This document shows positions 1-64,000 of a DNA stretch of 64,000 bases, piece by piece. Position numbers and translations under genes: made by a program. The stretch's first letter is position 1. Each line of letters begins with the position of its first letter. The notes beneath the pieces were generated by a model. The model saw only the letters and a program-made list of their open reading frames with translations. It ran no database searches and was not told the DNA's origin. Source of the stretch: Burkholderiales bacterium (GTDB taxonomy: Bacteria > Pseudomonadota > Gammaproteobacteria > Burkholderiales > SG8-41); the NCBI GenBank assembly GCA_022841375.1, contig JALHRQ010000001.1, forward strand, positions 548,892 through 612,891. The letters run 5' to 3'.

Positions 1-1
1 C

Positions 2-1279
2 CTTTATCCCATCGCGGTTTATTCAGTCCGCACCGGCTACGACAACGCGCTGATGGATACCGCGCATTCACTGGCAAGACTCTTACCGATGCTGGAACGC
101 CAGGGCAAGCCGATCGGCGCACAAGCTGACACGGTATTGCGGACGGACCAGTTTGATCGTACTTATTATTCAGTTCAAACCGCAGATGGCCGGCTCCTGG
201 CCGGCGACAGCGCGCTGGACATCGTGCCCATTAACCCTTCACAACGGGGAGAACAGTTTTACGATACCGAAATTGAAGGCAAGCAGGTGCGGGTAGCATC
301 GCTCTGGGCCAGCGACAAGGACCGTTTTCTTCTGGTGCGAGCAGCTGAAACGACGGTAAAGCGCGACATTCTGACCAGGCAGGTCGCTACCGGATTGATC
401 GCAATCGAAATCATCCTGGTTTGCACTGTTGCCGTATTGCTCTGGGTCGGTATCGGCTACGGCCTCGCTCCTTTGGAAAAGCTACGACGGGAAATCGTGG
501 CGCGTTCACCCCGGGATTTGAGCCCGGTCAGCGAAGAACATGCGCCGGTCGAAGCACAAGCACTGGTCCGCGCAATCAATAGCCTGCTGCAGCAACTTGC
601 CGCCACGTTGCGAGGACAAGAGGCATTTGTGTCGAACGCGGCACATCAACTGCGGACACCACTGGCCGGGGTGCGCATGCAGGTGGAATATGCTTTGCAG
701 CAGGACAACCCCGCCGAGTGGCAGCGTGCCCTGCGCGCACTCGACCCCCCGGTCCAGCGCTCAGTCCATCTGATTAACCAGTTGCTGGCCCTGGCACAAG
801 TCGAAAGCAGTGCCGTATCAATGGCGGCGGTCGACCTTGACCAGGAGCTTGAAGAGCTTGCAGCCGAATGGATGCCGCACGCGATTGCAAAAGAAATCGA
901 CTTGGGACTGGAGCTTGAACGCGTAAAGGTTCATGGGAACCGGCTGCTATTGCGCGAACTCGTCAGCAACCTCGTAGACAATGCTCTGCGTTACAGCCCG
1001 CAAAACGGCCGTGTGACAGTGCGCCTCATCGGCGGGGGCGGCGGCAGGCTCGAAGTTGAAGACGAAGGTATGGGCATCCCAGTGGAAGAGCGTAAGAATG
1101 TGCTACGCCGCTTCTACCGGGTCTCCGGCAACATGTCCGAAGGCTGCGGCCTCGGGCTCGCCATCGTCGACGAGATATGCACCCTGCATGGCGCTACGAT
1201 CGAAATCCGGGATGGCAGTTCGGGATCCGGAACTTTGGTCGCCGTAACCTTCAAGCTGGAAGAACAAAATCGGAACTGA
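2..1279 (+). CDS. Sensor histidine kinase, TctE/QseC-like (5' end outside window)
   Basis: Inner-membrane sensor kinase of a two-component system. The reading frame is open to base 2, ahead of the first ATG (base 53), and the upstream codons read as a plausible continuation (YPIAVYSVRTGYDNALM), so the true start lies outside the window. Visible order: periplasmic sensor region of the TctE N-terminal type, a membrane segment near bases 400-470, the phosphoacceptor H-box (AAHQLRTPLAG, His codon at 644), the N-box (LVSNLVDNALRYS) and the ATP-lid glycine motifs (DEGMGIP, GCGLGLAIV). The partner response regulator would be expected upstream. TctE-type kinases often control tricarboxylate uptake with Bug-type binding proteins, but the three Bug genes here are over 43 kb away, so no link is claimed. 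Confidence 0.9.
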   Translation, partial: LYPIAVYSVRTGYDNALMDTAHSLARLLPMLERQGKPIGAQADTVLRTDQFDRTYYSVQTADGRLLAGDSALDIVPINPSQRGEQFYDTEIEGKQVRVASLWASDKDRFLLVRAAETTVKRDILTRQVATGLIAIEIILVCTVAVLLWVGIGYGLAPLEKLRREIVARSPRDLSPVSEEHAPVEAQALVRAINSLLQQLAATLRGQEAFVSNAAHQLRTPLAGVRMQVEYALQQDNPAEWQRALRALDPPVQRSVHLINQLLALAQVESSAVSMAAVDLDQELEELAAEWMPHAIAKEIDLGLELERVKVHGNRLLLRELVSNLVDNALRYSPQNGRVTVRLIGGGGGRLEVEDEGMGIPVEERKNVLRRFYRVSGNMSEGCGLGLAIVDEICTLHGATIEIRDGSSGSGTLVAVTFKLEEQNRN

Positions 1280-1303
1280 ATCCTGCATCCGTGTTCGTGG
1301 CAA

Positions 1304-1328
1304 TAAAAAAACCCGCCAGTCGGCGGGT
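1304..1328 (-). terminator. Rho-independent terminator of rpmB-rpmG
   Basis: A 7-bp GC stem (ACCCGCC at 1311-1317 pairing with GGCGGGT at 1322-1328) is followed, in minus-strand reading, by a U-tract (A-run at 1305-1311). It lies 25 bases past the rpmG stop. It also separates rpmG from the convergent sensor kinase gene. Confidence 0.8.
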
Positions 1329-1352
1329 TCCTTATTGCCGCTTGCGCGGTAA

Positions 1353-1508
1353 TTACTTGATCTTCGCTTCTTTGTAAGCCACGTGCTTGCGGGCAACGGG
1401 ATCAAACTTCTTGATCTCCATCTTCTCAGTCATCGTGCGTTTGTTTTTGGTGGTGGTGTAGAAGTGACCCGTGCCAGCGGTCGATTCCAGTTTGATTTTT
1501 TCACGCAT
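1353..1508 (-). CDS. rpmG: 50S ribosomal protein L33
   Basis: A 51-residue protein of the large ribosomal subunit, too short to be caught by most ORF cut-offs. The sequence starts [19 protein letters not shown] and ends [10 protein letters not shown], both typical of bacterial L33. It is the zinc-independent form, because the CxxC pairs of the C+ type are absent. It lies 14 bases downstream of rpmB in the usual rpmB-rpmG operon and ends just before a strong terminator. ATG start at 1508; length and ends match the family exactly. Confidence 0.97.
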
Positions 1509-1522
1509 GATCGTTTCCTTGT

Positions 1523-1759
1523 TTAGACGCGCACGCCCTGCTCGCGCAGGTCGGCGAGGACAACATCAATGCCCTTGCGGTCGATGGTGCGCAGGCCGGC
1601 GGTGGATACACGCAGGCTGATCCAGCGGTTTTCGCTTTCGACCCAGAACCGGCGCTTTTGCAGGTTGGGCAGGAAACGACGTTTCGTCTTGTTGTTGGCG
1701 TGGGAAACATTGTTCCCTACCATCGGCTTTTTGCCGGTGACGCAGCAGACCCGTGCCAT
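1523..1759 (-). CDS. rpmB: 50S ribosomal protein L28
   Basis: A 78-residue large-subunit ribosomal protein. The start [20 protein letters not shown] and the segment [17 protein letters not shown] are characteristic of L28. A longer in-frame ATG exists 36 bases upstream, but the family length and the conserved MARVC start favour 1759. It is the first gene of rpmB-rpmG, with a good sigma-70-like promoter immediately upstream and radC next to it, the same neighbourhood as in E. coli. Confidence 0.97.
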
Positions 1760-1790
1760 TTCAGTGCTCCGCGAATTCAGAAAAGGCGCG

Positions 1791-1820
1791 ATCATACACT
1801 GTAATGACCCCCAGCCTCAA
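1791..1820 (-). promoter_or_regulatory. Probable sigma-70 promoter of rpmB-rpmG
   Basis: Read on the minus strand, a -35 box TTGAGG (1820-1815) is followed by an 18-base spacer and a -10 box TATGAT (1796-1791). This places transcription initiation roughly 20-25 bases upstream of the rpmB ATG. It is in the right place for a ribosomal-protein operon; the assignment is by eye only. Confidence 0.6.
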
Positions 1821-1861
1821 CCCTTTCGGGTCTTGGCACTATCCAGGGTTAAAATAATAAT

Positions 1862-1873
1862 TCAATAAAAACA
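1862..1873 (+). repeat. AT-rich 12-mer TCAATAAAAACA, copy 1
   Basis: Exact copy of a 12-mer also found at 8513, 38834 (minus strand) and 54422, with a variant at 35092. This copy lies a few bases beyond the radC stop codon in an AT-rich island that contrasts with the GC-rich surroundings. Confidence 0.6.
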
Positions 1874-1878
1874 ACAAC

Positions 1879-2553
1879 TTACAATATACCGCGCTCGGCA
1901 AACGACAACGCACCGTCACCGGCGACAACAAAATGGTCCAGAACCCGCACATCGACCAGTGCCAGTGCCTGTTTTAACGCCGCAGTCAGCGCTTCATCAG
2001 CACGGCTGGGTTCGGCAACGCCGGACGGGTGGTTATGGGCAAAAATCACCGCAGCGGCGTTGAAATGCAGGGCCCGCTTGACCACCTCCCGCGGATAAAC
2101 ACTGGTCTGGGTCAGGGTGCCGCGGAACAGTTCCTCCGCGGCCACCACCCGATGCTGGGCATCAAGAAATACCGCGACAAACACTTCGTGCGGCCGTCCA
2201 TGCAACATCAGGCGCAGGTAGTCGCGCACGGCACCGGGTGCCGACATCGCCGCGCCCGCTTCAAGTTTCTCGCGAAGCGTGCGTTTGGCAATTTCCAGCG
2301 CGGCCTGCAATTGCGCATATTTCGCCGGACCGAGCCCCGGTTCAGCGCAGAATGATTCATTACACGCGCCGGCGAGCGCCGACAGGGAACCAAAGCGCGT
2401 CAACTGGTCGCGCGCAAGATCGACCGCGCTCCTGCCCTTGATGCCGGTGCGCAGAAAAATCGCCACCAGTTCAGCGTCCGACAGCGCCTGTGGCCCCTTG
2501 GCGAGCAGTTTCTCGCGGGGACGGTCATCCAGCGGCCAGTCGGTAATCGCCAT
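1879..2553 (-). CDS. radC: RadC family JAB-domain protein
   Basis: 224 residues, the usual RadC length. The N-terminal part has a helix-hairpin-helix-like region (about residues 40-75), and the C-terminal JAB/MPN-like domain carries the JAMM metal motif HNHPSG followed by an aspartate (SRAD) around residues 165-185. Originally linked to DNA repair, RadC's true function is unsettled; the JAMM motif suggests a zinc hydrolase. It is divergent from coaBC and next to rpmB, as in E. coli. The last codons and the stop merge into an AT-rich stretch. Confidence 0.95.
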
Positions 2554-2660
2554 CGTCGATTGCTCCGGGGTATACCCTGAAAACGCGCCAGTCCGGTCGC
2601 GGTTTACCCGTTGCCGGATTTACAGTTACACTTGCCCTCCCCTCACGTGGAAAGCGCTAC

Positions 2661-3881
2661 GTGTCTGATATTGAAAGCAAAAGTCAGCGAAAAAAAATTC
2701 TGCTGGGTATCACCGGCGGCGTCGCCGCGTACAAGGCGGCGGAACTGGTGCGCCGCCTCGGTGACCGCGGCCTTGAAGTGCATGTGGTGATGACCGAGGC
2801 CGCCTGCGGCTTCATCACACCCGCCACGCTGCAGGCGTTGTCGGGTCATCCGGTCTACACCAGCATGTGGGACGGCCGCATTGCCAACGGCATGCCGCAC
2901 ATCGAACTGTCGCGCGACAAAGCCGCCATCGTCGTCGTCCCGGCCACTGCCGACTTCATGGCCAAAACCGTGCACGGACTCGCCGACGATCTGCTGTCGA
3001 CGCTGTGCCTCGCCCGCGATTGCCCGCTGATCGTCGCGCCGGCGATGAACCGGCAGATGTGGGAACACCCGGCAACGCAGCGCAACGTTGCTCAGCTAAA
3101 ACGCGACGGCGTCACCATTCTCGGCCCCGACAGCGGCGATCAGGCCTGCGGTGAAACCGGCATGGGCCGCATGCTTGAACCCGATGCACTCGCCGAGGCG
3201 ATCAGTGCCTTGCTTGCGCCCAAGATACTCAAAGGCAAACGCGTGCTGATGACCGCGGGCCCGACCTTCGAACCGATCGACGCGGTACGCGGCATCACCA
3301 ACCGCAGCTCCGGCAAGATGGGTTATGCGCTGGCGCGAGCCGCGATCGCCGCCGGCGCCGAAGTCACGCTGGTCTCGGGTCCGGTGAGTCTGAGTGCGCC
3401 CGTCGGCGCCGCAATGACGCAAGTGCAGACCGCCGCCGAAATGTTCGAGGCAGTGAAAAAACACGCCGCCAAAGCCGACATTTTCATCGGTGTCGCCGCG
3501 GTCGCCGATTACCGCACCAGCGCGCCGCGCAAACACAAGATCAAGAAAACCGAGCAAGACCAGCTGCACATCAGCCTGGTGCCGAATCCCGACATCCTCG
3601 GCTGGATCGCATCCCGGCCGAAACCGCCGTTCTGCGTCGGCTTCGCCGCAGAAAGCCGCAACCTTGACGCCTACGCCGATGAAAAACGCCGCCGCAAGAA
3701 AGTACGGCTGATGATCGCCAACCTCGCGCAGAACGCGATCGGGGCTGACGACAATGAAGTGTCGATGCTTGACGACAGCGGCACCCATCGCCTGCCGCGC
3801 GCGTCAAAGGATATCGTTGCGCAACAGATCGTTGCGCACATCGCGACTCTCTGCAGCGCCAAACCGCGCAAGCCCCGATAA
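2661..3881 (+). CDS. coaBC: Bifunctional phosphopantothenoylcysteine decarboxylase / phosphopantothenate-cysteine ligase
   Basis: Two consecutive steps of coenzyme A synthesis in one 406-residue cytosolic protein. The N-terminal FMN decarboxylase half (about 10-185) shows [11 protein letters not shown], the catalytic-His segment MPHIELS, the PAMNRQMW motif and the substrate-clamp CGETGMGRM. The C-terminal ligase half (about 190-400) has [23 protein letters not shown] and the KHKIKK lysine motif. The start is GTG, chosen because it gives the full family N-terminus. coaBC-dut order is conserved in many proteobacteria. Confidence 0.97.
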
Positions 3882-3943
3882 TCACCCCTGGTGCCGGCAA
3901 CCGTATTGCCGGCGCGTTGTCCAAGCAATTGTCCGTCACTGCC

Positions 3944-4393
3944 ATGAAATCCATCGACGTCAAAATTCTCGACCAACGGCTGCGCGACCAGTTGCCGCAT
4001 TACGCAACCCCCGGCGCGGCCGGCCTCGACCTGCGCGCCTGCCTAGATGGCCCGTTGACGCTGAATCCCGGGCAGACCGCACTGATCCCCGCCGGCATGG
4101 CGATACACATTGCCGACCCGGGACTTGCCGCGATCATCCTGCCGCGCTCGGGTCTCGGCCACAAACACGGCATCGTGCTCGGCAATCTGGTCGGACTGAT
4201 CGATTCCGACTACCAGGGCCAGTTGTTTGTCTCGACCTGGAACCGCGGCCACACGGCGTTCACCATCAACCCGCTGGAGCGACTCGCGCAACTGGTGATC
4301 GTTCCCGTGGTGCAAGTGGCGTTCAACATCGTTGACGACTTCGCGGCCTCGCACCGCGGCGCCGGCGGTTTCGGCAGCACCGGCAAGGGCTGA
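3944..4393 (+). CDS. dut: dUTP diphosphatase (dUTPase)
   Basis: Hydrolyses dUTP to dUMP and pyrophosphate, keeping uracil out of DNA and feeding thymidylate synthesis. 149 residues, normal for a trimeric dUTPase. All five motifs are visible: [35 protein letters not shown] and the C-terminal P-loop-like [11 protein letters not shown]. An in-frame TTG at 3917 would add nine residues, but the ATG at 3944 fits the family. It lies 62 bases after coaBC and just ahead of the CbiX-type gene. Confidence 0.97.
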
Positions 4394-4397
4394 GCGC

Positions 4398-4784
4398 ATG
4401 ACGCAGACCTCGGGCCTGGTACTGTTTGCGCACGGCGCGCGCGATGCGGAATGGGCGGAACCGTTCCGAGACATCGCCAAGCGTGTCGCGGCAAGTCGCG
4501 CGGATCTTGCCGTCAAACTCGCGTTTCTCGAATTCCAGTCGCCGGTGCTGACCGACGCCATCAGCGAACTGGTCGATGCAGGCCATCATCACATCCGCAT
4601 TGCACCGCTGTTCATGGCGCAGGGCGGTCATCTCAAAAACGACGTACCCAAACTGCTCGCTGATATCCGCGCCCGTCACCCGGCGCTGAACCTGGAACTG
4701 CTGCCCGCCATCGGCGATGTTGCCGAACTGCGTGATGCCATCGCCGCGTGGCTGGTCAAAGCCACTTCGGGGATTTCCGCATGA
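4398..4784 (+). CDS. CbiX/SirB-type sirohydrochlorin chelatase
   Basis: 128 residues, the size of a single-domain CbiX-small chelatase that inserts Co2+ or Fe2+ into sirohydrochlorin (cobalamin or siroheme pathway). The N-terminal LFAHGARDAEW holds the conserved metal-binding His, and GHHHIRIAPLFMAQGGHLKNDVP contains the second His-rich site. The ATG lies four bases after the dut stop. The stop codon overlaps the next start (ATGA), implying translational coupling. The choice between cobalt and iron cannot be made from sequence, since no cobalamin or siroheme genes are adjacent. Confidence 0.85.
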   Translation: MTQTSGLVLFAHGARDAEWAEPFRDIAKRVAASRADLAVKLAFLEFQSPVLTDAISELVDAGHHHIRIAPLFMAQGGHLKNDVPKLLADIRARHPALNLELLPAIGDVAELRDAIAAWLVKATSGISA

Positions 4785-5212
4785 AACGCCTGCTGTTGTA
4801 CCTGACCCTGTGTTTTGCCTGTCTTTCGGCGCAGGCTTCGATGCCGTTGATGGAACTGAAAATCGGCAAACACGCGCTCACCGCCGAAGTCGCCAATACC
4901 GATCCGGACCGCATGCAGGGCCTGATGCACCGGCGCATGCTGCCGGAAAACCGCGGCATGCTGTTCGTGTTCCCGAATGTTGCCTACCACGGCATGTGGA
5001 TGATGAACACCTACATTCCGCTGTCGGTCGCCTTCATCGACGACAACGGCGTGATCATCAACATCGAGGACATGCAGCCGCACACCCGCGACTCGCACAG
5101 CGCCAAACAGCCGGCGCGCTATGCGCTGGAAATGAACCTCGGCTGGTTCCGCAAACGCGGTATCGGCCCCGGCGTCAAACTTGAAGGCCTCAACAAGATG
5201 CCGCCGCGCTGA
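4781..5212 (+). CDS. DUF192 family exported protein
   Basis: 143 residues with a clear Sec signal peptide (MKRLLLYLTLCFACLSAQA, cleavage after AQA at about residue 19), so it is probably periplasmic. The mature part is a DUF192 domain, recognisable from the segments MQGLMHRRMLPENRGMLFVF and MWMMNTYIPLSVAFID. The family has no established biochemical function. The start overlaps the stop of the chelatase gene. It is the last gene of the coaBC-dut run and is followed by a strong bidirectional terminator. Confidence 0.88.
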   Translation: MKRLLLYLTLCFACLSAQASMPLMELKIGKHALTAEVANTDPDRMQGLMHRRMLPENRGMLFVFPNVAYHGMWMMNTYIPLSVAFIDDNGVIINIEDMQPHTRDSHSAKQPARYALEMNLGWFRKRGIGPGVKLEGLNKMPPR

Positions 5213-5225
5213 AACCTGCGCCATT

Positions 5226-5258
5226 AAAAAAAGCCCGGGGAACGCCCGGGCTTTTTTT
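5226..5258. terminator. Bidirectional rho-independent terminator
   Basis: A perfect 14-bp stem (5226-5239 with 5245-5258) around a 5-base loop, with an A-run on the left and a T-run on the right, so it works in both directions. It sits between the convergent DUF192 and PuuD-like genes. Confidence 0.92.
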
Positions 5259-5275
5259 CGACTGCAGTTTCAGTA

Positions 5276-5863
5276 TTACAGGCCGCCGTTTTGCTGGGCA
5301 ACCATGCAGAACAGCATGGGTATCGACAGCATGGTGTTGAAACGGGAAGCCAGCATCGCAAAACGAGCCGCCTTGGCTTTGGCGTCGGCCTCGACCTGGA
5401 CGATGCCCAGTGCTTTTTTCTGATTTGGCCAGATGATGAACCAGACGTTGAAGGCCATGATCAGTGCCAGCCACATGCCGATGCCGATCGCAGTGAACGG
5501 TTTGCCGAACATCAGCGCCGTGCCGAGATAGCCGTTCATCGAAGCGACGATCAGCCCGGTGATTACCGTGGCCAGCGCCGCCCAGCGGAACCAGAACAGC
5601 GCGGTCGGTGCAATCACTTTGCCAATGGCCGGCTTCTGCTCATCGGGAATCTTCGGCATTGAAGGAATCTGCACGAAATTGAAATACCACAGCAGGCCGA
5701 TCCACATCACGCCCGCCATCACGTGCAGCCAGCGGAACAGGAAGGCAAACCAGGCGTGGTCGCCGGCGCGCGCACCAGCTCCGCCGGTGACAATGATAAG
5801 CAGAACAAGAATTACGAATCCTGCAAGGACAGTACGTCCCAGAGACTGGAATATGGCTCCCAT
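5276..5863 (-). CDS. PuuD-like / urate oxidase N-terminal-type membrane protein
   Basis: 195 residues with several hydrophobic helices (about 12-30, 40-60, 90-115, 120-145, 170-190). Motifs such as RWLHVMAGVMWIGLLWYFNFVQIP match the membrane domain of PuuD, the urate-oxidising integral membrane protein. True PuuD also carries a C-terminal cytochrome c domain, which is absent here, so urate oxidation is doubtful. The histidines in RWLHV suggest a haem-binding membrane protein. No purine-catabolism genes are near. It is a single gene ending at the shared terminator. Confidence 0.75.
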   Translation of the reverse strand: MGAIFQSLGRTVLAGFVILVLLIIVTGGAGARAGDHAWFAFLFRWLHVMAGVMWIGLLWYFNFVQIPSMPKIPDEQKPAIGKVIAPTALFWFRWAALATVITGLIVASMNGYLGTALMFGKPFTAIGIGMWLALIMAFNVWFIIWPNQKKALGIVQVEADAKAKAARFAMLASRFNTMLSIPMLFCMVAQQNGGL

Positions 5864-6000
5864 GCGTGCACTCCTTTCACAGCGTAATTGTTATGGATGA
5901 AACAGCGCAAAATCAGCGCGCAGTCTAGCACAGCGCAAGAGGAGGCAAGGCCGGTAAAAGCCCTGCGAACGTCAGGGAAAACCGGGCGAATTAACGTTGA

Positions 6001-6969
6001 TCAGGCGGCGGCGAGACTGCCCGTTTCCACCGCGGCGATGGCCTTGGCCTGATTCAGATCCTGCGCGTAACCCGCACCGAAGAGGCAGCAGGCAATCTGA
6101 TTGGCAATCGGCGCCGGCATCGGGATGCGGCCTTCGAGCACGCCGGTAATCCACTGCGCTGTGCCCTTCAGATCCTGCGCAGCCGGCAGCGGGTGCGCAC
6201 AACGCGGCGTTACCTCGGCGTCGAACAGCGGCCGCACCGCGCCTTCGGTGATCAGCGACATCGCCGGTCGGCATTGCGCATCGACCACGGCATCACCGTC
6301 GCGTGATTCAAACAGCAGCGCCGTGGTACCGGTCTCGCAGATCAGCGACTGCAGCATCATGCACTCGCTCGCATCGGCGGCGGGAACAAGATGAAGGGCT
6401 TCCCCGCCGAAGGGATCGACCAGACGCGCCAGCAGACGCGCCAGCGCGCCGCCGCCCAGGCGCGCACGCAAAGCCAGCAGATCGGCAATCGCCGGCGATA
6501 CCGCGCCTGTCGGCAAAAACACCGACTGTCCGGCCGCCAGCGACTGCTGCGCCTGCGCCAGGCTCGCGCTCGGCATGATGCCGAGTTCCCGGAACAGATA
6601 AGCCGTGGCCACGCCGCCGTCACCGCTCAGTGCGCCATGCACCAGCACTGGAATACCCATACGCTGCAGGCTGAGCGCCAGCAACGGCGCAAGATTGGGC
6701 TGATTGCGTGCAGTACCGTAAGCCGGCATCAGCACCGGCCGCCATTGCGTGCCCGGCGAAGGCGCATGAAACACGCGCGTCGATAGTGCGGTGAGCACGC
6801 CGTGCAATTCCGCCTGGGTCAACACGCGTTGCTCAAGCAATACCAGCAAGCCGCCCATTTCGAGTTCGGGTACACCGCCATCAAAAATGGCGGAGAACAG
6901 CGTTTCCGCTTCGTGCTCTGACAGCGACTGTTGAGCCGCCAGCAATTCAATCAGGTGTGCCCAGTTCAT
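6001..6969 (-). CDS. ybiB: YbiB-like DNA-binding protein (TrpD2 family)
   Basis: 322 residues related to anthranilate phosphoribosyltransferase in fold (family GT3). E. coli YbiB (TrpD2) has no such enzyme activity and instead binds nucleic acid. The N-terminal helical domain (MNWAHLIELLAAQQSLSEHEAETLFSAI) resembles the TrpD helical bundle. The phosphoribosyl-binding signature is degenerate (HGALSGDGGVATAYLF), as in YbiB. The start at 6969 was chosen for its strong GAGGAG Shine-Dalgarno; a longer frame to 7041 has none. It appears monocistronic. Confidence 0.78.
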   Translation of the reverse strand: MNWAHLIELLAAQQSLSEHEAETLFSAIFDGGVPELEMGGLLVLLEQRVLTQAELHGVLTALSTRVFHAPSPGTQWRPVLMPAYGTARNQPNLAPLLALSLQRMGIPVLVHGALSGDGGVATAYLFRELGIMPSASLAQAQQSLAAGQSVFLPTGAVSPAIADLLALRARLGGGALARLLARLVDPFGGEALHLVPAADASECMMLQSLICETGTTALLFESRDGDAVVDAQCRPAMSLITEGAVRPLFDAEVTPRCAHPLPAAQDLKGTAQWITGVLEGRIPMPAPIANQIACCLFGAGYAQDLNQAKAIAAVETGSLAAA

Positions 6970-7190
6970 GCTGCGCTCCTCCGGTGTGAATGACCGTGGG
7001 TTACTGGGCTGGGTATGAGCAACCACCGTGCCATGTGTCAAAACACTTGCTTACCCCTGAAAACCGCGGGAATAAAACCGGAACGCGCAACGTCGCGGTG
7101 CGCGAGCCGCTACCCCCGCTTTATTTTGGTGCCACCCGGCAGATGCTGCACTGCGGAAAAAGACATCCAAATCAACGCATTGGCCTGCTG

Positions 7191-7976
7191 TCAACCGGGC
7201 CGTCGGGTCAAGGGCACAAAACGCACATCGAGCACTTTGCGCCGGGTCACCGTACCCCGCGCATCCTTGTCGATCACAAACAGCGACTGCGCCCCCTGCG
7301 CCTCGCCCAGCGGAATCACCAGCCGCCCGCCGTTCTTGAGTTGATCGATCAGCGGCTGCGGCACCTGCGGCGCGGCGGCGGTGACGATGATGCCGTCGAA
7401 TGGCGCTTCGTCAGGCCAGCCCGCGTAACCATCGCCGATGCGGGTCTGCACATTGCGATAGCCGGCGGCCGCCAGCGCGCGCGCCGCTTCACGACCCAGC
7501 GGCTCGATGATCTCGATGGAAAACACCACACGCACGATTTCTGCAAGCACCGCGGCCTGGTAGCCGGACCCGGTGCCCACTTCAAGCACCTTGTCTCCGG
7601 GTACGACGTTCAGCAGATCGGTCATCAGCGCGACGATGTACGGCTGCGAGATCGTCTGGCCGGCGCCGATCGCCAGCGGCCGGTTGTCATAGGCCTGCGC
7701 TGCAAATCCCGGCGGCACGAAACGGTGCCGCTCGACCTTGCGCAAGGCCGAGATCACCCGCGCATCCAGCGTTTCCCGACCGGTCTCGCGGCGCGTTTCG
7801 CGCACCAGTTGTTCGATCCCGGTGATCATCCGCTCGCGGCGCACGACAACTTCATCCGCAGCTCCGGCATTCACAGCGGCTCCTGTCAGACCGACGCATC
7901 CGGCAAGCAGTGCAACCAACACCGTCCGCCGGCGCCGACCGCATGCTGACCCCTCTGATTGAATAAAAAAGGGCAT
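7191..7976 (-). CDS. pcm: Exported protein-L-isoaspartate O-methyltransferase
   Basis: SAM-dependent repair enzyme that methylates isoaspartyl residues in damaged proteins. The catalytic core begins near MITGIEQLVRE and shows IGAGQTISQPYIVALM, motif I LEVGTGSGYQAAVLAE and the C-terminal segment GGRLVIPLG. Unusually, the core is preceded by a basic stretch (RRRR), a hydrophobic run and a lipobox-like LAGC, implying export or lipid anchoring. The start is uncertain. The ATG at 7976 lies inside a terminator stem, an alternative GTG is at 7922 and an upstream ATG at 8015. None has a strong ribosome-binding site. Confidence 0.88.
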   Translation of the reverse strand: MPFFIQSEGSACGRRRRTVLVALLAGCVGLTGAAVNAGAADEVVVRRERMITGIEQLVRETRRETGRETLDARVISALRKVERHRFVPPGFAAQAYDNRPLAIGAGQTISQPYIVALMTDLLNVVPGDKVLEVGTGSGYQAAVLAEIVRVVFSIEIIEPLGREAARALAAAGYRNVQTRIGDGYAGWPDEAPFDGIIVTAAAPQVPQPLIDQLKNGGRLVIPLGEAQGAQSLFVIDKDARGTVTRRKVLDVRFVPLTRRPG

Positions 7977-7997
7977 ACCGTTTCCAGTATGCCCTTT
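7965..7997 (-). terminator. Terminator of the PsiF-repeat gene, overlapping the pcm start
   Basis: An 11-bp stem (7968-7978 with 7987-7997, core GGGCATAC) with an 8-base loop, followed in minus-strand reading by a U-tract (A-run 7965-7970). It terminates the upstream PsiF-like gene. It contains the likely ATG of pcm (7974-7976), so pcm either depends on read-through or starts elsewhere. Confidence 0.78.
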
Positions 7998-8036
7998 CCG
8001 TCGCAATGTCTGCATGCGACGCCGATATTGCGAAAA

Positions 8037-8492
8037 TCAGCCTTTGAGGCAGGTGCTCATGAACTTTTTGCGGTCGTCGCCGGACTTGCCTTCAGCCTTG
8101 ACGTTGCAATCTTTCATGCGTTCCTGCTGTTTTTTCTGGGCAGCGCTCGGCTCTTTTTTGCCGTCATCGCCTTTCAGGCACGAGCTCATGAATTTCTTGC
8201 GGTCATCGCCGGACTTGCCGTCAGCCTTGGCATTGCAATCCTTCATGCGCTCCTGCTGTTTTTTCTGTGCTTCGCTGGGCTCTTTCTTCGGCTTCTCGGC
8301 TTTCATGTCGGCTTTTTTCTCAGCCTTTTCAGCTTTTTTCTCCGCCGTATTGATTTCTGCCTTTTTCTCGGCTTTAATTTCGGCCTTCTTTTCGACGGCA
8401 GGGGCGGCTTTTTTCGGTTCTGCTTTATCCTGCGCATAAGCAGGCGACAGCGCGAACAGCGAGCAGATCACAACGGCGATCATCGACTTCAT
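8037..8492 (-). CDS. PsiF-repeat protein with Lys/Ala-rich linker
   Basis: 151 residues. The signal peptide MKSMIAVVICSLFALSPAYA predicts secretion to the periplasm. Next comes a highly charged Lys/Glu/Ala tract (about 22-72). Two PsiF repeats follow (QKKQQERMKDCN...DRKKFMSSCLKG), each with two cysteines. At the DNA level these are a direct repeat with a 129-bp period (starting 8041 and 8170). PsiF was named for phosphate-starvation induction in E. coli; its function is unknown. ATG at 8492 has a GGAG ribosome-binding site. An AT-rich 12-mer repeat lies just upstream. Confidence 0.85.
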   Translation of the reverse strand: MKSMIAVVICSLFALSPAYAQDKAEPKKAAPAVEKKAEIKAEKKAEINTAEKKAEKAEKKADMKAEKPKKEPSEAQKKQQERMKDCNAKADGKSGDDRKKFMSSCLKGDDGKKEPSAAQKKQQERMKDCNVKAEGKSGDDRKKFMSTCLKG

Positions 8493-8512
8493 TTTCAGTC
8501 TCCTAAAATAGT

Positions 8513-8524
8513 TCAATAAAAACA
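8513..8524 (+). repeat. AT-rich 12-mer TCAATAAAAACA, copy 2
   Basis: Exact copy of the dispersed 12-mer, located 20 bases upstream of the PsiF-repeat start codon. It is the only copy that lies 5' of a gene rather than near a 3' end. Confidence 0.6.
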
Positions 8525-8679
8525 TATAGTTATACGGACGCGCCGTGGAAAATGCATCAGCGTTGCCCGTTAGAGGGATTAACGCCCCCCTGCGCACTCT
8601 GGATGACATGGGGCACACCCCGTGGCGACGCTGGGTCAACCATAACGATCAGTGGCAGCTCCGCTGAGGCAATCGCCCA

Positions 8680-10827
8680 TCAGTGCGGCAAACGCCGCAC
8701 CCATTGCTGCAAGGCGTCCCGCAGTTCCTCGACTTCGTGCACCTTGGAAATCAACTGACTGACGCCCGCGGCAGTGGCCTCCGCACGCAAGGTATCGTTG
8801 ACATAACCTGAGACCATGATGACCGGCAAATCCGAATGCGCATTGCGAACCGCCCGCGCGATTTCCACCCCGGTCATCCCGGGCATGTTGAAATCGGTCA
8901 ACATCAGATCAAAGCGAATATTGCCGGCGAGCAATACGGCCAGTGCATCACGTTGCTCAATGTAGGCGCTGACGCGGTAGCCCCAACGTTCCAGCGTCCG
9001 CTTGATCATATAGACCTGCGCTTCATCATCATCGATGTAGAGGATGTGCAGGCCGTGGCCTTCGCCCGCGGCATTCGCAACCCCGTTCTCCGTAAGGGCA
9101 GCCACCTCTTCGTCAGCACGCGGAAAATACAACTCGAAACGGCTGCCCTTGCCCGGTTCGCTGTCGACAAAGATCGCTCCGTGGTGCGCCTGCATGATGC
9201 CGTGAGCGACGGATAAGCCCAATCCGGTGCCCTTGCCTACCGCCTTGGTGGTAAAAAACGGTTCGAATATCCGCCGTAGCGTTGCCCCGTCCATGCCGTG
9301 TCCCGCATCACTGATCACCATGCGCGCATAACGCCCGGGCCGCAGATTGAGACCTTTTTGCATCGTGACCGCATCCAGCGTGACACCTTCCACATGAATG
9401 TCGATGCTGCCGGGCCGGCCTTCCATCGCATGCGCGGCGTTGGCCCCCAGATTCAGCAACACCTGCTGCACCTGGGTTGGATCGGCCAGGATCACCGGCG
9501 TGTCTTCTGAGCATTGAAAATCGATCCGTACGCGCCCCTGCAACGCTGTACGCATCAACCGCACGGATTCCTCCACCACCGGGCCCGGCAACAACGGCCG
9601 GCGCGAAGTGGGTTGGGGCCGGCTGAACGTCAGAATCTGCTGCACCAGATCACGGGCGCGGCTTGCGGCCTTCTGGATTTCTTCAAGACTGACCATGGCC
9701 TGCCAGTTTGAGGCGGCATCCTGACGTGCCAGTTCGACATTGCCCAGAATGGCCCCGAGAATATTGTTGAAGTCATGGGCAATTCCTCCTGCCAGAACAC
9801 CAATCGCCTCCATTTTCTGCGACTCGCGCAATTGCGCCTCTAGCGATGCATGCGCCTGCTCGGCCTTTACACGTTCGGTAATATCCAGAAACGCCCCTTC
9901 GATGCCGGTGATTTGGCAGTCATCATCCAATACCGCCTGGCCGATGACACGAACATTCAGCCTGCGGCGTTTTGCGGTAAAAATCTCCACTTCACAATCC
10001 ATGGGCGTGCCGTTCCGGGCGCAGGCGTTTATCGCCGCGGTGATGATTTCCTGCGATCCCGGGAGATACAACCGAAGTGCTTCGTCCAATGCCGGGACGC
10101 TGCCAACGGGAAAATCGAGAATCGCGCACATCTCGTCCGACCATTTCAGTTCGTTGTGCGGCAAGCGGATGGCCCAGCCGCCCATGTGCACGATCTTGCC
10201 GGCAGTCTGCAGCAGGGCCTGACTTTGGCGCAGTTGTTCTTCGATCAACTTGCGCATGGAAATGTCGCTCACCACTTTGCGGCAGACCCGGTTACCGTCG
10301 CCATCCACCCCAATGGACGCCTCTATCCAGGCTGTGAAGGGGACGCCACCCACTCTCGACAAACGCAGCTCGAACGCTGCCGGTTCGCCGGTCCGGAACA
10401 GGTTCCGGTGCTGCAGGTAATAAGCGTCCGTATTTTCACGGGCGACGAAGCGGCTGAGCGGTTGCCTGACCAGCGCGCTGCGCGCAACACCGAGCAAGGT
10501 TGCACCGGTGAGATTGGCCTCGATGATGAGTCCGACCTCGTCCACCGTGAAATAGCCTACTGGCGCGAGATTGTAGAGATCGAAGTAGCGCGTACGGGAC
10601 GCTTCCAGCGCATCCTGCGACTGGCGCAGTTCCTCATTCTGCAGTTCCAGTTCAATCTGATGCACCTGCAAATCATGAAGCAGGCGTTGCGCAGTGGCAG
10701 GCGGCAGTGTGCTCAGGTCAGGCGACGCCTGTTCTTTACGGTCCCGGGCAATCTTTTCCGCCTTTTTGCGCAACAATTCCACCGGGTCGTCCTCTGTTCC
10801 GTTGCCCTTGGAAGCACCCGGTTTCAA
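8680..10827 (-). CDS. PAS-PAS hybrid histidine kinase with receiver domain
   Basis: 715 residues, soluble: no membrane segment is visible. Order: helical N-terminus ending in a coiled coil (QIELELQNEELRQSQDALE, about 57-80), PAS (about 80-195), PAS (about 205-320), HisKA with GGIAHDFNNILGA (His near 351), a HATPase domain with a GTGLGLSVAHGIM lid, and a C-terminal receiver domain (LYIDDDEAQ, phosphoacceptor LMLTDFNMPG, about 590-710). The start codon overlaps the stop of the CheB-CheR fusion by four bases, so the two are co-translated. It probably senses a cytosolic signal and passes phosphate through its receiver. No output partner is adjacent except the Crp-type regulator. Confidence 0.93.
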   Translation of the reverse strand: MKPGASKGNGTEDDPVELLRKKAEKIARDRKEQASPDLSTLPPATAQRLLHDLQVHQIELELQNEELRQSQDALEASRTRYFDLYNLAPVGYFTVDEVGLIIEANLTGATLLGVARSALVRQPLSRFVARENTDAYYLQHRNLFRTGEPAAFELRLSRVGGVPFTAWIEASIGVDGDGNRVCRKVVSDISMRKLIEEQLRQSQALLQTAGKIVHMGGWAIRLPHNELKWSDEMCAILDFPVGSVPALDEALRLYLPGSQEIITAAINACARNGTPMDCEVEIFTAKRRRLNVRVIGQAVLDDDCQITGIEGAFLDITERVKAEQAHASLEAQLRESQKMEAIGVLAGGIAHDFNNILGAILGNVELARQDAASNWQAMVSLEEIQKAASRARDLVQQILTFSRPQPTSRRPLLPGPVVEESVRLMRTALQGRVRIDFQCSEDTPVILADPTQVQQVLLNLGANAAHAMEGRPGSIDIHVEGVTLDAVTMQKGLNLRPGRYARMVISDAGHGMDGATLRRIFEPFFTTKAVGKGTGLGLSVAHGIMQAHHGAIFVDSEPGKGSRFELYFPRADEEVAALTENGVANAAGEGHGLHILYIDDDEAQVYMIKRTLERWGYRVSAYIEQRDALAVLLAGNIRFDLMLTDFNMPGMTGVEIARAVRNAHSDLPVIMVSGYVNDTLRAEATAAGVSQLISKVHEVEELRDALQQWVRRLPH

Positions 10828-13800
10828 ACAGCCGCCCTTTCCGTGGTTGCGATGGCGTACACCTCCCCGGAATCTTTGACCAATGCAGTGGCCGTCAGCG
10901 ACACGCGCAGGGTCCGGCCATCCTTGGTGACTCGCTCCATCTGATAGGGCTGCAGAATTTCGGCCTGGGACAGTTGGCGGACAATGGTCAGCGCTTGTTC
11001 CCGCCCAGAGGAGGGGATGAGATCACGGATGTTCATGCCCAGCGCTTCGGCCTCACTCCAACCATAAAGCCGGGTGGCGCACGGATTCCAGCTGAGGATT
11101 TTTCCCTCCAGATCCTGCACCACGATGGCATCGCGCGAATCGGTCATGATCGACGCCAAGCGGCGCAGGGACTCGGCTTCCTGCAGCGCATCCCGCGCCT
11201 TTTTCATTTCGGTGATGTCGAAAAAGGTGATCACCGCGCCCTCGATCACATTTTCCAGCGTGCGATAGGGGCGTATGCGCAACACAAACCACTTGCCCAG
11301 CTTGGTTTGCACCTCGATCTCACTGGGAATCAGCGTATCGAGCACCTGCTGCACGTCCTCCACCAGGTGGTTGTAATTCAGCAGGTTGGAGACGATGTGG
11401 CCCACCGGCCGCCCGACATCGGTCGTAATCAGGTTGATCACCAGCGTGATGGCCGGAGTAAAGCGCTGGATGCACAGCTGGTGGTCAACAAAAATCGTGC
11501 CCACGCCGGTGCCGGCGAGCAGATTGTTCATGTCGTTGTTGGCCTGCGAGAGATCAGCCACCTTGCCCTGCAATTCGGCGTTGACGGTGGCCAGTTCCTC
11601 ATTGACCGACTGCAGCTCCTCGCGTGAGGTTTCCAGTTCCTCATTGGTGGATTGCATCTCCTCGTTGATCGACTGCATTTCCTCGTTGGCAGACTTGAGT
11701 TCCTCGTTGGTGGTTTCCAGTTCCTCGGTACTGGATTGGAGGTATTCCTCCTTGTCGCGCAATTCCTGCTGCAGTGCCGCCACCTGTGCATTGATGATTT
11801 TGGCGTCCGCCTTGGTGCCGCTGCGCGTTGCCGCGCCGCCGGCCACCTTGAGGGTTGCGGACGCTGCCGCCGCAGGCTGCAGAATGACCAGAAACAGCGC
11901 TTGCTCATTGGCATCAGTCACTACCGGCCGGACTTTGACATCCACACTGGAGAAATCGCCGTTGGTCTTGACGCGGACACCCACGTGGGACGCCAGTTCT
12001 TTTTTTGCCGCGGCTTTGTGCAATAGCGTGGTCAATGCCGGGCGCAATCCCTGACGGGCCATTTTCAGAATGTTCAGTCCGGCCTCACCCGCCGCCGGCT
12101 CCAGATACTGGCCGGTGCGCCCATGCAGGTAGAGAATATCGCCACGGTCATTGACCAGCGCGCCGGCCACGGCGTACTGCTGGAGCAATGTCCGCTCGGT
12201 CAGTTCACGCAACTGCGCACCGGTTTCGCCCAGGGATTTCCCGATCTTGCGCCGGTCGATTCCGCCGCCTGTTACCGGCGGAAGAAACCGCGCCAGGCTC
12301 AGGCGTTGCGGCACCCCTTCGTCCTTGCGCTGATAGATCTTCGCGCTGCGATTAAGCGTGGCAAAGAGATCCAGATGGTCACCGATCGACTCGGAAGACC
12401 CCAGAAACAGGATCCCTCCGGGATTCAGCGCATAGTGGAACAGCGGCAGCAGTTTCTTGTGCAGTTCCGGCCCCATGTAGATCAGCAGATTGCGGCAACT
12501 GATCAGGTCAAGTCTGGAAAAGGGCGGGTCCTTGATCACGTCCTGCTCGGAAAAAACCAGTATGTCGCGAATCAGTTTGTTGATGCGAAAAAAACCGCCG
12601 CCCGGTTCTTCGGTGAAATAACGCGCCAGCCGTTCGGCCGAAATATCAGCGGCGATACTGGCGGGGTAGATGCCGGCGCGGGCTTGTTCAATGGCGCGGC
12701 TGTCGATATCGGTCGCGAACACGATCAGCTTCAAGCTGGTCTTCAGCGCGTCCATCCGCTCCTGCAGCAGGATGGCGATGGAGTAGGCTTCCTCGCCGGT
12801 GGAACAGCCAGTCACCCAAACCCGTATCGTCGCCCCTGCGGGCTTGTTCGACAGCAGGCGGACAATGGCCTCATCCTCCAGCGCCTTGAAGGCTTCCGGA
12901 TCGCGGAAGAAATTGGTGACACCGATCAGCAGATCGTGGAACAGCGCCTCCACTTCGAGGGGGTTCTTGCGCATGAAATTGATGTAGTCGTCCACCTGCT
13001 CGATCTGATGGACGGCCATGCGTCGCTCGATGCGGCGATTGATGGTTTGCTGCTTGTAGCGCGAAAAATCGTGTCCGGTCTGCGCCCGCAACAGCACAAA
13101 TATTTTTTTCAGTGTCTCATCGACCTTGAGGCCGGAGGTAGAAAATCTTTCGCGGGCCTTCCCGAATGCATGGCGGACATAGGTAATCAGTTGTGCCGGC
13201 ATTTCGGCCGGCGGCAGCACAAAATCCACCATGCCGGTGGCCACCGCGCTGCGCGGCATGCCGTCGTAATGGGTGGATTCGAAATCCTGCGCCATCACCA
13301 TGCCGCCTTCACCCTTGATCGCGCGCACACCCTGGGTGCCATCGCTGCCGGTGCCGGAGAGCACGATGCCAATCGCAAGCGCGTGCTGATCCTGCGCCAG
13401 CGAACGGAAAAAAAAGTCGATGGGCAGGCGCTGCCCGCGCGGCGCGGTCGGCTCCAGCAACTGCAGTGCGCCGTTGAGGAAGGCCATATCGTGGTTGGGC
13501 GGGATGATGTAAGTGCAATCCGGTTTCACCACCATCCCGTCCTCGACCTCAAACACCTGCATCCGGGTGTAGCGGCGGATCAACTCGGTGAGCATGCTTT
13601 TATGGTCAGGAGCAAGATGTTGCACAATGACAAAAGCCATGCCACTGCCACTGCCACTGCCACTGGCATTAGGGATTGCCGAAAAAAACGCTTCGAATGC
13701 TGCGAGGCCGCCGGCCGAGGCGCCGATACCGACAATGGGGAAACCCGCGCCGGCCGGCACCACCGGCTCCTGCGCCGCAATTGCCGGGGCAGCGGGCTTG

Positions 13801-13856
13801 GCCATTGATGATTTCAGGGCGGGTTTTTTGGGTGAAGGTTTTTTTGGGTTGGCCAT
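10824..13856 (-). CDS. CheB-CheR-coiled-coil-PAS fusion protein
   Basis: 1010 residues combining a chemoreceptor methylesterase and methyltransferase. CheB (about 38-228) shows GIGASAGG with the catalytic Ser near 47, QHLAPDHKSML and GTGSDGTQG. CheR (about 235-505) shows NRRIERRM, TNFFRDPEAF and the SAM site TGCSTGEEAYSIA. A long heptad coiled coil (about 685-765) repeats NEELxSxNEEMQS units, followed by two PAS domains (about 770-880 and 890-1005). Such fusions are known outside classical chemotaxis operons and pair with PAS kinases. No receptor or CheA is nearby. A four-copy GCCACT repeat at 13641-13664 encodes a Ser-Gly tract in CheB. Confidence 0.95.
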   Translation of the reverse strand: MANPKKPSPKKPALKSSMAKPAAPAIAAQEPVVPAGAGFPIVGIGASAGGLAAFEAFFSAIPNASGSGSGSGMAFVIVQHLAPDHKSMLTELIRRYTRMQVFEVEDGMVVKPDCTYIIPPNHDMAFLNGALQLLEPTAPRGQRLPIDFFFRSLAQDQHALAIGIVLSGTGSDGTQGVRAIKGEGGMVMAQDFESTHYDGMPRSAVATGMVDFVLPPAEMPAQLITYVRHAFGKARERFSTSGLKVDETLKKIFVLLRAQTGHDFSRYKQQTINRRIERRMAVHQIEQVDDYINFMRKNPLEVEALFHDLLIGVTNFFRDPEAFKALEDEAIVRLLSNKPAGATIRVWVTGCSTGEEAYSIAILLQERMDALKTSLKLIVFATDIDSRAIEQARAGIYPASIAADISAERLARYFTEEPGGGFFRINKLIRDILVFSEQDVIKDPPFSRLDLISCRNLLIYMGPELHKKLLPLFHYALNPGGILFLGSSESIGDHLDLFATLNRSAKIYQRKDEGVPQRLSLARFLPPVTGGGIDRRKIGKSLGETGAQLRELTERTLLQQYAVAGALVNDRGDILYLHGRTGQYLEPAAGEAGLNILKMARQGLRPALTTLLHKAAAKKELASHVGVRVKTNGDFSSVDVKVRPVVTDANEQALFLVILQPAAAASATLKVAGGAATRSGTKADAKIINAQVAALQQELRDKEEYLQSSTEELETTNEELKSANEEMQSINEEMQSTNEELETSREELQSVNEELATVNAELQGKVADLSQANNDMNNLLAGTGVGTIFVDHQLCIQRFTPAITLVINLITTDVGRPVGHIVSNLLNYNHLVEDVQQVLDTLIPSEIEVQTKLGKWFVLRIRPYRTLENVIEGAVITFFDITEMKKARDALQEAESLRRLASIMTDSRDAIVVQDLEGKILSWNPCATRLYGWSEAEALGMNIRDLIPSSGREQALTIVRQLSQAEILQPYQMERVTKDGRTLRVSLTATALVKDSGEVYAIATTERAAV
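13641..13664. repeat. Hexanucleotide repeat (GCCACT)4 inside cheB-cheR
   Basis: Four perfect tandem copies of a 6-base unit in the coding sequence. In the minus-strand frame it encodes alternating Ser and Gly (about residues 65-72), in a loop region between the CheB active-site Ser and the QHLAPDH motif. Slippage would add or remove two residues without shifting the frame. Confidence 0.8.
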
Positions 13857-13981
13857 AAATTAATATCAATCAGACTGAAGCGCGCAATCATCAATGACCA
13901 AGTCGGTCGCGCACCCGGACCTCCTCATGCCTGCATTTGCCAATGCTGCGCCCCGTGCGTCCCGCGAAGGGATACTGGCAA

Positions 13982-14725
13982 TTACGTATGACGGTTCGTG
14001 GTTGCCTTGAGCCGGAGATGATCCGGCAGCAGACGATCGAACTCTTTTTTTACAACGGCGTAACACTCGCATACGCGTTTTTCCAGCTGTGGACGATCCA
14101 GCACGGTAATTTTGCCGCGACTGTAATGAATCAATCCATTAGCCTGCAACTTGCCGGCCGCCTCGGTTACCCATTCCCGGCGCACGCCGAGCATGTTTGC
14201 AATCAACTCCTGCGTCATGGACAGTACATTGCCCGGCAAGCGGTCCATGCTCATCAACAGCCAGCGGCATAGTTGCTGTTCGACCGTATGGTGCCGGTTG
14301 CAAGCGGCGGTCTGCGACATCTGCGTCAGCAAGGCCTGCGTGAACCGCAGTGCCAGGTGCTGCAAAGGACCGCCCATTGCAAATTCACGTTTCATCACGC
14401 TCGCCTTGAGGCGATAGCCATAACCGGAGCTTTGCACCACCGCCCGGCTCGGGGTGGTATCGCCACCCATGAACAGGGAAATGCCGACCAACCCTTCGTT
14501 GCCGGTGACCGCGATCTCCGCCGAAGAACCATTTTCCAGGACATAGAGCAAGGAGACGATGCTGGTCGTCGGAAAATACAGATAAGCCATCGTTCTGCCG
14601 GACTCACAAATCGCCCATCCCAGTGGCATCGGGATAAGTTCCAGTGCAGGAAGCAGGCGCGCGTAAACATCTGCGGGCAGGGCGGCCAGCAGATGATTTT
14701 GCAAAGGGGTATGTGGCGAGGTCAT
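13982..14725 (-). CDS. Crp/Fnr family transcriptional regulator
   Basis: 247 residues. An N-terminal cyclic-nucleotide-binding-like beta-barrel domain (about 25-130; AYLYFPTTSIVSLLYVLENG is recognisable) is followed by a winged-helix domain. Its recognition region reads LSMTQELIANMLGVRREWVTEAAGKLQ (about 168-195). No Fnr-type N-terminal cysteine cluster is seen, so a 4Fe-4S sensor is unlikely, and the canonical cAMP-contact residues are not obvious. It is co-directional with and 125 bases upstream of the CheB-CheR gene. An upstream palindrome (14857-14866) could be its own operator. Confidence 0.88.
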   Translation of the reverse strand: MTSPHTPLQNHLLAALPADVYARLLPALELIPMPLGWAICESGRTMAYLYFPTTSIVSLLYVLENGSSAEIAVTGNEGLVGISLFMGGDTTPSRAVVQSSGYGYRLKASVMKREFAMGGPLQHLALRFTQALLTQMSQTAACNRHHTVEQQLCRWLLMSMDRLPGNVLSMTQELIANMLGVRREWVTEAAGKLQANGLIHYSRGKITVLDRPQLEKRVCECYAVVKKEFDRLLPDHLRLKATTNRHT

Positions 14726-14775
14726 GGCCTACTCCCTTTTGGGCAGAGGCGCGCAATCAACAAGAGGAGAAACGG

Positions 14776-14871
14776 ATGGATACCGAAGTAAACAGAATAC
14801 GGAAACAGAGCACAGATAACGCTACGATGATTACGCTTCATCTTACTCCCTATGTACGCTATAGCGCATAG
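14776..14871 (+). CDS. Possible small protein (31 aa)
   Basis: An ATG preceded by GAGGAG at an ideal distance opens a 31-codon frame (MDTEVNRIRKQSTDNATMIT...VRYSA). It is antisense to no gene and lies in the upstream region of the Crp/Fnr-type regulator. It could be a leader peptide, a real small protein or chance. No family is recognised, and it has no hydrophobic segment. Confidence 0.25.
   Translation: MDTEVNRIRKQSTDNATMITLHLTPYVRYSA
14857..14866. promoter_or_regulatory. Palindrome CGCTATAGCG, candidate operator
   Basis: A perfect 10-bp palindrome about 130 bases upstream of the Crp/Fnr-type regulator start. Regulators of this fold bind two-fold symmetric sites and often autoregulate, so an operator is possible. 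This is inference from position and symmetry only. Confidence 0.25.
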
Positions 14872-15037
14872 TCAAATATCACCGCCCGATGCCCTGCTTC
14901 AGAATTACCGCCACCTGATGTCACTGGAAACAGCGAAAACGGTTGAGTGAGGGCCATGAATTTTTTCAAGCATTTGATTTAATTGATTTATTATTTTTTA
15001 CTCTCGGCGCGCAAGATCAACCCCGGCTTCCTGCCCA

Positions 15038-16072
15038 CTATGACGACGCCGAAGCCGCCGCCGAACGCTCCAGCGCAAAAACCCCGGCCAGCAGCTCATA
15101 TGAGCGCAGTCGCGAGTCGTAGTCCCCGGTAATGGTGATCACCATCAATTCATCTGCTTCGAATTCCGTCCTGATCGCCATCAGCTGCTGTTTGACGGCG
15201 TCCGGCGTGCCGAGCACAACGCGCCGGCGTTGCTGGGCAATGCGCTGGCGGTCGATGTCGGTGTACGGATAACGCTCCGCTTCCTCCAGCGTCGGCACCG
15301 GCGCATTGACGCCGTAATCCATGTTCAGCCTTCTCAGGTCTATGCTTTGCGCCAGCCGCTCGGCCTGCGCCTGGGTTTCCGCGCAGATCACGAACACGCA
15401 GACCATGGCCTGCGGCTGCGGTTCGCGCGGCGACGGCTGGTAACGCCGTTTGTAATCGCGCATCACCGCATCACCGCCGCGCGCGCTGATGAAATGCGCG
15501 AAGGCAAACCGCAACCCGAGCTGCGCCGCCAGCGCACCGCTGTAATCGGAAGAACCCAGCAGATAAATCTGCGGACTGGTAGCCCCCGCCGGTTGCGCCT
15601 TGACCGGGCGGAACGGGTGATCATCGGGCATGTCGTCGTCAAGGAATGCCGCGAGGTATTGCACCTGGTCCGGAAAATCGTCAGCCGAGGGATAACGCCC
15701 CTGCCCCATCGCCATCGCCGTCGCCTGGTCGCCGCCGGGTGCCCTGCCGATGCCGAGGTCGATGCGTCCCGGAAACAGCGCTTCGAGCATGCGGAACTGC
15801 TCGGCGATTTTCAGCGGACTGTAATACGGCAGCAGCACGCCGCCGGTGCCGACACGGATGGTTGAGGTCGCCGCGGCCAGCCGCGTGATCAGGATCTCCG
15901 GACACGGGTCGGCCAGCGCCATGATCGAGTGATGTTCGGCACACCAGTAGCGGTAATAGCCCAACTCCTCAGCCGCCTGCGCGAGACGAAGGGTCTGCTG
16001 GATCGCCTGCTGCGGCGTATGACCGCTGATGATCGGCGACTGATCGAGAACGCTGAGTTTTATGTTTTGCAT
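15038..16072 (-). CDS. Luciferase-like flavin-dependent monooxygenase
   Basis: 344 residues, a single-domain TIM-barrel enzyme of the bacterial luciferase-like superfamily. The start MQNIKLSVLDQSPIISGHTPQ and the motifs YRYWCAEHHSIMALADPCPEI, GTGGVLLPYYSPLKIAEQF and FPGRIDLGIGRAPGGDQAT are typical of the MsnO8-type subgroup that uses reduced FMN. The physiological substrate is unknown. It appears monocistronic and is bounded upstream by the CACAGAG inverted-repeat element. Confidence 0.9.
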   Translation of the reverse strand: MQNIKLSVLDQSPIISGHTPQQAIQQTLRLAQAAEELGYYRYWCAEHHSIMALADPCPEILITRLAAATSTIRVGTGGVLLPYYSPLKIAEQFRMLEALFPGRIDLGIGRAPGGDQATAMAMGQGRYPSADDFPDQVQYLAAFLDDDMPDDHPFRPVKAQPAGATSPQIYLLGSSDYSGALAAQLGLRFAFAHFISARGGDAVMRDYKRRYQPSPREPQPQAMVCVFVICAETQAQAERLAQSIDLRRLNMDYGVNAPVPTLEEAERYPYTDIDRQRIAQQRRRVVLGTPDAVKQQLMAIRTEFEADELMVITITGDYDSRLRSYELLAGVFALERSAAASASS

Positions 16073-16083
16073 GAGGGCTTCAG

Positions 16084-16268
16084 GTCAAAAACTTTTTAAG
16101 TCAAAACCTTTTTAAGTCAAAACCTTTTTAGCCACAGAGGTCACAGAGAACACAGAGAAAAGCAAAGTCAAATACATGACCACAAAAGAAGTTACTTTCC
16201 AAAAGCCCAGACTTCCGGTTTTGTTCTTCTCTGTGGCCTCTGTGTCCTCTGTGGCTGCCGTTGATTTT
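16084..16268. repeat. CACAGAG inverted-repeat element, copy 1
   Basis: The left arm (16131-16159) is GCCACAGAGG followed by two more CACAGAG units. The right arm (about 16224-16255) is its near-exact reverse complement. The central bases (16160-16222) are unrelated to those of copy 2 at 55488-55660. The left flank has three tandem copies of a 16-bp unit (GTCAAAACCTTTTTAA type, 16084-16130); the right flank has TTGATTTTA. The shared ends across both copies, including AAAACCTTTTTAGCCACAGAGG, show that this is a dispersed element. It separates two minus-strand genes and carries no convincing gene. Confidence 0.85.
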
Positions 16269-16278
16269 AAAAGCATCT

Positions 16279-17232
16279 TTATTCCGAACCGCGGATAAAC
16301 GCGTCGAGCACACCGCACCAGCCCAGCGCCAGATTGGTGCGGTTATAACCGCCGCCGCCGAATCCCATGATGCGGCCCTGGCACATTTCGTTGGCCAGCA
16401 CGCACAGCCGCCGCGCGGCATGGGCGTGCGTTTCCGGCGTGTACTGCAGATGCGCCAGCGGATCGCCGGCGATGCTGTCGGCCCCGGCCTGGAATACGAT
16501 GAACTCGGGTTTGTGTGCACGCAGATGTGCTTCCACACGTTCCCACTCCGCCATGAATTCGGCATTGCCCGCACCCGGCTTCATCGGAATGTTCAGCTTG
16601 AGTCCCGCGCCCGCACCCTTGCCGCGTTCGGTTTCAGCCCCGGTGCCGGGATACAGAAAACGCCCGTCCTCATGAATGTCGGCATAAACCAGGTCGGCAT
16701 CGGATTCGTACGGGTAATACAGTCCGTCGCCATGATGCACGTCGATATCAACATAGGCCACGCGCCGGATCCCGTATTGCGAACGCAGCGTATCGATCAC
16801 CACGCCGCAGTCATTGAACACACAAAAACCGGCCGCATTGTCGCGTGAGGCATGATGGAGCCCGCCGATGGGCTGGAAGGTGCGCAGCACTTCACCGGCC
16901 ATGATGCGCGCCAGGCCATCCAGCGCAGCCCCGACAACATGCGCGCTGGCTTCATAGACGCCGGGAAACGCCGGGGTGTCGCCGTAATCGATCGAACCGT
17001 GGCCCAGATCCGACAACTGATGAACACGCTGCACGTGTTCTTCACCATGGAAACGCGCGATCTCCCCGGCACTGGCTGCGCGCGAACCCGATAGCGCTGC
17101 CGACTTGTCAAGCTTCTGGTTGGTCGCTTCCCGCCAGAATGCATTCTGCCGGTCGGTACCCCAAGGATGTCCATCGGGGAAACCGTAACGACCCAGTGCC
17201 TCGTCCACATACAACAACACTTCTGATTTCAT
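16279..17232 (-). CDS. Histone deacetylase family protein (class II-like amidohydrolase)
   Basis: 317 residues of the arginase/deacetylase fold. Zinc- and active-site motifs are present: the HH pair in GLHHASRDNAAGFCVFND, YVDIDVHHGDG, the third metal aspartate in QAGADS and GFGGGGYN near the C-terminus. Bacterial members deacetylate acetylpolyamines or other small amides, and the true substrate here is unknown. The start codon overlaps the stop of the polysaccharide deacetylase gene by four bases, so the two are translated together. Confidence 0.93.
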   Translation of the reverse strand: MKSEVLLYVDEALGRYGFPDGHPWGTDRQNAFWREATNQKLDKSAALSGSRAASAGEIARFHGEEHVQRVHQLSDLGHGSIDYGDTPAFPGVYEASAHVVGAALDGLARIMAGEVLRTFQPIGGLHHASRDNAAGFCVFNDCGVVIDTLRSQYGIRRVAYVDIDVHHGDGLYYPYESDADLVYADIHEDGRFLYPGTGAETERGKGAGAGLKLNIPMKPGAGNAEFMAEWERVEAHLRAHKPEFIVFQAGADSIAGDPLAHLQYTPETHAHAARRLCVLANEMCQGRIMGFGGGGYNRTNLALGWCGVLDAFIRGSE

Positions 17233-18071
17233 GTCGTCTCCTGCGATTTGGAATCACCCCTTGCCTGTCGCAGGGTGACAAAATTCAGCTTCGCTGCCGT
17301 ACCCGCAGCCAGAACGGCAGGTAGCACTTCAAGAATAACAGGGATGCCCGCAGCTGTACGCGCGGAATTGCCGTCGTGTAACAGCAAAATGGCGCCCGAT
17401 CGCAAGCCACGCATCAATCTGCTTTTGACACGCTCAGCATCACCAATACGGGTATCAAAACCCCGCATCGACCAGCTCGCCAGCTGCAATCCCAGGCGAT
17501 GGAGTGCGGGATCCAGAAAGGGATTACGCAGACCGGCCGGGGCACGGAAAAAAACGGGGTGCTGCCCGGTAATCGCAACCAGGGTGTCCTGGCCCGCCTG
17601 CAATTCACGCAGGAATCCGCAGTACCCGAGGAATGAAAAGTTATGGCAGTGACGCTGGCTGTGGTTTTCCACAGCATGACCGCGACGCACGATTTCCCGG
17701 CACAAATCCGGGTACTGCACCGCATTGGCACCTATACAAAAAAAAGTGGCTTTGGCCGAATATCGATCAAGGATGTCCAGCACCTGCGGCGTCACCAGCG
17801 GATCAGGGCCATCGTCGATGGTCATCGCGACTTCATTGCGGGCAGACGCGGAATCAGGCAATTGCGTCCAGTTGGAACCGAGCCAGTCGCAGCGCGGCCA
17901 CAAACCGGCCAGCGCCAGCACGATGTGATTGGCGATGAACCCACCCAGCGCCCAGCGCCACTGTCCCGGATCGGCAAGGACCAGCATCAAGGCCGACACA
18001 TGCAGCGCAATCGACAGCCGGATCAAAAATCCGGGTTTCCAGCCGTTATTTTTGAGAACTGCGTAAATCAT
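17229..18071 (-). CDS. Polysaccharide deacetylase (NodB-homology, CE4)
   Basis: 280 residues. The N-terminal region has two hydrophobic segments (about 14-33 and 40-57), suggesting a membrane anchor. The NodB domain (about 80-260) has all catalytic motifs: TIDDGPDP (metal Asp), HSQRHCH (metal His pair), FRAPAG and LLHDGN. It removes N- or O-acetyl groups from a glycan or glycolipid outside or at the membrane. It lies 45 bases downstream of the MMPL exporter gene of the polyene cluster in the same direction, so it may belong to that operon. A role in modifying the lipid or sugar part of the pigment is speculative. Confidence 0.88.
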   Translation of the reverse strand: MIYAVLKNNGWKPGFLIRLSIALHVSALMLVLADPGQWRWALGGFIANHIVLALAGLWPRCDWLGSNWTQLPDSASARNEVAMTIDDGPDPLVTPQVLDILDRYSAKATFFCIGANAVQYPDLCREIVRRGHAVENHSQRHCHNFSFLGYCGFLRELQAGQDTLVAITGQHPVFFRAPAGLRNPFLDPALHRLGLQLASWSMRGFDTRIGDAERVKSRLMRGLRSGAILLLHDGNSARTAAGIPVILEVLPAVLAAGTAAKLNFVTLRQARGDSKSQETT

Positions 18072-18116
18072 GACAAAAACATGCCTCTGCCGAGACTGTC
18101 ATGTTTTTGGGAATTC

Positions 18117-20468
18117 TCAATGCGCATCGGATTGCCGGGCGAAAATTGCCGAATAAATCAGCGCAAGGATCACCCCCGGCGCCACTGTCACGCCCATGGC
18201 CTGCAATATCGGTACGCTGGAAAACGCCAGCAGGCCAAACCCCGCGACAGTTGTCAGATTGGCAAACAACATCGAGGTCAGCGTGCCCGGCTCGATGGCC
18301 GGCGCATTCAGGCGCTCGGCGCGGTCAAAAAACAGTGCATAGTTGGAACCCACCGCAGCCACCAGCAGCAAACCGACCAGATGCAGGATGATCAATTGCT
18401 GGCCCAACAGCGCCAGACCCGCAATGACGGTAATAATCGCAGCCAGCAGCGGCACGATGATCCGGGCCGCCCGTGCAAACGAACGAAATACCAGCAGCAG
18501 CAAACCAAAGATGGCCAGCACCCCGCCCAGCGACAACACGATGGCTTCATGCAGGTAACCGGAATACAAACGGTCCGATTCGACCTTCATATCCACGAAC
18601 AGAACGTCGGTCAAGTTCGCCGCCTGCAACGCCGTCTGAATCCGCGCCGCGTTGATGTCTGCACCCTTCGGCGCCGTCAGCGGCATCAAGGCGCTCCAGT
18701 GACCATTGCGCTGAATGAGCAGCGCGGCCACGGCCATACCCATGGAAGTCTGCTCCAGATGGTCGGCCTGCAGCATTGGCTGCACGCGCGCGGTAGCGGC
18801 ATCGCTGAGAAACGGCGTAAACAGTTTTGCGCGCACCGGCAGACCCTGAACAGCCTGTGCCAACCGCGCCTCCAGCACATCGGGTGGCGGCAGGCTGGCA
18901 AGACGGGCGCGCTGCGTCGCCATGCTGGGCAGATAACGGCTGGGGCTTTCAAAGCCGGCCAACGCACCCTGGTCGACTTGTATCTGCAGTATCGCGGAAG
19001 CCTTCTCGGCAGACAGCAGTGCGACTTCCTGACTCGCGCCGGAGACCACCACCAGATAACGCACATCCGGTGCGCCGGCATCGGCACGCAGCTTTGTATC
19101 CAGCTCCACTTCGGCGCGGGATACCGGACTCAATGACGATATCTTGTCATTCCACAAATCGCCACGATGCCAGACCAGTATGGCGCAGGAGACCAGCAGC
19201 AGCATGACTGCGGCGAGGCGAAACGCAGCGGCACGCCGCAACAAGCGGGATAAGACCACCCCGGTTGCCGATACATCGCGGATACGGAAATTTTCGGGCA
19301 GCAGATGCGGCAACACAAAACGGGTCACCGCCGCTGCAGCCACCAGCCCGGCAATTGAATAAAGGCCCAGTTGTGCCAGGCCGGGAAACCCGGACAGCAG
19401 CAGCGCGGAAAAACCGCACAAGGAGGTCAAAACGCCAAGGCGGATCGTCGGCCAGAATTGCCTGATCCAGTGTTGCCGGTCGGCACTGCCCCGCCCGGAT
19501 TGCACAAACAGGTAGATGGAATAATCCACTGCTTCACCGATCAATGCGGTGCCGAATCCCAGTGTGATGCCATGCACTGCGCCAAAACCCAGACTGACTG
19601 CTGCAATACCCGCAACCACCCCGGTCACAACCGGCAAAAATCCCAGTGCCAGCGCCATGAAGGACCGGTAAACCAGCAATAACAATATGGCGATGAGCAG
19701 GAAGCTGAGGACGGACAGGCGGCTGACCTGGCTGGTGATGGTGTCGCGGGAAGTGACTGAAAACACACCGGGCCCGGTCATCACCAGCTTCGCAGCAGGC
19801 GTTGCTGCAGAAGCTGCTTCAAAGGCCTTGCGGATCATGCGCATGGCGTATTCCTGCGCATCGATATCAGCACCCGTCGCGCGGGTCTGCACCATCATCA
19901 ATGCCCTTGCGCCATCCCGGGAAGCCCATGCGCCATTGATCATTCGCGGCCGGGAACTGCTGTTGAACTGGCTCAGCAACTGCACCATTTCACCAGTCGG
20001 GTCACTCGGCAGCAGCGATTTGACCAGCAGCCCGGCTGATGATGACAGCAGGTCAATGCTGTCTTCCAAAGCGGCATGCAATCCCTCCACGCTGAAGCGC
20101 TCAGGGGTCACCGCAGGACTCAGCCGATAACGATGATCGAACAGAAATGCCTGATCACGCGCGGCGTTGACGGGTTCGCCATTGTTGATGCTGACGAAAG
20201 CACTATTCGCGCGCAGGCTGAGCGCCATTTGTTTGGACAAGGTCGCACGTACTTGGGCGTCGGCACCTTCGATGCCAACGAGAATCAGGCGCGAGGCCAG
20301 GCCGTCGCGGATCTGGTCCAGCAGCATTTGCTGAGCCGGCGTGGGATTACGCGGGAAAAAGGCCGACAAATCCGTGGTGAACTGGCTGCGGCTGATGATG
20401 ATGCCGCAACTGATGACAAACGCGAGCCACAAAATGATTGCGGCGCGGGCGGACGTGACCCGCATCAC
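18117..20468 (-). CDS. MMPL/RND-superfamily exporter of the polyene cluster
   Basis: 783 residues with the two-fold repeated layout of MMPL proteins: one N-terminal helix, a large periplasmic loop, five or more helices around 245-400, a second helix and loop, and a second helix block near 630-780. AVIGEAVDYSIYLFVQSG-type and AVGSNYALFFDRAERL segments are typical of the family's helix-4 proton-relay region. It would export the lipid-linked polyene from the inner membrane. The start overlaps the stop of the LolA-like gene by four bases; the pair exporter plus LolA-like protein is a hallmark of aryl-polyene clusters. Confidence 0.9.
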   Translation of the reverse strand: MMRVTSARAAIILWLAFVISCGIIISRSQFTTDLSAFFPRNPTPAQQMLLDQIRDGLASRLILVGIEGADAQVRATLSKQMALSLRANSAFVSINNGEPVNAARDQAFLFDHRYRLSPAVTPERFSVEGLHAALEDSIDLLSSSAGLLVKSLLPSDPTGEMVQLLSQFNSSSRPRMINGAWASRDGARALMMVQTRATGADIDAQEYAMRMIRKAFEAASAATPAAKLVMTGPGVFSVTSRDTITSQVSRLSVLSFLLIAILLLLVYRSFMALALGFLPVVTGVVAGIAAVSLGFGAVHGITLGFGTALIGEAVDYSIYLFVQSGRGSADRQHWIRQFWPTIRLGVLTSLCGFSALLLSGFPGLAQLGLYSIAGLVAAAAVTRFVLPHLLPENFRIRDVSATGVVLSRLLRRAAAFRLAAVMLLLVSCAILVWHRGDLWNDKISSLSPVSRAEVELDTKLRADAGAPDVRYLVVVSGASQEVALLSAEKASAILQIQVDQGALAGFESPSRYLPSMATQRARLASLPPPDVLEARLAQAVQGLPVRAKLFTPFLSDAATARVQPMLQADHLEQTSMGMAVAALLIQRNGHWSALMPLTAPKGADINAARIQTALQAANLTDVLFVDMKVESDRLYSGYLHEAIVLSLGGVLAIFGLLLLVFRSFARAARIIVPLLAAIITVIAGLALLGQQLIILHLVGLLLVAAVGSNYALFFDRAERLNAPAIEPGTLTSMLFANLTTVAGFGLLAFSSVPILQAMGVTVAPGVILALIYSAIFARQSDAH

Positions 20469-21046
20469 CGGGCGGTCAACTTCTCAATGAGCATCAGCGA
20501 TCGGTCGCCATCAACCCGGTTGATTTCGATGCTGCTCACGAAATGCTGCGCCCCGGCAATCCGGATGTGCTTGATGGCCGCCTGCATTTTTTCATCGATC
20601 GGCAGCAGTTGCAGCGTCCAGCGCTCAGCCCCGCCCTCCAGACTGAGCCGATAGCTGCGTTCCAGCGCCTTGCGGTCGCCCGCCAGCGTACCGCGGATGC
20701 TGTCGATGACTGCAGCCAGTTCGGGATAATCCTGCAATTGCAGCGAATGTTTCTGGCGGCCACGCTCAATAACGATGGAGCCGCCATCGAGGATCATCGA
20801 TTCGGGCTTCGGCTTCAGCGTGCGTTTTTCCAGGCGATCGGGTGCGCTGTAGAACAATTCACCGGATGATTCCACCGGCTTGTCGAGCATGGCGATGTAT
20901 TTTTTCTCAACAAAGCTGGCCTGGCCGCTGCGGATCTGCGCCAGCCCCTGCATCAGCCGGTCAATATCCAGCCCGGCGGCATTGGTGATGCCGGCGAACA
21001 GCATCAGCGCCAGTGCGGCGGATACCCGTCGAATCAAGCACTGCAA
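20465..21046 (-). CDS. LolA-like outer-membrane lipoprotein carrier homologue
   Basis: 193 residues with a Sec signal peptide (cleavage near ITNAA, about residue 24). The mature protein is a LolA/LolB-like half-barrel; ASFVEKKYIAMLDKPVESSGEL and the Tyr-Ser-Ala-Pro-Asp-Arg segment recall LolA family strands. In this context it probably chaperones the hydrophobic aryl-polyene lipid across the periplasm after the MMPL protein. It is coupled to the MMPL gene and lies 40 bases after the acyltransferase gene. Confidence 0.85.
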   Translation of the reverse strand: MQCLIRRVSAALALMLFAGITNAAGLDIDRLMQGLAQIRSGQASFVEKKYIAMLDKPVESSGELFYSAPDRLEKRTLKPKPESMILDGGSIVIERGRQKHSLQLQDYPELAAVIDSIRGTLAGDRKALERSYRLSLEGGAERWTLQLLPIDEKMQAAIKHIRIAGAQHFVSSIEINRVDGDRSLMLIEKLTAR

Positions 21047-21086
21047 GACAGGCTCCTCAAGTAAACAGCAGGGGAAGACCGATGCA

Positions 21087-22028
21087 TCATGATGCTTTTT
21101 TTTCTACTATGGTTGCAGACTTCCAGAACTCAAAAAAGTTGAACCAATTGTAAGGTGCCTTGCGGCAATATTGATCGAGCAGTTCGGCATAACGGGTAAT
21201 TGCGGCATCGACGGCGGCGTTCCGTTGCTCACGGGCAACAGCAGAAAAATCCGCCAAGGTGTCGAAATGAATGACATAACGGTTGCCCCCGAGGTACAAC
21301 CCGGTCATGAACACCACGGGACGCTGCAACATGGCCGCCATGCGAAATGGCCCGACCGGAAGATTGGCGTCAGCGCCCAGGATTCGTGCCGGCCGCAGCG
21401 CCTCGCCTCCCGGGGTGCGATCAGCGAGCAGGCCGACAACAGTGCCGTCATCGAGACGCTCGCGCACCTGCAGCATGGAATCCACATGCCCCATACCGAT
21501 GATGTCCTGCGCCGCCCGGGGATTGATGGCTGCCAGCGCCGCCATGATTTTTTGTGCATTGCCCTGATGCATGACCATGGCGACGCGCAAATCCGCGTGT
21601 TTCCACCCAATCGCACGGATCACCTCAAAGCTGCCCAGATGTGCGCCCAACAAAATGAGGCCTTTGCCGCTGGCAAGCAGCCGGCGCATCGCCTCCTCGC
21701 CATGGACTTCAAAATCAAACAGGTCGAAGCGACGGTTGACCAGATAAATACGGTCATGGATGGTCGTGGCAAAAGTGAAGAAATGCCGGTACACATCGCG
21801 CCAGCGCGGTTCACGCCCCAGGGCACGGCGGAGATAATCTTCTGAAGCGTGTCGGCTGCCTGGCGCAAAAAGCAGAAAATAAGCGGCAATCCCATACAAC
21901 ACGACACGACTCGCGCGCCGTCCCAGGCGCATGGAAACCCACACCATGATGCGCAGTAAAAGGAGGTTGCTGCGCTCCGGGGCATGGGCCCAGGCGGCGT
22001 GCTGTGCGGAATTGGCTTGCGATGTCAT
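21087..22028 (-). CDS. LpxL/HtrB-type acyltransferase of the polyene cluster
   Basis: 313 residues of the lysophospholipid acyltransferase superfamily. The catalytic H(x4)D-like motif corresponds to GAHLGSFE (His plus Glu, as in LpxL/HtrB), followed by LLADRTPGGEA and PVGPFRMAAMLQRPVVFMTGLY. A hydrophobic segment is present near residues 42-55. In pigment clusters such enzymes are thought to load an aryl-polyene or fatty acyl chain onto the lipid anchor. The start overlaps the stop of the synthetase-dehydratase gene (ATGA). Confidence 0.88.
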   Translation of the reverse strand: MTSQANSAQHAAWAHAPERSNLLLLRIMVWVSMRLGRRASRVVLYGIAAYFLLFAPGSRHASEDYLRRALGREPRWRDVYRHFFTFATTIHDRIYLVNRRFDLFDFEVHGEEAMRRLLASGKGLILLGAHLGSFEVIRAIGWKHADLRVAMVMHQGNAQKIMAALAAINPRAAQDIIGMGHVDSMLQVRERLDDGTVVGLLADRTPGGEALRPARILGADANLPVGPFRMAAMLQRPVVFMTGLYLGGNRYVIHFDTLADFSAVAREQRNAAVDAAITRYAELLDQYCRKAPYNWFNFFEFWKSATIVEKKAS

Positions 22029-23674
22029 GCCGGGGGTCGCAATACGATATTGCCGCCGGCGATTTTGCGCGCACCGTCCGCGATGTCGAAACGGATGATG
22101 CCGCCCGTCTGAAACTCGTGCCGTATCTCCAGCGTATCGCCGGGTTTTGCCGGGCTGAGAAATTTGACGGAGCCGATTTCACAGCTCTCCAGCCCGATTC
22201 CCGCCGCATCGCTCAGGACCTGCAGCGCCATGTCCAGCAGCACCACGCCGGGAAGTATGGGTGTGCCGGGGAAATGTCCGGCAAAAGCCGGATGATCTGC
22301 CGGAACCATCCAACGTGTAACGCCATTAGTGCGATTTTTCCCTGCGCTGCGCGTCTGCACCAGCGCCTGCAGCGCCTCGCGCGGCAGCTTTCCCGTGCCA
22401 TTGCGCGGCAACGCATCCACAAACAGCAGCGGACGCGGCAGAAAGACCGGGTCAATATGTTCGCGCAAAGCCGTCAGCAGTTGCGGCGCCGTCATGCCGG
22501 GCGCCACCACACAGGCCGCAAGCCGCGTAATCTGATCATGGCTACCCTCATCCGGCATAAAAAACGCACCGTCCAGCACGCCGGGAATGGTATTGAGCAG
22601 GTGATTGAGACTGGCCAGGGAATGCCGCTTGCCGGCGATGTTGACCAGATCGGCAATCCGCCCGTGCAGCAAAAATTTTCCCTCAGCAACCAGTTCGATG
22701 ACATCGTTCAGGGCAGTCGATGTTTCGACATGGCCGCCGCAGGCATGTACGGCGTCGTTTTTTACCGCCAGTCTGATTTCGGGAAGCAGTTGCCATTCCG
22801 CTGATTGAGTCGGCCGACGGGTCGCGATCAGCCCGGTTTCGGTGCTGCCATAAATTTCCATCAGCGGTGCATTGCACAGCGTCTCCATTTCCTTCGCGAT
22901 GCGCATCGACAGGGGGGCGGTCGCAGACACCACCAGCGAAATTTCCGGCAAGGCCAGCCCCGAATCCAGCAAGGCGCGCAGATGGGCCGGTGACGACACC
23001 AGCACCCGCGGTGCCGGCACAGCAGCCAGTGCCTGGCAAATATCCGCCGGGTAGAACGGCTGGGCATGGCAAAACGTGTTGCCATTGCTCCAACTCATCA
23101 GCACCGTGGATTCAAATCCATACATATGCTGCGGTGGCACGGTACCGACGATGACGCAGGGCGCATTGGGCAACAGCCCCAGACCCGATGCTTCGGCCCG
23201 CACACTGCCGACCAGCCCCGCCCAGGTTTTGGCATGCGGTTGCGGCGAACCGGTGGATCCCGAAGTGAATACCACCGCGATGCGCTGGCGGGCATCAATC
23301 TGCGGAATTTCAAATACATCCGCCCCGCCCTCAACATCCATCGCCGGGTATCGCAGCCGCGGCAGATCAACAGGGCATGCATCGTTGTCGGTCAGGCAAA
23401 ACACATCCGGCGCAAACTCCCTGATCTGGCGCACCACACCCGGAGTGTGCGTCGACGGCAGCAGACTTACTTTGCCGGTCAGAATGGCGGCCGCCAGTCC
23501 CACGCTGAAACGGTAACGGTCAGCACATAGATTGAGCAGATGATTTCCCGCGGGAAACAGGGCGGCCAGGCAGCGAACCTCGGCGAGGAAGCGGCGCAGC
23601 GTGACGGGGCCATCGGCCCGCCAGGCAACAATGCTATCCGGAGAAACATGCGCTACGAGGGGCAGGAAAGCCAT
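22025..23674 (-). CDS. Acyl-CoA/ACP synthetase fused to hotdog dehydratase
   Basis: 549 residues with two enzymes of aryl-polyene synthesis. The N-terminal adenylate-forming domain (about 1-420) has the P-loop VFTSGSTGSPQPHAKT, the motif IYGSTETGLIATRR and the C-terminal lysine motif NGTGKLPREAL. It would activate the aromatic starter acid and load it onto the carrier protein. The C-terminal domain (about 435-549) is FabZ-like, with HPAFAGHFPGTPILPGVVLLD. Most aryl-polyene clusters encode these as adjacent separate genes. A longer frame upstream to 23917 overlaps the neighbouring gene and has no synthetase-like sequence, so the ATG at 23674 is preferred, although its ribosome-binding site is weak. 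Confidence 0.92.
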   Translation of the reverse strand: MAFLPLVAHVSPDSIVAWRADGPVTLRRFLAEVRCLAALFPAGNHLLNLCADRYRFSVGLAAAILTGKVSLLPSTHTPGVVRQIREFAPDVFCLTDNDACPVDLPRLRYPAMDVEGGADVFEIPQIDARQRIAVVFTSGSTGSPQPHAKTWAGLVGSVRAEASGLGLLPNAPCVIVGTVPPQHMYGFESTVLMSWSNGNTFCHAQPFYPADICQALAAVPAPRVLVSSPAHLRALLDSGLALPEISLVVSATAPLSMRIAKEMETLCNAPLMEIYGSTETGLIATRRPTQSAEWQLLPEIRLAVKNDAVHACGGHVETSTALNDVIELVAEGKFLLHGRIADLVNIAGKRHSLASLNHLLNTIPGVLDGAFFMPDEGSHDQITRLAACVVAPGMTAPQLLTALREHIDPVFLPRPLLFVDALPRNGTGKLPREALQALVQTRSAGKNRTNGVTRWMVPADHPAFAGHFPGTPILPGVVLLDMALQVLSDAAGIGLESCEIGSVKFLSPAKPGDTLEIRHEFQTGGIIRFDIADGARKIAGGNIVLRPPA

Positions 23675-23691
23675 GGGCGAAGCTGCAACAA

Positions 23692-24333
23692 CTACCGCGA
23701 ACTCAGGGGGGTGTTTTTGAACGCCCGCACCGCATCGAGAATGTGTGCGCCGGGCATCTCCGGTAACACCCGCTTGCGAACCCGGTATTCGACGATGAAC
23801 ATCAGCGCCACCAGGGGCAAGGTCATGAAATTGGCAAACACCGACCAGGTTGCCAGCGGCGCCAGAAAAAACAGCAGTGTGGAAATCAACACCATCACGG
23901 CAAAAAACAAGGTCCACGCGACCGTAACCTGTCGCGCGTAAATTTCATGTTGCGGGGTCAAGGGCCCATGCACCACCTCTGCGAATCGGGTGCAAAGCGG
24001 TTTTTTCCCCGCCATCAGGGTGCGGCCAAAAACAAGGCACAGCAGGAGCTGTATGCCCGCATTCTGCAACCAGTAAACCACCCCAAAATGATGCTCAAGG
24101 GACGGCCACACAGCCCATAACGCAAGACCGAGCAGCAGCACCATGCTCAGCATCAGCGGGCGGCGACTTGAACGCCAGGCCAGGAACAGTGCGGTCAATA
24201 CCAACGGGGCAACGGCAACCAGCGCGCCAAGGTGACCGCGGTGGGCGGATTCGTTGGTGTAATGCGCCAGCAAGGGATACCCGATGATCAGAACCGCTAT
24301 ACCCAGCCCGCGCAGCATGCGACGCAGCATCAA
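23692..24333 (-). CDS. COG4648-type membrane protein of the polyene cluster
   Basis: 213 residues and about six hydrophobic helices (near 10-25, 35-52, 57-75, 85-105, 130-155 and 160-180). This polytopic protein matches the conserved COG4648 family membrane protein found next to the carrier protein and synthetase genes in aryl-polyene clusters. Its biochemical role is unknown. The start overlaps the stop of the carrier-protein gene by four bases, and the gene ends 17 bases before the synthetase. Confidence 0.83.
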   Translation of the reverse strand: MMLRRMLRGLGIAVLIIGYPLLAHYTNESAHRGHLGALVAVAPLVLTALFLAWRSSRRPLMLSMVLLLGLALWAVWPSLEHHFGVVYWLQNAGIQLLLCLVFGRTLMAGKKPLCTRFAEVVHGPLTPQHEIYARQVTVAWTLFFAVMVLISTLLFFLAPLATWSVFANFMTLPLVALMFIVEYRVRKRVLPEMPGAHILDAVRAFKNTPLSSR

Positions 24334-24620
24334 CGGGTTCTTTGTGCCGCAATGTAATCAGCCAGACTGCGCAAAGAGCTGAAGGTGTACTGATTGTCTG
24401 CACTATCGGCACGCAATTGCATGCCGTAACGCTTGGAGACCACCAGGGCAACTTCCAGCACATCGATTGAATCGAGGCCCAGACCCTCGCCGTATAAAGG
24501 CGCATCCGGGTCAATCTGATCTGCAGTGATCTCCAGATTCAAACACTCGATCATCAACACGGCAACTTCAAGCTGCAGTTCGGAGTTACTGGAGACAACG
24601 GGTTTCTGGATATTATTCAT
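24330..24620 (-). CDS. Acyl carrier protein of the polyene cluster
   Basis: 96 residues, the size of an acyl carrier protein. The 4'-phosphopantetheine site is GLGLDSIDVLE (Ser near residue 51), the carrier that holds the growing polyene as a thioester. It is the first gene of the minus-strand unit. Aryl-polyene clusters usually encode two carrier proteins, and only this one is visible here. A roughly 290-bp divergent intergenic region separates it from the halogenase gene and should contain both promoters. Confidence 0.92.
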   Translation of the reverse strand: MNNIQKPVVSSNSELQLEVAVLMIECLNLEITADQIDPDAPLYGEGLGLDSIDVLEVALVVSKRYGMQLRADSADNQYTFSSLRSLADYIAAQRTR

Positions 24621-24910
24621 GGTGCAAAAAAATCCGCTTGATTAACAATCAGGATTAGAGTTTTCGTTACTGTATTGGTCTATAACGCAACAAACCAAAC
24701 GCCGCTGACCTGCCTGAACGTCCAATGATGTCAACATCTGGATTGTAATGCCGTCGGTCACCTCAGGCGGATACTTTCCCGCTTTCTGGGTGATTTCCCT
24801 CCGCTTGCGTACGGTAACCCACATAAGAAAGCCGGCTGTTCTGGTATTTTTCGCTTAGCCGAAACTTTGAACCAGACAATACCTATAAAAATTTGGCAGG
24901 ATAATCAGCC
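24621..24910. promoter_or_regulatory. Divergent promoter region of the polyene cluster
   Basis: 290 bp between the carrier-protein gene (minus) and the halogenase gene (plus). No gene or hairpin is evident. The halogenase side is AT-rich with CCTATAAAA near 24882-24890 and the ribosome-binding site GGCAGGA near 24896. No strong -35 box stands out on either side, which may mean activator-dependent expression. The promoter function is inferred from gene layout. Confidence 0.55.
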
Positions 24911-26254
24911 ATGAATCCATTAGCCGAATCGCCCGTTACCCGCGCTTCGGACTGCGACGTGCTGGTCATTGGTGGCGGCCCCGCGGGCTCGACAGCAGCC
25001 GCATTGCTCGCCGGGCGCGGTTACCGGGTAACCTTGCTGGAAAAAGCGCATCACCCCCGTTTTCACATCGGTGAATCCCTGCTTCCCGCCAATCTGCCGC
25101 TGCTTGAAAAGCTGGGCGTGGCGGATGCCGTCAAGGCAATCGGCATGGAAAAATGGGGCGCCGAATTCGTGTCGCCCTGGCACGACCACACACAGCCCTA
25201 TGAATTTGGCGGCGCCATGGATAAATCCATGCCCATGGCCTATCAGGTACGCCGTTCCGAATTCGACGAAATCCTGATCCGCAATGCCAGCCGTAAAAAT
25301 GCCCGTGTCGCCGAAGGTTGCCAGGTGCTGGACGTCGAGTTTTTAAAAGGCAACGAAGGCGCGTTGGTGCGCGCCCGCCACGAAGACGGCTGCGTCGAAA
25401 CCGTGGCTACGCGTTTTGTGCTCGATGCCTCGGGCCGCGATACTTTTCTCGGCAACCGCCTCAAAGTCAAAAAGCGCAATACGCAACACAACAGCGCCGC
25501 CATCTTCGGCCATTTTTCCGGTGCTGAACGCAAGCCGGGCAGGACCGAGGGCGACATCATGCTGTACTGGTTCGAACATGGCTGGTTCTGGTTCATCCCC
25601 CTGTCCGACGGCGCGACCAGTGTCGGAGCCGTTGTCTGGCCGTATTACCTGAAAACACGCAAAAAGAAGACGCTTGAGGAATTTTTCCGCGAAACCATTG
25701 CATTGTGCACGCCGCTGCACACCCGCCTGCAGAACGCACAACTGATTTCACCGGTTGAAGCCACGGGTAATTATTCCTATGTTTGCGAACGAACCCATGG
25801 CAGCAATTACCTGCTGCTGGGCGATGCATATACGTTCATAGACCCGGTATTTTCTTCCGGCGTCCTGCTCGCCATGCAAAGCGCCTTTGCCGGCGCAGAA
25901 GCTGTGGACACCTGCCTGCGCCACCCGCAGCAGGCCGCCGCTGCACTGGAAAAATTCGACCGTGCCATGCATGTCGGACCCAAAATTTTTTCCTGGTTTA
26001 TTTACCGGGTGACCAATCCCACCCTGCGCAACATGTTCATGGAGCCGCGCAATTATTTCCGGGTCCGTGAAGCAATGCTGTCCGTGCTGGCGGGCGACTT
26101 GTTTGGGAAAACCAGGATCGGCGGACCTTTGCTGGCATTCAAGGGATTTTATTACGTGACATCCATTATCAATTTCGGCCGCACCTTGAAGTCCTGGCGG
26201 ATGCGCAGAAACAACATCCGAGTGACGGATGAACCGGGTGCGACCATAAACTGA
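24911..26254 (+). CDS. Flavin-dependent halogenase-like oxidoreductase
   Basis: 447 residues. The N-terminal FAD fingerprint GGGPAGSTAAALLAGRG is followed by HPRFHIGESLLPANLPLLE and the signature HGWFWFIPL, which satisfies the WxWxIP motif of flavin-dependent halogenases. A second FAD contact, LLGDAYTFIDPVFSSGVLLAM, is also typical. It would use reduced FAD, oxygen and halide to halogenate an aromatic ring. Xanthomonadins are brominated and their cluster carries a halogenase homologue, so halogenation of the aryl head or polyene is the likely job. It is the first gene of the plus-strand unit; the stop overlaps the chorismatase start (TGATG). Confidence 0.9.
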   Translation: MNPLAESPVTRASDCDVLVIGGGPAGSTAAALLAGRGYRVTLLEKAHHPRFHIGESLLPANLPLLEKLGVADAVKAIGMEKWGAEFVSPWHDHTQPYEFGGAMDKSMPMAYQVRRSEFDEILIRNASRKNARVAEGCQVLDVEFLKGNEGALVRARHEDGCVETVATRFVLDASGRDTFLGNRLKVKKRNTQHNSAAIFGHFSGAERKPGRTEGDIMLYWFEHGWFWFIPLSDGATSVGAVVWPYYLKTRKKKTLEEFFRETIALCTPLHTRLQNAQLISPVEATGNYSYVCERTHGSNYLLLGDAYTFIDPVFSSGVLLAMQSAFAGAEAVDTCLRHPQQAAAALEKFDRAMHVGPKIFSWFIYRVTNPTLRNMFMEPRNYFRVREAMLSVLAGDLFGKTRIGGPLLAFKGFYYVTSIINFGRTLKSWRMRRNNIRVTDEPGATIN

Positions 26255-27315
26255 TGCGCACGATGACTCACTCCCTTCGCGGCCCGGACCTTACCGTTGG
26301 GGCTTTTCTCAATCAACCGGCGCAATGGAAAAACAGCACGCTCGGTGCCTTCTGTTTTTCAGCTGACGCTGCCGGCAAACAGCCCCCCGCTGAACTCGAG
26401 GTGCCGTGCATGCGCGTCGCCATGCCGAGGCTGGACGGCCTCGATGCCGTCTGCGAAGTCTGGCAGGGCAGCGGTCAACTGACCCAGGGGAGCCAGGGCG
26501 AACTGCAATACAGCCATGACGATGACGTGTTGTTCGGAGTGATTGCCCTGTCCGAAGCACGGTTTGCAACGGACGGCGCCAAAACGCCATTGCATCAAGC
26601 CACGGAAGCGGCCTATCGCCAGATATTTGCGCTCCTCGACAACCTGCGCTTCCCATATGCCTTCCGTTTCTGGAATTACATTACCGACATCAACGCCCAC
26701 AGTTTCGGACTGGAACGTTACCGCCAGTTCAATCTCGGCCGGCAGGACGCCTTTATTGCCCATGGCCGGAAAGTTACGGGCAATGTTCCCGCGGCCTGCG
26801 CCCTGGGTTCGGCTCAAGGGCCTTTGACCATTGCCTTTCTTGCCGGACGGGTGGCGCCCCTGAGTATTGAAAACCCGCGCCAGACCAGTGCCTGCGAATA
26901 TCCGCAGCAGTACGGCCCGCGCAGTCCGACTTTTTCGCGCGCCTGTCTGGTCCACCTGGGGCAGGAACAGGTTTTATTCATTTCGGGCACCGCCAGTGTG
27001 GTCGGCCACGCCAGCCTGCACCCCGCCGACGTTGGAGCGCAGACCCGCGAAACCATGAACAATATCAAGGCGGTGCTGGCCGAGGCGAACCGCCAGTCCA
27101 GCGAACCCGCATTCAATCTGGCCGATCTGCATTACAAAGTCTATGTGCGCCGGCCCGCCGATCTGGCGCAGATCCGTGCCGAACTGACGCAGTGTGTAGG
27201 TGACAAGCCCAAGGCGGTTTACCTCCAGGCTGATGTATGCCGCCAGGAACTGCTGCTGGAAATTGAAGCCACGGCGGCGCATCCGCTGACTGCAGCATCC
27301 GGAAGGCGGAACTGA
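26254..27315 (+). CDS. xanB2: Chorismatase (FkbO/Hyg5/XanB2 family), hydroxybenzoate synthase
   Basis: 353 residues. It cleaves chorismate to pyruvate plus a ring product. Family features include RFWNYITDINAHSFGLERYRQFN, SPTFSRACLVHLGQEQVLFISGTASVVGHASLHPAD and the C-terminal VCRQELLLEIEA. Cys329 and Glu336 are seven residues apart, a spacing I recall for the Hyg5 active-site pair (Cys327/Glu334), which favours 3-hydroxybenzoate as product. In Xanthomonas, XanB2 supplies 3- and 4-hydroxybenzoate for xanthomonadin and ubiquinone. Its position right after the halogenase supports a polyene-starter role. In-frame ATGs at 26254 and 26263 are both possible starts. Confidence 0.9.
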   Translation: MRTMTHSLRGPDLTVGAFLNQPAQWKNSTLGAFCFSADAAGKQPPAELEVPCMRVAMPRLDGLDAVCEVWQGSGQLTQGSQGELQYSHDDDVLFGVIALSEARFATDGAKTPLHQATEAAYRQIFALLDNLRFPYAFRFWNYITDINAHSFGLERYRQFNLGRQDAFIAHGRKVTGNVPAACALGSAQGPLTIAFLAGRVAPLSIENPRQTSACEYPQQYGPRSPTFSRACLVHLGQEQVLFISGTASVVGHASLHPADVGAQTRETMNNIKAVLAEANRQSSEPAFNLADLHYKVYVRRPADLAQIRAELTQCVGDKPKAVYLQADVCRQELLLEIEATAAHPLTAASGRRN

Positions 27316-27317
27316 CC

Positions 27318-28139
27318 ATGCGCGCCGTTTTTCGATTACTGCTGAATATCTATGACTACCTGGTGATTTACCTCGGCATCGCCTGGCTCGGCATTTTATG
27401 CCTCGTATGGACCCCGTTTGCGATGATTCTTTACCTGCTGCTGCCCGCGTCATGGGCCCGGGTACTGGGGCGTTACGCCATCATGATGGTGTTCCGGATT
27501 TTCATCGGCACCCTTAGCCTGTCGCGACGCTTCAGCTTTGATCTTGAAGATCTGGATGCGCTGCACGATGCCTCCTCAGTCATCATCGCCCCCAATCACC
27601 CGAGCCTTCTGGATGCGGTGATGGTGATTTCTCGCCTGCCCAACGTCGCCTGCGTGCTTAAAGCTGAATTGATGAACAATGTTTTCCTCGGTGCAGGTGC
27701 GCTGCTGGCGCGCTACATCCGCAATGAACCGGTACGTGACATGATCCGCTCGGCCATCCGGGATTTTGATTACGGCAGCCATCTGTTGCTGTTTCCGGAA
27801 GGTACGCGCACCACCTCGCACCCGGTCAACCCGCTCAAAGGCAGCATCGGCCTTATTGCTCTTCACGCTCAGACACCGGTGCAGACCGTGCTGATCGAAA
27901 CTAATTCAAAATACCTGAGCAAGGGCTGGTCGCTGTTTCGCATGCCGCCGATGCCCATCCATTACCGGGCGCGCCTGGGACGGCGTTTCGATCCACCGCA
28001 ACATGCCCGGCACTTCATGGTTGAACTCGATCACTACTTTGCGCATGAATTGAGCGGTGAACCCGCGTTTTATCCGACCGGCGACCTGGACGCGCAAATT
28101 GACAGCACAACGCAACTGACGCCTCCCTCGCCGTCGTGA
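27318..28139 (+). CDS. 1-acylglycerol-3-phosphate acyltransferase-type enzyme (PlsC family)
   Basis: 273 residues. An N-terminal membrane region (about 10-45) is followed by the PlsC domain with the catalytic NHPSLLDA (an NHxxxxD form) and FPEGTRTT. It transfers an acyl group to a lysolipid or alcohol acceptor at the inner membrane. It is the third gene of the plus-strand unit, two bases after the chorismatase, and its stop overlaps the glycosyltransferase start (GTGA). Together with the LpxL-type enzyme it could build the lipid anchor of the polyene. Confidence 0.9.
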   Translation: MRAVFRLLLNIYDYLVIYLGIAWLGILCLVWTPFAMILYLLLPASWARVLGRYAIMMVFRIFIGTLSLSRRFSFDLEDLDALHDASSVIIAPNHPSLLDAVMVISRLPNVACVLKAELMNNVFLGAGALLARYIRNEPVRDMIRSAIRDFDYGSHLLLFPEGTRTTSHPVNPLKGSIGLIALHAQTPVQTVLIETNSKYLSKGWSLFRMPPMPIHYRARLGRRFDPPQHARHFMVELDHYFAHELSGEPAFYPTGDLDAQIDSTTQLTPPSPS

Positions 28140-28900
28140 CCATCGCCTCCAGCACACACCTCGTTCTGATTCCCAGCTACAACCCCGGCACCAAGGTTTA
28201 TGAAACCGTACGTGCGGCACGTCAGCACTGGAGCCCCGTTTGGGTAGTGGTAGATGGCAGTACCGACGGCACTGCCGAAGGGCTGCGGTCACTCGCCGCA
28301 CAAGACGCCGAACTGCGCGTGATCGTTCTGCCGCACAACCAGGGCAAGGGCGCCGCAGTGCTGCATGGCCTCGAGCAGGCATCCGGGGCGGGTTACACCC
28401 ATGTGCTGACCATGGATTCGGACGGCCAGCATCCGCCCGATCGCATTCCGGCATTCATGGCGGAATCCGCTGCACAACCCGCCGCAATGATCCTCGGGGT
28501 GCCGGTGTTCGACGCCAGTGCGCCGGGTTTGCGCGTCAAAGGGCGGCGCATCTCCAACTGGTGGGCCAACCTCGAAACACTCTGGGCCGGCATCGGTGAT
28601 TCACTGTTCGGTTTCCGCGTTTATCCGGTTACCGCCTTGCAACGGGTCATGCAGAGCCAGCCGTGGATGCGCCACTTCGACTTTGATCCCGAAGCCGTGG
28701 TGCGCCTGTGCTGGCGCGGCGTCAAACCGGTCAACCTGCCCGCCGCAGTACGCTACTACCGCCCTGAAGAAGGCGGGGTGTCGCATTTTCGATATCTGCG
28801 CGACAACGTGTTGTTAACGTGGATGCACACGCGGCTGCTGATCGGGTTTGTATTGCGTTTGCCCATGCTGCTGGCCAAACGCGCGGCGGGGCGTTTTTAA
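28136..28900 (+). CDS. Family 2 glycosyltransferase of the polyene cluster
   Basis: 254 residues, GT-A fold. The start LVLIPSYNPGTKVYETVRAAR, VVDGSTDGTAEGL and the metal-binding DSDGQHPPDRI (DxD-type) are diagnostic of family 2. One C-terminal hydrophobic segment may tether it to the membrane. It probably adds a sugar to the lipid-linked polyene or its anchor; family 2 glycosyltransferases are standard members of these clusters. GTG start, coupled to the upstream acyltransferase gene. It converges with the ketoreductase gene with only 32 bases between them. Confidence 0.9.
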   Translation: MTIASSTHLVLIPSYNPGTKVYETVRAARQHWSPVWVVVDGSTDGTAEGLRSLAAQDAELRVIVLPHNQGKGAAVLHGLEQASGAGYTHVLTMDSDGQHPPDRIPAFMAESAAQPAAMILGVPVFDASAPGLRVKGRRISNWWANLETLWAGIGDSLFGFRVYPVTALQRVMQSQPWMRHFDFDPEAVVRLCWRGVKPVNLPAAVRYYRPEEGGVSHFRYLRDNVLLTWMHTRLLIGFVLRLPMLLAKRAAGRF

Positions 28901-28932
28901 ATTGTGCGGCCAGGAATAGCGGTGATCGGCCG

Positions 28933-29652
28933 TTAAATCATGCCGCCGTTGATGGAAATGATCTGCCCGGTGATATAGGCCGCCCGCGTTGAGGCGAGAA
29001 AACCGATCAGGTCCGCCACCTCATCCGGACTGCCTGCCCGCTTCATCGGCACCAGACGTGCAATTTCTGTCGCATCAAATGCCGATGCACTCATCGGCGT
29101 ATCGATAATCCCCGGCGCAACCGCATTGACGGTAATGCCGCGACCGGCAACCTCCCGGGCCAATGACTTGGTTGCCGAATTCAGTGCGCCCTTGGCCGCC
29201 GAATAATTCACCTGACCCGGGTTGCCGGTCAGCGCCGCAATCGATGACACATTGATGATGCGCCCCCAGCGGCTGCGAATCATTGGCATCATCAGCGGCT
29301 GGGTGACATTGAAAAATCCGTTGACCGACACATCCATCACCCGCTGCCATTGTTCGGCACGCATGCCGGGAAACACCACATCGTCATGAATGCCGGCATT
29401 GTTGACCAGGATCTGGATCGGCTGTTCCTCAATCAGCGGCGCCAGCACAGCGGCCACTGCCGCAGCGTCAGTGACATCAAACACCAGCACTTCTGCGCTG
29501 CCGCCCTCCGCATGGATGGCATCGGCCAGCGTCTGTGCCGCCTCCGCGCCGCTGCGGGCATGGATATAAACATGACATCCGTCAGCGGCCAGCCGGCGGC
29601 AAACCGCCGCGCCGATACCGCCACTGCCGCCGGTGACCAGGGCTTTTTTCAT
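28933..29652 (-). CDS. 3-ketoacyl-ACP reductase (FabG-type) of the polyene cluster
   Basis: 239 residues, a classical short-chain dehydrogenase. NADP-binding TGGSGGIGAAVCRRLA, the NAG motif (VNNAGI), catalytic Ser (NVSSIAAL), YSAAK (Tyr-x3-Lys) and the C-terminal GQIISINGGMI are all present. It reduces the beta-keto group in each polyene extension cycle. Its start overlaps the stop of the dehydratase gene by four bases. It is the last gene of the minus-strand unit ketosynthase, chain-length factor, dehydratase, reductase. Confidence 0.93.
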   Translation of the reverse strand: MKKALVTGGSGGIGAAVCRRLAADGCHVYIHARSGAEAAQTLADAIHAEGGSAEVLVFDVTDAAAVAAVLAPLIEEQPIQILVNNAGIHDDVVFPGMRAEQWQRVMDVSVNGFFNVTQPLMMPMIRSRWGRIINVSSIAALTGNPGQVNYSAAKGALNSATKSLAREVAGRGITVNAVAPGIIDTPMSASAFDATEIARLVPMKRAGSPDEVADLIGFLASTRAAYITGQIISINGGMI

Positions 29653-30128
29653 GAGGATGCTTCTCCTGCAAGGGGTTTAAGCAGTTCGGCGTTAAGCACT
29701 ACTGCGGCACGCCCTTCCAGCAGCGGTTGCCCGGCAGCGCTGATGCTGAACTGATAAAGAATATTGTTTTCACTGCGTGTAATGCAGCCCGCTTCCACCA
29801 GCAGGTCGGCGGCGATGTCATCCAGCCGGGATACATGCAGCCGCACGCCGCGGGCGCTGACCAGATAACCGGCGCGGGCGCCCGGGCCGTCCGGCGGCGC
29901 CAGCAAGGCGCCGTGTACTGCCATGGCTTGTGCCGCATATTCGATGCCACAAGCGGCACCGAGCTGGCCATGGGCGCGCAATGGATTGTCCGTGGCACGA
30001 TGACTGACGGCTCGACAGCGAATGCCCTGCTCGTCCCAGGCTTCCACCTCTTCCAGCAGACACATGCTGCCCTGGTGGGGAATATGTCGCCTTATCCAGG
30101 CATGGTCGAGTCTGGCCTGATTCAGCAT
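29649..30128 (-). CDS. Hotdog-fold 3-hydroxyacyl-ACP dehydratase of the polyene cluster
   Basis: 159 residues of the aryl-polyene-associated hotdog dehydratase type. The HIPHQGSMCLLEEVEAWDEQGI segment is characteristic of the family, and the central helix region GIEYAAQAMAVHGAL follows. It would remove water to form the conjugated double bonds. It is the second dehydratase of the cluster, the other being fused to the acyl-CoA synthetase. In aryl-polyene systems two dehydratases may act together. It overlaps the upstream chain-length-factor gene by seven bases. Confidence 0.88.
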   Translation of the reverse strand: MLNQARLDHAWIRRHIPHQGSMCLLEEVEAWDEQGIRCRAVSHRATDNPLRAHGQLGAACGIEYAAQAMAVHGALLAPPDGPGARAGYLVSARGVRLHVSRLDDIAADLLVEAGCITRSENNILYQFSISAAGQPLLEGRAAVVLNAELLKPLAGEASS

Positions 30129-30919
30129 GAGGCAACCCTCACGGCAAGACGCGTGTCACCAAGATAATCCAGTACCACATGATGATCGCCGCCCAGTGCG
30201 ATGCTGCGCAGCAGCGGCAAACCGCGTGCTGCAGGAATCGCCGTTCGCAAACCTTCAAAAGCCCCATCGTCCATCCGGTCGGCAGCAGCATCTGTCAGGC
30301 TGGCGGTGATTTTTGCCAGTGCACGGGCACTGCGTTGCGGGGCTAATACCAGTGCAATGCCGAAAGCATCAGGAATGGGCCGGACGCCGTGCAAGGGCTC
30401 CGGATAACTGGTATCACAGGCCAGCAAAATAACGCGCTCATTGTCGACCACGATTTGGGTCAAAGCCTCCAGCAAACCGGCTCCGAAGCAGGCATCAAAG
30501 GCACCCAGTACCGTTGACGGCGCCATCGCGCCGGTGGCTATGCTCCAGTAACCGGCAGCAGCGTTATGCACGGAATTATGAAAACGTGTCGGAGAAATCT
30601 GCCGGTCATCCGAAGCGAGCATTTCACAGATGGAATGACAGTTTTCGCCATCACCGCCGGAAGCCGTGAACACCATAGGCAAGGTGACCGCATCAAGTCC
30701 GGCCGCGTTGATGGCTTCGAGTCCAGTCGCCAAAGTGAGCCGGACAATGGCACCGCTGCGTCGGCGTTCCGCCGCCGGCAGCAAAGCCGGCAGCGGCAAC
30801 ACGGTCCTGGCCGCTTGATAGGCTTGCTGACCGCAAATGACGGCCCGGCTGTCCGGCCAGTTACTGAAGCCGGGCCCCAGCAGGCCGATGCCTTCGATAT
30901 ATGCGCTGAGTGTGTGCAT
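30122..30919 (-). CDS. Ketosynthase chain-length-factor-like protein
   Basis: 265 residues, about two-thirds the length of a normal ketosynthase. It matches the 'beta-ketoacyl synthase chain length factor' family found in aryl-polyene clusters. The start MHTLSAYIEGIGLLGPGFSN fits that family; the longer frame upstream to 31207 is antisense-like sequence inside the ketosynthase gene. No catalytic cysteine motif is visible. FTASGGDGENCHSICEML and HNSVHNAAAGYWSIATG are recognisable family segments. It probably forms a heterodimer with the next gene's ketosynthase and sets polyene length. Confidence 0.88.
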   Translation of the reverse strand: MHTLSAYIEGIGLLGPGFSNWPDSRAVICGQQAYQAARTVLPLPALLPAAERRRSGAIVRLTLATGLEAINAAGLDAVTLPMVFTASGGDGENCHSICEMLASDDRQISPTRFHNSVHNAAAGYWSIATGAMAPSTVLGAFDACFGAGLLEALTQIVVDNERVILLACDTSYPEPLHGVRPIPDAFGIALVLAPQRSARALAKITASLTDAAADRMDDGAFEGLRTAIPAARGLPLLRSIALGGDHHVVLDYLGDTRLAVRVASC

Positions 30920-30921
30920 GC

Positions 30922-32115
30922 CTAGTTCGCCCGCGAAAAAATCAGGCTGCAATTGGTGCCGCCGAAACCGAATGAGTTGCTGAGCGCATGCGCCACCCGC
31001 TGCTCGCGATTCACCAGCAGGTAATCGAGATCCAGCGCCGGATCGCGTTGGCGGGTGTTCAAGCCGGCAGGCAGCAGGCCATGTTGCAGCACCAGCGCGC
31101 AGATCACCGCCTCCAAGCCGCCGGCCGCACCCAGCGTATGGCCGGTCGCGCCCTTGGTGGAACTGCAGGGTGTTTGCGAACCGAACACATGCTGTACGGC
31201 CTTGCACTCCGCCGCATCGTTGGTCGGTGTCGCCGTGCCGTGCAGATTGATATAGCCGATGTCCGCCGGCAGCAAACCCGCCATTTTCAGCGCGCCCTGC
31301 ATGGCCATGCGCGCGCCGAGTCCATCGGGATGCGGCGACGACATATGATAGGCATCACTCGACTCACCAGTGCCGCGCAACAATACGGCATCGCCAACCA
31401 GATGTTCCGGCGCTTGTTCCAGCAAGGCAAACGCTGCCGCCTCGCCGATCGAAATGCCGTTGCGCTGGGCGTCGAACGGACGGCAAGCCTGTTCAGACAT
31501 CAGGCCCAGCGAGTTGAAACCATAAAGTGTGGTCAGGCACAGCGTATCCACGCCGCCCACCACTGCGGCATCGATCAGGCCGGCCGCCATCATGCGGCGC
31601 GCCGAAGCAAAAACCCTGGCACTGGAGGAACAGGCCGAGGACACCACCACAGCCGGACCGGTAAGACCGAAATAACGACGCGTGAAGTCCCCAACCGAAA
31701 AAACGTTGTGCGTCTTGCCGTAAACAAAATCCACAGGCAAGGCGCCGGTCGCCGGATCGCGGCGCCGGTAGGCCAGTTCGGTCTGCAGGATGCCGGCAGT
31801 ACTGGTGCCAAGAAACACGCCTACCCGCTGCGCGCCGTATTTTGCGATGGCGGTACGAACAGCCTCGTCAAAACCGTCCTGCAGCAATCCCAACAAGGCA
31901 AGCCGGTTGTTGCGGCAATCGAAATCGGTGAGCTGTGAAGGAAGGCGCACTGCGTCCACCCCCGGCACCTCGCCGATCACTGTGGCCAGATCCACGGTTT
32001 CAAACGCGCAAGGTGCCAGACCGCTGCGGCCCTCGCGGAGCGCAGCCAACGTTTGATCCAGACCGCAGCCGATACTGCTGGTCGCTGTGAAATGGGAAAG
32101 CCAGAGCGGGTTCAA
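30922..32115 (-). CDS. Beta-ketoacyl-ACP synthase of the polyene cluster
   Basis: 397 residues, a FabF-type condensing enzyme. The active-site triad is intact: Cys in VSSACSSSARV, His in NLHGTATPTND and His in TKGATGHTLGAAGG; the C-terminus NSFGFGGTNCSLIF is typical. It extends the aryl starter with malonyl units. It lies two bases upstream of its chain-length-factor partner, so the pair is co-expressed. The PAP2 gene is 64 bases upstream in the same direction, so the operon may extend further. Confidence 0.94.
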   Translation of the reverse strand: MNPLWLSHFTATSSIGCGLDQTLAALREGRSGLAPCAFETVDLATVIGEVPGVDAVRLPSQLTDFDCRNNRLALLGLLQDGFDEAVRTAIAKYGAQRVGVFLGTSTAGILQTELAYRRRDPATGALPVDFVYGKTHNVFSVGDFTRRYFGLTGPAVVVSSACSSSARVFASARRMMAAGLIDAAVVGGVDTLCLTTLYGFNSLGLMSEQACRPFDAQRNGISIGEAAAFALLEQAPEHLVGDAVLLRGTGESSDAYHMSSPHPDGLGARMAMQGALKMAGLLPADIGYINLHGTATPTNDAAECKAVQHVFGSQTPCSSTKGATGHTLGAAGGLEAVICALVLQHGLLPAGLNTRQRDPALDLDYLLVNREQRVAHALSNSFGFGGTNCSLIFSRAN

Positions 32116-32179
32116 AGCAGATAAACCTGTGATTTTTAAATTCGGGAGAATTCAGATTGTTTCGCGATTTGCAACCGGA

Positions 32180-32863
32180 CTACCTTGCATCAGCCAGCAC
32201 GCGGCCACGCAATGAAAGGCTGGCCGCCAGCACGCCCAACCCCAAACCGGCCAGCACATCCACCACGACATGCTGACGCACGGCGAGCGTGGAATATACG
32301 ATACCCGCGCACCATGCGCCATTAACCAGAAGCATCCACCACGGCGCCCCGAAACGGCGCAGCAGCCGATGCAACCAAAATCCGGAAAATACAGCCGTGG
32401 CCACATGCAGCGAGGGACAGGCATTACCCACGGCATCGAGGTTTTTCAGAAACTCCATTTCAGGGTAAAGGGCCCAGTCGATCTCGGCCGGGGCGACAGC
32501 TGTCGGCCAGAAATAGAAAATTCCGAGCCCGACGAGGCACATCGCCGCCATGGCTGCAGCATAGCCATACAACTCACGGCGCAAGGACAGAAAGGCCGGG
32601 GGCAGGGAAACGTAAATCCACAGCGATACATACAAATAAAAAGCCTGCGGCTGAAAGGGAATCAGGCGATCCAAGGCAGTCACAGGCATCAGCGTCGGTG
32701 GATAGGCAGGGTGCTCGAGCACATAAAAATAAGCGGCAAAAAACAGCGCGATAAACAGCGGGGTGCCAATCGCTTTCAGAGGCACATCCGTCAACAGGGG
32801 CCCCGCGATCTGTCGGTACCACGGGGTCGGTTGCTCAGTATTGCGCAAAATGCAGTCGCTCAC
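32180..32863 (-). CDS. PAP2-family membrane phosphatase
   Basis: 227 residues and about six membrane helices. The acid-phosphatase signature is present in part: CPSLHVATAVFSGFWLHRL corresponds to the PSxH motif and the final STLAVRQHVVVDVLAGLGLG to the SRxxxxxHxxxD motif, here with Thr-Leu-Ala in place of Ser-Arg. It would hydrolyse a lipid phosphate. It lies 15 bases after the radical SAM gene and 64 bases before the ketosynthase, in the same direction. A link to making the diacylglycerol-like anchor for the pigment is possible but unproven. Confidence 0.82.
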   Translation of the reverse strand: MSDCILRNTEQPTPWYRQIAGPLLTDVPLKAIGTPLFIALFFAAYFYVLEHPAYPPTLMPVTALDRLIPFQPQAFYLYVSLWIYVSLPPAFLSLRRELYGYAAAMAAMCLVGLGIFYFWPTAVAPAEIDWALYPEMEFLKNLDAVGNACPSLHVATAVFSGFWLHRLLRRFGAPWWMLLVNGAWCAGIVYSTLAVRQHVVVDVLAGLGLGVLAASLSLRGRVLADAR

Positions 32864-32878
32864 GCCGGTGTACCCTGT

Positions 32879-34018
32879 TCAAAACAGACTGCCCTGTTTA
32901 ACCGCGCCCGGCACACGGAATTGCGTGGTATCGCGCTGATTTCCGTTCTTATTTCCGTTAATACTTTGGTCATTACTGCCCACGCCGCGCCGCGCCTGAT
33001 TGAGCCCGGCCTTTTGGCAGGCAATGGCAAAACGCCGCGCCAGAATCTGCGCAAATTCACCATCGCCGCGCATGCGACTGCCGAATTCCGGATCATTGTC
33101 GCGCCCGCCGCGCATCGCCTGCACCCGGCTCATCACATGCGCGGCCTTCAGCGGGTAATGACGCTCCAGCCATTCGCGGAACAGCGTTTTTACTTCGTAC
33201 GGCAGGCGCATCAGGATATAGCCCGCGCGTTGCGCGCCGTGGTCTGCCGCCGCCGCGACAATGGCCTCGATTTCATGATCGTTGAGAAAGGGCACCACCG
33301 GCGCCACCATCACGCCCGCGGGAATGCCGGCATCGGCCAGCGCACGCACAGCCTGCAGCCGCCGCGCCGGCGCCGTGCAGCGCGGTTCCATGCGCCGCGC
33401 CAGTTCGTGGTCCAGCGAAGTGACCGATACAAATACTTCGGCCAGACCTTTCGCCGCCATCGGTGCGAGGATATCGATGTCGCGTTCAACCATTGCGTTT
33501 TTGGTGACTATGCCCACCGGCTGATTGAACTCGGCGCAGACTTCAAGAATGCCGCGGGTGATGCCGCGCGAGCGCTCCGCCGGCTGATAGGGATCGGTGT
33601 TGGCGCCGAGCGCAATCAACTCGCATTTATATCCCGGTCGTGACAATTCCTGGCGCAGCAGTTCCGGTGCATTGACTTTGGCGAAGATGCGCGTTTCGAA
33701 ATCAATGCCGGGTGAAAGATTGCGATAAGCGTGACTGGGCCGCGCATAACAATATATGCAGCCGTGTTCACAACCCTGATAGGGATTGATCGACTGCGTG
33801 AACGGGATGTCCGGCGAATCGTTGCGCGAGATGATCGATTTCGCGAGCTCGTCGGTGACCACTGTTTTCAGTACGCGCTGTTCGTCATCAGCGCCGGTTT
33901 CCCAGCCGTCATCAAAGCTTTCGCGATCGACCTGCTCGAAACGCCCTTCCGGATTGACGCCGGCACCGCGACCCTTGCGCGGATCGGCGTGTTTGCCGGA
34001 AAGCGTGCGCAAAGCCAC
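32879..34018 (-). CDS. PA0069-family radical SAM protein
   Basis: 379 residues. The 4Fe-4S motif is the radical SAM CxxxCxxC (CEHGCIYCYARPSHAY), with Tyr-rich surroundings as in the spore photoproduct lyase-like SplB/PA0069 family. The N-terminus ERSRG/GRGAGVNPEGRFE and NTDPYQPAERSRGITRGILE are family-typical. The reaction is unknown. It lies two bases after the hotdog thioesterase gene and 15 before the PAP2 gene, in the same direction. Confidence 0.88.
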   Translation of the reverse strand: MALRTLSGKHADPRKGRGAGVNPEGRFEQVDRESFDDGWETGADDEQRVLKTVVTDELAKSIISRNDSPDIPFTQSINPYQGCEHGCIYCYARPSHAYRNLSPGIDFETRIFAKVNAPELLRQELSRPGYKCELIALGANTDPYQPAERSRGITRGILEVCAEFNQPVGIVTKNAMVERDIDILAPMAAKGLAEVFVSVTSLDHELARRMEPRCTAPARRLQAVRALADAGIPAGVMVAPVVPFLNDHEIEAIVAAAADHGAQRAGYILMRLPYEVKTLFREWLERHYPLKAAHVMSRVQAMRGGRDNDPEFGSRMRGDGEFAQILARRFAIACQKAGLNQARRGVGSNDQSINGNKNGNQRDTTQFRVPGAVKQGSLF

Positions 34019-34020
34019 GG

Positions 34021-35022
34021 CTATTCCGCGCGATACGCGTGGGTGGTCATCAGCTCAAACACCTTGCGCCGCCGGCCGTCGTGACCCTTGCCGGTGACCT
34101 CGGTGCGCACCACCGCGACCAGCCGGCCATGATGAACGACTTTCGAACGGATCTTCAACGCGCGGCCCTCGCCGGGACTGATATACCATGCCGACAGCGC
34201 CGTCAGTTGCCAGTGCGGTGTCAATGCGGCAACGGCATTTTCCGCAGCCAGCCCGAGCAGGATGCCGCCCTGCACATGGCCGACACGGTTGCCGATATGC
34301 GGACCGTTTTTGACCGTCGAATGCGAACCGCCCGGCACATGCGTGGCTTGCACGCCCCAGAAACGCTGCACGAAAGAGCCGCCGTGCTCGCGCACACCGG
34401 CCAGTGACAATTCCGCAGCCGCGAGGATCTTTTTCTCGTCGGGGCGCAGTTTGCCGCCGGGAATCTCCGGCGTCGGATTTTCACCGCGGCGACGGTGCGG
34501 CACCGGATGCAGTTCGACACCTTTGGGCGGTTTCAGCACCATGAAGGTCGCCGTGCCCGTACACACCAGACCGGCGGCGGTGCGGATATCCACCGTGCTC
34601 ACACCCTGACTGCCCGCAGCACCCTCGATAAATCCGTGCATGCCGCCGCGCGCATGCAGCCGGCCATCGGCGCGTACTCCGGTGAACTGCAGATTCATCG
34701 TCACCGTCGCCAGCCGCGTCCGCGGCTCCAGCCCGGCGCGTACCGCACCGGCCATCGCCAGATCGGCAAGGATGGCGAATCCGGACAGGCTTAACTGGCC
34801 GTCGACGGTTGAAGAAAAAGACTGGACATCGACCGACAGCGCGGTGTGATCAGTGCCGACGTGGTCATAGGACAAGTCGAGAAAATTGCCGGCAAAGTGA
34901 TAACCCGGTTCGCGGTTCAGCGCGATCGCGCGCATCACCTGAGTGCGGATGGCAGCGATGGTGGAATCATCAATGGCGGGCAAGGCGGGCGAAGGCGGCG
35001 CCTGTTTCGGATGTTCACTCAT
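34021..35022 (-). CDS. PaaI-type thioesterase with two hotdog domains
   Basis: 333 residues, twice the length of a single PaaI-type hotdog, so two tandem domains. In the first, LSLSGFAILADLAMAGAVRAG is the central helix; in the second, GHVQGGILLGLAAENAVAAL contains the Gly-Gly turn of acyl-CoA thioesterases. It would hydrolyse an acyl-CoA or acyl-ACP thioester. It heads a tightly packed minus-strand run that continues through the radical SAM, PAP2 and ketosynthase genes, making it a candidate for the missing thioesterase of the polyene cluster. Confidence 0.8.
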   Translation of the reverse strand: MSEHPKQAPPSPALPAIDDSTIAAIRTQVMRAIALNREPGYHFAGNFLDLSYDHVGTDHTALSVDVQSFSSTVDGQLSLSGFAILADLAMAGAVRAGLEPRTRLATVTMNLQFTGVRADGRLHARGGMHGFIEGAAGSQGVSTVDIRTAAGLVCTGTATFMVLKPPKGVELHPVPHRRRGENPTPEIPGGKLRPDEKKILAAAELSLAGVREHGGSFVQRFWGVQATHVPGGSHSTVKNGPHIGNRVGHVQGGILLGLAAENAVAALTPHWQLTALSAWYISPGEGRALKIRSKVVHHGRLVAVVRTEVTGKGHDGRRRKVFELMTTHAYRAE

Positions 35023-35091
35023 GCCGCGATTGTAACAAGCACCGGTCGCAACCGTGCCGCGACCACGCTCAGGAGGGTAATTGCAATTATC

Positions 35092-35103
35092 TGTTTTTAT
35101 TAT
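35092..35103 (-). repeat. AT-rich 12-mer variant, copy 3
   Basis: Reads TGTTTTTATTAT on the plus strand, matching the other copies at 10 of 12 bases and sharing the 13-base ATCTGTTTTTATT with the copy at 38834. It overlaps the stop codon of the DUF2520 gene. Confidence 0.5.
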
Positions 35104-35984
35104 TGTTTTTGATCGCGGTGGAGCACATCGGCAACTGCATCCAGTGCCGTGCCGGCGGCACCGCCCTGGGCCCGCGCCAGATCCAGTGCAATTGCATTGA
35201 GCGCGCGATAAGCGTCGGCGATATGTGGATCCAGCGCAGCCAGCGCATCGAGCTGGCGGGCGACAACGACCGCATCGCCGCGCGCCACCGGTCCGGTCAG
35301 CGCGCGCACCGTGCCCAGCGCAAACACATTGTCCAGCGTCTCGCGCACCAGCGGCTCCATCATCGCCTGCGCCGTTGCCCGATAAAGCCCCGCACCCGCG
35401 TAGGCGCGCAAGCCGGCTTCCATCAGTGCAGTGAGATCGTTGCAGACCATCACGCTGGCGGCGTGATAAAGCGTCTTGCCCGCGGGGTCGATCACCGCCA
35501 TCCGCGCGCCCAACTGCCCGAACAGCGGTTGCAGCACCGCGAGTGCCGCGGCATCACCCTCGGCCGTACACCAGGTTCCGGCAAATGACTGCGCAGCCCT
35601 GTCCGGATCGGCAAAACTTTTCAGTGGATGCACGCTGGCCACCCGCGCGCCGGCGGCGGCCAGCGGCGCCAGTATCGATGCCGGCTGTGCGCCGCTGCAA
35701 TGAAACACGATGTCGCCGGCGCGCACCGCGCCCGTAGCGGCCAATGCCGTTGCCATTGAGGCGATGGCGCCGTCCGGCGGTGTCAGCATCCAGAAATCGG
35801 CGGCGCGCATGTCGCCCAGCCGGCGCACGGCATGACCGGATCCGATGAATTCCGCCGCGGATTGCGCGGTCGCGAACTCCGCCCCCAGCAAGTCCTGCAC
35901 GGTGCAGAGTCCCGCGCGATGAAACACAAGCCCCAGCGCACGGCCGGCACGGCCGGGGCCGATGATGTTGAGCGTTTTGGACAT
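35100..35984 (-). CDS. Rossmann-like / DUF2520 protein
   Basis: 294 residues. An N-terminal NAD(P)-binding Rossmann domain (LNIIGPGRAGRALGLVFHRAG) is followed by a helical DUF2520 domain with the segment KTLYHAASVMVCNDLTALMEAG, giving an F420-dependent oxidoreductase/ProC-like layout. Proposed to be a dehydrogenase, substrate unknown. The C-terminus (HRDQKQ) and the stop run into the AT-rich repeat. Next gene downstream in the same direction: the double-hotdog thioesterase, 77 bases away. Confidence 0.85.
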   Translation of the reverse strand: MSKTLNIIGPGRAGRALGLVFHRAGLCTVQDLLGAEFATAQSAAEFIGSGHAVRRLGDMRAADFWMLTPPDGAIASMATALAATGAVRAGDIVFHCSGAQPASILAPLAAAGARVASVHPLKSFADPDRAAQSFAGTWCTAEGDAAALAVLQPLFGQLGARMAVIDPAGKTLYHAASVMVCNDLTALMEAGLRAYAGAGLYRATAQAMMEPLVRETLDNVFALGTVRALTGPVARGDAVVVARQLDALAALDPHIADAYRALNAIALDLARAQGGAAGTALDAVADVLHRDQKQ

Positions 35985-36010
35985 GCTTTAAACGAACCCC
36001 GCCAATGCGG

Positions 36011-36466
36011 TCACTTCCTGGGTTGGCAGGCTTCCACCTTGGGATTGCGTTTGCAGAAGTCACTCGACAACGGCTCACGCACATTGGCCTTCTGCACTGT
36101 GGCGGCCGCTTTTTTTTCTTCGGCCTTCATTTCATGGATCATTCCGGATTCGTTGCAATCGCCGCGTTCCTCTTTCCAGCATTTGGCGCTCAGCCGTTCG
36201 CGATCCCGGCGCGCCTCGCTTTCTTTCAGACGCTCGACCAGCGGATCACCCGGCACATGTAGCCTGGGCTGGGGCGGGGGTTTGTTCGGATTGACGGCCG
36301 GCGACGATTTCGGCGTGGATGCGGGCTTAACTGCCGCCTTGCCGGTTGGCGGCTGATCGCCGTATTGCACGCGGCCCTTTTCATCCACCCACTTGTTCAC
36401 CTGCGCCAGCGCTGGCGTCACCGCACAAGCCGCGAGCCACCCCAAAAACAGCCAAAAATTGCGCAT
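36011..36466 (-). CDS. DUF4124 domain exported protein (paralogue 1)
   Basis: 151 residues. The signal peptide ends near ALA-QVNKWVDE. The mature N-terminus NKWVDEKGRVQYGDQPP is the DUF4124 motif (a WVDxxGxxxYxDxPP pattern). A Pro/Lys-rich linker and a Cys-containing C-terminus follow. Two ATGs (36472 and 36466) are possible; 36466 is preferred because AGGTGA lies at a normal distance. Its function is unknown. It is a close paralogue of the next gene upstream. Confidence 0.82.
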   Translation of the reverse strand: MRNFWLFLGWLAACAVTPALAQVNKWVDEKGRVQYGDQPPTGKAAVKPASTPKSSPAVNPNKPPPQPRLHVPGDPLVERLKESEARRDRERLSAKCWKEERGDCNESGMIHEMKAEEKKAAATVQKANVREPLSSDFCKRNPKVEACQPRK

Positions 36467-36588
36467 ATGCATTTCACCTGCCCTTTCAGACCAGGCATTC
36501 AAGCCTGACGATGCCACGGCCGACCGCTTATTGTTACTCAGCAAGCCGGCGTATTCAATCCGGTGAAACCATAAAACTGCCGGTGATC

Positions 36589-37050
36589 TCAGCAGCCGGG
36601 GATCTTCGGGTTGCGTGCGCAAAAATCAGACTGCGGCTCGTTACGCTTGCTCCGCCGCTGCTCTGCCGTCTGCGGGGTATCGTCACTCTGCATCTGCTTG
36701 ACCGCCTCGGGATTGTCGCAATTGATGCCGCGGTTGTTTTTACATTCGACAATCAAGCGTTCGCGCTGCTTCTGCGCCTCCTGCGCCTTCGCCGGGTCCA
36801 CCGGCGGGTCGCCGGCAGCACCGGCCTTGGGTGGCTCGACGGACGGTTTGCCCGTGGCCGCATTCGGCGCCTCATTCCTTGCCGTCGGCGGCGACTTCTG
36901 AATTTGGATGGTTGTCGAAGGCTTGTTTGCAGGGGGTCGATCGCCGTAATGCACGCGTCCGTTTTCGTCGACCCACTTGTTGATCTGCGCGGGCGCTGGC
37001 GCTGCCGTGCAAACGGCGAGCAACCCCAGCGTGATCCATGTGATTTTCAT
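36589..37050 (-). CDS. DUF4124 domain exported protein (paralogue 2)
   Basis: 153 residues. The signal peptide ends at about PAPA-QINKWVDE. It has the same DUF4124 motif (NKWVDENGRVHYGDRPP) and a similar end (SDFCARNPKIPGC versus SDFCKRNPKVEAC), so the two genes arose by tandem duplication. The middle is rich in Pro, Lys and Gln. Periplasmic, function unknown. It is divergent from the PhoD-type phosphatase gene. Confidence 0.85.
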   Translation of the reverse strand: MKITWITLGLLAVCTAAPAPAQINKWVDENGRVHYGDRPPANKPSTTIQIQKSPPTARNEAPNAATGKPSVEPPKAGAAGDPPVDPAKAQEAQKQRERLIVECKNNRGINCDNPEAVKQMQSDDTPQTAEQRRSKRNEPQSDFCARNPKIPGC

Positions 37051-37175
37051 TGCAGCTTCTCCAGTGCTTTCTCCGTTCCTATCCTCATGCCGGTCATCAT
37101 GCCACCATTAGGTCAAGCCTGCCGGGCAGAAAGTCCTGTCATCGCGAAGGTAATACGCTACGTTATAGTCAGATC

Positions 37176-38726
37176 ATGCACAGCACACGACGCCAGTTCC
37201 TGTTTCGCAGCGCGGCTGTTTCAGCGGCATTGGCACTGCCGATCACCCGCGTCATTGCACAACCCGGCTTCACACAAAATCCCTACACCCTCGGCGTGGC
37301 TTCGGGTTACCCGCAAGCAGACAGCGTGACACTGTGGACGCGTCTCGCACCGGATCCGCTTAATGGCGGCGGCATGCCTGCAGCGCCGGTTGCCGTGCGC
37401 TGGGAAATCGCCGCTGATGCGCGTTTTCGCAAGATTGTCGGCAGCGGTGAAACACTGGCGACACCGCAATTCGCACACGCCGTACACGTGCAGGCCGGGG
37501 GCCTCGCGCCATCGCACTGGTACTGGTACCGCTTCATGACCGGCGATGCCGTCAGCCCCGTTGGCCGCACGCGAACTGCACCGGCTGCGGATGACGGGCG
37601 CGGCAAGCTGAGTTTTGCAGTGGCGTCGTGCCAGCACTACGAACACGGCTTCTACGCCGCCTATCGCGACATGGCCGCGCAGGAACTGGATTTTGTAATG
37701 CATGTCGGTGACTACATTTACGAAAGCTCCTGGGGCAAAGGCAAGGTGCGCGACCACCATATCGGCGAGCCCTATACGCTGGCCGATTACCGCAACCGCT
37801 ACGCGCAGTACAAAATGGATGCGCAACTGCAGGCCGCGCATGCCGCCTGCCCTTGGCTGGTGACCTGGGACGATCACGAAGTCGATAACGATTACGCCAA
37901 CGACCGCTCGCAGGATCTCGACCCGGTCGGCGCCTTCCTCGCCCGCCGCGCCGCCGCCTACCAGGCGTATTACGAACACATGCCGCTGCCGCCCGGCAGC
38001 TACAGCGGCGGACCGAACATGAAGATCTACGGCACCCATGCCATGGGCAATCTGGCTCGGATCCAGCTGCTCGACATGCGCCAGTACCGTGATTACCAGG
38101 TGTGCTCGCGCGCGGGACGCGGTGGCGGCAATCAGGTCAATGTGGCCGATTGCACGGACCTCAAGCAGCCCGGACGTTCGCTGCTGGGCGGCGTGCAGGA
38201 ACAATGGCTGGAACAGGCGCTTGCCGCTTCACCCGCGCGCTGGAACGTGATTGCGCAGACCACGCTGATGGCGCAGGCCGATCGCGGCGCAGCCGATGCG
38301 CGCACGATTTATACCGACGGCTGGGACGGTTATCCCCTGGCTCGCGAAAAGCTGCTCAAGTTCATCGCAGCACGCAAAATCCGCAATCCGGTGGTACTCG
38401 GCGGCGATGTACATTTCGCCGCCGCCTGCGACCTCAATTTGGATTTCGACGATGAGCGGTCGCCGGTGGTGGCCAGCGAGTTTGTTGCAACCTCGATTTC
38501 GTCGTACGGCCCGAGTCGGGCGCGCAATGAAACCCTGCTCGCAAAAAACCCGCATGTGAAATTCGCCAACAGCCTGCGGCGCGGTTATGCCAAATACGAA
38601 GTCACGCCGCGGCGCTGGGAAACCACGTTCCGCGGTGTTTACGATGCCGCCGATCCGCAGTCACGGGTGTTTGATGTCGGGCAATACGTGGTGGAAGACG
38701 GCAAGGCGGGTGTGGTCAAGGCTTGA
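37176..38726 (+). CDS. PhoD-type alkaline phosphatase, Tat-exported
   Basis: 516 residues. The signal peptide has a canonical twin-arginine motif (STRRQFLF), so it is folded in the cytosol and exported by Tat, probably with its metal/Fe-Ca centre. The domain matches the PhoD family: MHVGDYIYESSWGKGK, the DDHEVDNDYAND metal motif and VVLGGDVHFAA. It releases phosphate from organic esters in the periplasm. The start at 37176 puts the Tat motif at the N-terminus; the longer upstream frame (37050) has no signal. PhoD is often phosphate-regulated, but no Pho box was identified. Confidence 0.92.
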   Translation: MHSTRRQFLFRSAAVSAALALPITRVIAQPGFTQNPYTLGVASGYPQADSVTLWTRLAPDPLNGGGMPAAPVAVRWEIAADARFRKIVGSGETLATPQFAHAVHVQAGGLAPSHWYWYRFMTGDAVSPVGRTRTAPAADDGRGKLSFAVASCQHYEHGFYAAYRDMAAQELDFVMHVGDYIYESSWGKGKVRDHHIGEPYTLADYRNRYAQYKMDAQLQAAHAACPWLVTWDDHEVDNDYANDRSQDLDPVGAFLARRAAAYQAYYEHMPLPPGSYSGGPNMKIYGTHAMGNLARIQLLDMRQYRDYQVCSRAGRGGGNQVNVADCTDLKQPGRSLLGGVQEQWLEQALAASPARWNVIAQTTLMAQADRGAADARTIYTDGWDGYPLAREKLLKFIAARKIRNPVVLGGDVHFAAACDLNLDFDDERSPVVASEFVATSISSYGPSRARNETLLAKNPHVKFANSLRRGYAKYEVTPRRWETTFRGVYDAADPQSRVFDVGQYVVEDGKAGVVKA

Positions 38727-38783
38727 GTGTCGTAACCGTCTAACCCGGCATCGGTTGTGAAGCCTGGTGACCGGTGCTTCTGG

Positions 38784-38813
38784 ATTCCGGATCGCGCCAA
38801 GCGCGTCCGGAAT
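38784..38813. repeat. Palindromic unit downstream of the phoD-like gene
   Basis: Stem ATTCCGGA/TCCGGAAT with an inner CGCGC/GCGCG, a 3-base loop and one bulged T. It resembles the dispersed 'GGATTCCGG...CCGGAATGACGG' palindromic repeats common in bacterial intergenic DNA. It may also act as a weak terminator between the convergent genes. Confidence 0.6.
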
Positions 38814-38833
38814 GACGGGTATTAGTAAATATC

Positions 38834-38845
38834 TGTTTTTATTGA
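38834..38845 (-). repeat. AT-rich 12-mer TCAATAAAAACA, copy 4
   Basis: Reads TGTTTTTATTGA on the plus strand and lies a few bases beyond the stop of the small coiled-coil protein gene. The neighbouring bases (ATCTGTTTTTATT) match the variant copy at 35092. Confidence 0.6.
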
Positions 38846-38851
38846 TTATTT

Positions 38852-39148
38852 TTACAAGCCGAGGATGCGCGCGATATCCGCGGCGTAACGGCTGATCGTG
38901 GTGCCTTCGTAAATCGCCTCATCCACCGTTTCATCAAGCAGGCTGCGAATGTCATGCAGGCTGTCACTGACCCAATGGTGGCGCTGCACCGGAGAATTGA
39001 GCAGGTTGCGCAGCGTCTCCACTTCATCGCGCAAACGCTGCACGTCCTGCGCGCCGCCCCGCACCTGGGCGAGGTCGCGCTCCAGCGCATGAATCAGTTT
39101 TGCAGCCTGCTCAAGGTCGATGTTTTTCGCGTTGTCGTTTGTGCTCAT
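38852..39148 (-). CDS. Small coiled-coil protein, uncharacterised
   Basis: 98 residues, soluble and highly charged. Heptad-like segments (DLEQAAKLIHALERDLAQV, VQRLRDEVETLRNLL) suggest a coiled coil or helical bundle; the C-terminus (TTISRYAADIARILGL) is more hydrophobic. No domain is recognised. The ATG at 39148 has GGAG at 7 bases; an ATG two codons earlier lies too close to it. It is 21 bases downstream of hslR in the same direction. Confidence 0.7.
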   Translation of the reverse strand: MSTNDNAKNIDLEQAAKLIHALERDLAQVRGGAQDVQRLRDEVETLRNLLNSPVQRHHWVSDSLHDIRSLLDETVDEAIYEGTTISRYAADIARILGL

Positions 39149-39169
39149 GATCATGCTCCGTCATTGACA

Positions 39170-39544
39170 TCAGTTTTCACGCCAGCGTTCCAGCACGCGC
39201 CGGTCCCGTTTGGTAGGCCGGCCGTGGCGGTCCTGCGCCGGATCAGCAGCAAACTTGCGCAGCGCCGCCTGCTCCTCACGCCGTAGCCGGCTCGCTTCGT
39301 CTTCAGCATACAGCGTGCGCGCCACGGTTGCCGGTCCGCGTTTGTCGGACAACTGTTCGACGCGGATGGTCCACTCCGCCTGGCCGATCTGGATCAGCAA
39401 CTCGTCGCCTTGCCGCAGCTCCTTTGCCGGCTTGATGCGTTCACCATTGAGTTTGACCTTGCCGCCTTCGACCGCCTGTTGCGCAGCTGATCGCGTCTTG
39501 AAAAAACGCGCGGCCCACAGCCACTTGTCGAGACGCACCGACAT
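39170..39544 (-). CDS. hslR: S4-domain heat-shock protein Hsp15
   Basis: 124 residues. The N-terminal S4 RNA-binding domain has VRLDKWLWAARFFKTRSAAQ and VKLNGERIKPAKELRQGDEL. The basic C-terminal tail (DRHGRPTKRDRRVLERW) is typical of Hsp15. Hsp15 rescues 50S subunits carrying a blocked nascent chain and is heat-induced in E. coli. It is flanked by a DUF4870 gene (one base between stop and start) and the small coiled-coil protein gene. Confidence 0.92.
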   Translation of the reverse strand: MSVRLDKWLWAARFFKTRSAAQQAVEGGKVKLNGERIKPAKELRQGDELLIQIGQAEWTIRVEQLSDKRGPATVARTLYAEDEASRLRREEQAALRKFAADPAQDRHGRPTKRDRRVLERWREN

Positions 39545-39545
39545 G

Positions 39546-39959
39546 TCAGTTCGGCATCGGCATTGCGTTACGGCTCATCAGTGCCAGCCAGCCGCGTACG
39601 ATGCGGTAAAGAATCCACAGGCCGACAACGATCATCAGCGGCACACCGATCACCATGCCGATGATGGTGGCGATAAGCACGCCGGCAATGATTACCCACA
39701 GCAGCGACCACCAGAAGGTGCGGATCTGCCAGGAGAAATGTGAATCGAGGAAAGTCCCACGCACCGCATCGCGTTTAACGTAATTGATGATCACCGCAAT
39801 GATCGACGGCCAGCCGCTGAGAAAGGCGGTGACGATAAAGGCCGCACTGAATATCCCCGTCAACACGCTGAACGCATGCAGCGCGTAAATGATGTGCGTC
39901 AGCGTAATCAGGTCATTCGCAGGCAGCGCAACCTGGGTCCTGCCGTCAATGTCGGTCAT
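39546..39959 (-). CDS. DUF4870-type membrane protein
   Basis: 137 residues with three or four membrane helices (about 20-48, 50-62, 83-108 and 112-128). The pattern matches DUF4870, a small family of unknown function common in proteobacteria. The cytosolic loop contains VKRDAVRGTFLDSHFSWQ. It overlaps no gene but is one base from hslR. Role unknown. Confidence 0.75.
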   Translation of the reverse strand: MTDIDGRTQVALPANDLITLTHIIYALHAFSVLTGIFSAAFIVTAFLSGWPSIIAVIINYVKRDAVRGTFLDSHFSWQIRTFWWSLLWVIIAGVLIATIIGMVIGVPLMIVVGLWILYRIVRGWLALMSRNAMPMPN

Positions 39960-39971
39960 GATGTTCCCCTC

Positions 39972-40361
39972 CTATGAAAGATCGATTGCGTGTTTTTTAT
40001 AGTCCGCCAGCGTGGCAAATTCCAGCGACGCCTCATGGGTCGCCCCGAGCACCACCTGTGGCGCACAACCGGCGTCGAGGGCTTCGCGCCAGCGCGGTGC
40101 GCACAGGCACCAGCGGTCGCCGGGCTGCAAGCCGGGAAAACCGAATTCCGGTACCGGCGTGGACAGATCATTGCCGCGCGCCTTGCTGAATTCAAGGAAC
40201 CCGGCGGTCATCACCACACACACGGTGTGCACGCCGGCGTCTTCCGGACTGGTGTTGCAGCAGCCGTCGCGGAAAAACCCGGTGACCGGCCGCTCGCTGC
40301 ACGACTGCAGCTTTTCGCCCAGCACGTTACGGGAAAACTCGTGTGGTTCAAATCGTCGCAT
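39972..40361 (-). CDS. DUF2237 family protein
   Basis: 129 residues. The family-typical strings are NVLGEKLQSCSERPVTGFFRDGCCNT, CVVMTAGFLEFSKARGNDLSTP and PGDRWCLCAPRWREA. It is rich in conserved cysteines, so metal binding is possible. Function unknown. It lies 12 bases upstream of the DUF4870 gene in the same direction. Confidence 0.88.
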   Translation of the reverse strand: MRRFEPHEFSRNVLGEKLQSCSERPVTGFFRDGCCNTSPEDAGVHTVCVVMTAGFLEFSKARGNDLSTPVPEFGFPGLQPGDRWCLCAPRWREALDAGCAPQVVLGATHEASLEFATLADYKKHAIDLS

Positions 40362-40391
40362 TCCAGGCCTCTATCTCAGGCAATCATTCAC

Positions 40392-41897
40392 TCACGCATG
40401 AACATGCCGGGTCTGGCGCAGTTTGCCGCGCGCCCCCGCCTGCGGCTCCGGCCGCGTCCCGGTTTTCATGAACGGCAGGCGCCCCTTGGCGCCACTCGCT
40501 TCGTAGTCATCGTTAACGGCCAGCGCCGCCGTCGCAGCATCTGAACCGGTCTCGACCAGGAAATCGTGCAGGTACCCGCACAGTTTTTCCAGCGCAAATT
40601 CATGGGTCTTTGCCGTGCGCGCGTATAGCCAGTCGGCGAACTGCATGAACCGCGCAAACGGCGATTCCGCCAGCAGCAGCGGCAGCGCACGATGAAAACG
40701 GCCGGAATTGCCGAGCAGATCCCAGTAGCGGGCAAACCGCACAATGCGTTGTACGTCATTAAAACTCAGCGCGTCAGTGGCCAGCACCACATAAGGCGTA
40801 TCGGGGCTGTAACGCATCGCATGTCCGGCGGTGTGCCGGTCGATGGGGGCGCCGCGCAGCCGTTTGAGGATGCCGACCTGAATCTCATGTGGTTTCAACG
40901 CATACAGCCGGTCAAATCCGCGGCCGAAGGTGGCAAGGTCTTCACCGGGCAGCCCGGCAATCAGATCGACATGGATCAGCGCGGGCGATTCGTTGCGCAG
41001 CCAGCGCAGGTTGGCTTCGGCGAGTGCGTTGTCCTGCTTGCGCGAAATGCGCGCCTGCACCGCTTCATCCCAGGTCTGGATACCGACTTCAAAATGAAGC
41101 CGGCCCTGCGGGAAGCGCAGGATCGCCGCCTTGAGTTTTTCCGGAAGATGATCGGGAATCAGCTCGAAATGAATGAACAGGTCGTCACTCAGGCGTTCGA
41201 GAAAAAAATCGAGAATCGACAGGCTGGCCGCCAGCTTCAGGTTGAAGGTGCGGTCGACAAAACGGAAATGACGCGCGCCGCGGTCATGCAGCGCTTTCAG
41301 TTCGGCAAGAAAGCGTTCGGCGTCAAAAGGCCACGCGGTCTTGTCCAGCGCCGACAGGCAGAACTCGCACTTGAACGGACAGCCGCGCGAGGCTTCGACA
41401 TAAATGAAGCGCCGCGCAATGTCTTCGTCGGAGTATTCGGCGTAGGGCAGCGTGATTTCGGCGAGTTTGGGCTGCACGCCGGGATGGACTTTCTGCGCCG
41501 GCGCACGCCCAGCCATGATTTCAGCGCACAGCTGCGGAAACGTCACGTCGCCCCAGCCGGTGACCACATAATCGGCCAGCGCACAGATGCGTTGCTCGCC
41601 GGTTTCATAACTGACTTCCGGTCCACCAACGACCACCACCACTTCCGGCGCGACCCGTTTGATGATGGCAATCAGCCGCGTGGTTTCCTCGACATTCCAG
41701 ATATAAACGCCAAAACCGATCAGCCGCGGCCCATCCGCGAGCAGCCGCTCGGCAATATCAGCCGGCCGGTCGCCGAGTACGAATTCGCGAATCTGCGTCG
41801 TCTCGCGCAAAGGCCCCATGTTGGCGCGCAAATAGCGCAGACCCAGGGCTGCATGGACATAGCGGGCGTTGATGGTGGTCAGAATGATGCCGGACAT
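40392..41897 (-). CDS. B12-binding-domain radical SAM protein (DUF4080)
   Basis: 501 residues: an N-terminal cobalamin-binding Rossmann-like domain (about 1-140), a radical SAM domain with CPFKCEFCLSALDK (CxxxCxxC), and a C-terminal DUF4080 region (about 370-480). Such proteins modify substrates using adenosylcobalamin or methylcobalamin chemistry, and the target here is unknown. The only apparent corrinoid-related gene nearby is the CbiX-type chelatase, 36 kb away. The convergent small conserved gene follows. Confidence 0.88.
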   Translation of the reverse strand: MSGIILTTINARYVHAALGLRYLRANMGPLRETTQIREFVLGDRPADIAERLLADGPRLIGFGVYIWNVEETTRLIAIIKRVAPEVVVVVGGPEVSYETGEQRICALADYVVTGWGDVTFPQLCAEIMAGRAPAQKVHPGVQPKLAEITLPYAEYSDEDIARRFIYVEASRGCPFKCEFCLSALDKTAWPFDAERFLAELKALHDRGARHFRFVDRTFNLKLAASLSILDFFLERLSDDLFIHFELIPDHLPEKLKAAILRFPQGRLHFEVGIQTWDEAVQARISRKQDNALAEANLRWLRNESPALIHVDLIAGLPGEDLATFGRGFDRLYALKPHEIQVGILKRLRGAPIDRHTAGHAMRYSPDTPYVVLATDALSFNDVQRIVRFARYWDLLGNSGRFHRALPLLLAESPFARFMQFADWLYARTAKTHEFALEKLCGYLHDFLVETGSDAATAALAVNDDYEASGAKGRLPFMKTGTRPEPQAGARGKLRQTRHVHA

Positions 41898-41992
41898 GGC
41901 GGCATTATCTCACCGGGCATGCCACGCACCGGGCGTTTTTGATACCCTACGCCCCTTTCCCCTTCCCTTTACCTTTTCCGGACGCAGACACC

Positions 41993-42364
41993 ATGGCCCA
42001 GAGACCCGATTCCCCTGACAGCAATATGGACGCGAAGACGCTGTATCGCGAAGATATCGTCACCGACCGCAAGGTCGGCACCATCCGTCGCATGACCCCG
42101 ATCACCAGCGCGGGCGCCGACGACAGCGCGCGCCCGACGATTTATGTCGGCGAGGCGCAGATCATGACCAACGCCGGTCCGCTGCCGATCAATTTCGAGA
42201 TCGAAGCGGTCGGTCTGGCAGAAGCCGTCGAAAAATTCGGCGATGCCGCCAAGGAAGCCGTCGAGCGCACCATGCGCGAACTGCAGGAACTTCGCCGACA
42301 GCAGGCCTCCTCCATCGTCGTTCCCGGCATGGGTAACCCCGGCAGCAAGATCCAGATCCCGTGA
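41993..42364 (+). CDS. Uncharacterised conserved protein, 123 aa
   Basis: Soluble, no recognised domain. Central segments RPTIYVGEAQIMTNAGPLPINFEIEAVGL and a charged helix (FGDAAKEAVERTMRELQELRR) are visible. The upstream frame to 41939 starts at a longer Pro-rich run that does not look like protein; ATG at 41993 is preferred. Its stop overlaps the Nudix start codon (GTGA), so the two are translationally coupled, which suggests a shared function. Confidence 0.72.
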   Translation: MAQRPDSPDSNMDAKTLYREDIVTDRKVGTIRRMTPITSAGADDSARPTIYVGEAQIMTNAGPLPINFEIEAVGLAEAVEKFGDAAKEAVERTMRELQELRRQQASSIVVPGMGNPGSKIQIP

Positions 42365-42789
42365 CAGCACCCGCAACGGTCGTCCGTTCCGCCGGCGTTG
42401 TCATCGCGCGGCGCCGTGGCGGCGACTGGCGTCTGCTGGTACTGCGTGCGGGCCAACACTGGGATTTCCCCAAAGGCCTGCTCGAAGAAGGCGAAAGTGC
42501 GCACGATGCCGCGCGCCGCGAAGCCACCGAAGGCACCGGCATCTCCGACCTGACCTTCGATTCCGCTGAATCGCACAAGGAAACCATCGCCTACGGCACC
42601 GGTGAAATCGCGCGTTATTACCTGGCGATTACCGAAACCGCGGAAGTGACGCTGCCGATCGTGCATGAACTCGGCCAGCCCGCCTACGACGAATGGCGCT
42701 GGGTCACTTTCGACGAGTCTGAAGATGTGCTGCCACCGCGACTGACCGCGGTGCTGGCGTGGGTGCGCGATACGCTGGATGCCGCCTGA
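42361..42789 (+). CDS. Nudix hydrolase with degenerate Nudix box
   Basis: 142 residues. The Nudix box reads GLLEEGESAHDAARREATEGTGI: in the consensus GX5EX7REUXEEXGU the second Glu of the EE pair is Gly here. That Glu is a metal ligand in most members, so activity may be reduced or the ligand replaced. Overall it resembles Ap4A-type Nudix proteins (start VVRSAGVVIARRRGGDWRLLVLR). GTG start, coupled to the upstream gene. It is followed by a strong bidirectional terminator. Confidence 0.85.
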   Translation: MTAPATVVRSAGVVIARRRGGDWRLLVLRAGQHWDFPKGLLEEGESAHDAARREATEGTGISDLTFDSAESHKETIAYGTGEIARYYLAITETAEVTLPIVHELGQPAYDEWRWVTFDESEDVLPPRLTAVLAWVRDTLDAA

Positions 42790-42805
42790 GCCGATTCAAG
42801 CGGAT

Positions 42806-42839
42806 AAAAAAACAGCGCCGTGAAGGGCGCTGTTTTTTT
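42806..42839. terminator. Bidirectional rho-independent terminator
   Basis: A perfect 14-bp stem (42806-42819 with 42826-42839), loop GTGAAG, A-run on the left and T-run on the right. It separates the convergent Nudix and CocE-type genes. Confidence 0.92.
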
Positions 42840-42868
42840 GCTTTTGCCTGCAGCATACCCTTCGCCGG

Positions 42869-44581
42869 CTAACGACCCTTTTTTGCCGGAATCACCGGCA
42901 CCATCAGATACGACGGCGTGCTGCCACCGGCATACACCGAGTTCATTGCCCCGGCGTTGTAATCGGCGTGATAGTGGGTATACGGCGCGCTGCCCTGGCC
43001 ATCGCGCGGCTGGATGTCGACGCGCAGCCGGTTGCCCTTTTTGAAAATCATGCTGGTCGGCCATACTTCCACGCGGCATTCAACGATCTCGTTCTTTTTC
43101 AGCCACTGCCGCTCGTCGTGCGAGTGGAACGGACGGTACGGCAGCGATTTCTTCGGATCCAGCTTGCGATGCGAAGCGCGCAGCCAGCCCTTGGTCACGC
43201 AGGGCACCGGCTGGCCGTGCTGGCCGACTTCGCAGACGTCATGACCATCGGCGTCGATGTTGCGGATGGTGACAAACAGGTCCATGTCTTCGGACGTGCT
43301 CGACACCCACACATTCAGCACCAGCGGACCGGTAATCTCCGTGTCTTCCGCCATCGGCGGCGTGACAAAGGCGACACCGGTGCGTCCGGTATTGCCGTGC
43401 GTGGTCGACAGCGACGAGCCGCTGGCGACGCCAGCCTTGGTGACGCCGCTGGCGGTATACGACAGCCTGGTGCGGGTCTTCGGCGCCGATTTCGCCAGTG
43501 CGCCTTCGACGTCGTCGGGGCCGCCCACGGTGGTGCGCTCCGGCTTCAGATAGAGTTTGGTCCACCGGGTGCGCTTCAACGGCCACTCGTTTTCGAAACG
43601 GAACGGGTAGCGTTCCTCGCTGCCGCCGCTGCGAATTTCCAGCTTGACCGGCGGTTCGTCCATGATGCCGGTGTCGATATCCTTCAGCCAGTAATCAAAC
43701 CAGCGCAGCTGGTCCATGCGCCCTTCCTCGGCATGAAAGGGGTGGAAGTGCGTACCGGTATGCACGCGCAGCTTTTTGTGCTTCGAGGCGGCGTTCATGA
43801 AGCCTTCGGTGTTGCCGCGCAGGTGCATCGAAAAACCGCCCCAGTTGCCGACGCTGTAAACCGGCACCTTGATCTGGTCCCAGCGCGCGCTGCTCAGCCG
43901 CCAGTATTCGGAATCCAGGTCGTTACGCATGAAGTTCCACAGCATGTCGTTCTGGAACGCATCGGGGTTGTAGCTGCGCGGCTTGCCGAGCAGGTGGTGC
44001 GCGGTATGCGTCAGCCACCAGTTGCCGATGAAGCCGAGCGCAAAAATGCCGCCGTGGTAGCCCTGGTCGCGATACTGGTCGGCGCGGCCTTCCCAGGGCA
44101 TGATCGCCTTCAGCGACGGCGGCTGCAGGTTGGCCACACGCCACTGTGATGAGGCGTGATACGAAATGCCGAGCATGCCGACATTGCCCGAGCACCAGTC
44201 ACGTTTGGCGATCCATTCGATGGCATCGTAGGTGTCCAGCCCTTCCTGATAGGAACTGGGGTCGGACTTGCCCGTTGATTTGCCGGTGCCACGGGCATCC
44301 ACCCGCACGCAGGCGTAACCTCGCGGGCACCACCACAGCGGATTGGCGGTCTCCCAGTTCATGTAGGGATTGGCCTTTTCCTCGAGGTCGGCCGGCGGCT
44401 TCCACAGCTTGTCCTTCTGGTAGGGGCCGATGTTCATGATCACCGGCGTTTTTTCGCGGAAACTCGGGCGGAACACGTCGGCATAAATGATCGAGCCGTC
44501 GCGCATCGGGATCTGCACGTCTTTCTCAACGATGATTTTGCATTTGCGCGGCTGTGACACTTTTTGTTTTCTGCGGCTCAT
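42869..44581 (-). CDS. CocE/NonD-type hydrolase (S15 family)
   Basis: 570 residues. An alpha/beta-hydrolase domain (about 10-330) is followed by a jelly-roll C-terminal domain (about 350-550), as in CocE esterase and X-Pro dipeptidyl peptidase. The nucleophile elbow is GISYHAS instead of the usual GxSYxG, so the last Gly is Ala. The catalytic His segment HTGTHFHPFHAEEGRMDQL is visible. No signal peptide is evident. It would act on an ester or amide, substrate unknown. It is 49 bases downstream of the first Bug-type receptor gene, in the same direction. Confidence 0.88.
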   Translation of the reverse strand: MSRRKQKVSQPRKCKIIVEKDVQIPMRDGSIIYADVFRPSFREKTPVIMNIGPYQKDKLWKPPADLEEKANPYMNWETANPLWWCPRGYACVRVDARGTGKSTGKSDPSSYQEGLDTYDAIEWIAKRDWCSGNVGMLGISYHASSQWRVANLQPPSLKAIMPWEGRADQYRDQGYHGGIFALGFIGNWWLTHTAHHLLGKPRSYNPDAFQNDMLWNFMRNDLDSEYWRLSSARWDQIKVPVYSVGNWGGFSMHLRGNTEGFMNAASKHKKLRVHTGTHFHPFHAEEGRMDQLRWFDYWLKDIDTGIMDEPPVKLEIRSGGSEERYPFRFENEWPLKRTRWTKLYLKPERTTVGGPDDVEGALAKSAPKTRTRLSYTASGVTKAGVASGSSLSTTHGNTGRTGVAFVTPPMAEDTEITGPLVLNVWVSSTSEDMDLFVTIRNIDADGHDVCEVGQHGQPVPCVTKGWLRASHRKLDPKKSLPYRPFHSHDERQWLKKNEIVECRVEVWPTSMIFKKGNRLRVDIQPRDGQGSAPYTHYHADYNAGAMNSVYAGGSTPSYLMVPVIPAKKGR

Positions 44582-44630
44582 GAACGTACTCGCTCCGGTT
44601 GGTCAGTTTTAAATTTGATCATGCTGCGGC

Positions 44631-45602
44631 TTATTCAGCGACCACGCCGGCAGCGCGGGCCACCTTGGTCCAGCGCTCGATCTCGGCACGGTTGTAGCGG
44701 TCGTATTCCTCCGGCGTATTGCCCACCGGCTCGGCGCCCTGGCTCGACAGGCCGCTGCGCACCGCGGGATCAGCCAGCGCCTTGACCACCGCGGCATTGA
44801 GGCGGTCGATTACCGGACGCGGCGTTTTCGCCGGTGCAAACATGCCGAAGCCGCTGGAGACGATGAAGTCCTTGTAGCCCTGCTCGATCATCGTCGGCAC
44901 ATCCGGTGCCGCGGGCGAACGTTTGACGCTGGCCTGGGCAATCATCCGCAGCCTGCCGGCGCGTGCGAACTCTATGAACGCCGGCAACGCGGCAAAAATC
45001 ATGTGCGCCTGCCCCGAAACCACATCCATCGTCGCCGGACCGACGCCTTTATACGGCACATGAAGCATTTTCAGGCCGGCGGCATGGGACAGCATTTCGA
45101 TCGAGAGATGGGTCGATGTGCCGTGGCCGGGAGTCGCGTAAACCAGCTGGCCGGGCCGCGCCTTGGCCAGCGCAACCAGTTGTTTGATATCGCGCACCGG
45201 CAACGACGGGTGCACCACCAGACCGTTCGGCACGTCGGCCACCAGCGTCACCGGCGCGAAATCGTTGATTGAATCGTAGGGCAGTGACTTGCGCACACCC
45301 GGGTTGATGACATGCGCCGCTGACACCATCACGATGGTGTAACCATCAGGCGGCGATTTAACCGCCATCGCGGTGCCCAGCGTGCTGCCGGCGCCGCCGC
45401 GATTGTCGATCAGGATCTGCTGACCGAGCTCCTGGGTCATCTTCGGCGCAATCGCCCGCGCAATGATGTCAGTGTTGCCGCCCGGCGCGAAGGGCACAAT
45501 CAGACGGACGGGCCGGGTGGGCCAGGTCTGGGCGTTAATCAATCCCGGCAACAACAATCCTGCAAGCACGACAACCGCACTAAACCATTGATGTTTGAAC
45601 AT
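44631..45602 (-). CDS. Bug-family periplasmic solute-binding protein 1
   Basis: 323 residues. The signal peptide (MFKHQWFSAVVVLAGLLLPGLINA) is followed by the Bug/TctC signature WPTRPVRLIVPFAPGGNTDIIAR. Other typical strings are ILIDNRGGAGSTLG, PPDGYTIVMVSAAHV and ARPGQLVYATPGHGTSTHL. It captures an organic acid in the periplasm for a tripartite tricarboxylate or similar transporter, none of which is nearby. ATG at 45602 was chosen; two further in-frame ATGs lie 3 and 12 bases upstream. Confidence 0.9.
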   Translation of the reverse strand: MFKHQWFSAVVVLAGLLLPGLINAQTWPTRPVRLIVPFAPGGNTDIIARAIAPKMTQELGQQILIDNRGGAGSTLGTAMAVKSPPDGYTIVMVSAAHVINPGVRKSLPYDSINDFAPVTLVADVPNGLVVHPSLPVRDIKQLVALAKARPGQLVYATPGHGTSTHLSIEMLSHAAGLKMLHVPYKGVGPATMDVVSGQAHMIFAALPAFIEFARAGRLRMIAQASVKRSPAAPDVPTMIEQGYKDFIVSSGFGMFAPAKTPRPVIDRLNAAVVKALADPAVRSGLSSQGAEPVGNTPEEYDRYNRAEIERWTKVARAAGVVAE

Positions 45603-45852
45603 CATCTCCTCCATTCGTGGAATGGTCGCCGGTGCCTCTGATTTTTTATGACGCTACCGGCGGGGTTCATGCAGTGTATCCCGTCCACAGCACCCTGCGG
45701 CCACCCGTCCAGCATATGACCGCCGGACCGATGGCCTGCCAAGCCCCTTAAAGGTGCGATGTTTGCGCTGAATCAAAACCGTTTTACGGACATCGGAGTA
45801 GCTTGGATTCATGAGCAGTTATGCCGGCTCATCATTTCAACGGAGGATGTCT

Positions 45853-46344
45853 ATGATCAAGGAAATCAGCGGCGACCTGCTGCTCACGAAGGCACAGGTC
45901 ATCGCCCATGGTGTCGCCCCCAACGACCCGTTCCACAGCGGACTCGCGCTGCAACTGCGTGAACAATGGCCGGCGATGTACAAGGATTTTCGCCACTACT
46001 GCCAGTCCAAACATCCGAAGCCCGGAACGGTGTGGGCGTGGATGGGTGCCGACGGCAAGCGTTTGGTCAGCCTGTTCACCCAGGGCGCAATTGAAGGTCA
46101 TCACGGCGGCACGCCGGGCCCGGCGACCGTGCAACATGTCGGGCATGCCCTGCGCGAATTGGCCAAACTGGCGGAAGCGGAAAAATTCACCAGCATCGCG
46201 CTGCCGCGCATCGCCACCGGTGTCGGCCGTCTGGCATGGAGCGACGTCAAACCGCTGCTCGACCAGCATCTCGGTGCGCTGCAAATTCCGGTTCTGCTTT
46301 ACACCACTTATCACGCCGGTCAACAGGCCAGCGAAGGCCTCTGA
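45853..46344 (+). CDS. Macrodomain protein
   Basis: 163 residues. The macrodomain fold is indicated by the start MIKEISGDLLLTKAQVIAHGVAPN, a phosphate-binding-type glycine loop (HHGGTPGPATVQHVGHAL) and SIALPRIATGVGRLAWSDVKPLL. Macrodomains bind or hydrolyse ADP-ribose derivatives. The ATG at 45853 has an ideal GGAGG, six bases upstream, so the longer frame to 45811 is not used. It appears to stand alone, 83 bases ahead of the NIPSNAP gene. Confidence 0.85.
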   Translation: MIKEISGDLLLTKAQVIAHGVAPNDPFHSGLALQLREQWPAMYKDFRHYCQSKHPKPGTVWAWMGADGKRLVSLFTQGAIEGHHGGTPGPATVQHVGHALRELAKLAEAEKFTSIALPRIATGVGRLAWSDVKPLLDQHLGALQIPVLLYTTYHAGQQASEGL

Positions 46345-46427
46345 GCTGAAGCTGCGGCGCGGGCGCACCGCGCCGCCTCTGGTAATATCGCCGCTCCATA
46401 CACGGCGATCGATCCGGAGGAGAGACC

Positions 46428-47066
46428 ATGATTTACGAAGTGCGCACCTACGACCTGAAACCCCACTCAGTCGCTGAAGTCGAAAAACGTTTCGGCGAGG
46501 CCTACGAGTTCCGCAAGAAACTGTCCCCGCTGGCCGCGTTCTGGCACACCGAAATCGGACCGCTGAACCAGATCATTCATGTCTGGCCGTACAAGGACAT
46601 GGCGGAACGCGAACGCATCCGCACCGAAGCTGCGACTTCCGGCAACTGGCCGCCGAAAATCGGCGAATTCGTGCTCAACATGCGCACCGAGATCTTCATC
46701 CCGTTCGCGTTTTCGCCGGAAATAAAGCCCGGCAAGATGGGACCGATATTCGAAATGCGCACCTATACCCATGCACCGGGCGAAATGGGAAAGGTCGCCA
46801 AGACCTGGGAAAAAGCGCTGCCCGCGCGCGTAAAAATCAGCCCGCTGGTGGCGATGTGGTACGCCGAGTGCGGCAACGTCAACCGGTTTGTCCATATCTG
46901 GTCTTACCCGACCCTCGAAGCGCGCAATCAAATGCGCAATAAAGCGCTTGCCGAAGGCGTCTGGCCGCCGTCACTGGTGGCGAAAAAGGAAGGCCTGCCC
47001 GAAGTGACGCTGGTTGCCCAGGAAAACAAGATCGTAATGCCGTCGGCGTTTTCGCCACTGCAATAA
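46428..47066 (+). CDS. NIPSNAP family protein
   Basis: 212 residues with two NIPSNAP domains, each of the ferredoxin-like fold: MIYEVRTYDLKPHSVAEVEKRFG and MGPIFEMRTYTHAPGEMGKVAKTWE start the two repeats. The repeated HVWPY/HIWSYP and 'ALAEGVWPPSLV' segments are typical. The function of bacterial members is unknown; some lie near catabolic genes. The start has a GGAGGAG ribosome-binding site. Confidence 0.9.
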   Translation: MIYEVRTYDLKPHSVAEVEKRFGEAYEFRKKLSPLAAFWHTEIGPLNQIIHVWPYKDMAERERIRTEAATSGNWPPKIGEFVLNMRTEIFIPFAFSPEIKPGKMGPIFEMRTYTHAPGEMGKVAKTWEKALPARVKISPLVAMWYAECGNVNRFVHIWSYPTLEARNQMRNKALAEGVWPPSLVAKKEGLPEVTLVAQENKIVMPSAFSPLQ

Positions 47067-47098
47067 CCCGCTGCAGTAAGAAAACCGGGGTACGGCGC

Positions 47099-47197
47099 AT
47101 GCCTGTCGGCAAGCTCGATCACTACACGATCGACATGCCGGATTTCGAGGCATCGCGCCGCTTTCATACCGGAATCATGGGATTCGCGGCGGCCTGA
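47099..47197 (+). pseudogene. Truncated VOC-family (glyoxalase-like) fragment
   Basis: A 32-codon frame (MPVGKLDHYTIDMPDFEASR...HTGIMGFAAA) that looks like the first beta-alpha unit of a vicinal-oxygen-chelate protein and then hits a stop. The rest of the domain is missing, and the following minus-strand genes fill the space. It lies 32 bases after the NIPSNAP gene, suggesting the remnant of a former catabolic operon member. Confidence 0.5.
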
Positions 47198-47211
47198 GGG
47201 CCGGGCGCGGA

Positions 47212-47469
47212 TTAACGCCGGAATTCTTTGGGATTCAGGCGTTCGATGTCCGCTTCCACCTGTTCGCGGCTGCGCTCATAGACGATCTCACGGCCCATCA
47301 CCGATCCGGCATACGCCAGCCCGTTGCGGGTCGGCGTCAATTCGCATTTGACGCTGTGCACGCCGCTGCCCAGCACCACCTGGATCGACGACGGGCGCTT
47401 TTCATACACCACAACGTCCATCAGCTGTTTGGTTTCGGTGACGCGAACTTTGATGGTTTCGTTGAACAA
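47212..47469 (-). CDS. Small uncharacterised protein, 85 aa
   Basis: No recognised domain. Segments VRVTETKQLMDVVVYEKRPSSIQVVLG and HSVKCELTPTRNGLAYAGSVMGREIVYERS suggest a small beta-rich domain. The start is taken as TTG at 47469, with a plausible AGGA upstream and just after the terminator of the upstream gene. An ATG inside (QLMDVVV) would give a shorter product. It is therefore probably transcribed from its own promoter or by read-through. Confidence 0.55.
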   Translation of the reverse strand: MFNETIKVRVTETKQLMDVVVYEKRPSSIQVVLGSGVHSVKCELTPTRNGLAYAGSVMGREIVYERSREQVEADIERLNPKEFRR

Positions 47470-47489
47470 TGCGGCATCCTGGACAGGGT

Positions 47490-47519
47490 AAAAAAACGGG
47501 GCCGGTTGATCCGGCCCCG
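47490..47519 (-). terminator. Terminator of the lipoprotein gene
   Basis: A 9-bp all-GC stem (CGGGGCCGG at 47497-47505 with CCGGCCCCG at 47511-47519), loop TTGAT, followed in minus-strand reading by a U-tract (A-run 47490-47496). It lies between the lipoprotein gene and the small protein gene. Confidence 0.85.
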
Positions 47520-47527
47520 CGTTTACA

Positions 47528-48586
47528 TCAGCGCACGGTCTTGCGCGCAATGACGACGTTGTCGAGCACAAGGTTCTGCGTCCAGATCCAGCGCGCGCCC
47601 TCGAACAGTTCGGGATAACGCGTATAGGCGGGCAGGTTGGTCACGCCGATTTCCTGGGACGTGAACTCCCAGGCGCGTGGCCACAGCGAGTCGTTGAACC
47701 GTGGCGACTGCCAGTTGGACGGGATCGGGTAGTGCACCGAGTAGCATTTCTCCTCGCAGATCGGCCTGCGCGCGTAGGGGTGGGTGCGGCCGCCGAGATT
47801 GGGGGTGTCGTGGACGTGGCCATTCTCTACGACCTCGTTGGGGTCCACCAGCGGCCCGATGTAGAAGGTCTGCGCCTTCCAGGTGCCGTCGGTGACGGTG
47901 CCGTCGCTGAACTTGGCGACCAGTCCGCCGTCGCCCGGATAGTACTTGTTGGTCTTCGGCGTCACCGGCACGGGGAAGACCTCCATGCCGAGGCCCTGAT
48001 GTTCGTCCCAGTCCACCAGCAGGAACGCCATCGTATAAGGCCGCTTCACCTTGAACTTGACAATGGCCGAGTTGAACGGCGTGTAGGGCGTGTTATCGAC
48101 CGACACCAGTTTGCCGTTGACATACATCTCGTAATAGTTATCGGCAACGATAAAGCCGGTGATGACCTCGCCGTCGGCGTCAACCTCAATGACCGGCACT
48201 TTCGCCGTCGAGACCGCCGCCGAGTTTGTCGGCGTAACCTGATTGCATTCGTTGTACAGGTCGTGACTCAGGGGAATGTTACCCCCCTGCTGCAAGGCCG
48301 TTTTTGCAGGCATCGTGATCACGGTGCCGTCGGTCGCGGTAATTTCGCTGACCGCAGCCACCCGGACATTCATCTTGGGATTGGTGTAAGCGCACTTGGT
48401 GAGGTTGGTGGCGATGATCTTGGTCGAAACACCTTGCGTCACCATCCGCTTCGGTGGCGTAGTGTCGGCTGGATCCAGAGCGATGTCGGGACCGCGCGAC
48501 TGGCAGCCGGCGACTGCGACACATCCGAGCAGGACCAATGCAATGCTGCGAAAAGCCGGAACCGGCGTCATGGTCATATTTAACAT
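47528..48586 (-). CDS. Putative lipoprotein with C-terminal jelly-roll-like domain
   Basis: 352 residues. The N-terminus has a hydrophobic core ending in the lipobox VAGC (Cys near residue 28), so it is lipid-anchored, probably in the outer membrane. The middle has an IEVDADGEVITGFIVADNYYEMYVNGKLV segment and a PRFNDSLWPRAWEFTSQEIG stretch; the C-terminal ARWIWTQNLVLDNVVIARKTVR resembles carbohydrate-binding or galactose-binding-like jelly rolls, seen mostly in eukaryotic or plant proteins. This resemblance is by eye only. It is divergent from the 2Fe-2S subunit gene. Function unknown. Confidence 0.7.
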   Translation of the reverse strand: MLNMTMTPVPAFRSIALVLLGCVAVAGCQSRGPDIALDPADTTPPKRMVTQGVSTKIIATNLTKCAYTNPKMNVRVAAVSEITATDGTVITMPAKTALQQGGNIPLSHDLYNECNQVTPTNSAAVSTAKVPVIEVDADGEVITGFIVADNYYEMYVNGKLVSVDNTPYTPFNSAIVKFKVKRPYTMAFLLVDWDEHQGLGMEVFPVPVTPKTNKYYPGDGGLVAKFSDGTVTDGTWKAQTFYIGPLVDPNEVVENGHVHDTPNLGGRTHPYARRPICEEKCYSVHYPIPSNWQSPRFNDSLWPRAWEFTSQEIGVTNLPAYTRYPELFEGARWIWTQNLVLDNVVIARKTVR

Positions 48587-48804
48587 GTCTCTCTCCTGGG
48601 TAGGCCGGCGCGTGCCACAAAATCTGGACGTTTTGCTTGGTCAAGCGCGACGGTGAAATCCAGCTTAGCCGAGCCACCGGTACAGGGCAAGCATCGCCCA
48701 CAGTCTGGTCGTCCCTCCCCGCGAATTCGCCCAAATTGGGTGAACATTGCCGGAGGCGAACCCTTATAATTTCAGGCTTTTCCGCACCCTCCGGCCCAAT
48801 CCAC

Positions 48805-49284
48805 ATGCTGATCAAATTTACGCTTAACGGCGACCCTGTCGAAGTTCACCTCAAATCACCCGACCGCCTGCTCGTCGACGTGCTCCGTGAAGACCTGCAG
48901 CTTACCGGCACCAAACACGGCTGCGGCATTGGCGCCTGCGGTACCTGCACCGTGATTATCGACGGCGCGCCGGTCTCCTCCTGCCTCCAGCTCGCCGCCC
49001 TTTGCGACGGCACTCATGTGCGCACCGTCGAAGGTCTCGACCAGGCCGGCGTATTGCACCCGGTGCAACAGGCCTTCATCAACAAGTCGGCGATGCAATG
49101 CGGCATTTGCATTCCGGGGCATGTCATGCAGTGCGTTTCGCTGCTGGAAAAAAATCCCAACCCCACTGAAGCAGAAATCCGGGAGAGCGCGGACAGCGTG
49201 TATTGCCGCTGCACCGGCTACGTCAAGATCATTGACGCCTATCGCGAAGCATCGGCGCTGCTGAAAAAGGCGGGCAAAGCATGA
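48805..49284 (+). CDS. 2Fe-2S subunit of a xanthine dehydrogenase-family enzyme (CoxS-like)
   Basis: 159 residues with two 2Fe-2S clusters: the plant-type CGIGACGTC...C and the C-terminal CGICIPGH...CRCTGY. This is the small iron-sulfur subunit of molybdenum hydroxylases (CoxS/HcrC/NicA types). The ATG at 48805 gives the usual start (MLIKFTLNGDPVEV). The stop overlaps the start of the molybdopterin subunit by four bases. Electrons would pass from the molybdenum site through these clusters to FAD. Confidence 0.93.
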   Translation: MLIKFTLNGDPVEVHLKSPDRLLVDVLREDLQLTGTKHGCGIGACGTCTVIIDGAPVSSCLQLAALCDGTHVRTVEGLDQAGVLHPVQQAFINKSAMQCGICIPGHVMQCVSLLEKNPNPTEAEIRESADSVYCRCTGYVKIIDAYREASALLKKAGKA

Positions 49285-52200
49285 GCACCCACCACCAGAA
49301 ACTGCGCGACCCCAAATTCGAATCCGGCCTGCTGGTCGTCGGCAAGGATGTGCCGCGCACCGATGCGCAACCGAAAGTCACCGGCGCCTCGCAATATGTC
49401 GCCGACCTGCACATGCCCGGCATGCTCTACGCCGCGGTGCTGCGCAGCCCGCATGCGAATGCGCGCATCCTGTCGATCGACACCAGCGCTGCGCGAGCGA
49501 TGCCCGGCGTCAAGGCGGTAGTCACCGGCGAAGACACCGCCAAGCGCAAATGGGGTGCATTCCGCCCCGATCTCTATCCGCTGGCCATCGGCCGTGTGCG
49601 TTATGTCGGCGATGAAGTCGCCGCGGTTGCCGCCACCGATCCAGAAACCGCGCGCGCCGCGGTCGACCGCATCGTCGTCCAGTACGAACCGTTGCCCGCG
49701 GTTTTTTCACTCGACGAAGCGATGGCGCCCGGCGCGCCGCTGGTGCACGACGATGCACCGGGAAACGTCGCCCATGAATTTGCGTTTGAACGCGGCGAAG
49801 TCGATGCCGGCTTCAAGGCGTCCGACGTCGTCGTCGAAGGCACCTGGGATTCGATCCGGCAATGGCATTCCTCGCTGGAAACCATCGGCTGCGTGGCGCA
49901 CTGGACCAACAACCGCGTGACCATGTGGTGCAACACGCAGACCCCTTTCCTCGCCCGCGGCCGATATGCGGTGGCGCTGGGTGTTCCGGAAGCGCAGGTG
50001 CGGGTGATCCAGACCGAAGTCGGCGGCGGCTTCGGCGGCAAGTCGGGCGATGACAACTGTTCAGTGATCGCCGCAATCCTCGCGCGCAAGTCCGGTCGAC
50101 CGGTCAAACTGATCCATACCCGCGAGGAAGAGTTTCTGGCCAGCCATCCGCGCATGCCCATGCGCTACTGGGTGCGGTTGGGTTTCTCCAAGGCCGGCAA
50201 GGTGCTGGCCAAGGAAATCCGCATGTGGGCCGACAACGGCGCCTACACCGGCAAATCGCAGGCGATTCTGGGTGCGGCCACGGTGCGCCATGACGCGCTC
50301 TACAAATACCCCAATGCCCGCGCCAAATCGACCCTGGTTTATACCAACCTGGTGCCGACCGGCGCGTTCCGCGGCTTCGGCAACCCCTCGGCCGACTGGG
50401 CCGTCGAACAAGCCTGGGATCTCGCCGCTGAAAAACTGAAAATCGACGTTGTTGATTTACTGCGCATGAACGCCGTCGAAGAAGGCGACGTCTCCCCGCA
50501 CAATCACAAGATCACCAGTGCCGAACTGCGCCAGTGCATCGACAAGGCGGCAGACCTGATTCACTGGAAAGAAAAACGAAAAAGCAAAAAAGACGGCTAC
50601 GGTCTCGGCATGGGCTGCAGCATCCACGTCAACGGCCGCCGCAGTTTCGGCGACTGGGACGGCAGCTCGGCCATTGTGCGCATCAACGAAGACGGCCGCG
50701 CCACCATCATTACCGGCGAAGGCGAGATCGGCCAGGGCACGCTGACCGTATTGCGGCAGATCGCCGCCGAAGAATTGTGCATGCCGTACGAGGACATCGA
50801 CATCACCCGGCCCGACACCGACGTGCACCCGCACTCGCTGGGCGCGCTGGCCAGCCGTGTCACTTACGTTGCCGGCAATGCCGTCAAGCGCGCAGCCGCC
50901 GAAGCCCACAAGCAGCTGATGGCCGCCGCTGCCGAACAATTCAAGAAGCCGGTCGACGAACTGACCATCATCAACGGCCAGATCGGCCCGCGCAAAGGTG
51001 CCGAAAGCGAATTCAAGCCGATCAGCGCCGTGGTTCGCGCCAACATCTACAAACGCGGCGGCGAAGCCATCGTCGGCGTCGGCAATTGGGACAACCCCTC
51101 CGACTTCCCCGACCACAGCCGCTACGGCAATGAATCCGGCGCCTACAACTTTGCGGCGCAAGCCGTTGAAGTCGAAGTCGATCGCGGCACCGGTCAGGTG
51201 CAATTGAAGGAAATTGCCGCGGTCGTTGACTGCGGCACGGTGATCCACCCGTCCGCTGCACAAGGCCAGGTTGAAGGCGCGGTCGTGCAGGGCATCGGCC
51301 TGGCGATGATCGAATATTTCGACTGGCATCAGGGCACCCCCACCGATCCGCAATACATCGACTATCCGCTGCCCTCCGCGGATTTTGTGCCGAAAATGCA
51401 TGTTGCCTTTGCCGATTCGTACGAACCTTCGGGGCCGTTCGGCGCCAAGGGCCTCGGCGAGATTGGCCTCGATGCCATCCCTGCAGCCATCGCCAATGCC
51501 ATTTCCGATGCTGTCGGCGTGCGCATCTACGCATTGCCGATCACCGCCGAGAAAATCCATCGCGCGCTGCATCCGGCGCTGTATGCGGATGAAGACAAAA
51601 CTCCGCCGGCACCACCCAAAGGCGGCGTATGGTCGCGCCTGGTTACCGGCCGGCCCTCGGGTGTGCGGCCCTCCCAGCCGGAACTGCTGCAACCGAAAAC
51701 GCTGGACGAAGCGGTCAGGTTCTACGCCGAAGGCGACACCGCGATCGTCTCCGGCGGCATGTCGCACGCGATCCGCCGCGAACGCACCGGTTACCCGCAG
51801 GCGAAACGGCTGATGGTCGTCAGCCGCATCGCGGAGCTGCTGAAAATCGGCATTGATAACAAAGGCATGCTTCGTGTCGGCGCTGCCGTGAACCAGCAAA
51901 CGCTGTTCGCACTGCCCAAGCTGCGCGAACAATGGGCCGTGCTGGCGGAGTCGCTCGACGCCGCCGGTCACACGCGCGTGCGGCAGATGACCACGGTCGG
52001 CGGCAGCGTCGGCCCGTTGATCGGCGGCTTCGACCTGCCGGTGGCCTTGGTCGGCGTCAACGGCCGCGTCGTCACCGCATCCCCGGCAGGACAAAAAACC
52101 TGGACGCTGGCCGAGGCCTTCGACAAACGCCTGGCCAAGGATGAAATGATCATCGCGATCGAAGTCGACGCCCTGCCCGCGCGCAGCGGCTCGGCCTTCC

Positions 52201-52523
52201 ACAAGTTCCTGCCGCGCGGTGTGATGGAAACACCGTCCGCCAATGCGGCTGCGACGGTCACGCTGGATGCGAACGGAAAATGCATCACCGCACGACTGGT
52301 TGTCGGCGCGGTGAGCTGGAAACCGATCATTGTCGATCTGTCGGCATTGACCGGTTCGGCGTTCGACGAAGCAAAAATCCGCGCTGCGGTCCAGCCGGTG
52401 CGCAATCTGGCGCAACCCATGTCCAATGTCCGCGGCTCGGCAATGTACAAACGCAATATGGCGGTGGAAATCGGCGCACGCACGCTGATCCGCGCCTGGC
52501 AGCGCGCTGCACAGCAAAAATAA
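49281..52523 (+). CDS. Molybdopterin subunit fused to FAD subunit (CoxL-CoxM-like)
   Basis: 1080 residues. Residues about 1-780 are the molybdopterin-binding large subunit of the xanthine-dehydrogenase family: ETIGCVAHWTNNRVTMWCNTQ, EVGGGFGGKSG, GAFRGFGNPSADWAVE, GEIGQGTLTVLRQIAAEE and GPFGAKGLGEIGLDAIPAAIANA (which holds the catalytic Glu) are present. Residues about 800-1080 are a CO-dehydrogenase-flavoprotein-like FAD domain (SGGMSHAIRRE, TTVGGSVGPL). In related enzymes these are separate polypeptides (subunit order S-L-M or M-S-L). With the 2Fe-2S gene, this would make a two-subunit hydroxylase of an aromatic or heterocyclic acid. Confidence 0.9.
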   Translation: MSTHHQKLRDPKFESGLLVVGKDVPRTDAQPKVTGASQYVADLHMPGMLYAAVLRSPHANARILSIDTSAARAMPGVKAVVTGEDTAKRKWGAFRPDLYPLAIGRVRYVGDEVAAVAATDPETARAAVDRIVVQYEPLPAVFSLDEAMAPGAPLVHDDAPGNVAHEFAFERGEVDAGFKASDVVVEGTWDSIRQWHSSLETIGCVAHWTNNRVTMWCNTQTPFLARGRYAVALGVPEAQVRVIQTEVGGGFGGKSGDDNCSVIAAILARKSGRPVKLIHTREEEFLASHPRMPMRYWVRLGFSKAGKVLAKEIRMWADNGAYTGKSQAILGAATVRHDALYKYPNARAKSTLVYTNLVPTGAFRGFGNPSADWAVEQAWDLAAEKLKIDVVDLLRMNAVEEGDVSPHNHKITSAELRQCIDKAADLIHWKEKRKSKKDGYGLGMGCSIHVNGRRSFGDWDGSSAIVRINEDGRATIITGEGEIGQGTLTVLRQIAAEELCMPYEDIDITRPDTDVHPHSLGALASRVTYVAGNAVKRAAAEAHKQLMAAAAEQFKKPVDELTIINGQIGPRKGAESEFKPISAVVRANIYKRGGEAIVGVGNWDNPSDFPDHSRYGNESGAYNFAAQAVEVEVDRGTGQVQLKEIAAVVDCGTVIHPSAAQGQVEGAVVQGIGLAMIEYFDWHQGTPTDPQYIDYPLPSADFVPKMHVAFADSYEPSGPFGAKGLGEIGLDAIPAAIANAISDAVGVRIYALPITAEKIHRALHPALYADEDKTPPAPPKGGVWSRLVTGRPSGVRPSQPELLQPKTLDEAVRFYAEGDTAIVSGGMSHAIRRERTGYPQAKRLMVVSRIAELLKIGIDNKGMLRVGAAVNQQTLFALPKLREQWAVLAESLDAAGHTRVRQMTTVGGSVGPLIGGFDLPVALVGVNGRVVTASPAGQKTWTLAEAFDKRLAKDEMIIAIEVDALPARSGSAFHKFLPRGVMETPSANAAATVTLDANGKCITARLVVGAVSWKPIIVDLSALTGSAFDEAKIRAAVQPVRNLAQPMSNVRGSAMYKRNMAVEIGARTLIRAWQRAAQQK

Positions 52524-52559
52524 TCAAAACCAAAATAACGTCACACGAGGAACCTGCAA

Positions 52560-53366
52560 ATGGCTGACCGCTTCAAAACCTCCGATGGCTGCGAAATCGC
52601 CTACACCCTGCACAACAGCGCCGGCAGCAAGGCGCCGCGTGTTGCGCTGGTGCATTCACTGGCGCTGGACCGCAGCATCTGGGATGACGTCGCGCAGGAA
52701 CTGTCGCGCGATGCGCAGGTGCTGACCTGGGACTGCCGCGGCCATGGCCGTTCCGGCCAGCCGCTGACCACCTATACGCCGCAGCTGTTCGCGCGCGACC
52801 TTGCCGAACTGATGGATCACGTGCAATGGCCTTCAGCTATTGTCGGCGGCTGCTCAATGGGCGGCATGGTGGCGCAGGCTTTCGCCATCGACTATCCCCA
52901 GCGCACCACCGGCCTGGTGCTGATCGACACCACCGCGTGGTACGGCGCAGATGCGCCCAAGGTGTGGCGTGAGCGCGGCGCCACCGGCAAGGAAAAAGGC
53001 ATGATCGCGCTGGTCGATTTCCAGACCGGCCGCTGGTTCGGTGATGCCTTCCGCGCCAACCACAAGGCCACCGTCGACCGTCTGGTCAAGGTGTTTCTCG
53101 ACAACAATGTCGACTGCTATGTCAAAACCTGCGAAATGCTCGGCGACGGCGACCTGCGTGCGGGCCTCGCGACGGTCAAAGTACCGACCGCGGTTGCGGT
53201 TGGCGAAGAAGATTACGCCACGCCGGTGGCAATGGCCGAAGCACTGCATAAAGCCATTAGCGGTTCCACGCTGACCGTATTGCCCGGCGGCCGCCACATC
53301 ACCCCCACCGAGAAGCCGCAGGAGATTGCGGCGCGCTTCCGTGAAGTGATCGCGAAAGCTAAATAA
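52560..53366 (+). CDS. Alpha/beta hydrolase, 3-oxoadipate enol-lactonase-like
   Basis: 268 residues, alpha/beta-hydrolase fold. The nucleophile elbow is GGCSMGG (GxSxG), with a catalytic Asp in the expected region and His in PGGRHITPTEKP. The oxyanion-hole segment is HSLALDRS. It is closest to enol-lactone hydrolases (PcaD/CatD type) of the beta-ketoadipate pathway, but family assignment alone does not fix the substrate. It lies 36 bases after the hydroxylase gene. Confidence 0.85.
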   Translation: MADRFKTSDGCEIAYTLHNSAGSKAPRVALVHSLALDRSIWDDVAQELSRDAQVLTWDCRGHGRSGQPLTTYTPQLFARDLAELMDHVQWPSAIVGGCSMGGMVAQAFAIDYPQRTTGLVLIDTTAWYGADAPKVWRERGATGKEKGMIALVDFQTGRWFGDAFRANHKATVDRLVKVFLDNNVDCYVKTCEMLGDGDLRAGLATVKVPTAVAVGEEDYATPVAMAEALHKAISGSTLTVLPGGRHITPTEKPQEIAARFREVIAKAK

Positions 53367-53430
53367 ACGTGAGTAACAGTAAACGCTTCTATTACCCCTC
53401 TCCCCAGCCCTCTGCTGTGCTTCGAGTGTT

Positions 53431-53457
53431 CCCTCGTCCCCGTAAACGGGGCGAGGG
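53431..53457. repeat. Palindromic repeat (CCCTCG...CGAGGG)
   Basis: Stem CCCTCG-T-CCCCG / CGGGGCGAGGG with loop TAAA and one bulged base, inside a 'CCCCTCTCCCCAGCCCTC' stretch typical of dispersed palindromic repeats in proteobacteria. It lies in the gap between the hydrolase and amidohydrolase genes. Confidence 0.65.
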
Positions 53458-53487
53458 AGCGTCTCATTTTGGTATGTGCTCCTGGTC

Positions 53488-54504
53488 ATGAACACGACAA
53501 AACCTCGTTGCTTAGACATCCACGCCCATCACGTCGGCCAGCCGCTGGTCGAGCGCATCAACGCCGAAGGTGAAAAACACGGCGTCAAGATGGTCAAGGG
53601 TGAAGACGGCGCGACGCGCATTTCCGTAGGCGGCCGTCTGACCGGCATGCCGCTGATCCCGCCGCTGAACGATGAAACAGCGCGGCTGAAGTGGATGGAC
53701 GAAGCCGGCATCGATGTGCAACTGCTCGCCGGGTGGATGGACCTCGCCGGGTATCACCTGCCCACCGAAGCCGGTCAGTGGCTGGCGCGTGCACAGAACG
53801 AAACACTCGCTGAGATGGCTTCACGCCGGCCCGAACGCTATGCCGCGGCCGCGGCAGTTCCGCTGCAGGATGCCGCCGTGGCTGCCGAAGAACTGCGCTA
53901 TGCCGTGCAGACGCTGGGTCATCGCGCGGTGCAGATCGGTGCGCGCGTCGAAGAAGAAGGCCTCGATGCGCCGCAGTACGACGCGTTCTGGTCAGCGGCG
54001 CAGGAACTCAAAGTGCCGGTGATCATCCACCCGGCCGACCTCGCAGTACCGCCGCGCATTCGCAGGCTGTTTTTACACATCCTTGTCGGCAATCCGAGTG
54101 AGACCACTTTTGCCGCGGCGGCTCTGTTGCTCGGCGGTGTTTTCGACCGCTTTGCGAATCTGCGCGTGCTGTTGGTGCACGGTGGCGGCTGCGTGCCCTA
54201 TCAGTTCGGCCGCATCGACCGCGGCCGTATTACTGCGCCCCCGTTCGCCAAAGGGGCGGTGAAAAATCCGCTGGGCCAATACGCGAACAATCTTTATTAC
54301 GATACCGTGCTGCATGACGACCAAGCGTTCCGTTATCTGATCGAACGTGTCGGTGCCGGGCAGGTCGCACTGGGCAGTGATTACCCGTTCCCGTTGCGCG
54401 ACCCGGACCCCGTGAAATTTATCAATAAAAACAATAAGATGAATGATGCCGCAAGGCGCGCCGTGTGCTGGGATACCGGCGCTGCGCTGCTCGGCCTGAA
54501 GTAA
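53488..54504 (+). CDS. Amidohydrolase (ACMSD-like, amidohydrolase 2 family)
   Basis: 338 residues. A TIM-barrel metal-dependent hydrolase or decarboxylase: N-terminal DIHAHHVGQ (HxH metal site), VIIHPADLAVP, VHGGGCVPYQFGRIDRG and ALGSDYPFPL (the C-terminal Asp) are all present. The type includes aminocarboxymuconate-semialdehyde decarboxylase and gamma-resorcylate decarboxylase, which act on aromatic acid intermediates. An AT-rich 12-mer repeat (54422-54433) lies within the 3' coding part. A GTG 12 bases upstream is an alternative start. Confidence 0.88.
   Translation: MNTTKPRCLDIHAHHVGQPLVERINAEGEKHGVKMVKGEDGATRISVGGRLTGMPLIPPLNDETARLKWMDEAGIDVQLLAGWMDLAGYHLPTEAGQWLARAQNETLAEMASRRPERYAAAAAVPLQDAAVAAEELRYAVQTLGHRAVQIGARVEEEGLDAPQYDAFWSAAQELKVPVIIHPADLAVPPRIRRLFLHILVGNPSETTFAAAALLLGGVFDRFANLRVLLVHGGGCVPYQFGRIDRGRITAPPFAKGAVKNPLGQYANNLYYDTVLHDDQAFRYLIERVGAGQVALGSDYPFPLRDPDPVKFINKNNKMNDAARRAVCWDTGAALLGLK
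54422..54433 (+). repeat. AT-rich 12-mer TCAATAAAAACA, copy 5, in coding sequence
   Basis: The only copy inside a gene. It falls in a locally AT-rich stretch of the amidohydrolase coding region (encoding FINKNNKMN) about 70 bases before the stop, unlike the GC-rich codons around it. Confidence 0.6.
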
Positions 54505-54519
54505 CAGAGGAGATTTGCA

Positions 54520-55488
54520 ATGAACGTCATTACACTGCGCGGCGCGTTCGCCGCCCTGTTGTTGAGTATCACCGTATCCGCTGCTGCACAGAATTATCCC
54601 GCGGGTCCGATCCGCATCATCGTACCGTTCCCGGCAGGCGGCGGCGTCGATACCGCAGGACGCCTGCTCGGCCAGAAACTGTCGGAGGCCATCGGCCGTC
54701 CGGTACTGATCGACAACCGCGCCGGCGCCAACGGCATGATCGGCAGCGAAATGGTCGCGAAGGCACCGAAAGACGGCTACACGCTGATGGTCAACGGCGC
54801 GAACTTCGTTACCAGCCCGACGCTGTATGCGAAATCGCTGTATGACCCGATCAAGGACTTCGATGCGATCAGCCTGCTCGCGCACGCACCGAACATTCTC
54901 GTCGTGCATCCCTCGCTGCCGGTTAAAAATGTGCGTGAACTGATCGCCTTCGCCAAGGCGCGGCCCGGTGACATCCTGTTTGCCGGCTCGGGCAGCGGCA
55001 GCACGCCGCACCTTGCCGGTGAACTGTTCAAGACCCAGACCAATACCAAAATGATCCACGTGCCCTACCGCGGCACCGGCCCGGCAATCACCGCGATACT
55101 CTCCGGTGAAGTCAGCACCATGTTCATGCCCGCGCTGACCGCGCTGCCGCTGATCCAGTCCGGACGCGTGCGCGCGCTGGGCGTGACCTCGCTGGAACGC
55201 CTGCCAGCGCTGCCTGAAATGCCCACAGTGTCGGAATCGGGACTGAAGGGTTATCAGTCCAGCCAGTGGTACGGCGTGCTCGCACCTGCAGGAACCTCTC
55301 CCGACATTCTGAATGTGCTCAACGGTCACACCGTCAGGATCATGCAAAGCGCCGACATGAAGGAGCGCATGAAAATGAGCGGCAGCGTCGCCGTCGGCAG
55401 CTCGCGCGAAGTGTTCGCGAAATTCCTGCAAACCGAATTCAGCAAATGGGCGCAGGTAATCAAAGCCTCCGGCGCCACGGTGGACTGA
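54520..55488 (+). CDS. Bug-family periplasmic solute-binding protein 2
   Basis: 322 residues. A Sec signal peptide (MNVITLRGAFAALLLSITVSAAA) is followed by the Bug fingerprint YPAGPIRIIVPFPAGGGVDTAGR. KDGYTLMVNGANFVTSP, RPGDILFAGSGSGSTPHLAGELF and LPALPEMPTVSESG follow. It binds an organic acid in the periplasm; its placement in a catabolic run suggests that its ligand is the substrate or an intermediate of the pathway. The start has a GAGGAG ribosome-binding site. Confidence 0.92.
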   Translation: MNVITLRGAFAALLLSITVSAAAQNYPAGPIRIIVPFPAGGGVDTAGRLLGQKLSEAIGRPVLIDNRAGANGMIGSEMVAKAPKDGYTLMVNGANFVTSPTLYAKSLYDPIKDFDAISLLAHAPNILVVHPSLPVKNVRELIAFAKARPGDILFAGSGSGSTPHLAGELFKTQTNTKMIHVPYRGTGPAITAILSGEVSTMFMPALTALPLIQSGRVRALGVTSLERLPALPEMPTVSESGLKGYQSSQWYGVLAPAGTSPDILNVLNGHTVRIMQSADMKERMKMSGSVAVGSSREVFAKFLQTEFSKWAQVIKASGATVD

Positions 55489-55660
55489 AAACCTTTTTAG
55501 CCACAGAGGGCACAGAGAGCACAGAGAAAACCATTTGGAGTCAGATGGATTTGGCGATCTACTATTGCCTTTAACCATCGCACCAGCCCCCAACAACCCG
55601 AAAACCTCTGTGACCTCTGTGCCCTCTGTGGCTGCTTTTGACTTTAGCCTTTGACTTTAG
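55488..55660. repeat. CACAGAG inverted-repeat element, copy 2
   Basis: The left arm (55500-55530) has GCCACAGAGGGCACAGAG units; the right arm (55601-55632) is the near reverse complement. The left flank AAAACCTTTTTA is shared with copy 1 (16084-16268). The right flank has CTTTGACTTTAG twice. The central 70 bases are not similar to copy 1. The element starts directly at the stop of the Bug gene and ends about 30 bases before the ThDP-enzyme gene. Confidence 0.85.
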
Positions 55661-55690
55661 CTGTAGATCTGTTCATTTAAAGGACTCATC

Positions 55691-57439
55691 GTGACTGACC
55701 CCATCAAGAACGCCATCAAACACGAAACCCCGACGCCTTCGGCCGCCAGTGACGCCGTGTACGGCAGCGACGTCATTGCCGGCACGCTGCGCGCGCTGGA
55801 CATCGAATACATCGCGCTCAATCCCGGTGCGAGCTACCGCGGCCTGCACGACAGCCTGGTCAATTATCTCGGCAACAAAAAACCGCAGATGGTGCTGTGT
55901 CTGCACGACGAAAACGCCGCCTCGATCGCCCAGGGCTACTGGAAAGCCAGCAACAAGCTGATGGCCGTCGGTCTGCATTCCAACGTCGGCCTGATGCACG
56001 CCTCGATGCCGATTTTCAACGCCTGGTGCGACCGCACCCCGATGCTGATCCTCGGCGCCACCGGCCCCTGGGATGCGGCCAAGCGCCGGCCGTGGATCGA
56101 CTGGATCCATACCTGCTCCGATCAAGCCGCACTGGTGCGCAACTTCACCAAATGGGACAACCAGCCGGGCTCCACCGCGGCTGCGGTCGAAGCGCTGCTG
56201 CGCGGCGCGCAGATCGCCGAGACCGCGCCGCGCGCGCCGGTCTATATCAACCTCGACGTCACCACGCAGGAAGAAAAACTCGAAAATCCGCCGGTAATTC
56301 CCGACGTGCGCCGTTTCGCGCCGCCGCCGCCGGTGCAGCCCGCGGCCAGCGAAATTGAAGCCGCGGCAAAACTGCTGTCGACTGCAAAGAATCCGGTACT
56401 GCTGTGCGGTCGCGGTTCGCGCCGCCTCGACCACTGGAATGCCCGCGTTGCGCTCGCCGAGAAGCTCGACATGCGCGTGATCACCCAGATCAAGCTCGCC
56501 GCATCCTTTCCCACCGACCACCGCCTGCACGCCGCTCCACCGGCCAACCGCCTGGTGCCTGCCGCGAAAAAAACCCTCGCCGAGGCCGACGTCATTCTTG
56601 CGCTCGACTGGCTGGACCTCGCGGGTGCGCTGAAACAGGCCTTCGGCGACAAGCCGGTCACCGCCAAAATCATCAATGTATCCTGCGACACCCACCTGCA
56701 TCGCGGCTGGAGCATGGATTACCAGGCACTGCCGCCGGTCGACGTGTGGATGAACTGCGAACCCGACGCCGCAGTGCCGCTGCTGACCGCGGCGGTCACG
56801 GCGCGCCCCCGCAAGATCGAAGGTCCGGCGTACGCACTGGCTGGCGCCCCAAGCGAACCGCTGGCACTGAAAGGGCTGGCTTATGCGCTCAATGCCGCAG
56901 TCGACAAACAGAACGTCACCTACACCCATTTGCCGCTGGGCTGGAGCGGTGCCTACACCCACTTCCGTCATCCGCTGGATTACTTGGGCTTTGACGGCGG
57001 TGGCGGGGTCGGCGCCGGCCCCGGCCTGACCATCGGCGCCGCACTCGCGCTCAAAGGCAGCGGCCGCATTCCCATCGGCCTGATGGGCGACGGCAACTTC
57101 CTGATGGGCAACACCGCAGTGTGGACCGCCGTCCACTACCAGATCCCCTGCCTGATGATCATCTGCAACAACCGCTCGTTTTTCAATGACGAACGCCACC
57201 AGGGCCATGTCGCCGAATACCGCGGCCGGCCGTCGGAAAACGCGTGGATCGGCCAGAAAATCATTGATCCGGACATCGACATCGCGGCGATGGCGCGCGC
57301 CCAGGGTGCCGAAGGCATCGGTCCGGTCACGAAAATGGCCGATATGCAGCCGGCGATCGAGCGCGGCATTGCCATCGTCAAGGCCGGCGGCGTCTGCGTC
57401 ATCGATGCCCGCGTGCTGCCGGGCTATGATGGCGAATAA
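55691..57439 (+). CDS. Thiamine-diphosphate-dependent enzyme (IlvB/benzoylformate decarboxylase type)
   Basis: 582 residues with the three ThDP domains. The pyrimidine domain has the catalytic-Glu segment HDENAASIAQGYWKAS. The central domain has the LLCGRGSRRLDHWN stretch. The ThDP/metal domain holds GLMGDGNFLMGNTAVWTA...CNNRSFFND (GDG-NN). It belongs to the acetolactate-synthase/benzoylformate-decarboxylase superfamily; the split cannot be settled, but absence of other branched-chain genes argues against acetolactate synthase. GTG start with AGGA upstream. It probably decarboxylates or carboligates a 2-oxo acid from the aromatic pathway. Confidence 0.88.
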   Translation: MTDPIKNAIKHETPTPSAASDAVYGSDVIAGTLRALDIEYIALNPGASYRGLHDSLVNYLGNKKPQMVLCLHDENAASIAQGYWKASNKLMAVGLHSNVGLMHASMPIFNAWCDRTPMLILGATGPWDAAKRRPWIDWIHTCSDQAALVRNFTKWDNQPGSTAAAVEALLRGAQIAETAPRAPVYINLDVTTQEEKLENPPVIPDVRRFAPPPPVQPAASEIEAAAKLLSTAKNPVLLCGRGSRRLDHWNARVALAEKLDMRVITQIKLAASFPTDHRLHAAPPANRLVPAAKKTLAEADVILALDWLDLAGALKQAFGDKPVTAKIINVSCDTHLHRGWSMDYQALPPVDVWMNCEPDAAVPLLTAAVTARPRKIEGPAYALAGAPSEPLALKGLAYALNAAVDKQNVTYTHLPLGWSGAYTHFRHPLDYLGFDGGGGVGAGPGLTIGAALALKGSGRIPIGLMGDGNFLMGNTAVWTAVHYQIPCLMIICNNRSFFNDERHQGHVAEYRGRPSENAWIGQKIIDPDIDIAAMARAQGAEGIGPVTKMADMQPAIERGIAIVKAGGVCVIDARVLPGYDGE

Positions 57440-57477
57440 TTGTTGAACCCCCATAAAAAACCACCGAGGAGAAACCG

Positions 57478-58449
57478 ATGAAAAAGTCCCGTCTCATCGT
57501 CACTGTACTGGGTGCCGCCGCGCTGTCTGCTGTCATCGGTGCCGGCGCTGCGGATTATCCGTCACGCCCGATCCGCGTCATCGTGCCGCAAAGCGCCGGC
57601 GGCTCCACCGACGTCGCCGCGCGCGTGCTCACCGACAAGCTGACGGACTCGCTGAAACAGAACATCGTCGTCGACAACCGGCCCGGCGCCGGCAGTCTCA
57701 ACGGCACCGAGACCGTGGCCAAATCCGCGCCCGACGGTTACACGCTGCTGATCATCGCCGCGTCGCTGACCATCACCCCGGCGCTGCAAAGCAACCTGCC
57801 CTTCGATCCGGTGCGCGATTTTGCGCCGATCACCCAGATTGTCGACCTGCCGCATATCGTGACGGTGCATCCGAACATCGCCGCAAAATCCATCGCTGAA
57901 TTTGTGACTCTGCTCAAAGCCAAACCGGGCCAGATCGCCGCCGGTTTCAGCGGCATCGGCACCAGCACCCATCTCGCCATCGAGCTGTTCCAGTACACCA
58001 GCCAGACCAAGATGTTGCTGGTGCCGTACAAGGGCGGCGCGCCGGCGATGACGGCGCTGCTCGGCGGCGAAGTGCAAGTCAACTTTGCCACCAGTTCCAC
58101 CGGCATCCCGCACATCCGCAGCGGCAAACTGCGCGGACTCGCGGTTACCGGCGCCAAACGCAGCACGGCGATTCCTGAACTGCCCACTGTCGCCGAAGCC
58201 GGGGTCAAGGGTTACCAGCACGCCTCCTGGGTTGGCATGCTGGCACCGGCCAAAACGCCGAAGCCGGTGATCGACCGCCTGCACGCCGAGTCGGTGAAGG
58301 TCCTCGCGCGCAACGATATCCGCTCATCCTTCCTCAAGCAGGGCATGGAAGCGGAAGGCAATACGCCGCAGGAATTCGCCGCGACCATCACCCGCGAAGT
58401 GGATCAGTGGATCAAGCTGGTCAAGTCAGCCGGTATCAAGGTGCAATAA
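57478..58449 (+). CDS. Bug-family periplasmic solute-binding protein 3
   Basis: 323 residues. The signal peptide (MKKSRLIVTVLGAAALSAVIGAGA) is followed by DYPSRPIRVIVPQSAGGSTDVAAR. APDGYTLLIIAASLTITPALQSN, PGQIAAGFSGIGTSTHLAIELF and LPTVAEAGVKGYQHASW are family-typical. It is the last gene of the plus-strand catabolic run and the second Bug protein in it. It differs in sequence from the one at 54520, so the two probably bind different ligands. The start has GAGGAG and the gene is followed by a terminator. Confidence 0.92.
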   Translation: MKKSRLIVTVLGAAALSAVIGAGAADYPSRPIRVIVPQSAGGSTDVAARVLTDKLTDSLKQNIVVDNRPGAGSLNGTETVAKSAPDGYTLLIIAASLTITPALQSNLPFDPVRDFAPITQIVDLPHIVTVHPNIAAKSIAEFVTLLKAKPGQIAAGFSGIGTSTHLAIELFQYTSQTKMLLVPYKGGAPAMTALLGGEVQVNFATSSTGIPHIRSGKLRGLAVTGAKRSTAIPELPTVAEAGVKGYQHASWVGMLAPAKTPKPVIDRLHAESVKVLARNDIRSSFLKQGMEAEGNTPQEFAATITREVDQWIKLVKSAGIKVQ

Positions 58450-58466
58450 ACCACCGGCTCCAATAT

Positions 58467-58495
58467 AAAACCGCAGGCAATGCCTGCGGTTTTTT
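58467..58495. terminator. Bidirectional rho-independent terminator
   Basis: A 9-bp GC-rich stem (CCGCAGGCA at 58471-58479 with TGCCTGCGG at 58481-58489), A-run on the left and T-run on the right, with a single-base loop in the drawn form (probably a larger loop in reality). It closes the Bug-3 gene and the convergent universal stress gene. Confidence 0.85.
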
Positions 58496-58516
58496 ACGTC
58501 TGCAACTGCAGCAGAG

Positions 58517-59002
58517 TCAGGACGGGGTGTTGATTTTTTCAGGATGATCTGCGCTCATCAGCGCGCGGAACGTCAGCACCGGAATCGATGCACGATGCAG
58601 CACCCGGCTCGCTTCGCTGCCAAGCAGCATCGATACCAGCCCCTTGCGGTGGCGTGAAGTCATCACAATCAGATCGCAACCGCGATCATTGGCGGCATCC
58701 ACAATGGCGTCGTAAGGCTGCATGCCCTTGACCATGATCGTGTCGCACGACACACCGGCAGCATCCGCGGTTTTCTGCACGAAGGCCAGGAAGCTCGCGG
58801 CACGCTCGCTGTCGCGCGCCTCCATCCCTTCGTCGAGTTCCGAAGGCACCAGCCCTTCAGGTCCGAGCATCATCCGGTAATCCTGCATGACATGGATGCC
58901 GGTCACCTTGGCACCGCACAGCTTGGCCAGTTCGATGCCGCGCGCGACAGCGCGCTCGGAATGTTCGGTGCCATCGGTGGGCATCAGAATATGTTTGAAC
59001 AT
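58517..59002 (-). CDS. Universal stress protein (UspA family)
   Basis: 161 residues, Rossmann-like UspA fold. The N-terminal HILMPTDGTEHSERAV is typical; the ATP-binding motif G-x2-G-x9-G(S/T) is approximated by the TSRHRKGLVSMLLGSEASRV segment. It probably helps the cell tolerate stress; no specific role can be given. It is convergent with Bug-3 and stands alone. Confidence 0.92.
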   Translation of the reverse strand: MFKHILMPTDGTEHSERAVARGIELAKLCGAKVTGIHVMQDYRMMLGPEGLVPSELDEGMEARDSERAASFLAFVQKTADAAGVSCDTIMVKGMQPYDAIVDAANDRGCDLIVMTSRHRKGLVSMLLGSEASRVLHRASIPVLTFRALMSADHPEKINTPS

Positions 59003-59249
59003 GGACGCTCCTCATCGTTTGATATGACTGTCCGGCGCTGGCGGCAAATGAACTTAATATCCGCCGCCTGCCCCTCAAAAAACCGCACAGTACGTTGCCG
59101 TGCGGATTGCATGGTCGCGCAAATTGGTCACCATCGTCCATCCGTCGTACCCGCAGGGCGAAACGCCGAATCGGAAAACCCGCATAACGTCCAGCGGTCT
59201 TAATAAATAATAAATAAAATCAATTACTTACAACATATAGCGACGCGGC

Positions 59250-60893
59250 TTATTTTTTCTGGTCCTTATCCGGCCGGTAACTGGTCTCCGGCCGCAAGCC
59301 CTTGCGCACCGCCTTCTCGCTGATGCGGCCGTTCTCCAGATAAGCGCCGGTCGCGGCGCGTTTGCCGCCTTCGTCCCATACCGCCAGCCAGTCGCCGACC
59401 GGCGAGCCGAACCACGGCGACTGCGGCCGCAGCTTGGGCAGACCCATGTCTTCCCAGATCTTGCGCGAGCGCTCCATGTATTCGCGCTTGGGCAATGCAA
59501 ACGGCGGCAGCACTTCCTTGGTCGTCGCGTCGATCAGCAGCGTCGCGTCTTCCTCGTCGGTCTCGTGCTCGCGCTCGGGGCCATGACCGCCGCTGCGGTG
59601 TTTCAGTATCTGCAGGTCTTCGGCGGGATTCATGCGGAAGGCCAGCGCCCAGAACAACGCGTCGGAATTCTCCGGATCAACATCCTCGTTGACCGCAATG
59701 CCGATCTTGCCGCAATCGGCCTTGAACGCGCTCATGCCGTACAGCGCCCGCCACACTTCGCTGCGCGGCGTGCCCTGCTCGACGGTGACGATGGTCATGC
59801 GCCGCAATGCGGTCATGCGTTCGTGCAGTGTCACGCGCTTGACGGTCTTCAGACCCAGCGTATTGCGCAGGTGCGACAGGAACATCGGCTCGAAGGACAC
59901 GCGTTTGATCGCGCTCGACTCGCTGGGCGTGACCTGGCTCAGGTATGAAGCCACGATCGCATCCTTGCGATGGGTGATCGCGGTCACGCGCATCGGCATG
60001 TTGAACTGCTCCAAGGCGACATGGCCATGCGACTCGCCGAACGGACCTTCGGGTTCGACATGTTCCAGGTCGATCAGCCCTTCGATGACAATTTCGGCAT
60101 CGGCCGGCACCAGCAGGTCGACCGTCTTCGCCCTGACCACGTTGATCGGCGCACCGGCGACACCACCGGCCACGCCGACTTCATCGAGGTCGATCGGCAG
60201 CTTCATCGGTGCGACAAACGCCACGCAGGGCGGCGCGCCGAGCACGATCGCCACCGGCATCGTCTTGTCGCCGCGTTTCTGGTGTTTCTGGTAATGCCGG
60301 TAACCACCGGCGCCGCCGACCCGCGTCGCCATGCGCACGACCATGCGGTCCGGCGCCTTCAGGCCCGCGCGGTAGGTGCCGTGGTTTTGAATGCCGGTTT
60401 CCGGATCCTTGGTAATGACATTGGTCGCCGTCAGCGTCGGCGCGCCATCAAAGCCCGGCGTCGACACCGGGATCGGCAGCGCATCCAGGCCATTGCCTTC
60501 ACCCAGGAGTTGATCGCCGGTGATGACGACGTCCTGGCAGGGCCCGGTGTCAACGACACGCGGCGGAATCGGATTGGCGATGGCCTTGTCCCAGCGTTGC
60601 TGCACTTCGTCCAGCGGCGCACCCATGCCGACGCCGTAAATCTCGCGATTGCCGGCGAAAGCACCGACCACCACAGGGAACTTGTATTGGCGTCCCTGCG
60701 CGTTGACCACATTGGTGAACAGGAAGGCCTTGCGTTCATGCTCCTCAATGCCGCCGACATACTGCCAGCGCACCAGCGGATGCATCTCCGCATCCTTGTC
60801 GATCGGACGGTCCACCTCGACGAGCAGGCCGCGCTGGCGCAGCGCATCGAGGTGGTCATGCAGGTCCGCGTAACCGCGGTCACTTTTTTTCAT
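59250..60893 (-). CDS. UbiD-family (prenylated-FMN) decarboxylase
   Basis: 547 residues, the usual length of UbiD enzymes, which reversibly (de)carboxylate aromatic or alpha,beta-unsaturated acids with prenylated FMN. Family features are visible, such as NAQGRQYKFPVVVGAFAGNRE, PEGPFGESHGHVALEQFN and GTPRSEVWRALYGM. No UbiX flavin prenyltransferase lies nearby. It lies 27 bases downstream of the exported methyltransferase gene, in the same direction, so the two share an operon. It fits the aromatic-acid theme of this part of the window. The C-terminus ends KDQKK. Confidence 0.92.
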   Translation of the reverse strand: MKKSDRGYADLHDHLDALRQRGLLVEVDRPIDKDAEMHPLVRWQYVGGIEEHERKAFLFTNVVNAQGRQYKFPVVVGAFAGNREIYGVGMGAPLDEVQQRWDKAIANPIPPRVVDTGPCQDVVITGDQLLGEGNGLDALPIPVSTPGFDGAPTLTATNVITKDPETGIQNHGTYRAGLKAPDRMVVRMATRVGGAGGYRHYQKHQKRGDKTMPVAIVLGAPPCVAFVAPMKLPIDLDEVGVAGGVAGAPINVVRAKTVDLLVPADAEIVIEGLIDLEHVEPEGPFGESHGHVALEQFNMPMRVTAITHRKDAIVASYLSQVTPSESSAIKRVSFEPMFLSHLRNTLGLKTVKRVTLHERMTALRRMTIVTVEQGTPRSEVWRALYGMSAFKADCGKIGIAVNEDVDPENSDALFWALAFRMNPAEDLQILKHRSGGHGPEREHETDEEDATLLIDATTKEVLPPFALPKREYMERSRKIWEDMGLPKLRPQSPWFGSPVGDWLAVWDEGGKRAATGAYLENGRISEKAVRKGLRPETSYRPDKDQKK

Positions 60894-60920
60894 TTTGTTG
60901 CAGGGCTCCCTTGGCGCCGG

Positions 60921-61757
60921 TTATTTGACGCGGGTCGCCGTCCACGGCGCGGTTTTGCCGCCGGCCGTCACCGTGCCGTCGATGCGGCTGCCGTTGACCT
61001 TGCCGGCGTAACGCGCGTCGCCCGCGGTAAAGCTGAGGTCCTCGCCGCGCAAGCGGCCCAGTTGCACATTGGACATTTTGCCGCCGCTGCTGAGCGAACC
61101 CTGCACCATCTGAAATTCCTGGGCGAATTTGATTTCATCATTGCCGGATTTCCACACGCCTTCGACTTTCGCCGGAACGATCCACATATAAGCCGTGCAA
61201 TAACTGCTGCACTCGCCTTTGGCGCCCTGTGTTTCATCGGATTTCCAGTCGCCCATGGTGAACGAGTTGGAAATCACCCGCGTGCCCGGCTTCATGTTGA
61301 GGATGGTCGGGCGCAGTTTGACGTTGAGGTCGGGCAGCAGGAACAGCGTGATCACCGTCGCCTTGGAAAAGTCGGTCTCAAAAATGTCGCCGTGAATGAA
61401 CGTCGCCTTGCCGGTAACGCCTGCCGCCGCCGCGTTGCGGCGCGACAGCTCGACCATGTCCGGGTTGTATTCGACACCATAAGCGGTTGCGCCGCGTTTG
61501 GCGGCAGTGATCACCGTGCGGCCGTCGCCGGAACCCAGGTCGTAGTGAATGTCTTTCGGTGTCAGTTTCGCCATGTCGAGCATGCGGTCGACGAGGCCCT
61601 GCGCGGTCGGCACCCAGACCACGTCCTTGCCGGCCTGGCCGACTTCGGGTTCGAATGCAGGCTTGGCGGCAGGCTGCGCTTGCGCCATTGCGGCTGCGGT
61701 GAAACAGCACAGTGCGAACGCCAGCAAGGTGCGGCGCGTTGGGATCATCGAAAACAT
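60921..61757 (-). CDS. Exported SAM-dependent methyltransferase
   Basis: 278 residues. The signal peptide MFSMIPTRRTLLAFALCC ends near AMA-QAQ; its TRRTLLA resembles a twin-arginine motif. The class I methyltransferase core has DLGSGDGRTVITAAKRGATAYGVEYNP (motif I) and HGDIFETDFSKATVITLFLLP. A C-terminal beta-rich part follows (about 195-278; GSLSSGGKMSNVQLGRLRGEDLSF). SAM-dependent enzymes outside the cytosol are unusual, so a Tat route carrying the cofactor is conceivable. ATG at 61757 was chosen because it opens with the signal; the longer frame to 61925 has none. It is divergent from the molybdoenzyme. Confidence 0.87.
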   Translation of the reverse strand: MFSMIPTRRTLLAFALCCFTAAAMAQAQPAAKPAFEPEVGQAGKDVVWVPTAQGLVDRMLDMAKLTPKDIHYDLGSGDGRTVITAAKRGATAYGVEYNPDMVELSRRNAAAAGVTGKATFIHGDIFETDFSKATVITLFLLPDLNVKLRPTILNMKPGTRVISNSFTMGDWKSDETQGAKGECSSYCTAYMWIVPAKVEGVWKSGNDEIKFAQEFQMVQGSLSSGGKMSNVQLGRLRGEDLSFTAGDARYAGKVNGSRIDGTVTAGGKTAPWTATRVK

Positions 61758-61874
61758 GGTCAATCTCCAGGTGGGAATTGATGAATGGCTGCCGGGCGAT
61801 GATACCGGATTCAGCCTGCAAAATACGTGACAGTCCAGCGGGATATCATGGCGTTTTGGAGAATCGCCATCGTC

Positions 61875-63935
61875 ATGGATACCCCGACGCCGCAACGCCG
61901 CATCGTCAAAGCCGCCTGTCCGCACGACTGTCCCGACACCTGCGCGCTGGAGATCGCGGTCGAGGACGGCAAGGCGGTAGCGGTGCGCGGCGGCGACATG
62001 CCGTTTACCGCGGGCACGCTGTGTACCAAGGTGGCGCGTTATCTCGATCGCACTTATGCGCCGTCACGCATCCTTTACCCGATGAAACGCGTCGGCCGCA
62101 AAGGCGAAGGCCGCTTCGCGCGCATTTCCTGGGATGAAGCGCTGGACACCATCGCCACACGTTTCAAAGGCATTGCCGCTGAAGACCCGCAGCAGATCCT
62201 GCCGGTCAGCTACGCCGGCACCATGGGCATGGTCAGCTATGCCTCGATGGACCGGCGGTTTTTTCACCGCCTCGGCGCCAGCCTGCTCGAGCGCACACTG
62301 TGCTCCTCGGCCGGCAAGGTCGGCTCGAAAATCACGCTGGGCGGTTCCGTCGGCAGCGATCCCGAGCAGGCCGAACACGCCCAACTGATCATCATCTGGG
62401 GCTCCAACCCGGTGATCTCCAATCTGCATTTCTGGTCGCGCTGCCAGCAGGCCAAACGCCGCGGCGCAAAACTGGTGATCATCGATCCGCGGCGCAATGA
62501 AACCGCGCAAAAATGCGATCAGCACATCGCCCCCTACCCCGGCACCGATGCCGCGCTGGCGCTGGCGATGATGCACGTGATCATCGGCGAAGGGCTCACC
62601 GACGCTGATTACGTCGAACAACACACGCTGGGTTACGCCGAACTCGTCGCGCGCGTGCGCGAATGGACGCCGCAACGCGCCGCGGCGATCTGCGGCATCA
62701 GCCCCGACGAAATCATCAACCTCGCCCGCGACTACGCACGCGCGCAGCCGGCGATGATCCGCGTCAACTTCGGCCTGCAACGCCATGCCGGCGGCGGCAT
62801 GGCCGTGCGCACCATCACCTGCCTGCCCGCGCTGACCGGCAGCTGGCGTGAAGCGGCCGGAGGCGTGCTGCTCTCCACCGGCGACTTTTACGGCTTCAAC
62901 CACCGCGCGCTGGAACGCCCCGACCTGCTGCGCGGCCAGCCACGCACCATCAATCTCGCGGCGCTGGGCGATGCGCTGACCACGGCACAGCCGCCGGTCA
63001 AGGCCGCCTACGTCTACAACAACAATCCGGTCGCGGTGTGCCCGGATTCGCGCAAGGTCATCGCCGGTTTTATGCGTGAAGACCTGTTCACCGTAGTCCA
63101 TGAAATTTTCCAGACCGACACCGCCGATTACGCCGACATCGTTCTGCCGGCCACCACCCAACTGGAACACCACGACCTGCACAAGTCCTACGGCCATCTT
63201 TATGTGCAGGCCAGCCAGCCGGCGATTGCACCGGTCGGTGAAGCCAAACCGAACGCCGAAGTGTTCCGTCTGCTCGCCGCGCGCATGGGTTTTGACGACG
63301 ACTGCCTGCGCGACTCCGATGAAGACATCTGCCGCCAGGCGCTGGATTCGAAAGCGCCGGCGCTGCAGGGCATCAGTTGGGAATCATTGAAACAACGCGG
63401 CTGGCAACGACTGAATGTGCCGGCTGCGCCATTTGCTCACGGTGAATTCCCCACACCCTCGGGAAAATGCGAGTTCTACAGCGCCACCGCCAAGGCGATG
63501 GGACTGGACCCGCTGCCCACATTCACGCCGCCGCGCGAAAGTGCCGCCAGCAACACCGAGCTGGCGCGGCGCTATCCATTGGCCTTCATCTCGCCGCCGC
63601 ACCGGCATTTTCTGAACTCGAGCTTTGCCAATCTCGATTTCGCACTGAAGGACGCCGGCGTGCCGACGCTGGAAATCCATCCGGAGGATGCCGCTGCGCG
63701 CGGCATCGCTGAAGACAGCGAAGTCCGCGTGTTTAACGACCGTGGTGAATACATGCTGCGCGCACGGATTACCGACCGCGTGCGGCGCGGTGTGGTCTCT
63801 GCGCCTTCGGTGTGGTGGAAAAAACTGTCACCGGACCAACGCAACGCCAATGAACTGACGTCGCAGGCGGTCGCGGATATGGGCGGGGCGGCGACTTATT
63901 ATGATTGTTTGGTTGACGTTACCCGGGCGGACTGA
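61875..63935 (+). CDS. Molybdopterin oxidoreductase (DMSO reductase family)
   Basis: 686 residues of the MopB family. The N-terminal 4Fe-4S-like motif CPHDCPDTCAL...GTLCTKVARY (C-x3-C-x3-C-x(n)-C) is followed by molybdopterin-binding segments ARISWDEALDTIA, TLCSSAGKVGSKITLGGSVGSD and IWGSNPVISNLHFWSRC. The C-terminal guanine-dinucleotide-binding part ends around SAPSVWWKKLS and GGAATYYD. It appears to be a catalytic subunit without adjacent partner genes. The start at 61875 gives the shorter family N-terminus (MDTPTPQRRIVKAACPHDCP); the longer frame to 61827 has no additional homology by eye. It ends 65 bases before the window edge. Confidence 0.88.
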   Translation: MDTPTPQRRIVKAACPHDCPDTCALEIAVEDGKAVAVRGGDMPFTAGTLCTKVARYLDRTYAPSRILYPMKRVGRKGEGRFARISWDEALDTIATRFKGIAAEDPQQILPVSYAGTMGMVSYASMDRRFFHRLGASLLERTLCSSAGKVGSKITLGGSVGSDPEQAEHAQLIIIWGSNPVISNLHFWSRCQQAKRRGAKLVIIDPRRNETAQKCDQHIAPYPGTDAALALAMMHVIIGEGLTDADYVEQHTLGYAELVARVREWTPQRAAAICGISPDEIINLARDYARAQPAMIRVNFGLQRHAGGGMAVRTITCLPALTGSWREAAGGVLLSTGDFYGFNHRALERPDLLRGQPRTINLAALGDALTTAQPPVKAAYVYNNNPVAVCPDSRKVIAGFMREDLFTVVHEIFQTDTADYADIVLPATTQLEHHDLHKSYGHLYVQASQPAIAPVGEAKPNAEVFRLLAARMGFDDDCLRDSDEDICRQALDSKAPALQGISWESLKQRGWQRLNVPAAPFAHGEFPTPSGKCEFYSATAKAMGLDPLPTFTPPRESAASNTELARRYPLAFISPPHRHFLNSSFANLDFALKDAGVPTLEIHPEDAAARGIAEDSEVRVFNDRGEYMLRARITDRVRRGVVSAPSVWWKKLSPDQRNANELTSQAVADMGGAATYYDCLVDVTRAD

Positions 63936-64000
63936 CCGGGGGCGTTCCACCTCACCCATCCTGTAAATAAGTATTTGTTTATAAAAGGATTTATTGAAAG

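Follow-up and report, generated by a model that had tools for sequence, protein, structure and literature searches.

What does a betaproteobacterium make with an aryl-polyene gene set in which a halogenase gene and a chorismatase gene lie side by side, and is that pairing new outside Xanthomonadales? The locus lies in a 64,000-nucleotide stretch of DNA from a Burkholderiales bacterium (hereafter the window), and the original prediction had read positions 18117-32115 as a full aryl-polyene gene set of the xanthomonadin type that includes both genes. The named gene types are indeed present, each with Pfam, NCBIfam or PDB matches, and family and PDB searches place them in a single compact aryl-polyene cluster spanning about 17229-32863, in which the chorismatase gene follows directly on the halogenase gene. 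Judged from its genes and by analogy with homologous clusters, this is very probably an arc/xan-type cluster that would make a xanthomonadin-like yellow pigment, the product, its halogenation and its export all being predicted.

Gene content of the cluster

Most cluster genes score above curated Pfam or NCBIfam thresholds, and L019, a contig from a genome of the same genus, repeats all 21 query genes (15038-35984) in unchanged order; together these argue that the cluster is not a chance grouping. The block extends beyond 18117-32115, adding a polysaccharide deacetylase gene at one end and a PAP2 gene at the other, and a histone-deacetylase-domain gene is perhaps also part of it, its membership being uncertain. 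The neighbouring gene at 15038-16072 is presumably a flavin monooxygenase. For comparison we used 80 halogenase loci, the top 80 among 584 confirmed stretches. They were selected by their halogenase, so that gene counts among them should not be read as prevalences; many of these loci are truncated by the end of their contig, and six share their halogenase with six stretches from genomes of the window's taxonomic family. The genes of the window are:

16279-17232, minus strand: histone-deacetylase-domain protein, overlapping the deacetylase gene (PF00850, E 5e-73; in 3 of the 80 halogenase loci only)
17229-18071, minus strand: polysaccharide deacetylase, arcN-like (PF01522; anywhere in 43 of the 80 halogenase loci)
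18117-20468, minus strand: MMPL/RND exporter, arcP/ApeM-like (PF03176)
20465-21046, minus strand: LolA-like periplasmic carrier, arcQ/ApeL-like (PF19574, E 3e-25; LolA2_flexi 9.7e-19, below cut-off)
21087-22028, minus strand: lipid-A-type acyltransferase, arcR-like (PF03279)
22025-about 23674, minus strand: AMP-ligase (arcT/ApeH-like) with a C-terminal FabA-like dehydratase (arcS/ApeI-like) in one frame (PF00501 and PF07977 over cut-off; start inferred)
23692-24333, minus strand: membrane protein in the arcU position, presumably COG4648 (no family over cut-off; place conserved in other loci)
24330-24620, minus strand: acyl carrier protein, arcV/ApeE-like (NF006617, 132 bits, cut-off 70)
24911-26254, plus strand: variant-B-like flavin-dependent halogenase, arcA-like (PF04820)
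26254-27315, plus strand: FkbO/Hyg5-family chorismatase, arcB/XanB2-like (PF21168, E 6.5e-39)
27318-28139, plus strand: phospholipid/glycerol-type acyltransferase, arcD-like (PF01553, E 1.6e-12)
28136-28900, plus strand: family 2 glycosyltransferase, arcE-like (PF00535, E 7e-23)
28933-29652, minus strand: 3-ketoacyl-ACP reductase, arcH/ApeQ-like (NF004200, 357 bits, cut-off 273)
29649-30128, minus strand: 3-hydroxyacyl-ACP dehydratase, arcI/ApeP-like (PDB 6qsr_B, E 8e-4; operon position)
30122-30925, minus strand: half-length chain-length factor, arcJ/ApeC-like (PF13723; PDB 6qsp_B, 7f28_A; start inferred)
30922-32115, minus strand: ketosynthase, arcK/ApeO-like (NF006618; PDB 7f28_B and 6qsp_A best; Cys162-His292-His326)
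32180-32863, minus strand: PAP2-family membrane protein adjoining the ketosynthase (PF01569; anywhere in 29 of the 80 halogenase loci)

The set thus holds a ketosynthase with a half-length chain-length factor (CLF), a ketoreductase, dehydratases, an AMP-ligase and a dedicated carrier protein, as expected of an aryl-polyene type II polyketide synthase, together with genes for export and attachment (MMPL, LolA-like, acyltransferase, glycosyltransferase). The ketosynthase scores 562 bits against the NF006618 cut-off of 407, and its Cys-His-His triad is kept in 51/51 aligned rows (six further rows were left out for being short, weakly matching or partly of unknown residues). The CLF lies within an open reading frame at 30122-31207, its true start probably being near 30925. 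Both proteins have as their best PDB matches the two chains of 6qsp, which we take to be an aryl-polyene ketosynthase:CLF pair, and of 7f28. A glutamine of the Lysobacter CLF, needed for pigment, is called conserved in the available text of PMC3691225; the nearest residue here, Gln157, is found in 44 of 53 rows (one row left out on the same grounds), its placement being unsure. The dehydratase at 29649-30128 has no Pfam match at 0.01. One carrier protein was found among the 20 open reading frames scanned, and no methyltransferase (arcM) among the genes scanned in the window.

The joined ligase and dehydratase call for caution. These are separate genes in all 14 other loci that show both, and we doubt the single frame, found in the window only. 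At the junction four aligned relatives differ from the window by one base in a run of A, which points to either a sequencing error or a fusion that arose recently. At another locus, L030, the ligase itself is split in two pieces.

Relation to known pigment clusters

The assignment to the xanthomonadin type is borne out by Azoarcus sp. BH72. The accessible part of PMC3949708 sets out its two arc loci, and 16 of their genes (arcA, B, D, E, H-K; arcN, P-V) match the window by annotation and order. By annotation, one module common to both runs halogenase-chorismatase-acyltransferase-glycosyltransferase-ketoreductase-dehydratase-CLF-ketosynthase, and the other polysaccharide deacetylase-exporter-LolA-acyltransferase-dehydratase-ligase-arcU-ACP. 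Whereas the modules form two loci in the BH72 description, they make up one block in the window, where we placed no counterpart for arcC, F, G, L, M, O, W or X, where ligase and dehydratase share a frame, and where darB was not found. Eight cluster genes also match Azoarcus sp. TTM-91 (L097) by sequence.

The original prediction further suggested that a chorismatase paired with a halogenase is typical of Xanthomonadales and perhaps uncharacterised elsewhere. This part does not stand. According to the text available from PMC3949708, the pairing was described in 2014 in the betaproteobacterium Azoarcus sp. BH72, where arcA (halogenase) lies beside arcB (chorismatase) and the arc loci yield the xanthomonadin-like arcuflavin; that study also reports two mutants in pigment formation and assays the chorismatase. 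Of the Azoarcus homologues, the chorismatase and AMP-ligase are reported there to be active in vitro, and the ketosynthase and ligase to be needed for pigment. A figure legend in PMC3691225 (2013) already marks the halogenase as a common neighbour of the ketosynthase-CLF pair. Nor is the pair a mark of Xanthomonadales, because Lysobacter enzymogenes, within Xanthomonadaceae, has a yellow-pigment cluster without a halogenase, as outlined in the same paper's available portion; unlike the window in this respect, that cluster shares with it a ketosynthase with half-length CLF, a ketoreductase, two dehydratases, an ACP, an acyltransferase and a XanB2 homologue. The xanthomonadin cluster of Xanthomonas, compared through excerpts of published descriptions, shares the XanB2 chorismatase, the halogenase, a ketosynthase with CLF-like protein and one ACP, and the excerpt of PMC8253772 likewise gives Xanthomonas clusters one carrier protein, the number found in the window.

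Our own counts also show the pair to be no speciality of Xanthomonadales. Among 74 genomes of the window's taxonomic family, the halogenase occurs in 18 and the chorismatase in 15, all among the 21 with a strong CLF match (1e-36 or better, which excluded G018 at 2.5e-24, G032 at 3.7e-7 and many near 1e-4), and 14 of these 21 carry both. In 56 of the 80 halogenase loci the two genes adjoin, separated by no more than 222 bases. Across the class, at least 19 of the 369 genomes sampled have them less than 1 kb apart, a lower bound since at most 4 or 5 candidates were scored per genome. Four relatives have the halogenase and no detected chorismatase. At 22 loci without a chorismatase, the space between halogenase and acyltransferase yielded no clear replacement gene: the gap is under 200 bases in 20, L059 has one open reading frame there, and L050 has a different gene order.

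To our knowledge, chorismatase and halogenase are both absent from the genes of the E. coli aryl-polyene cluster. As far as the consulted text of PMC8253772 goes, that cluster shares the ketosynthase, dehydratase, ketoreductase, acyl-ACP synthetase, LolA-like protein and RND exporter, and differs from the window in taking a 4-hydroxybenzoate starter from UbiC and in having two ACPs, ApeE and ApeF.

Starter unit and predicted product

The chorismatase scores 233 bits with TIGR04444, below the cut-off of 325. Its Gly245, Cys329 and Glu336 are as in Hyg5 in 55/55 rows (three rows were left out on the grounds given for the ketosynthase), and it differs from the FkbO type at two positions. PMC7170507 names three residues as typical of the Hyg5 subfamily; only two match here, the third (Gly) being Ala183 in 55/55 rows. 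A role as the sole source of 4-hydroxybenzoate for ubiquinone was rejected, as the window's own genome contains a UbiC match.

We propose that the chorismatase would turn chorismate into 3-hydroxybenzoate, and perhaps also 4-hydroxybenzoate, which the AMP-ligase would load onto the carrier protein. The ketosynthase-CLF pair would then extend it with malonyl units, the ketoreductase and two dehydratases converting each unit to a double bond, and the halogenase could place bromine or chlorine on the aryl end or the chain. The acyltransferases and glycosyltransferase may join the acid to a lipid or sugar, and the LolA-like and MMPL proteins would carry the pigment to the outer membrane, where it would absorb light and quench oxidants. 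Published work on homologous clusters implies that the product would be a membrane pigment, as originally predicted.

An E. coli-like aryl polyene started from 4-hydroxybenzoate, with the chorismatase serving ubiquinone, would agree with the literature on XanB2-type enzymes, which yield both isomers, and with the four relatives in which a halogenase but no chorismatase was detected. We nevertheless consider it improbable: given the UbiC match, ubiquinone need not depend on the chorismatase, whose gene sits in the pigment operon, and in the Azoarcus work, as far as the text at hand describes it, a 3-hydroxybenzoate analogue was incorporated into the pigment and a 4-hydroxybenzoate analogue was not.

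The aryl polyene might instead form an ester with a dialkylresorcinol whose synthesis is encoded at another site of the genome. The closest characterised cluster, that of Azoarcus BH72, does so, with dar genes lying apart from the arc loci in the part of the account available. For the window's organism we give this arcuflavin-like hybrid very little credence. No DarB-type synthase was found in its genome, which at 99% completeness in 66 contigs may still have a gap, the one ketosynthase III found there being FabH, in a plsX-fabH-fabD locus; the StlD/DarB model at 1e-60 found nothing in this genome and gave matches in 7 of the 74 family genomes, one over cut-off. Because no such synthase was found, a dialkylresorcinol ester is unlikely, and a simple acid or ester resembling xanthomonadin is more probable than the hybrid.

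Conservation and possible role of the halogenase

The predicted WxWxIP motif is present at residues 225-230 of the halogenase, and it, GxGxxG (21-26), Lys81 and FxxPxxSxG (309-317) are each kept in 80/80 rows (four rows were left out, again on the grounds given for the ketosynthase). The gene is under purifying selection, with dN/dS of 0.11-0.14 in six pairs, rough values given synonymous divergence mostly above 0.6; one ACP pair was not computable. By sequence, its seven best PDB matches are halogenases (CndH, FasV, PltA, Mpy16 and CmlS structures), and its score falls below every NCBIfam cut-off shown.

It is also conceivable that this protein, while keeping a halogenase fold, hydroxylates or reduces the aryl or polyene part. 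Arcuflavin is non-brominated even though arcA adjoins arcB, on the available text of PMC3949708, and in fold 3nix, whose title calls it a flavoprotein/dehydrogenase, comes about as near as the halogenases do. Such a non-halogenating enzyme seems unlikely to us, though its probability is not negligible, given the invariant motifs and the halogenases among its best sequence matches; a bromide-free medium could account for arcuflavin. Among the open-licence literature matches listed, none reports a halogenated aryl polyene from a betaproteobacterium in its title or abstract opening. We tentatively speculate that xanthomonadin-like clusters of betaproteobacteria produce aryl polyenes that do carry halogen and have not yet been seen, with the halogenase acting on the assembly line whatever the starter, because its motifs persist in relatives' clusters where no chorismatase was detected. 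Those clusters would need 4-hydroxybenzoate or another head, and the lack of bromine in arcuflavin would reflect halide supply, not lost function.

The window's cluster joins a known group, since its halogenase-chorismatase set was known from another betaproteobacterium in 2014, and it adds a compact single-block example to the pigment clusters of Azoarcus and Xanthomonas. A conserved, selected halogenase occurs in many betaproteobacterial clusters, yet the only characterised product of that group we found in print carries no halogen. Whether these environmental bacteria have brominated or chlorinated membrane pigments is the question whose answer would fix the role of the halogenase gene.

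Gene content and layout of the cluster

ORF calling and family scans resolve a single cluster block at about 17229-32863, in a genome of 4.08 Mb (66 contigs, completeness 99%). They bear out the original prediction of an aryl-polyene gene set, although the block is slightly bigger than first proposed. Its genes, and one neighbor, are arranged as follows:

32115 down to 28933, minus strand: ketosynthase (KS), chain-length factor (CLF), dehydratase, ketoreductase (ORFs and family scans)
24911-28900, plus strand: halogenase, chorismatase, acyltransferase, glycosyltransferase (ORFs and family scans)
24620 down to 17229, minus strand: ACP, membrane protein, AMP-ligase with FabA-like tail, acyltransferase, LolA-like protein, MMPL protein, polysaccharide deacetylase
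22025-23917: the AMP-ligase and FabA-like dehydratase in one reading frame, junction near 22335-22340
16279-17232: gene with a histone-deacetylase domain at the end of the export operon, where it overlaps the polysaccharide deacetylase gene

Each start among the plus-strand genes at 24911-28900 overlaps the preceding stop or sits 2 bases from it, and a PAP2 gene adjoins the KS. The histone-deacetylase-domain gene is present in only 3 of the best 80 of 584 halogenase loci. Ligase and dehydratase share a frame in the window only; all 14 other loci compared keep them in separate frames. At the junction, the window's A-run is one base different in length from those of four aligned relatives, and the shared frame could be either a sequencing slip or a recent fusion.

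The top PDB matches are 7f28_B and 6qsp_A for the KS and 6qsp_B and 7f28_A for the CLF, and the sole significant match of the dehydratase is 6qsr_B; we take 6qsp to be the ApeO:ApeC complex and 6qsr the ApeI:P complex, both from Xenorhabdus. Together with Cys162, His292 and His326, unchanged in 51 of 51 aligned KS sequences, these similarities would place the KS within the aryl-polyene families rather than outside them. The exporter was assigned by family match.

Elsewhere in the window, 8680-13856 encodes a fused CheB-CheR-PAS protein and, after it, a hybrid histidine kinase that has PAS and receiver domains. Scanned ORFs at 48637-63935 include 2Fe-2S and molybdopterin hydroxylase subunits, an amidohydrolase, a TPP enzyme, a UbiD-like decarboxylase and a molybdopterin oxidoreductase, and this may be an aromatic-degradation region.

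Likeness to the arc loci and predicted product

The gene table available for Azoarcus sp. BH72 (PMC3949708) describes one locus with arcA (halogenase), arcB (chorismatase), arcD (acyltransferase), arcE (glycosyltransferase) and arcH-K (ketoreductase, dehydratase, CLF-like, KS), and another with arcN (PS deacetylase) and arcP-V (exporter, LolA, acyltransferase, dehydratase, AMP-ligase, unknown, ACP). Compared by this table rather than by sequence, 16 arc genes occur in the same order in the window, the arcU counterpart being matched by position alone, but they form one block there and are split over two loci in BH72. Scanning genes of the block turned up no methyltransferase; arcM of Azoarcus lies beyond arcN. 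In a stretch from Azoarcus sp. TTM-91 (L097), 8 genes match the window by sequence, with glycosyltransferase and acyltransferase swapped. A single ACP is common to the window and the Xanthomonas clusters as described in PMC8253772. This shared order, the L097 matches and the one ACP support the xanthomonadin-type assignment.

According to PMC3949708, insertions in arcK and arcT abolish the BH72 pigment, ArcB yields 3- and 4-hydroxybenzoate (HBA), the latter also arising without enzyme, and ArcT activates 3-HBA in vitro. Hyg5 has Glu334 as its acid, and the three subfamily residues reported in PMC7170507 correspond, by a numbering shift read from the alignment, to Gly173, Gly240 and Cys327 of Hyg5; the window chorismatase has Glu336, Gly245 and Cys329, each in 55 of 55 aligned sequences. 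Ala183 is likewise found in 55 of 55, where Hyg5 and FkbO both have Gly. Because Glu336, Gly245 and Cys329 are Hyg5-like and FkbO differs, with Ala at the positions of Gly245 and Cys329, FkbO-type chemistry seems unlikely and the enzyme likely forms 3-HBA. Arcuflavin itself is an aryl polyene esterified to a dialkylresorcinol; since the StlD/DarB model has no match in the window's genome at 1e-60, and the single KS-III found there is FabH, beside plsX and fabD, such an ester would be an unlikely product.

Distribution of the halogenase-chorismatase pair

That the pairing might be new outside Xanthomonadales does not hold: it was already known from arcA and arcB of BH72, and PMC3949708 lists Dechloromonas aromatica, Variovorax paradoxus and Sideroxydans lithotrophicus as other carriers of polyene clusters. 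According to a 2013 figure legend (PMC3691225), the examples shown there other than Lysobacter and Xylella have the halogenase alongside KS and CLF. Our scan of named genomes confirmed 584 halogenase stretches, and among the best 80 the chorismatase adjoins the halogenase (gap at most 222 bases) in 56 and is absent from the stretch in 24. By locus title, both genes occur in Sulfuriferula, Zoogloea, Cupriavidus and Azoarcus among others, and outside betaproteobacteria in Lamprocystis and Acidithiobacillus. Polaromonas loci carry the halogenase without chorismatase; L062, L063, L065-L067, L071, L072, L077, L080, L084 and L089 are halogenase-bearing aryl-polyene clusters of this kind, the chorismatase being absent from the stretch. 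Across 369 genomes of the class, the window's own included, at least 35 have the halogenase (E 1e-100 or better), at least 53 the chorismatase (E 1e-40 or better), and at least 19, in 14 families, both within 1 kb.

The CLF has a match (1e-36 or better) in 21 of 74 genomes from the window's own family. Of that group, 14 carry both genes, four the halogenase alone (G056, G060, G063, G065), one the chorismatase alone (G041) and two neither (G035, G050); none of the other 53 has a halogenase (1e-60) or chorismatase (0.001) match. The halogenase-bearing aryl-polyene clusters of G060, G063 and G065 lie in genomes without any chorismatase match. UbiC is matched in 57 of the 74, the window's genome included, and is also unmatched in halogenase-only G056 (80% complete) and G065 (100% complete). 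Two MAG contigs titled Bordetella parapertussis (L018, L030) appear to be the same as contigs of family genomes G028 and G067, with identical halogenase, and those species names are probably wrong.

The halogenase

The nearest enzymes by sequence are CndH (3e1t), then 8zop (FasV), Mpy16, PltA, ChlB4 and CmlS. A structure model (mean pLDDT 76, pTM 0.80) retrieves the same enzymes, with 3nix, titled flavoprotein/dehydrogenase, ranking similarly. PMC7336383, which places CndH and Mpy16 in variant B, gives the halogenase motifs as GxGxxG, WxWxIP and Fx.Px.Sx.G plus an active-site lysine. The window protein has all of these. All 80 aligned sequences carry the three motifs, and all 80 keep Lys81 (the window's own, 54 from loci that have a chorismatase and 25 from loci that lack one); this residue aligns with lysine in five PDB sequence alignments. 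Its dN/dS of 0.11-0.14 (six comparisons) is similar to that of the KS (0.10-0.13, three comparisons). Even so, PMC3949708 concludes that arcuflavin carries no bromine.
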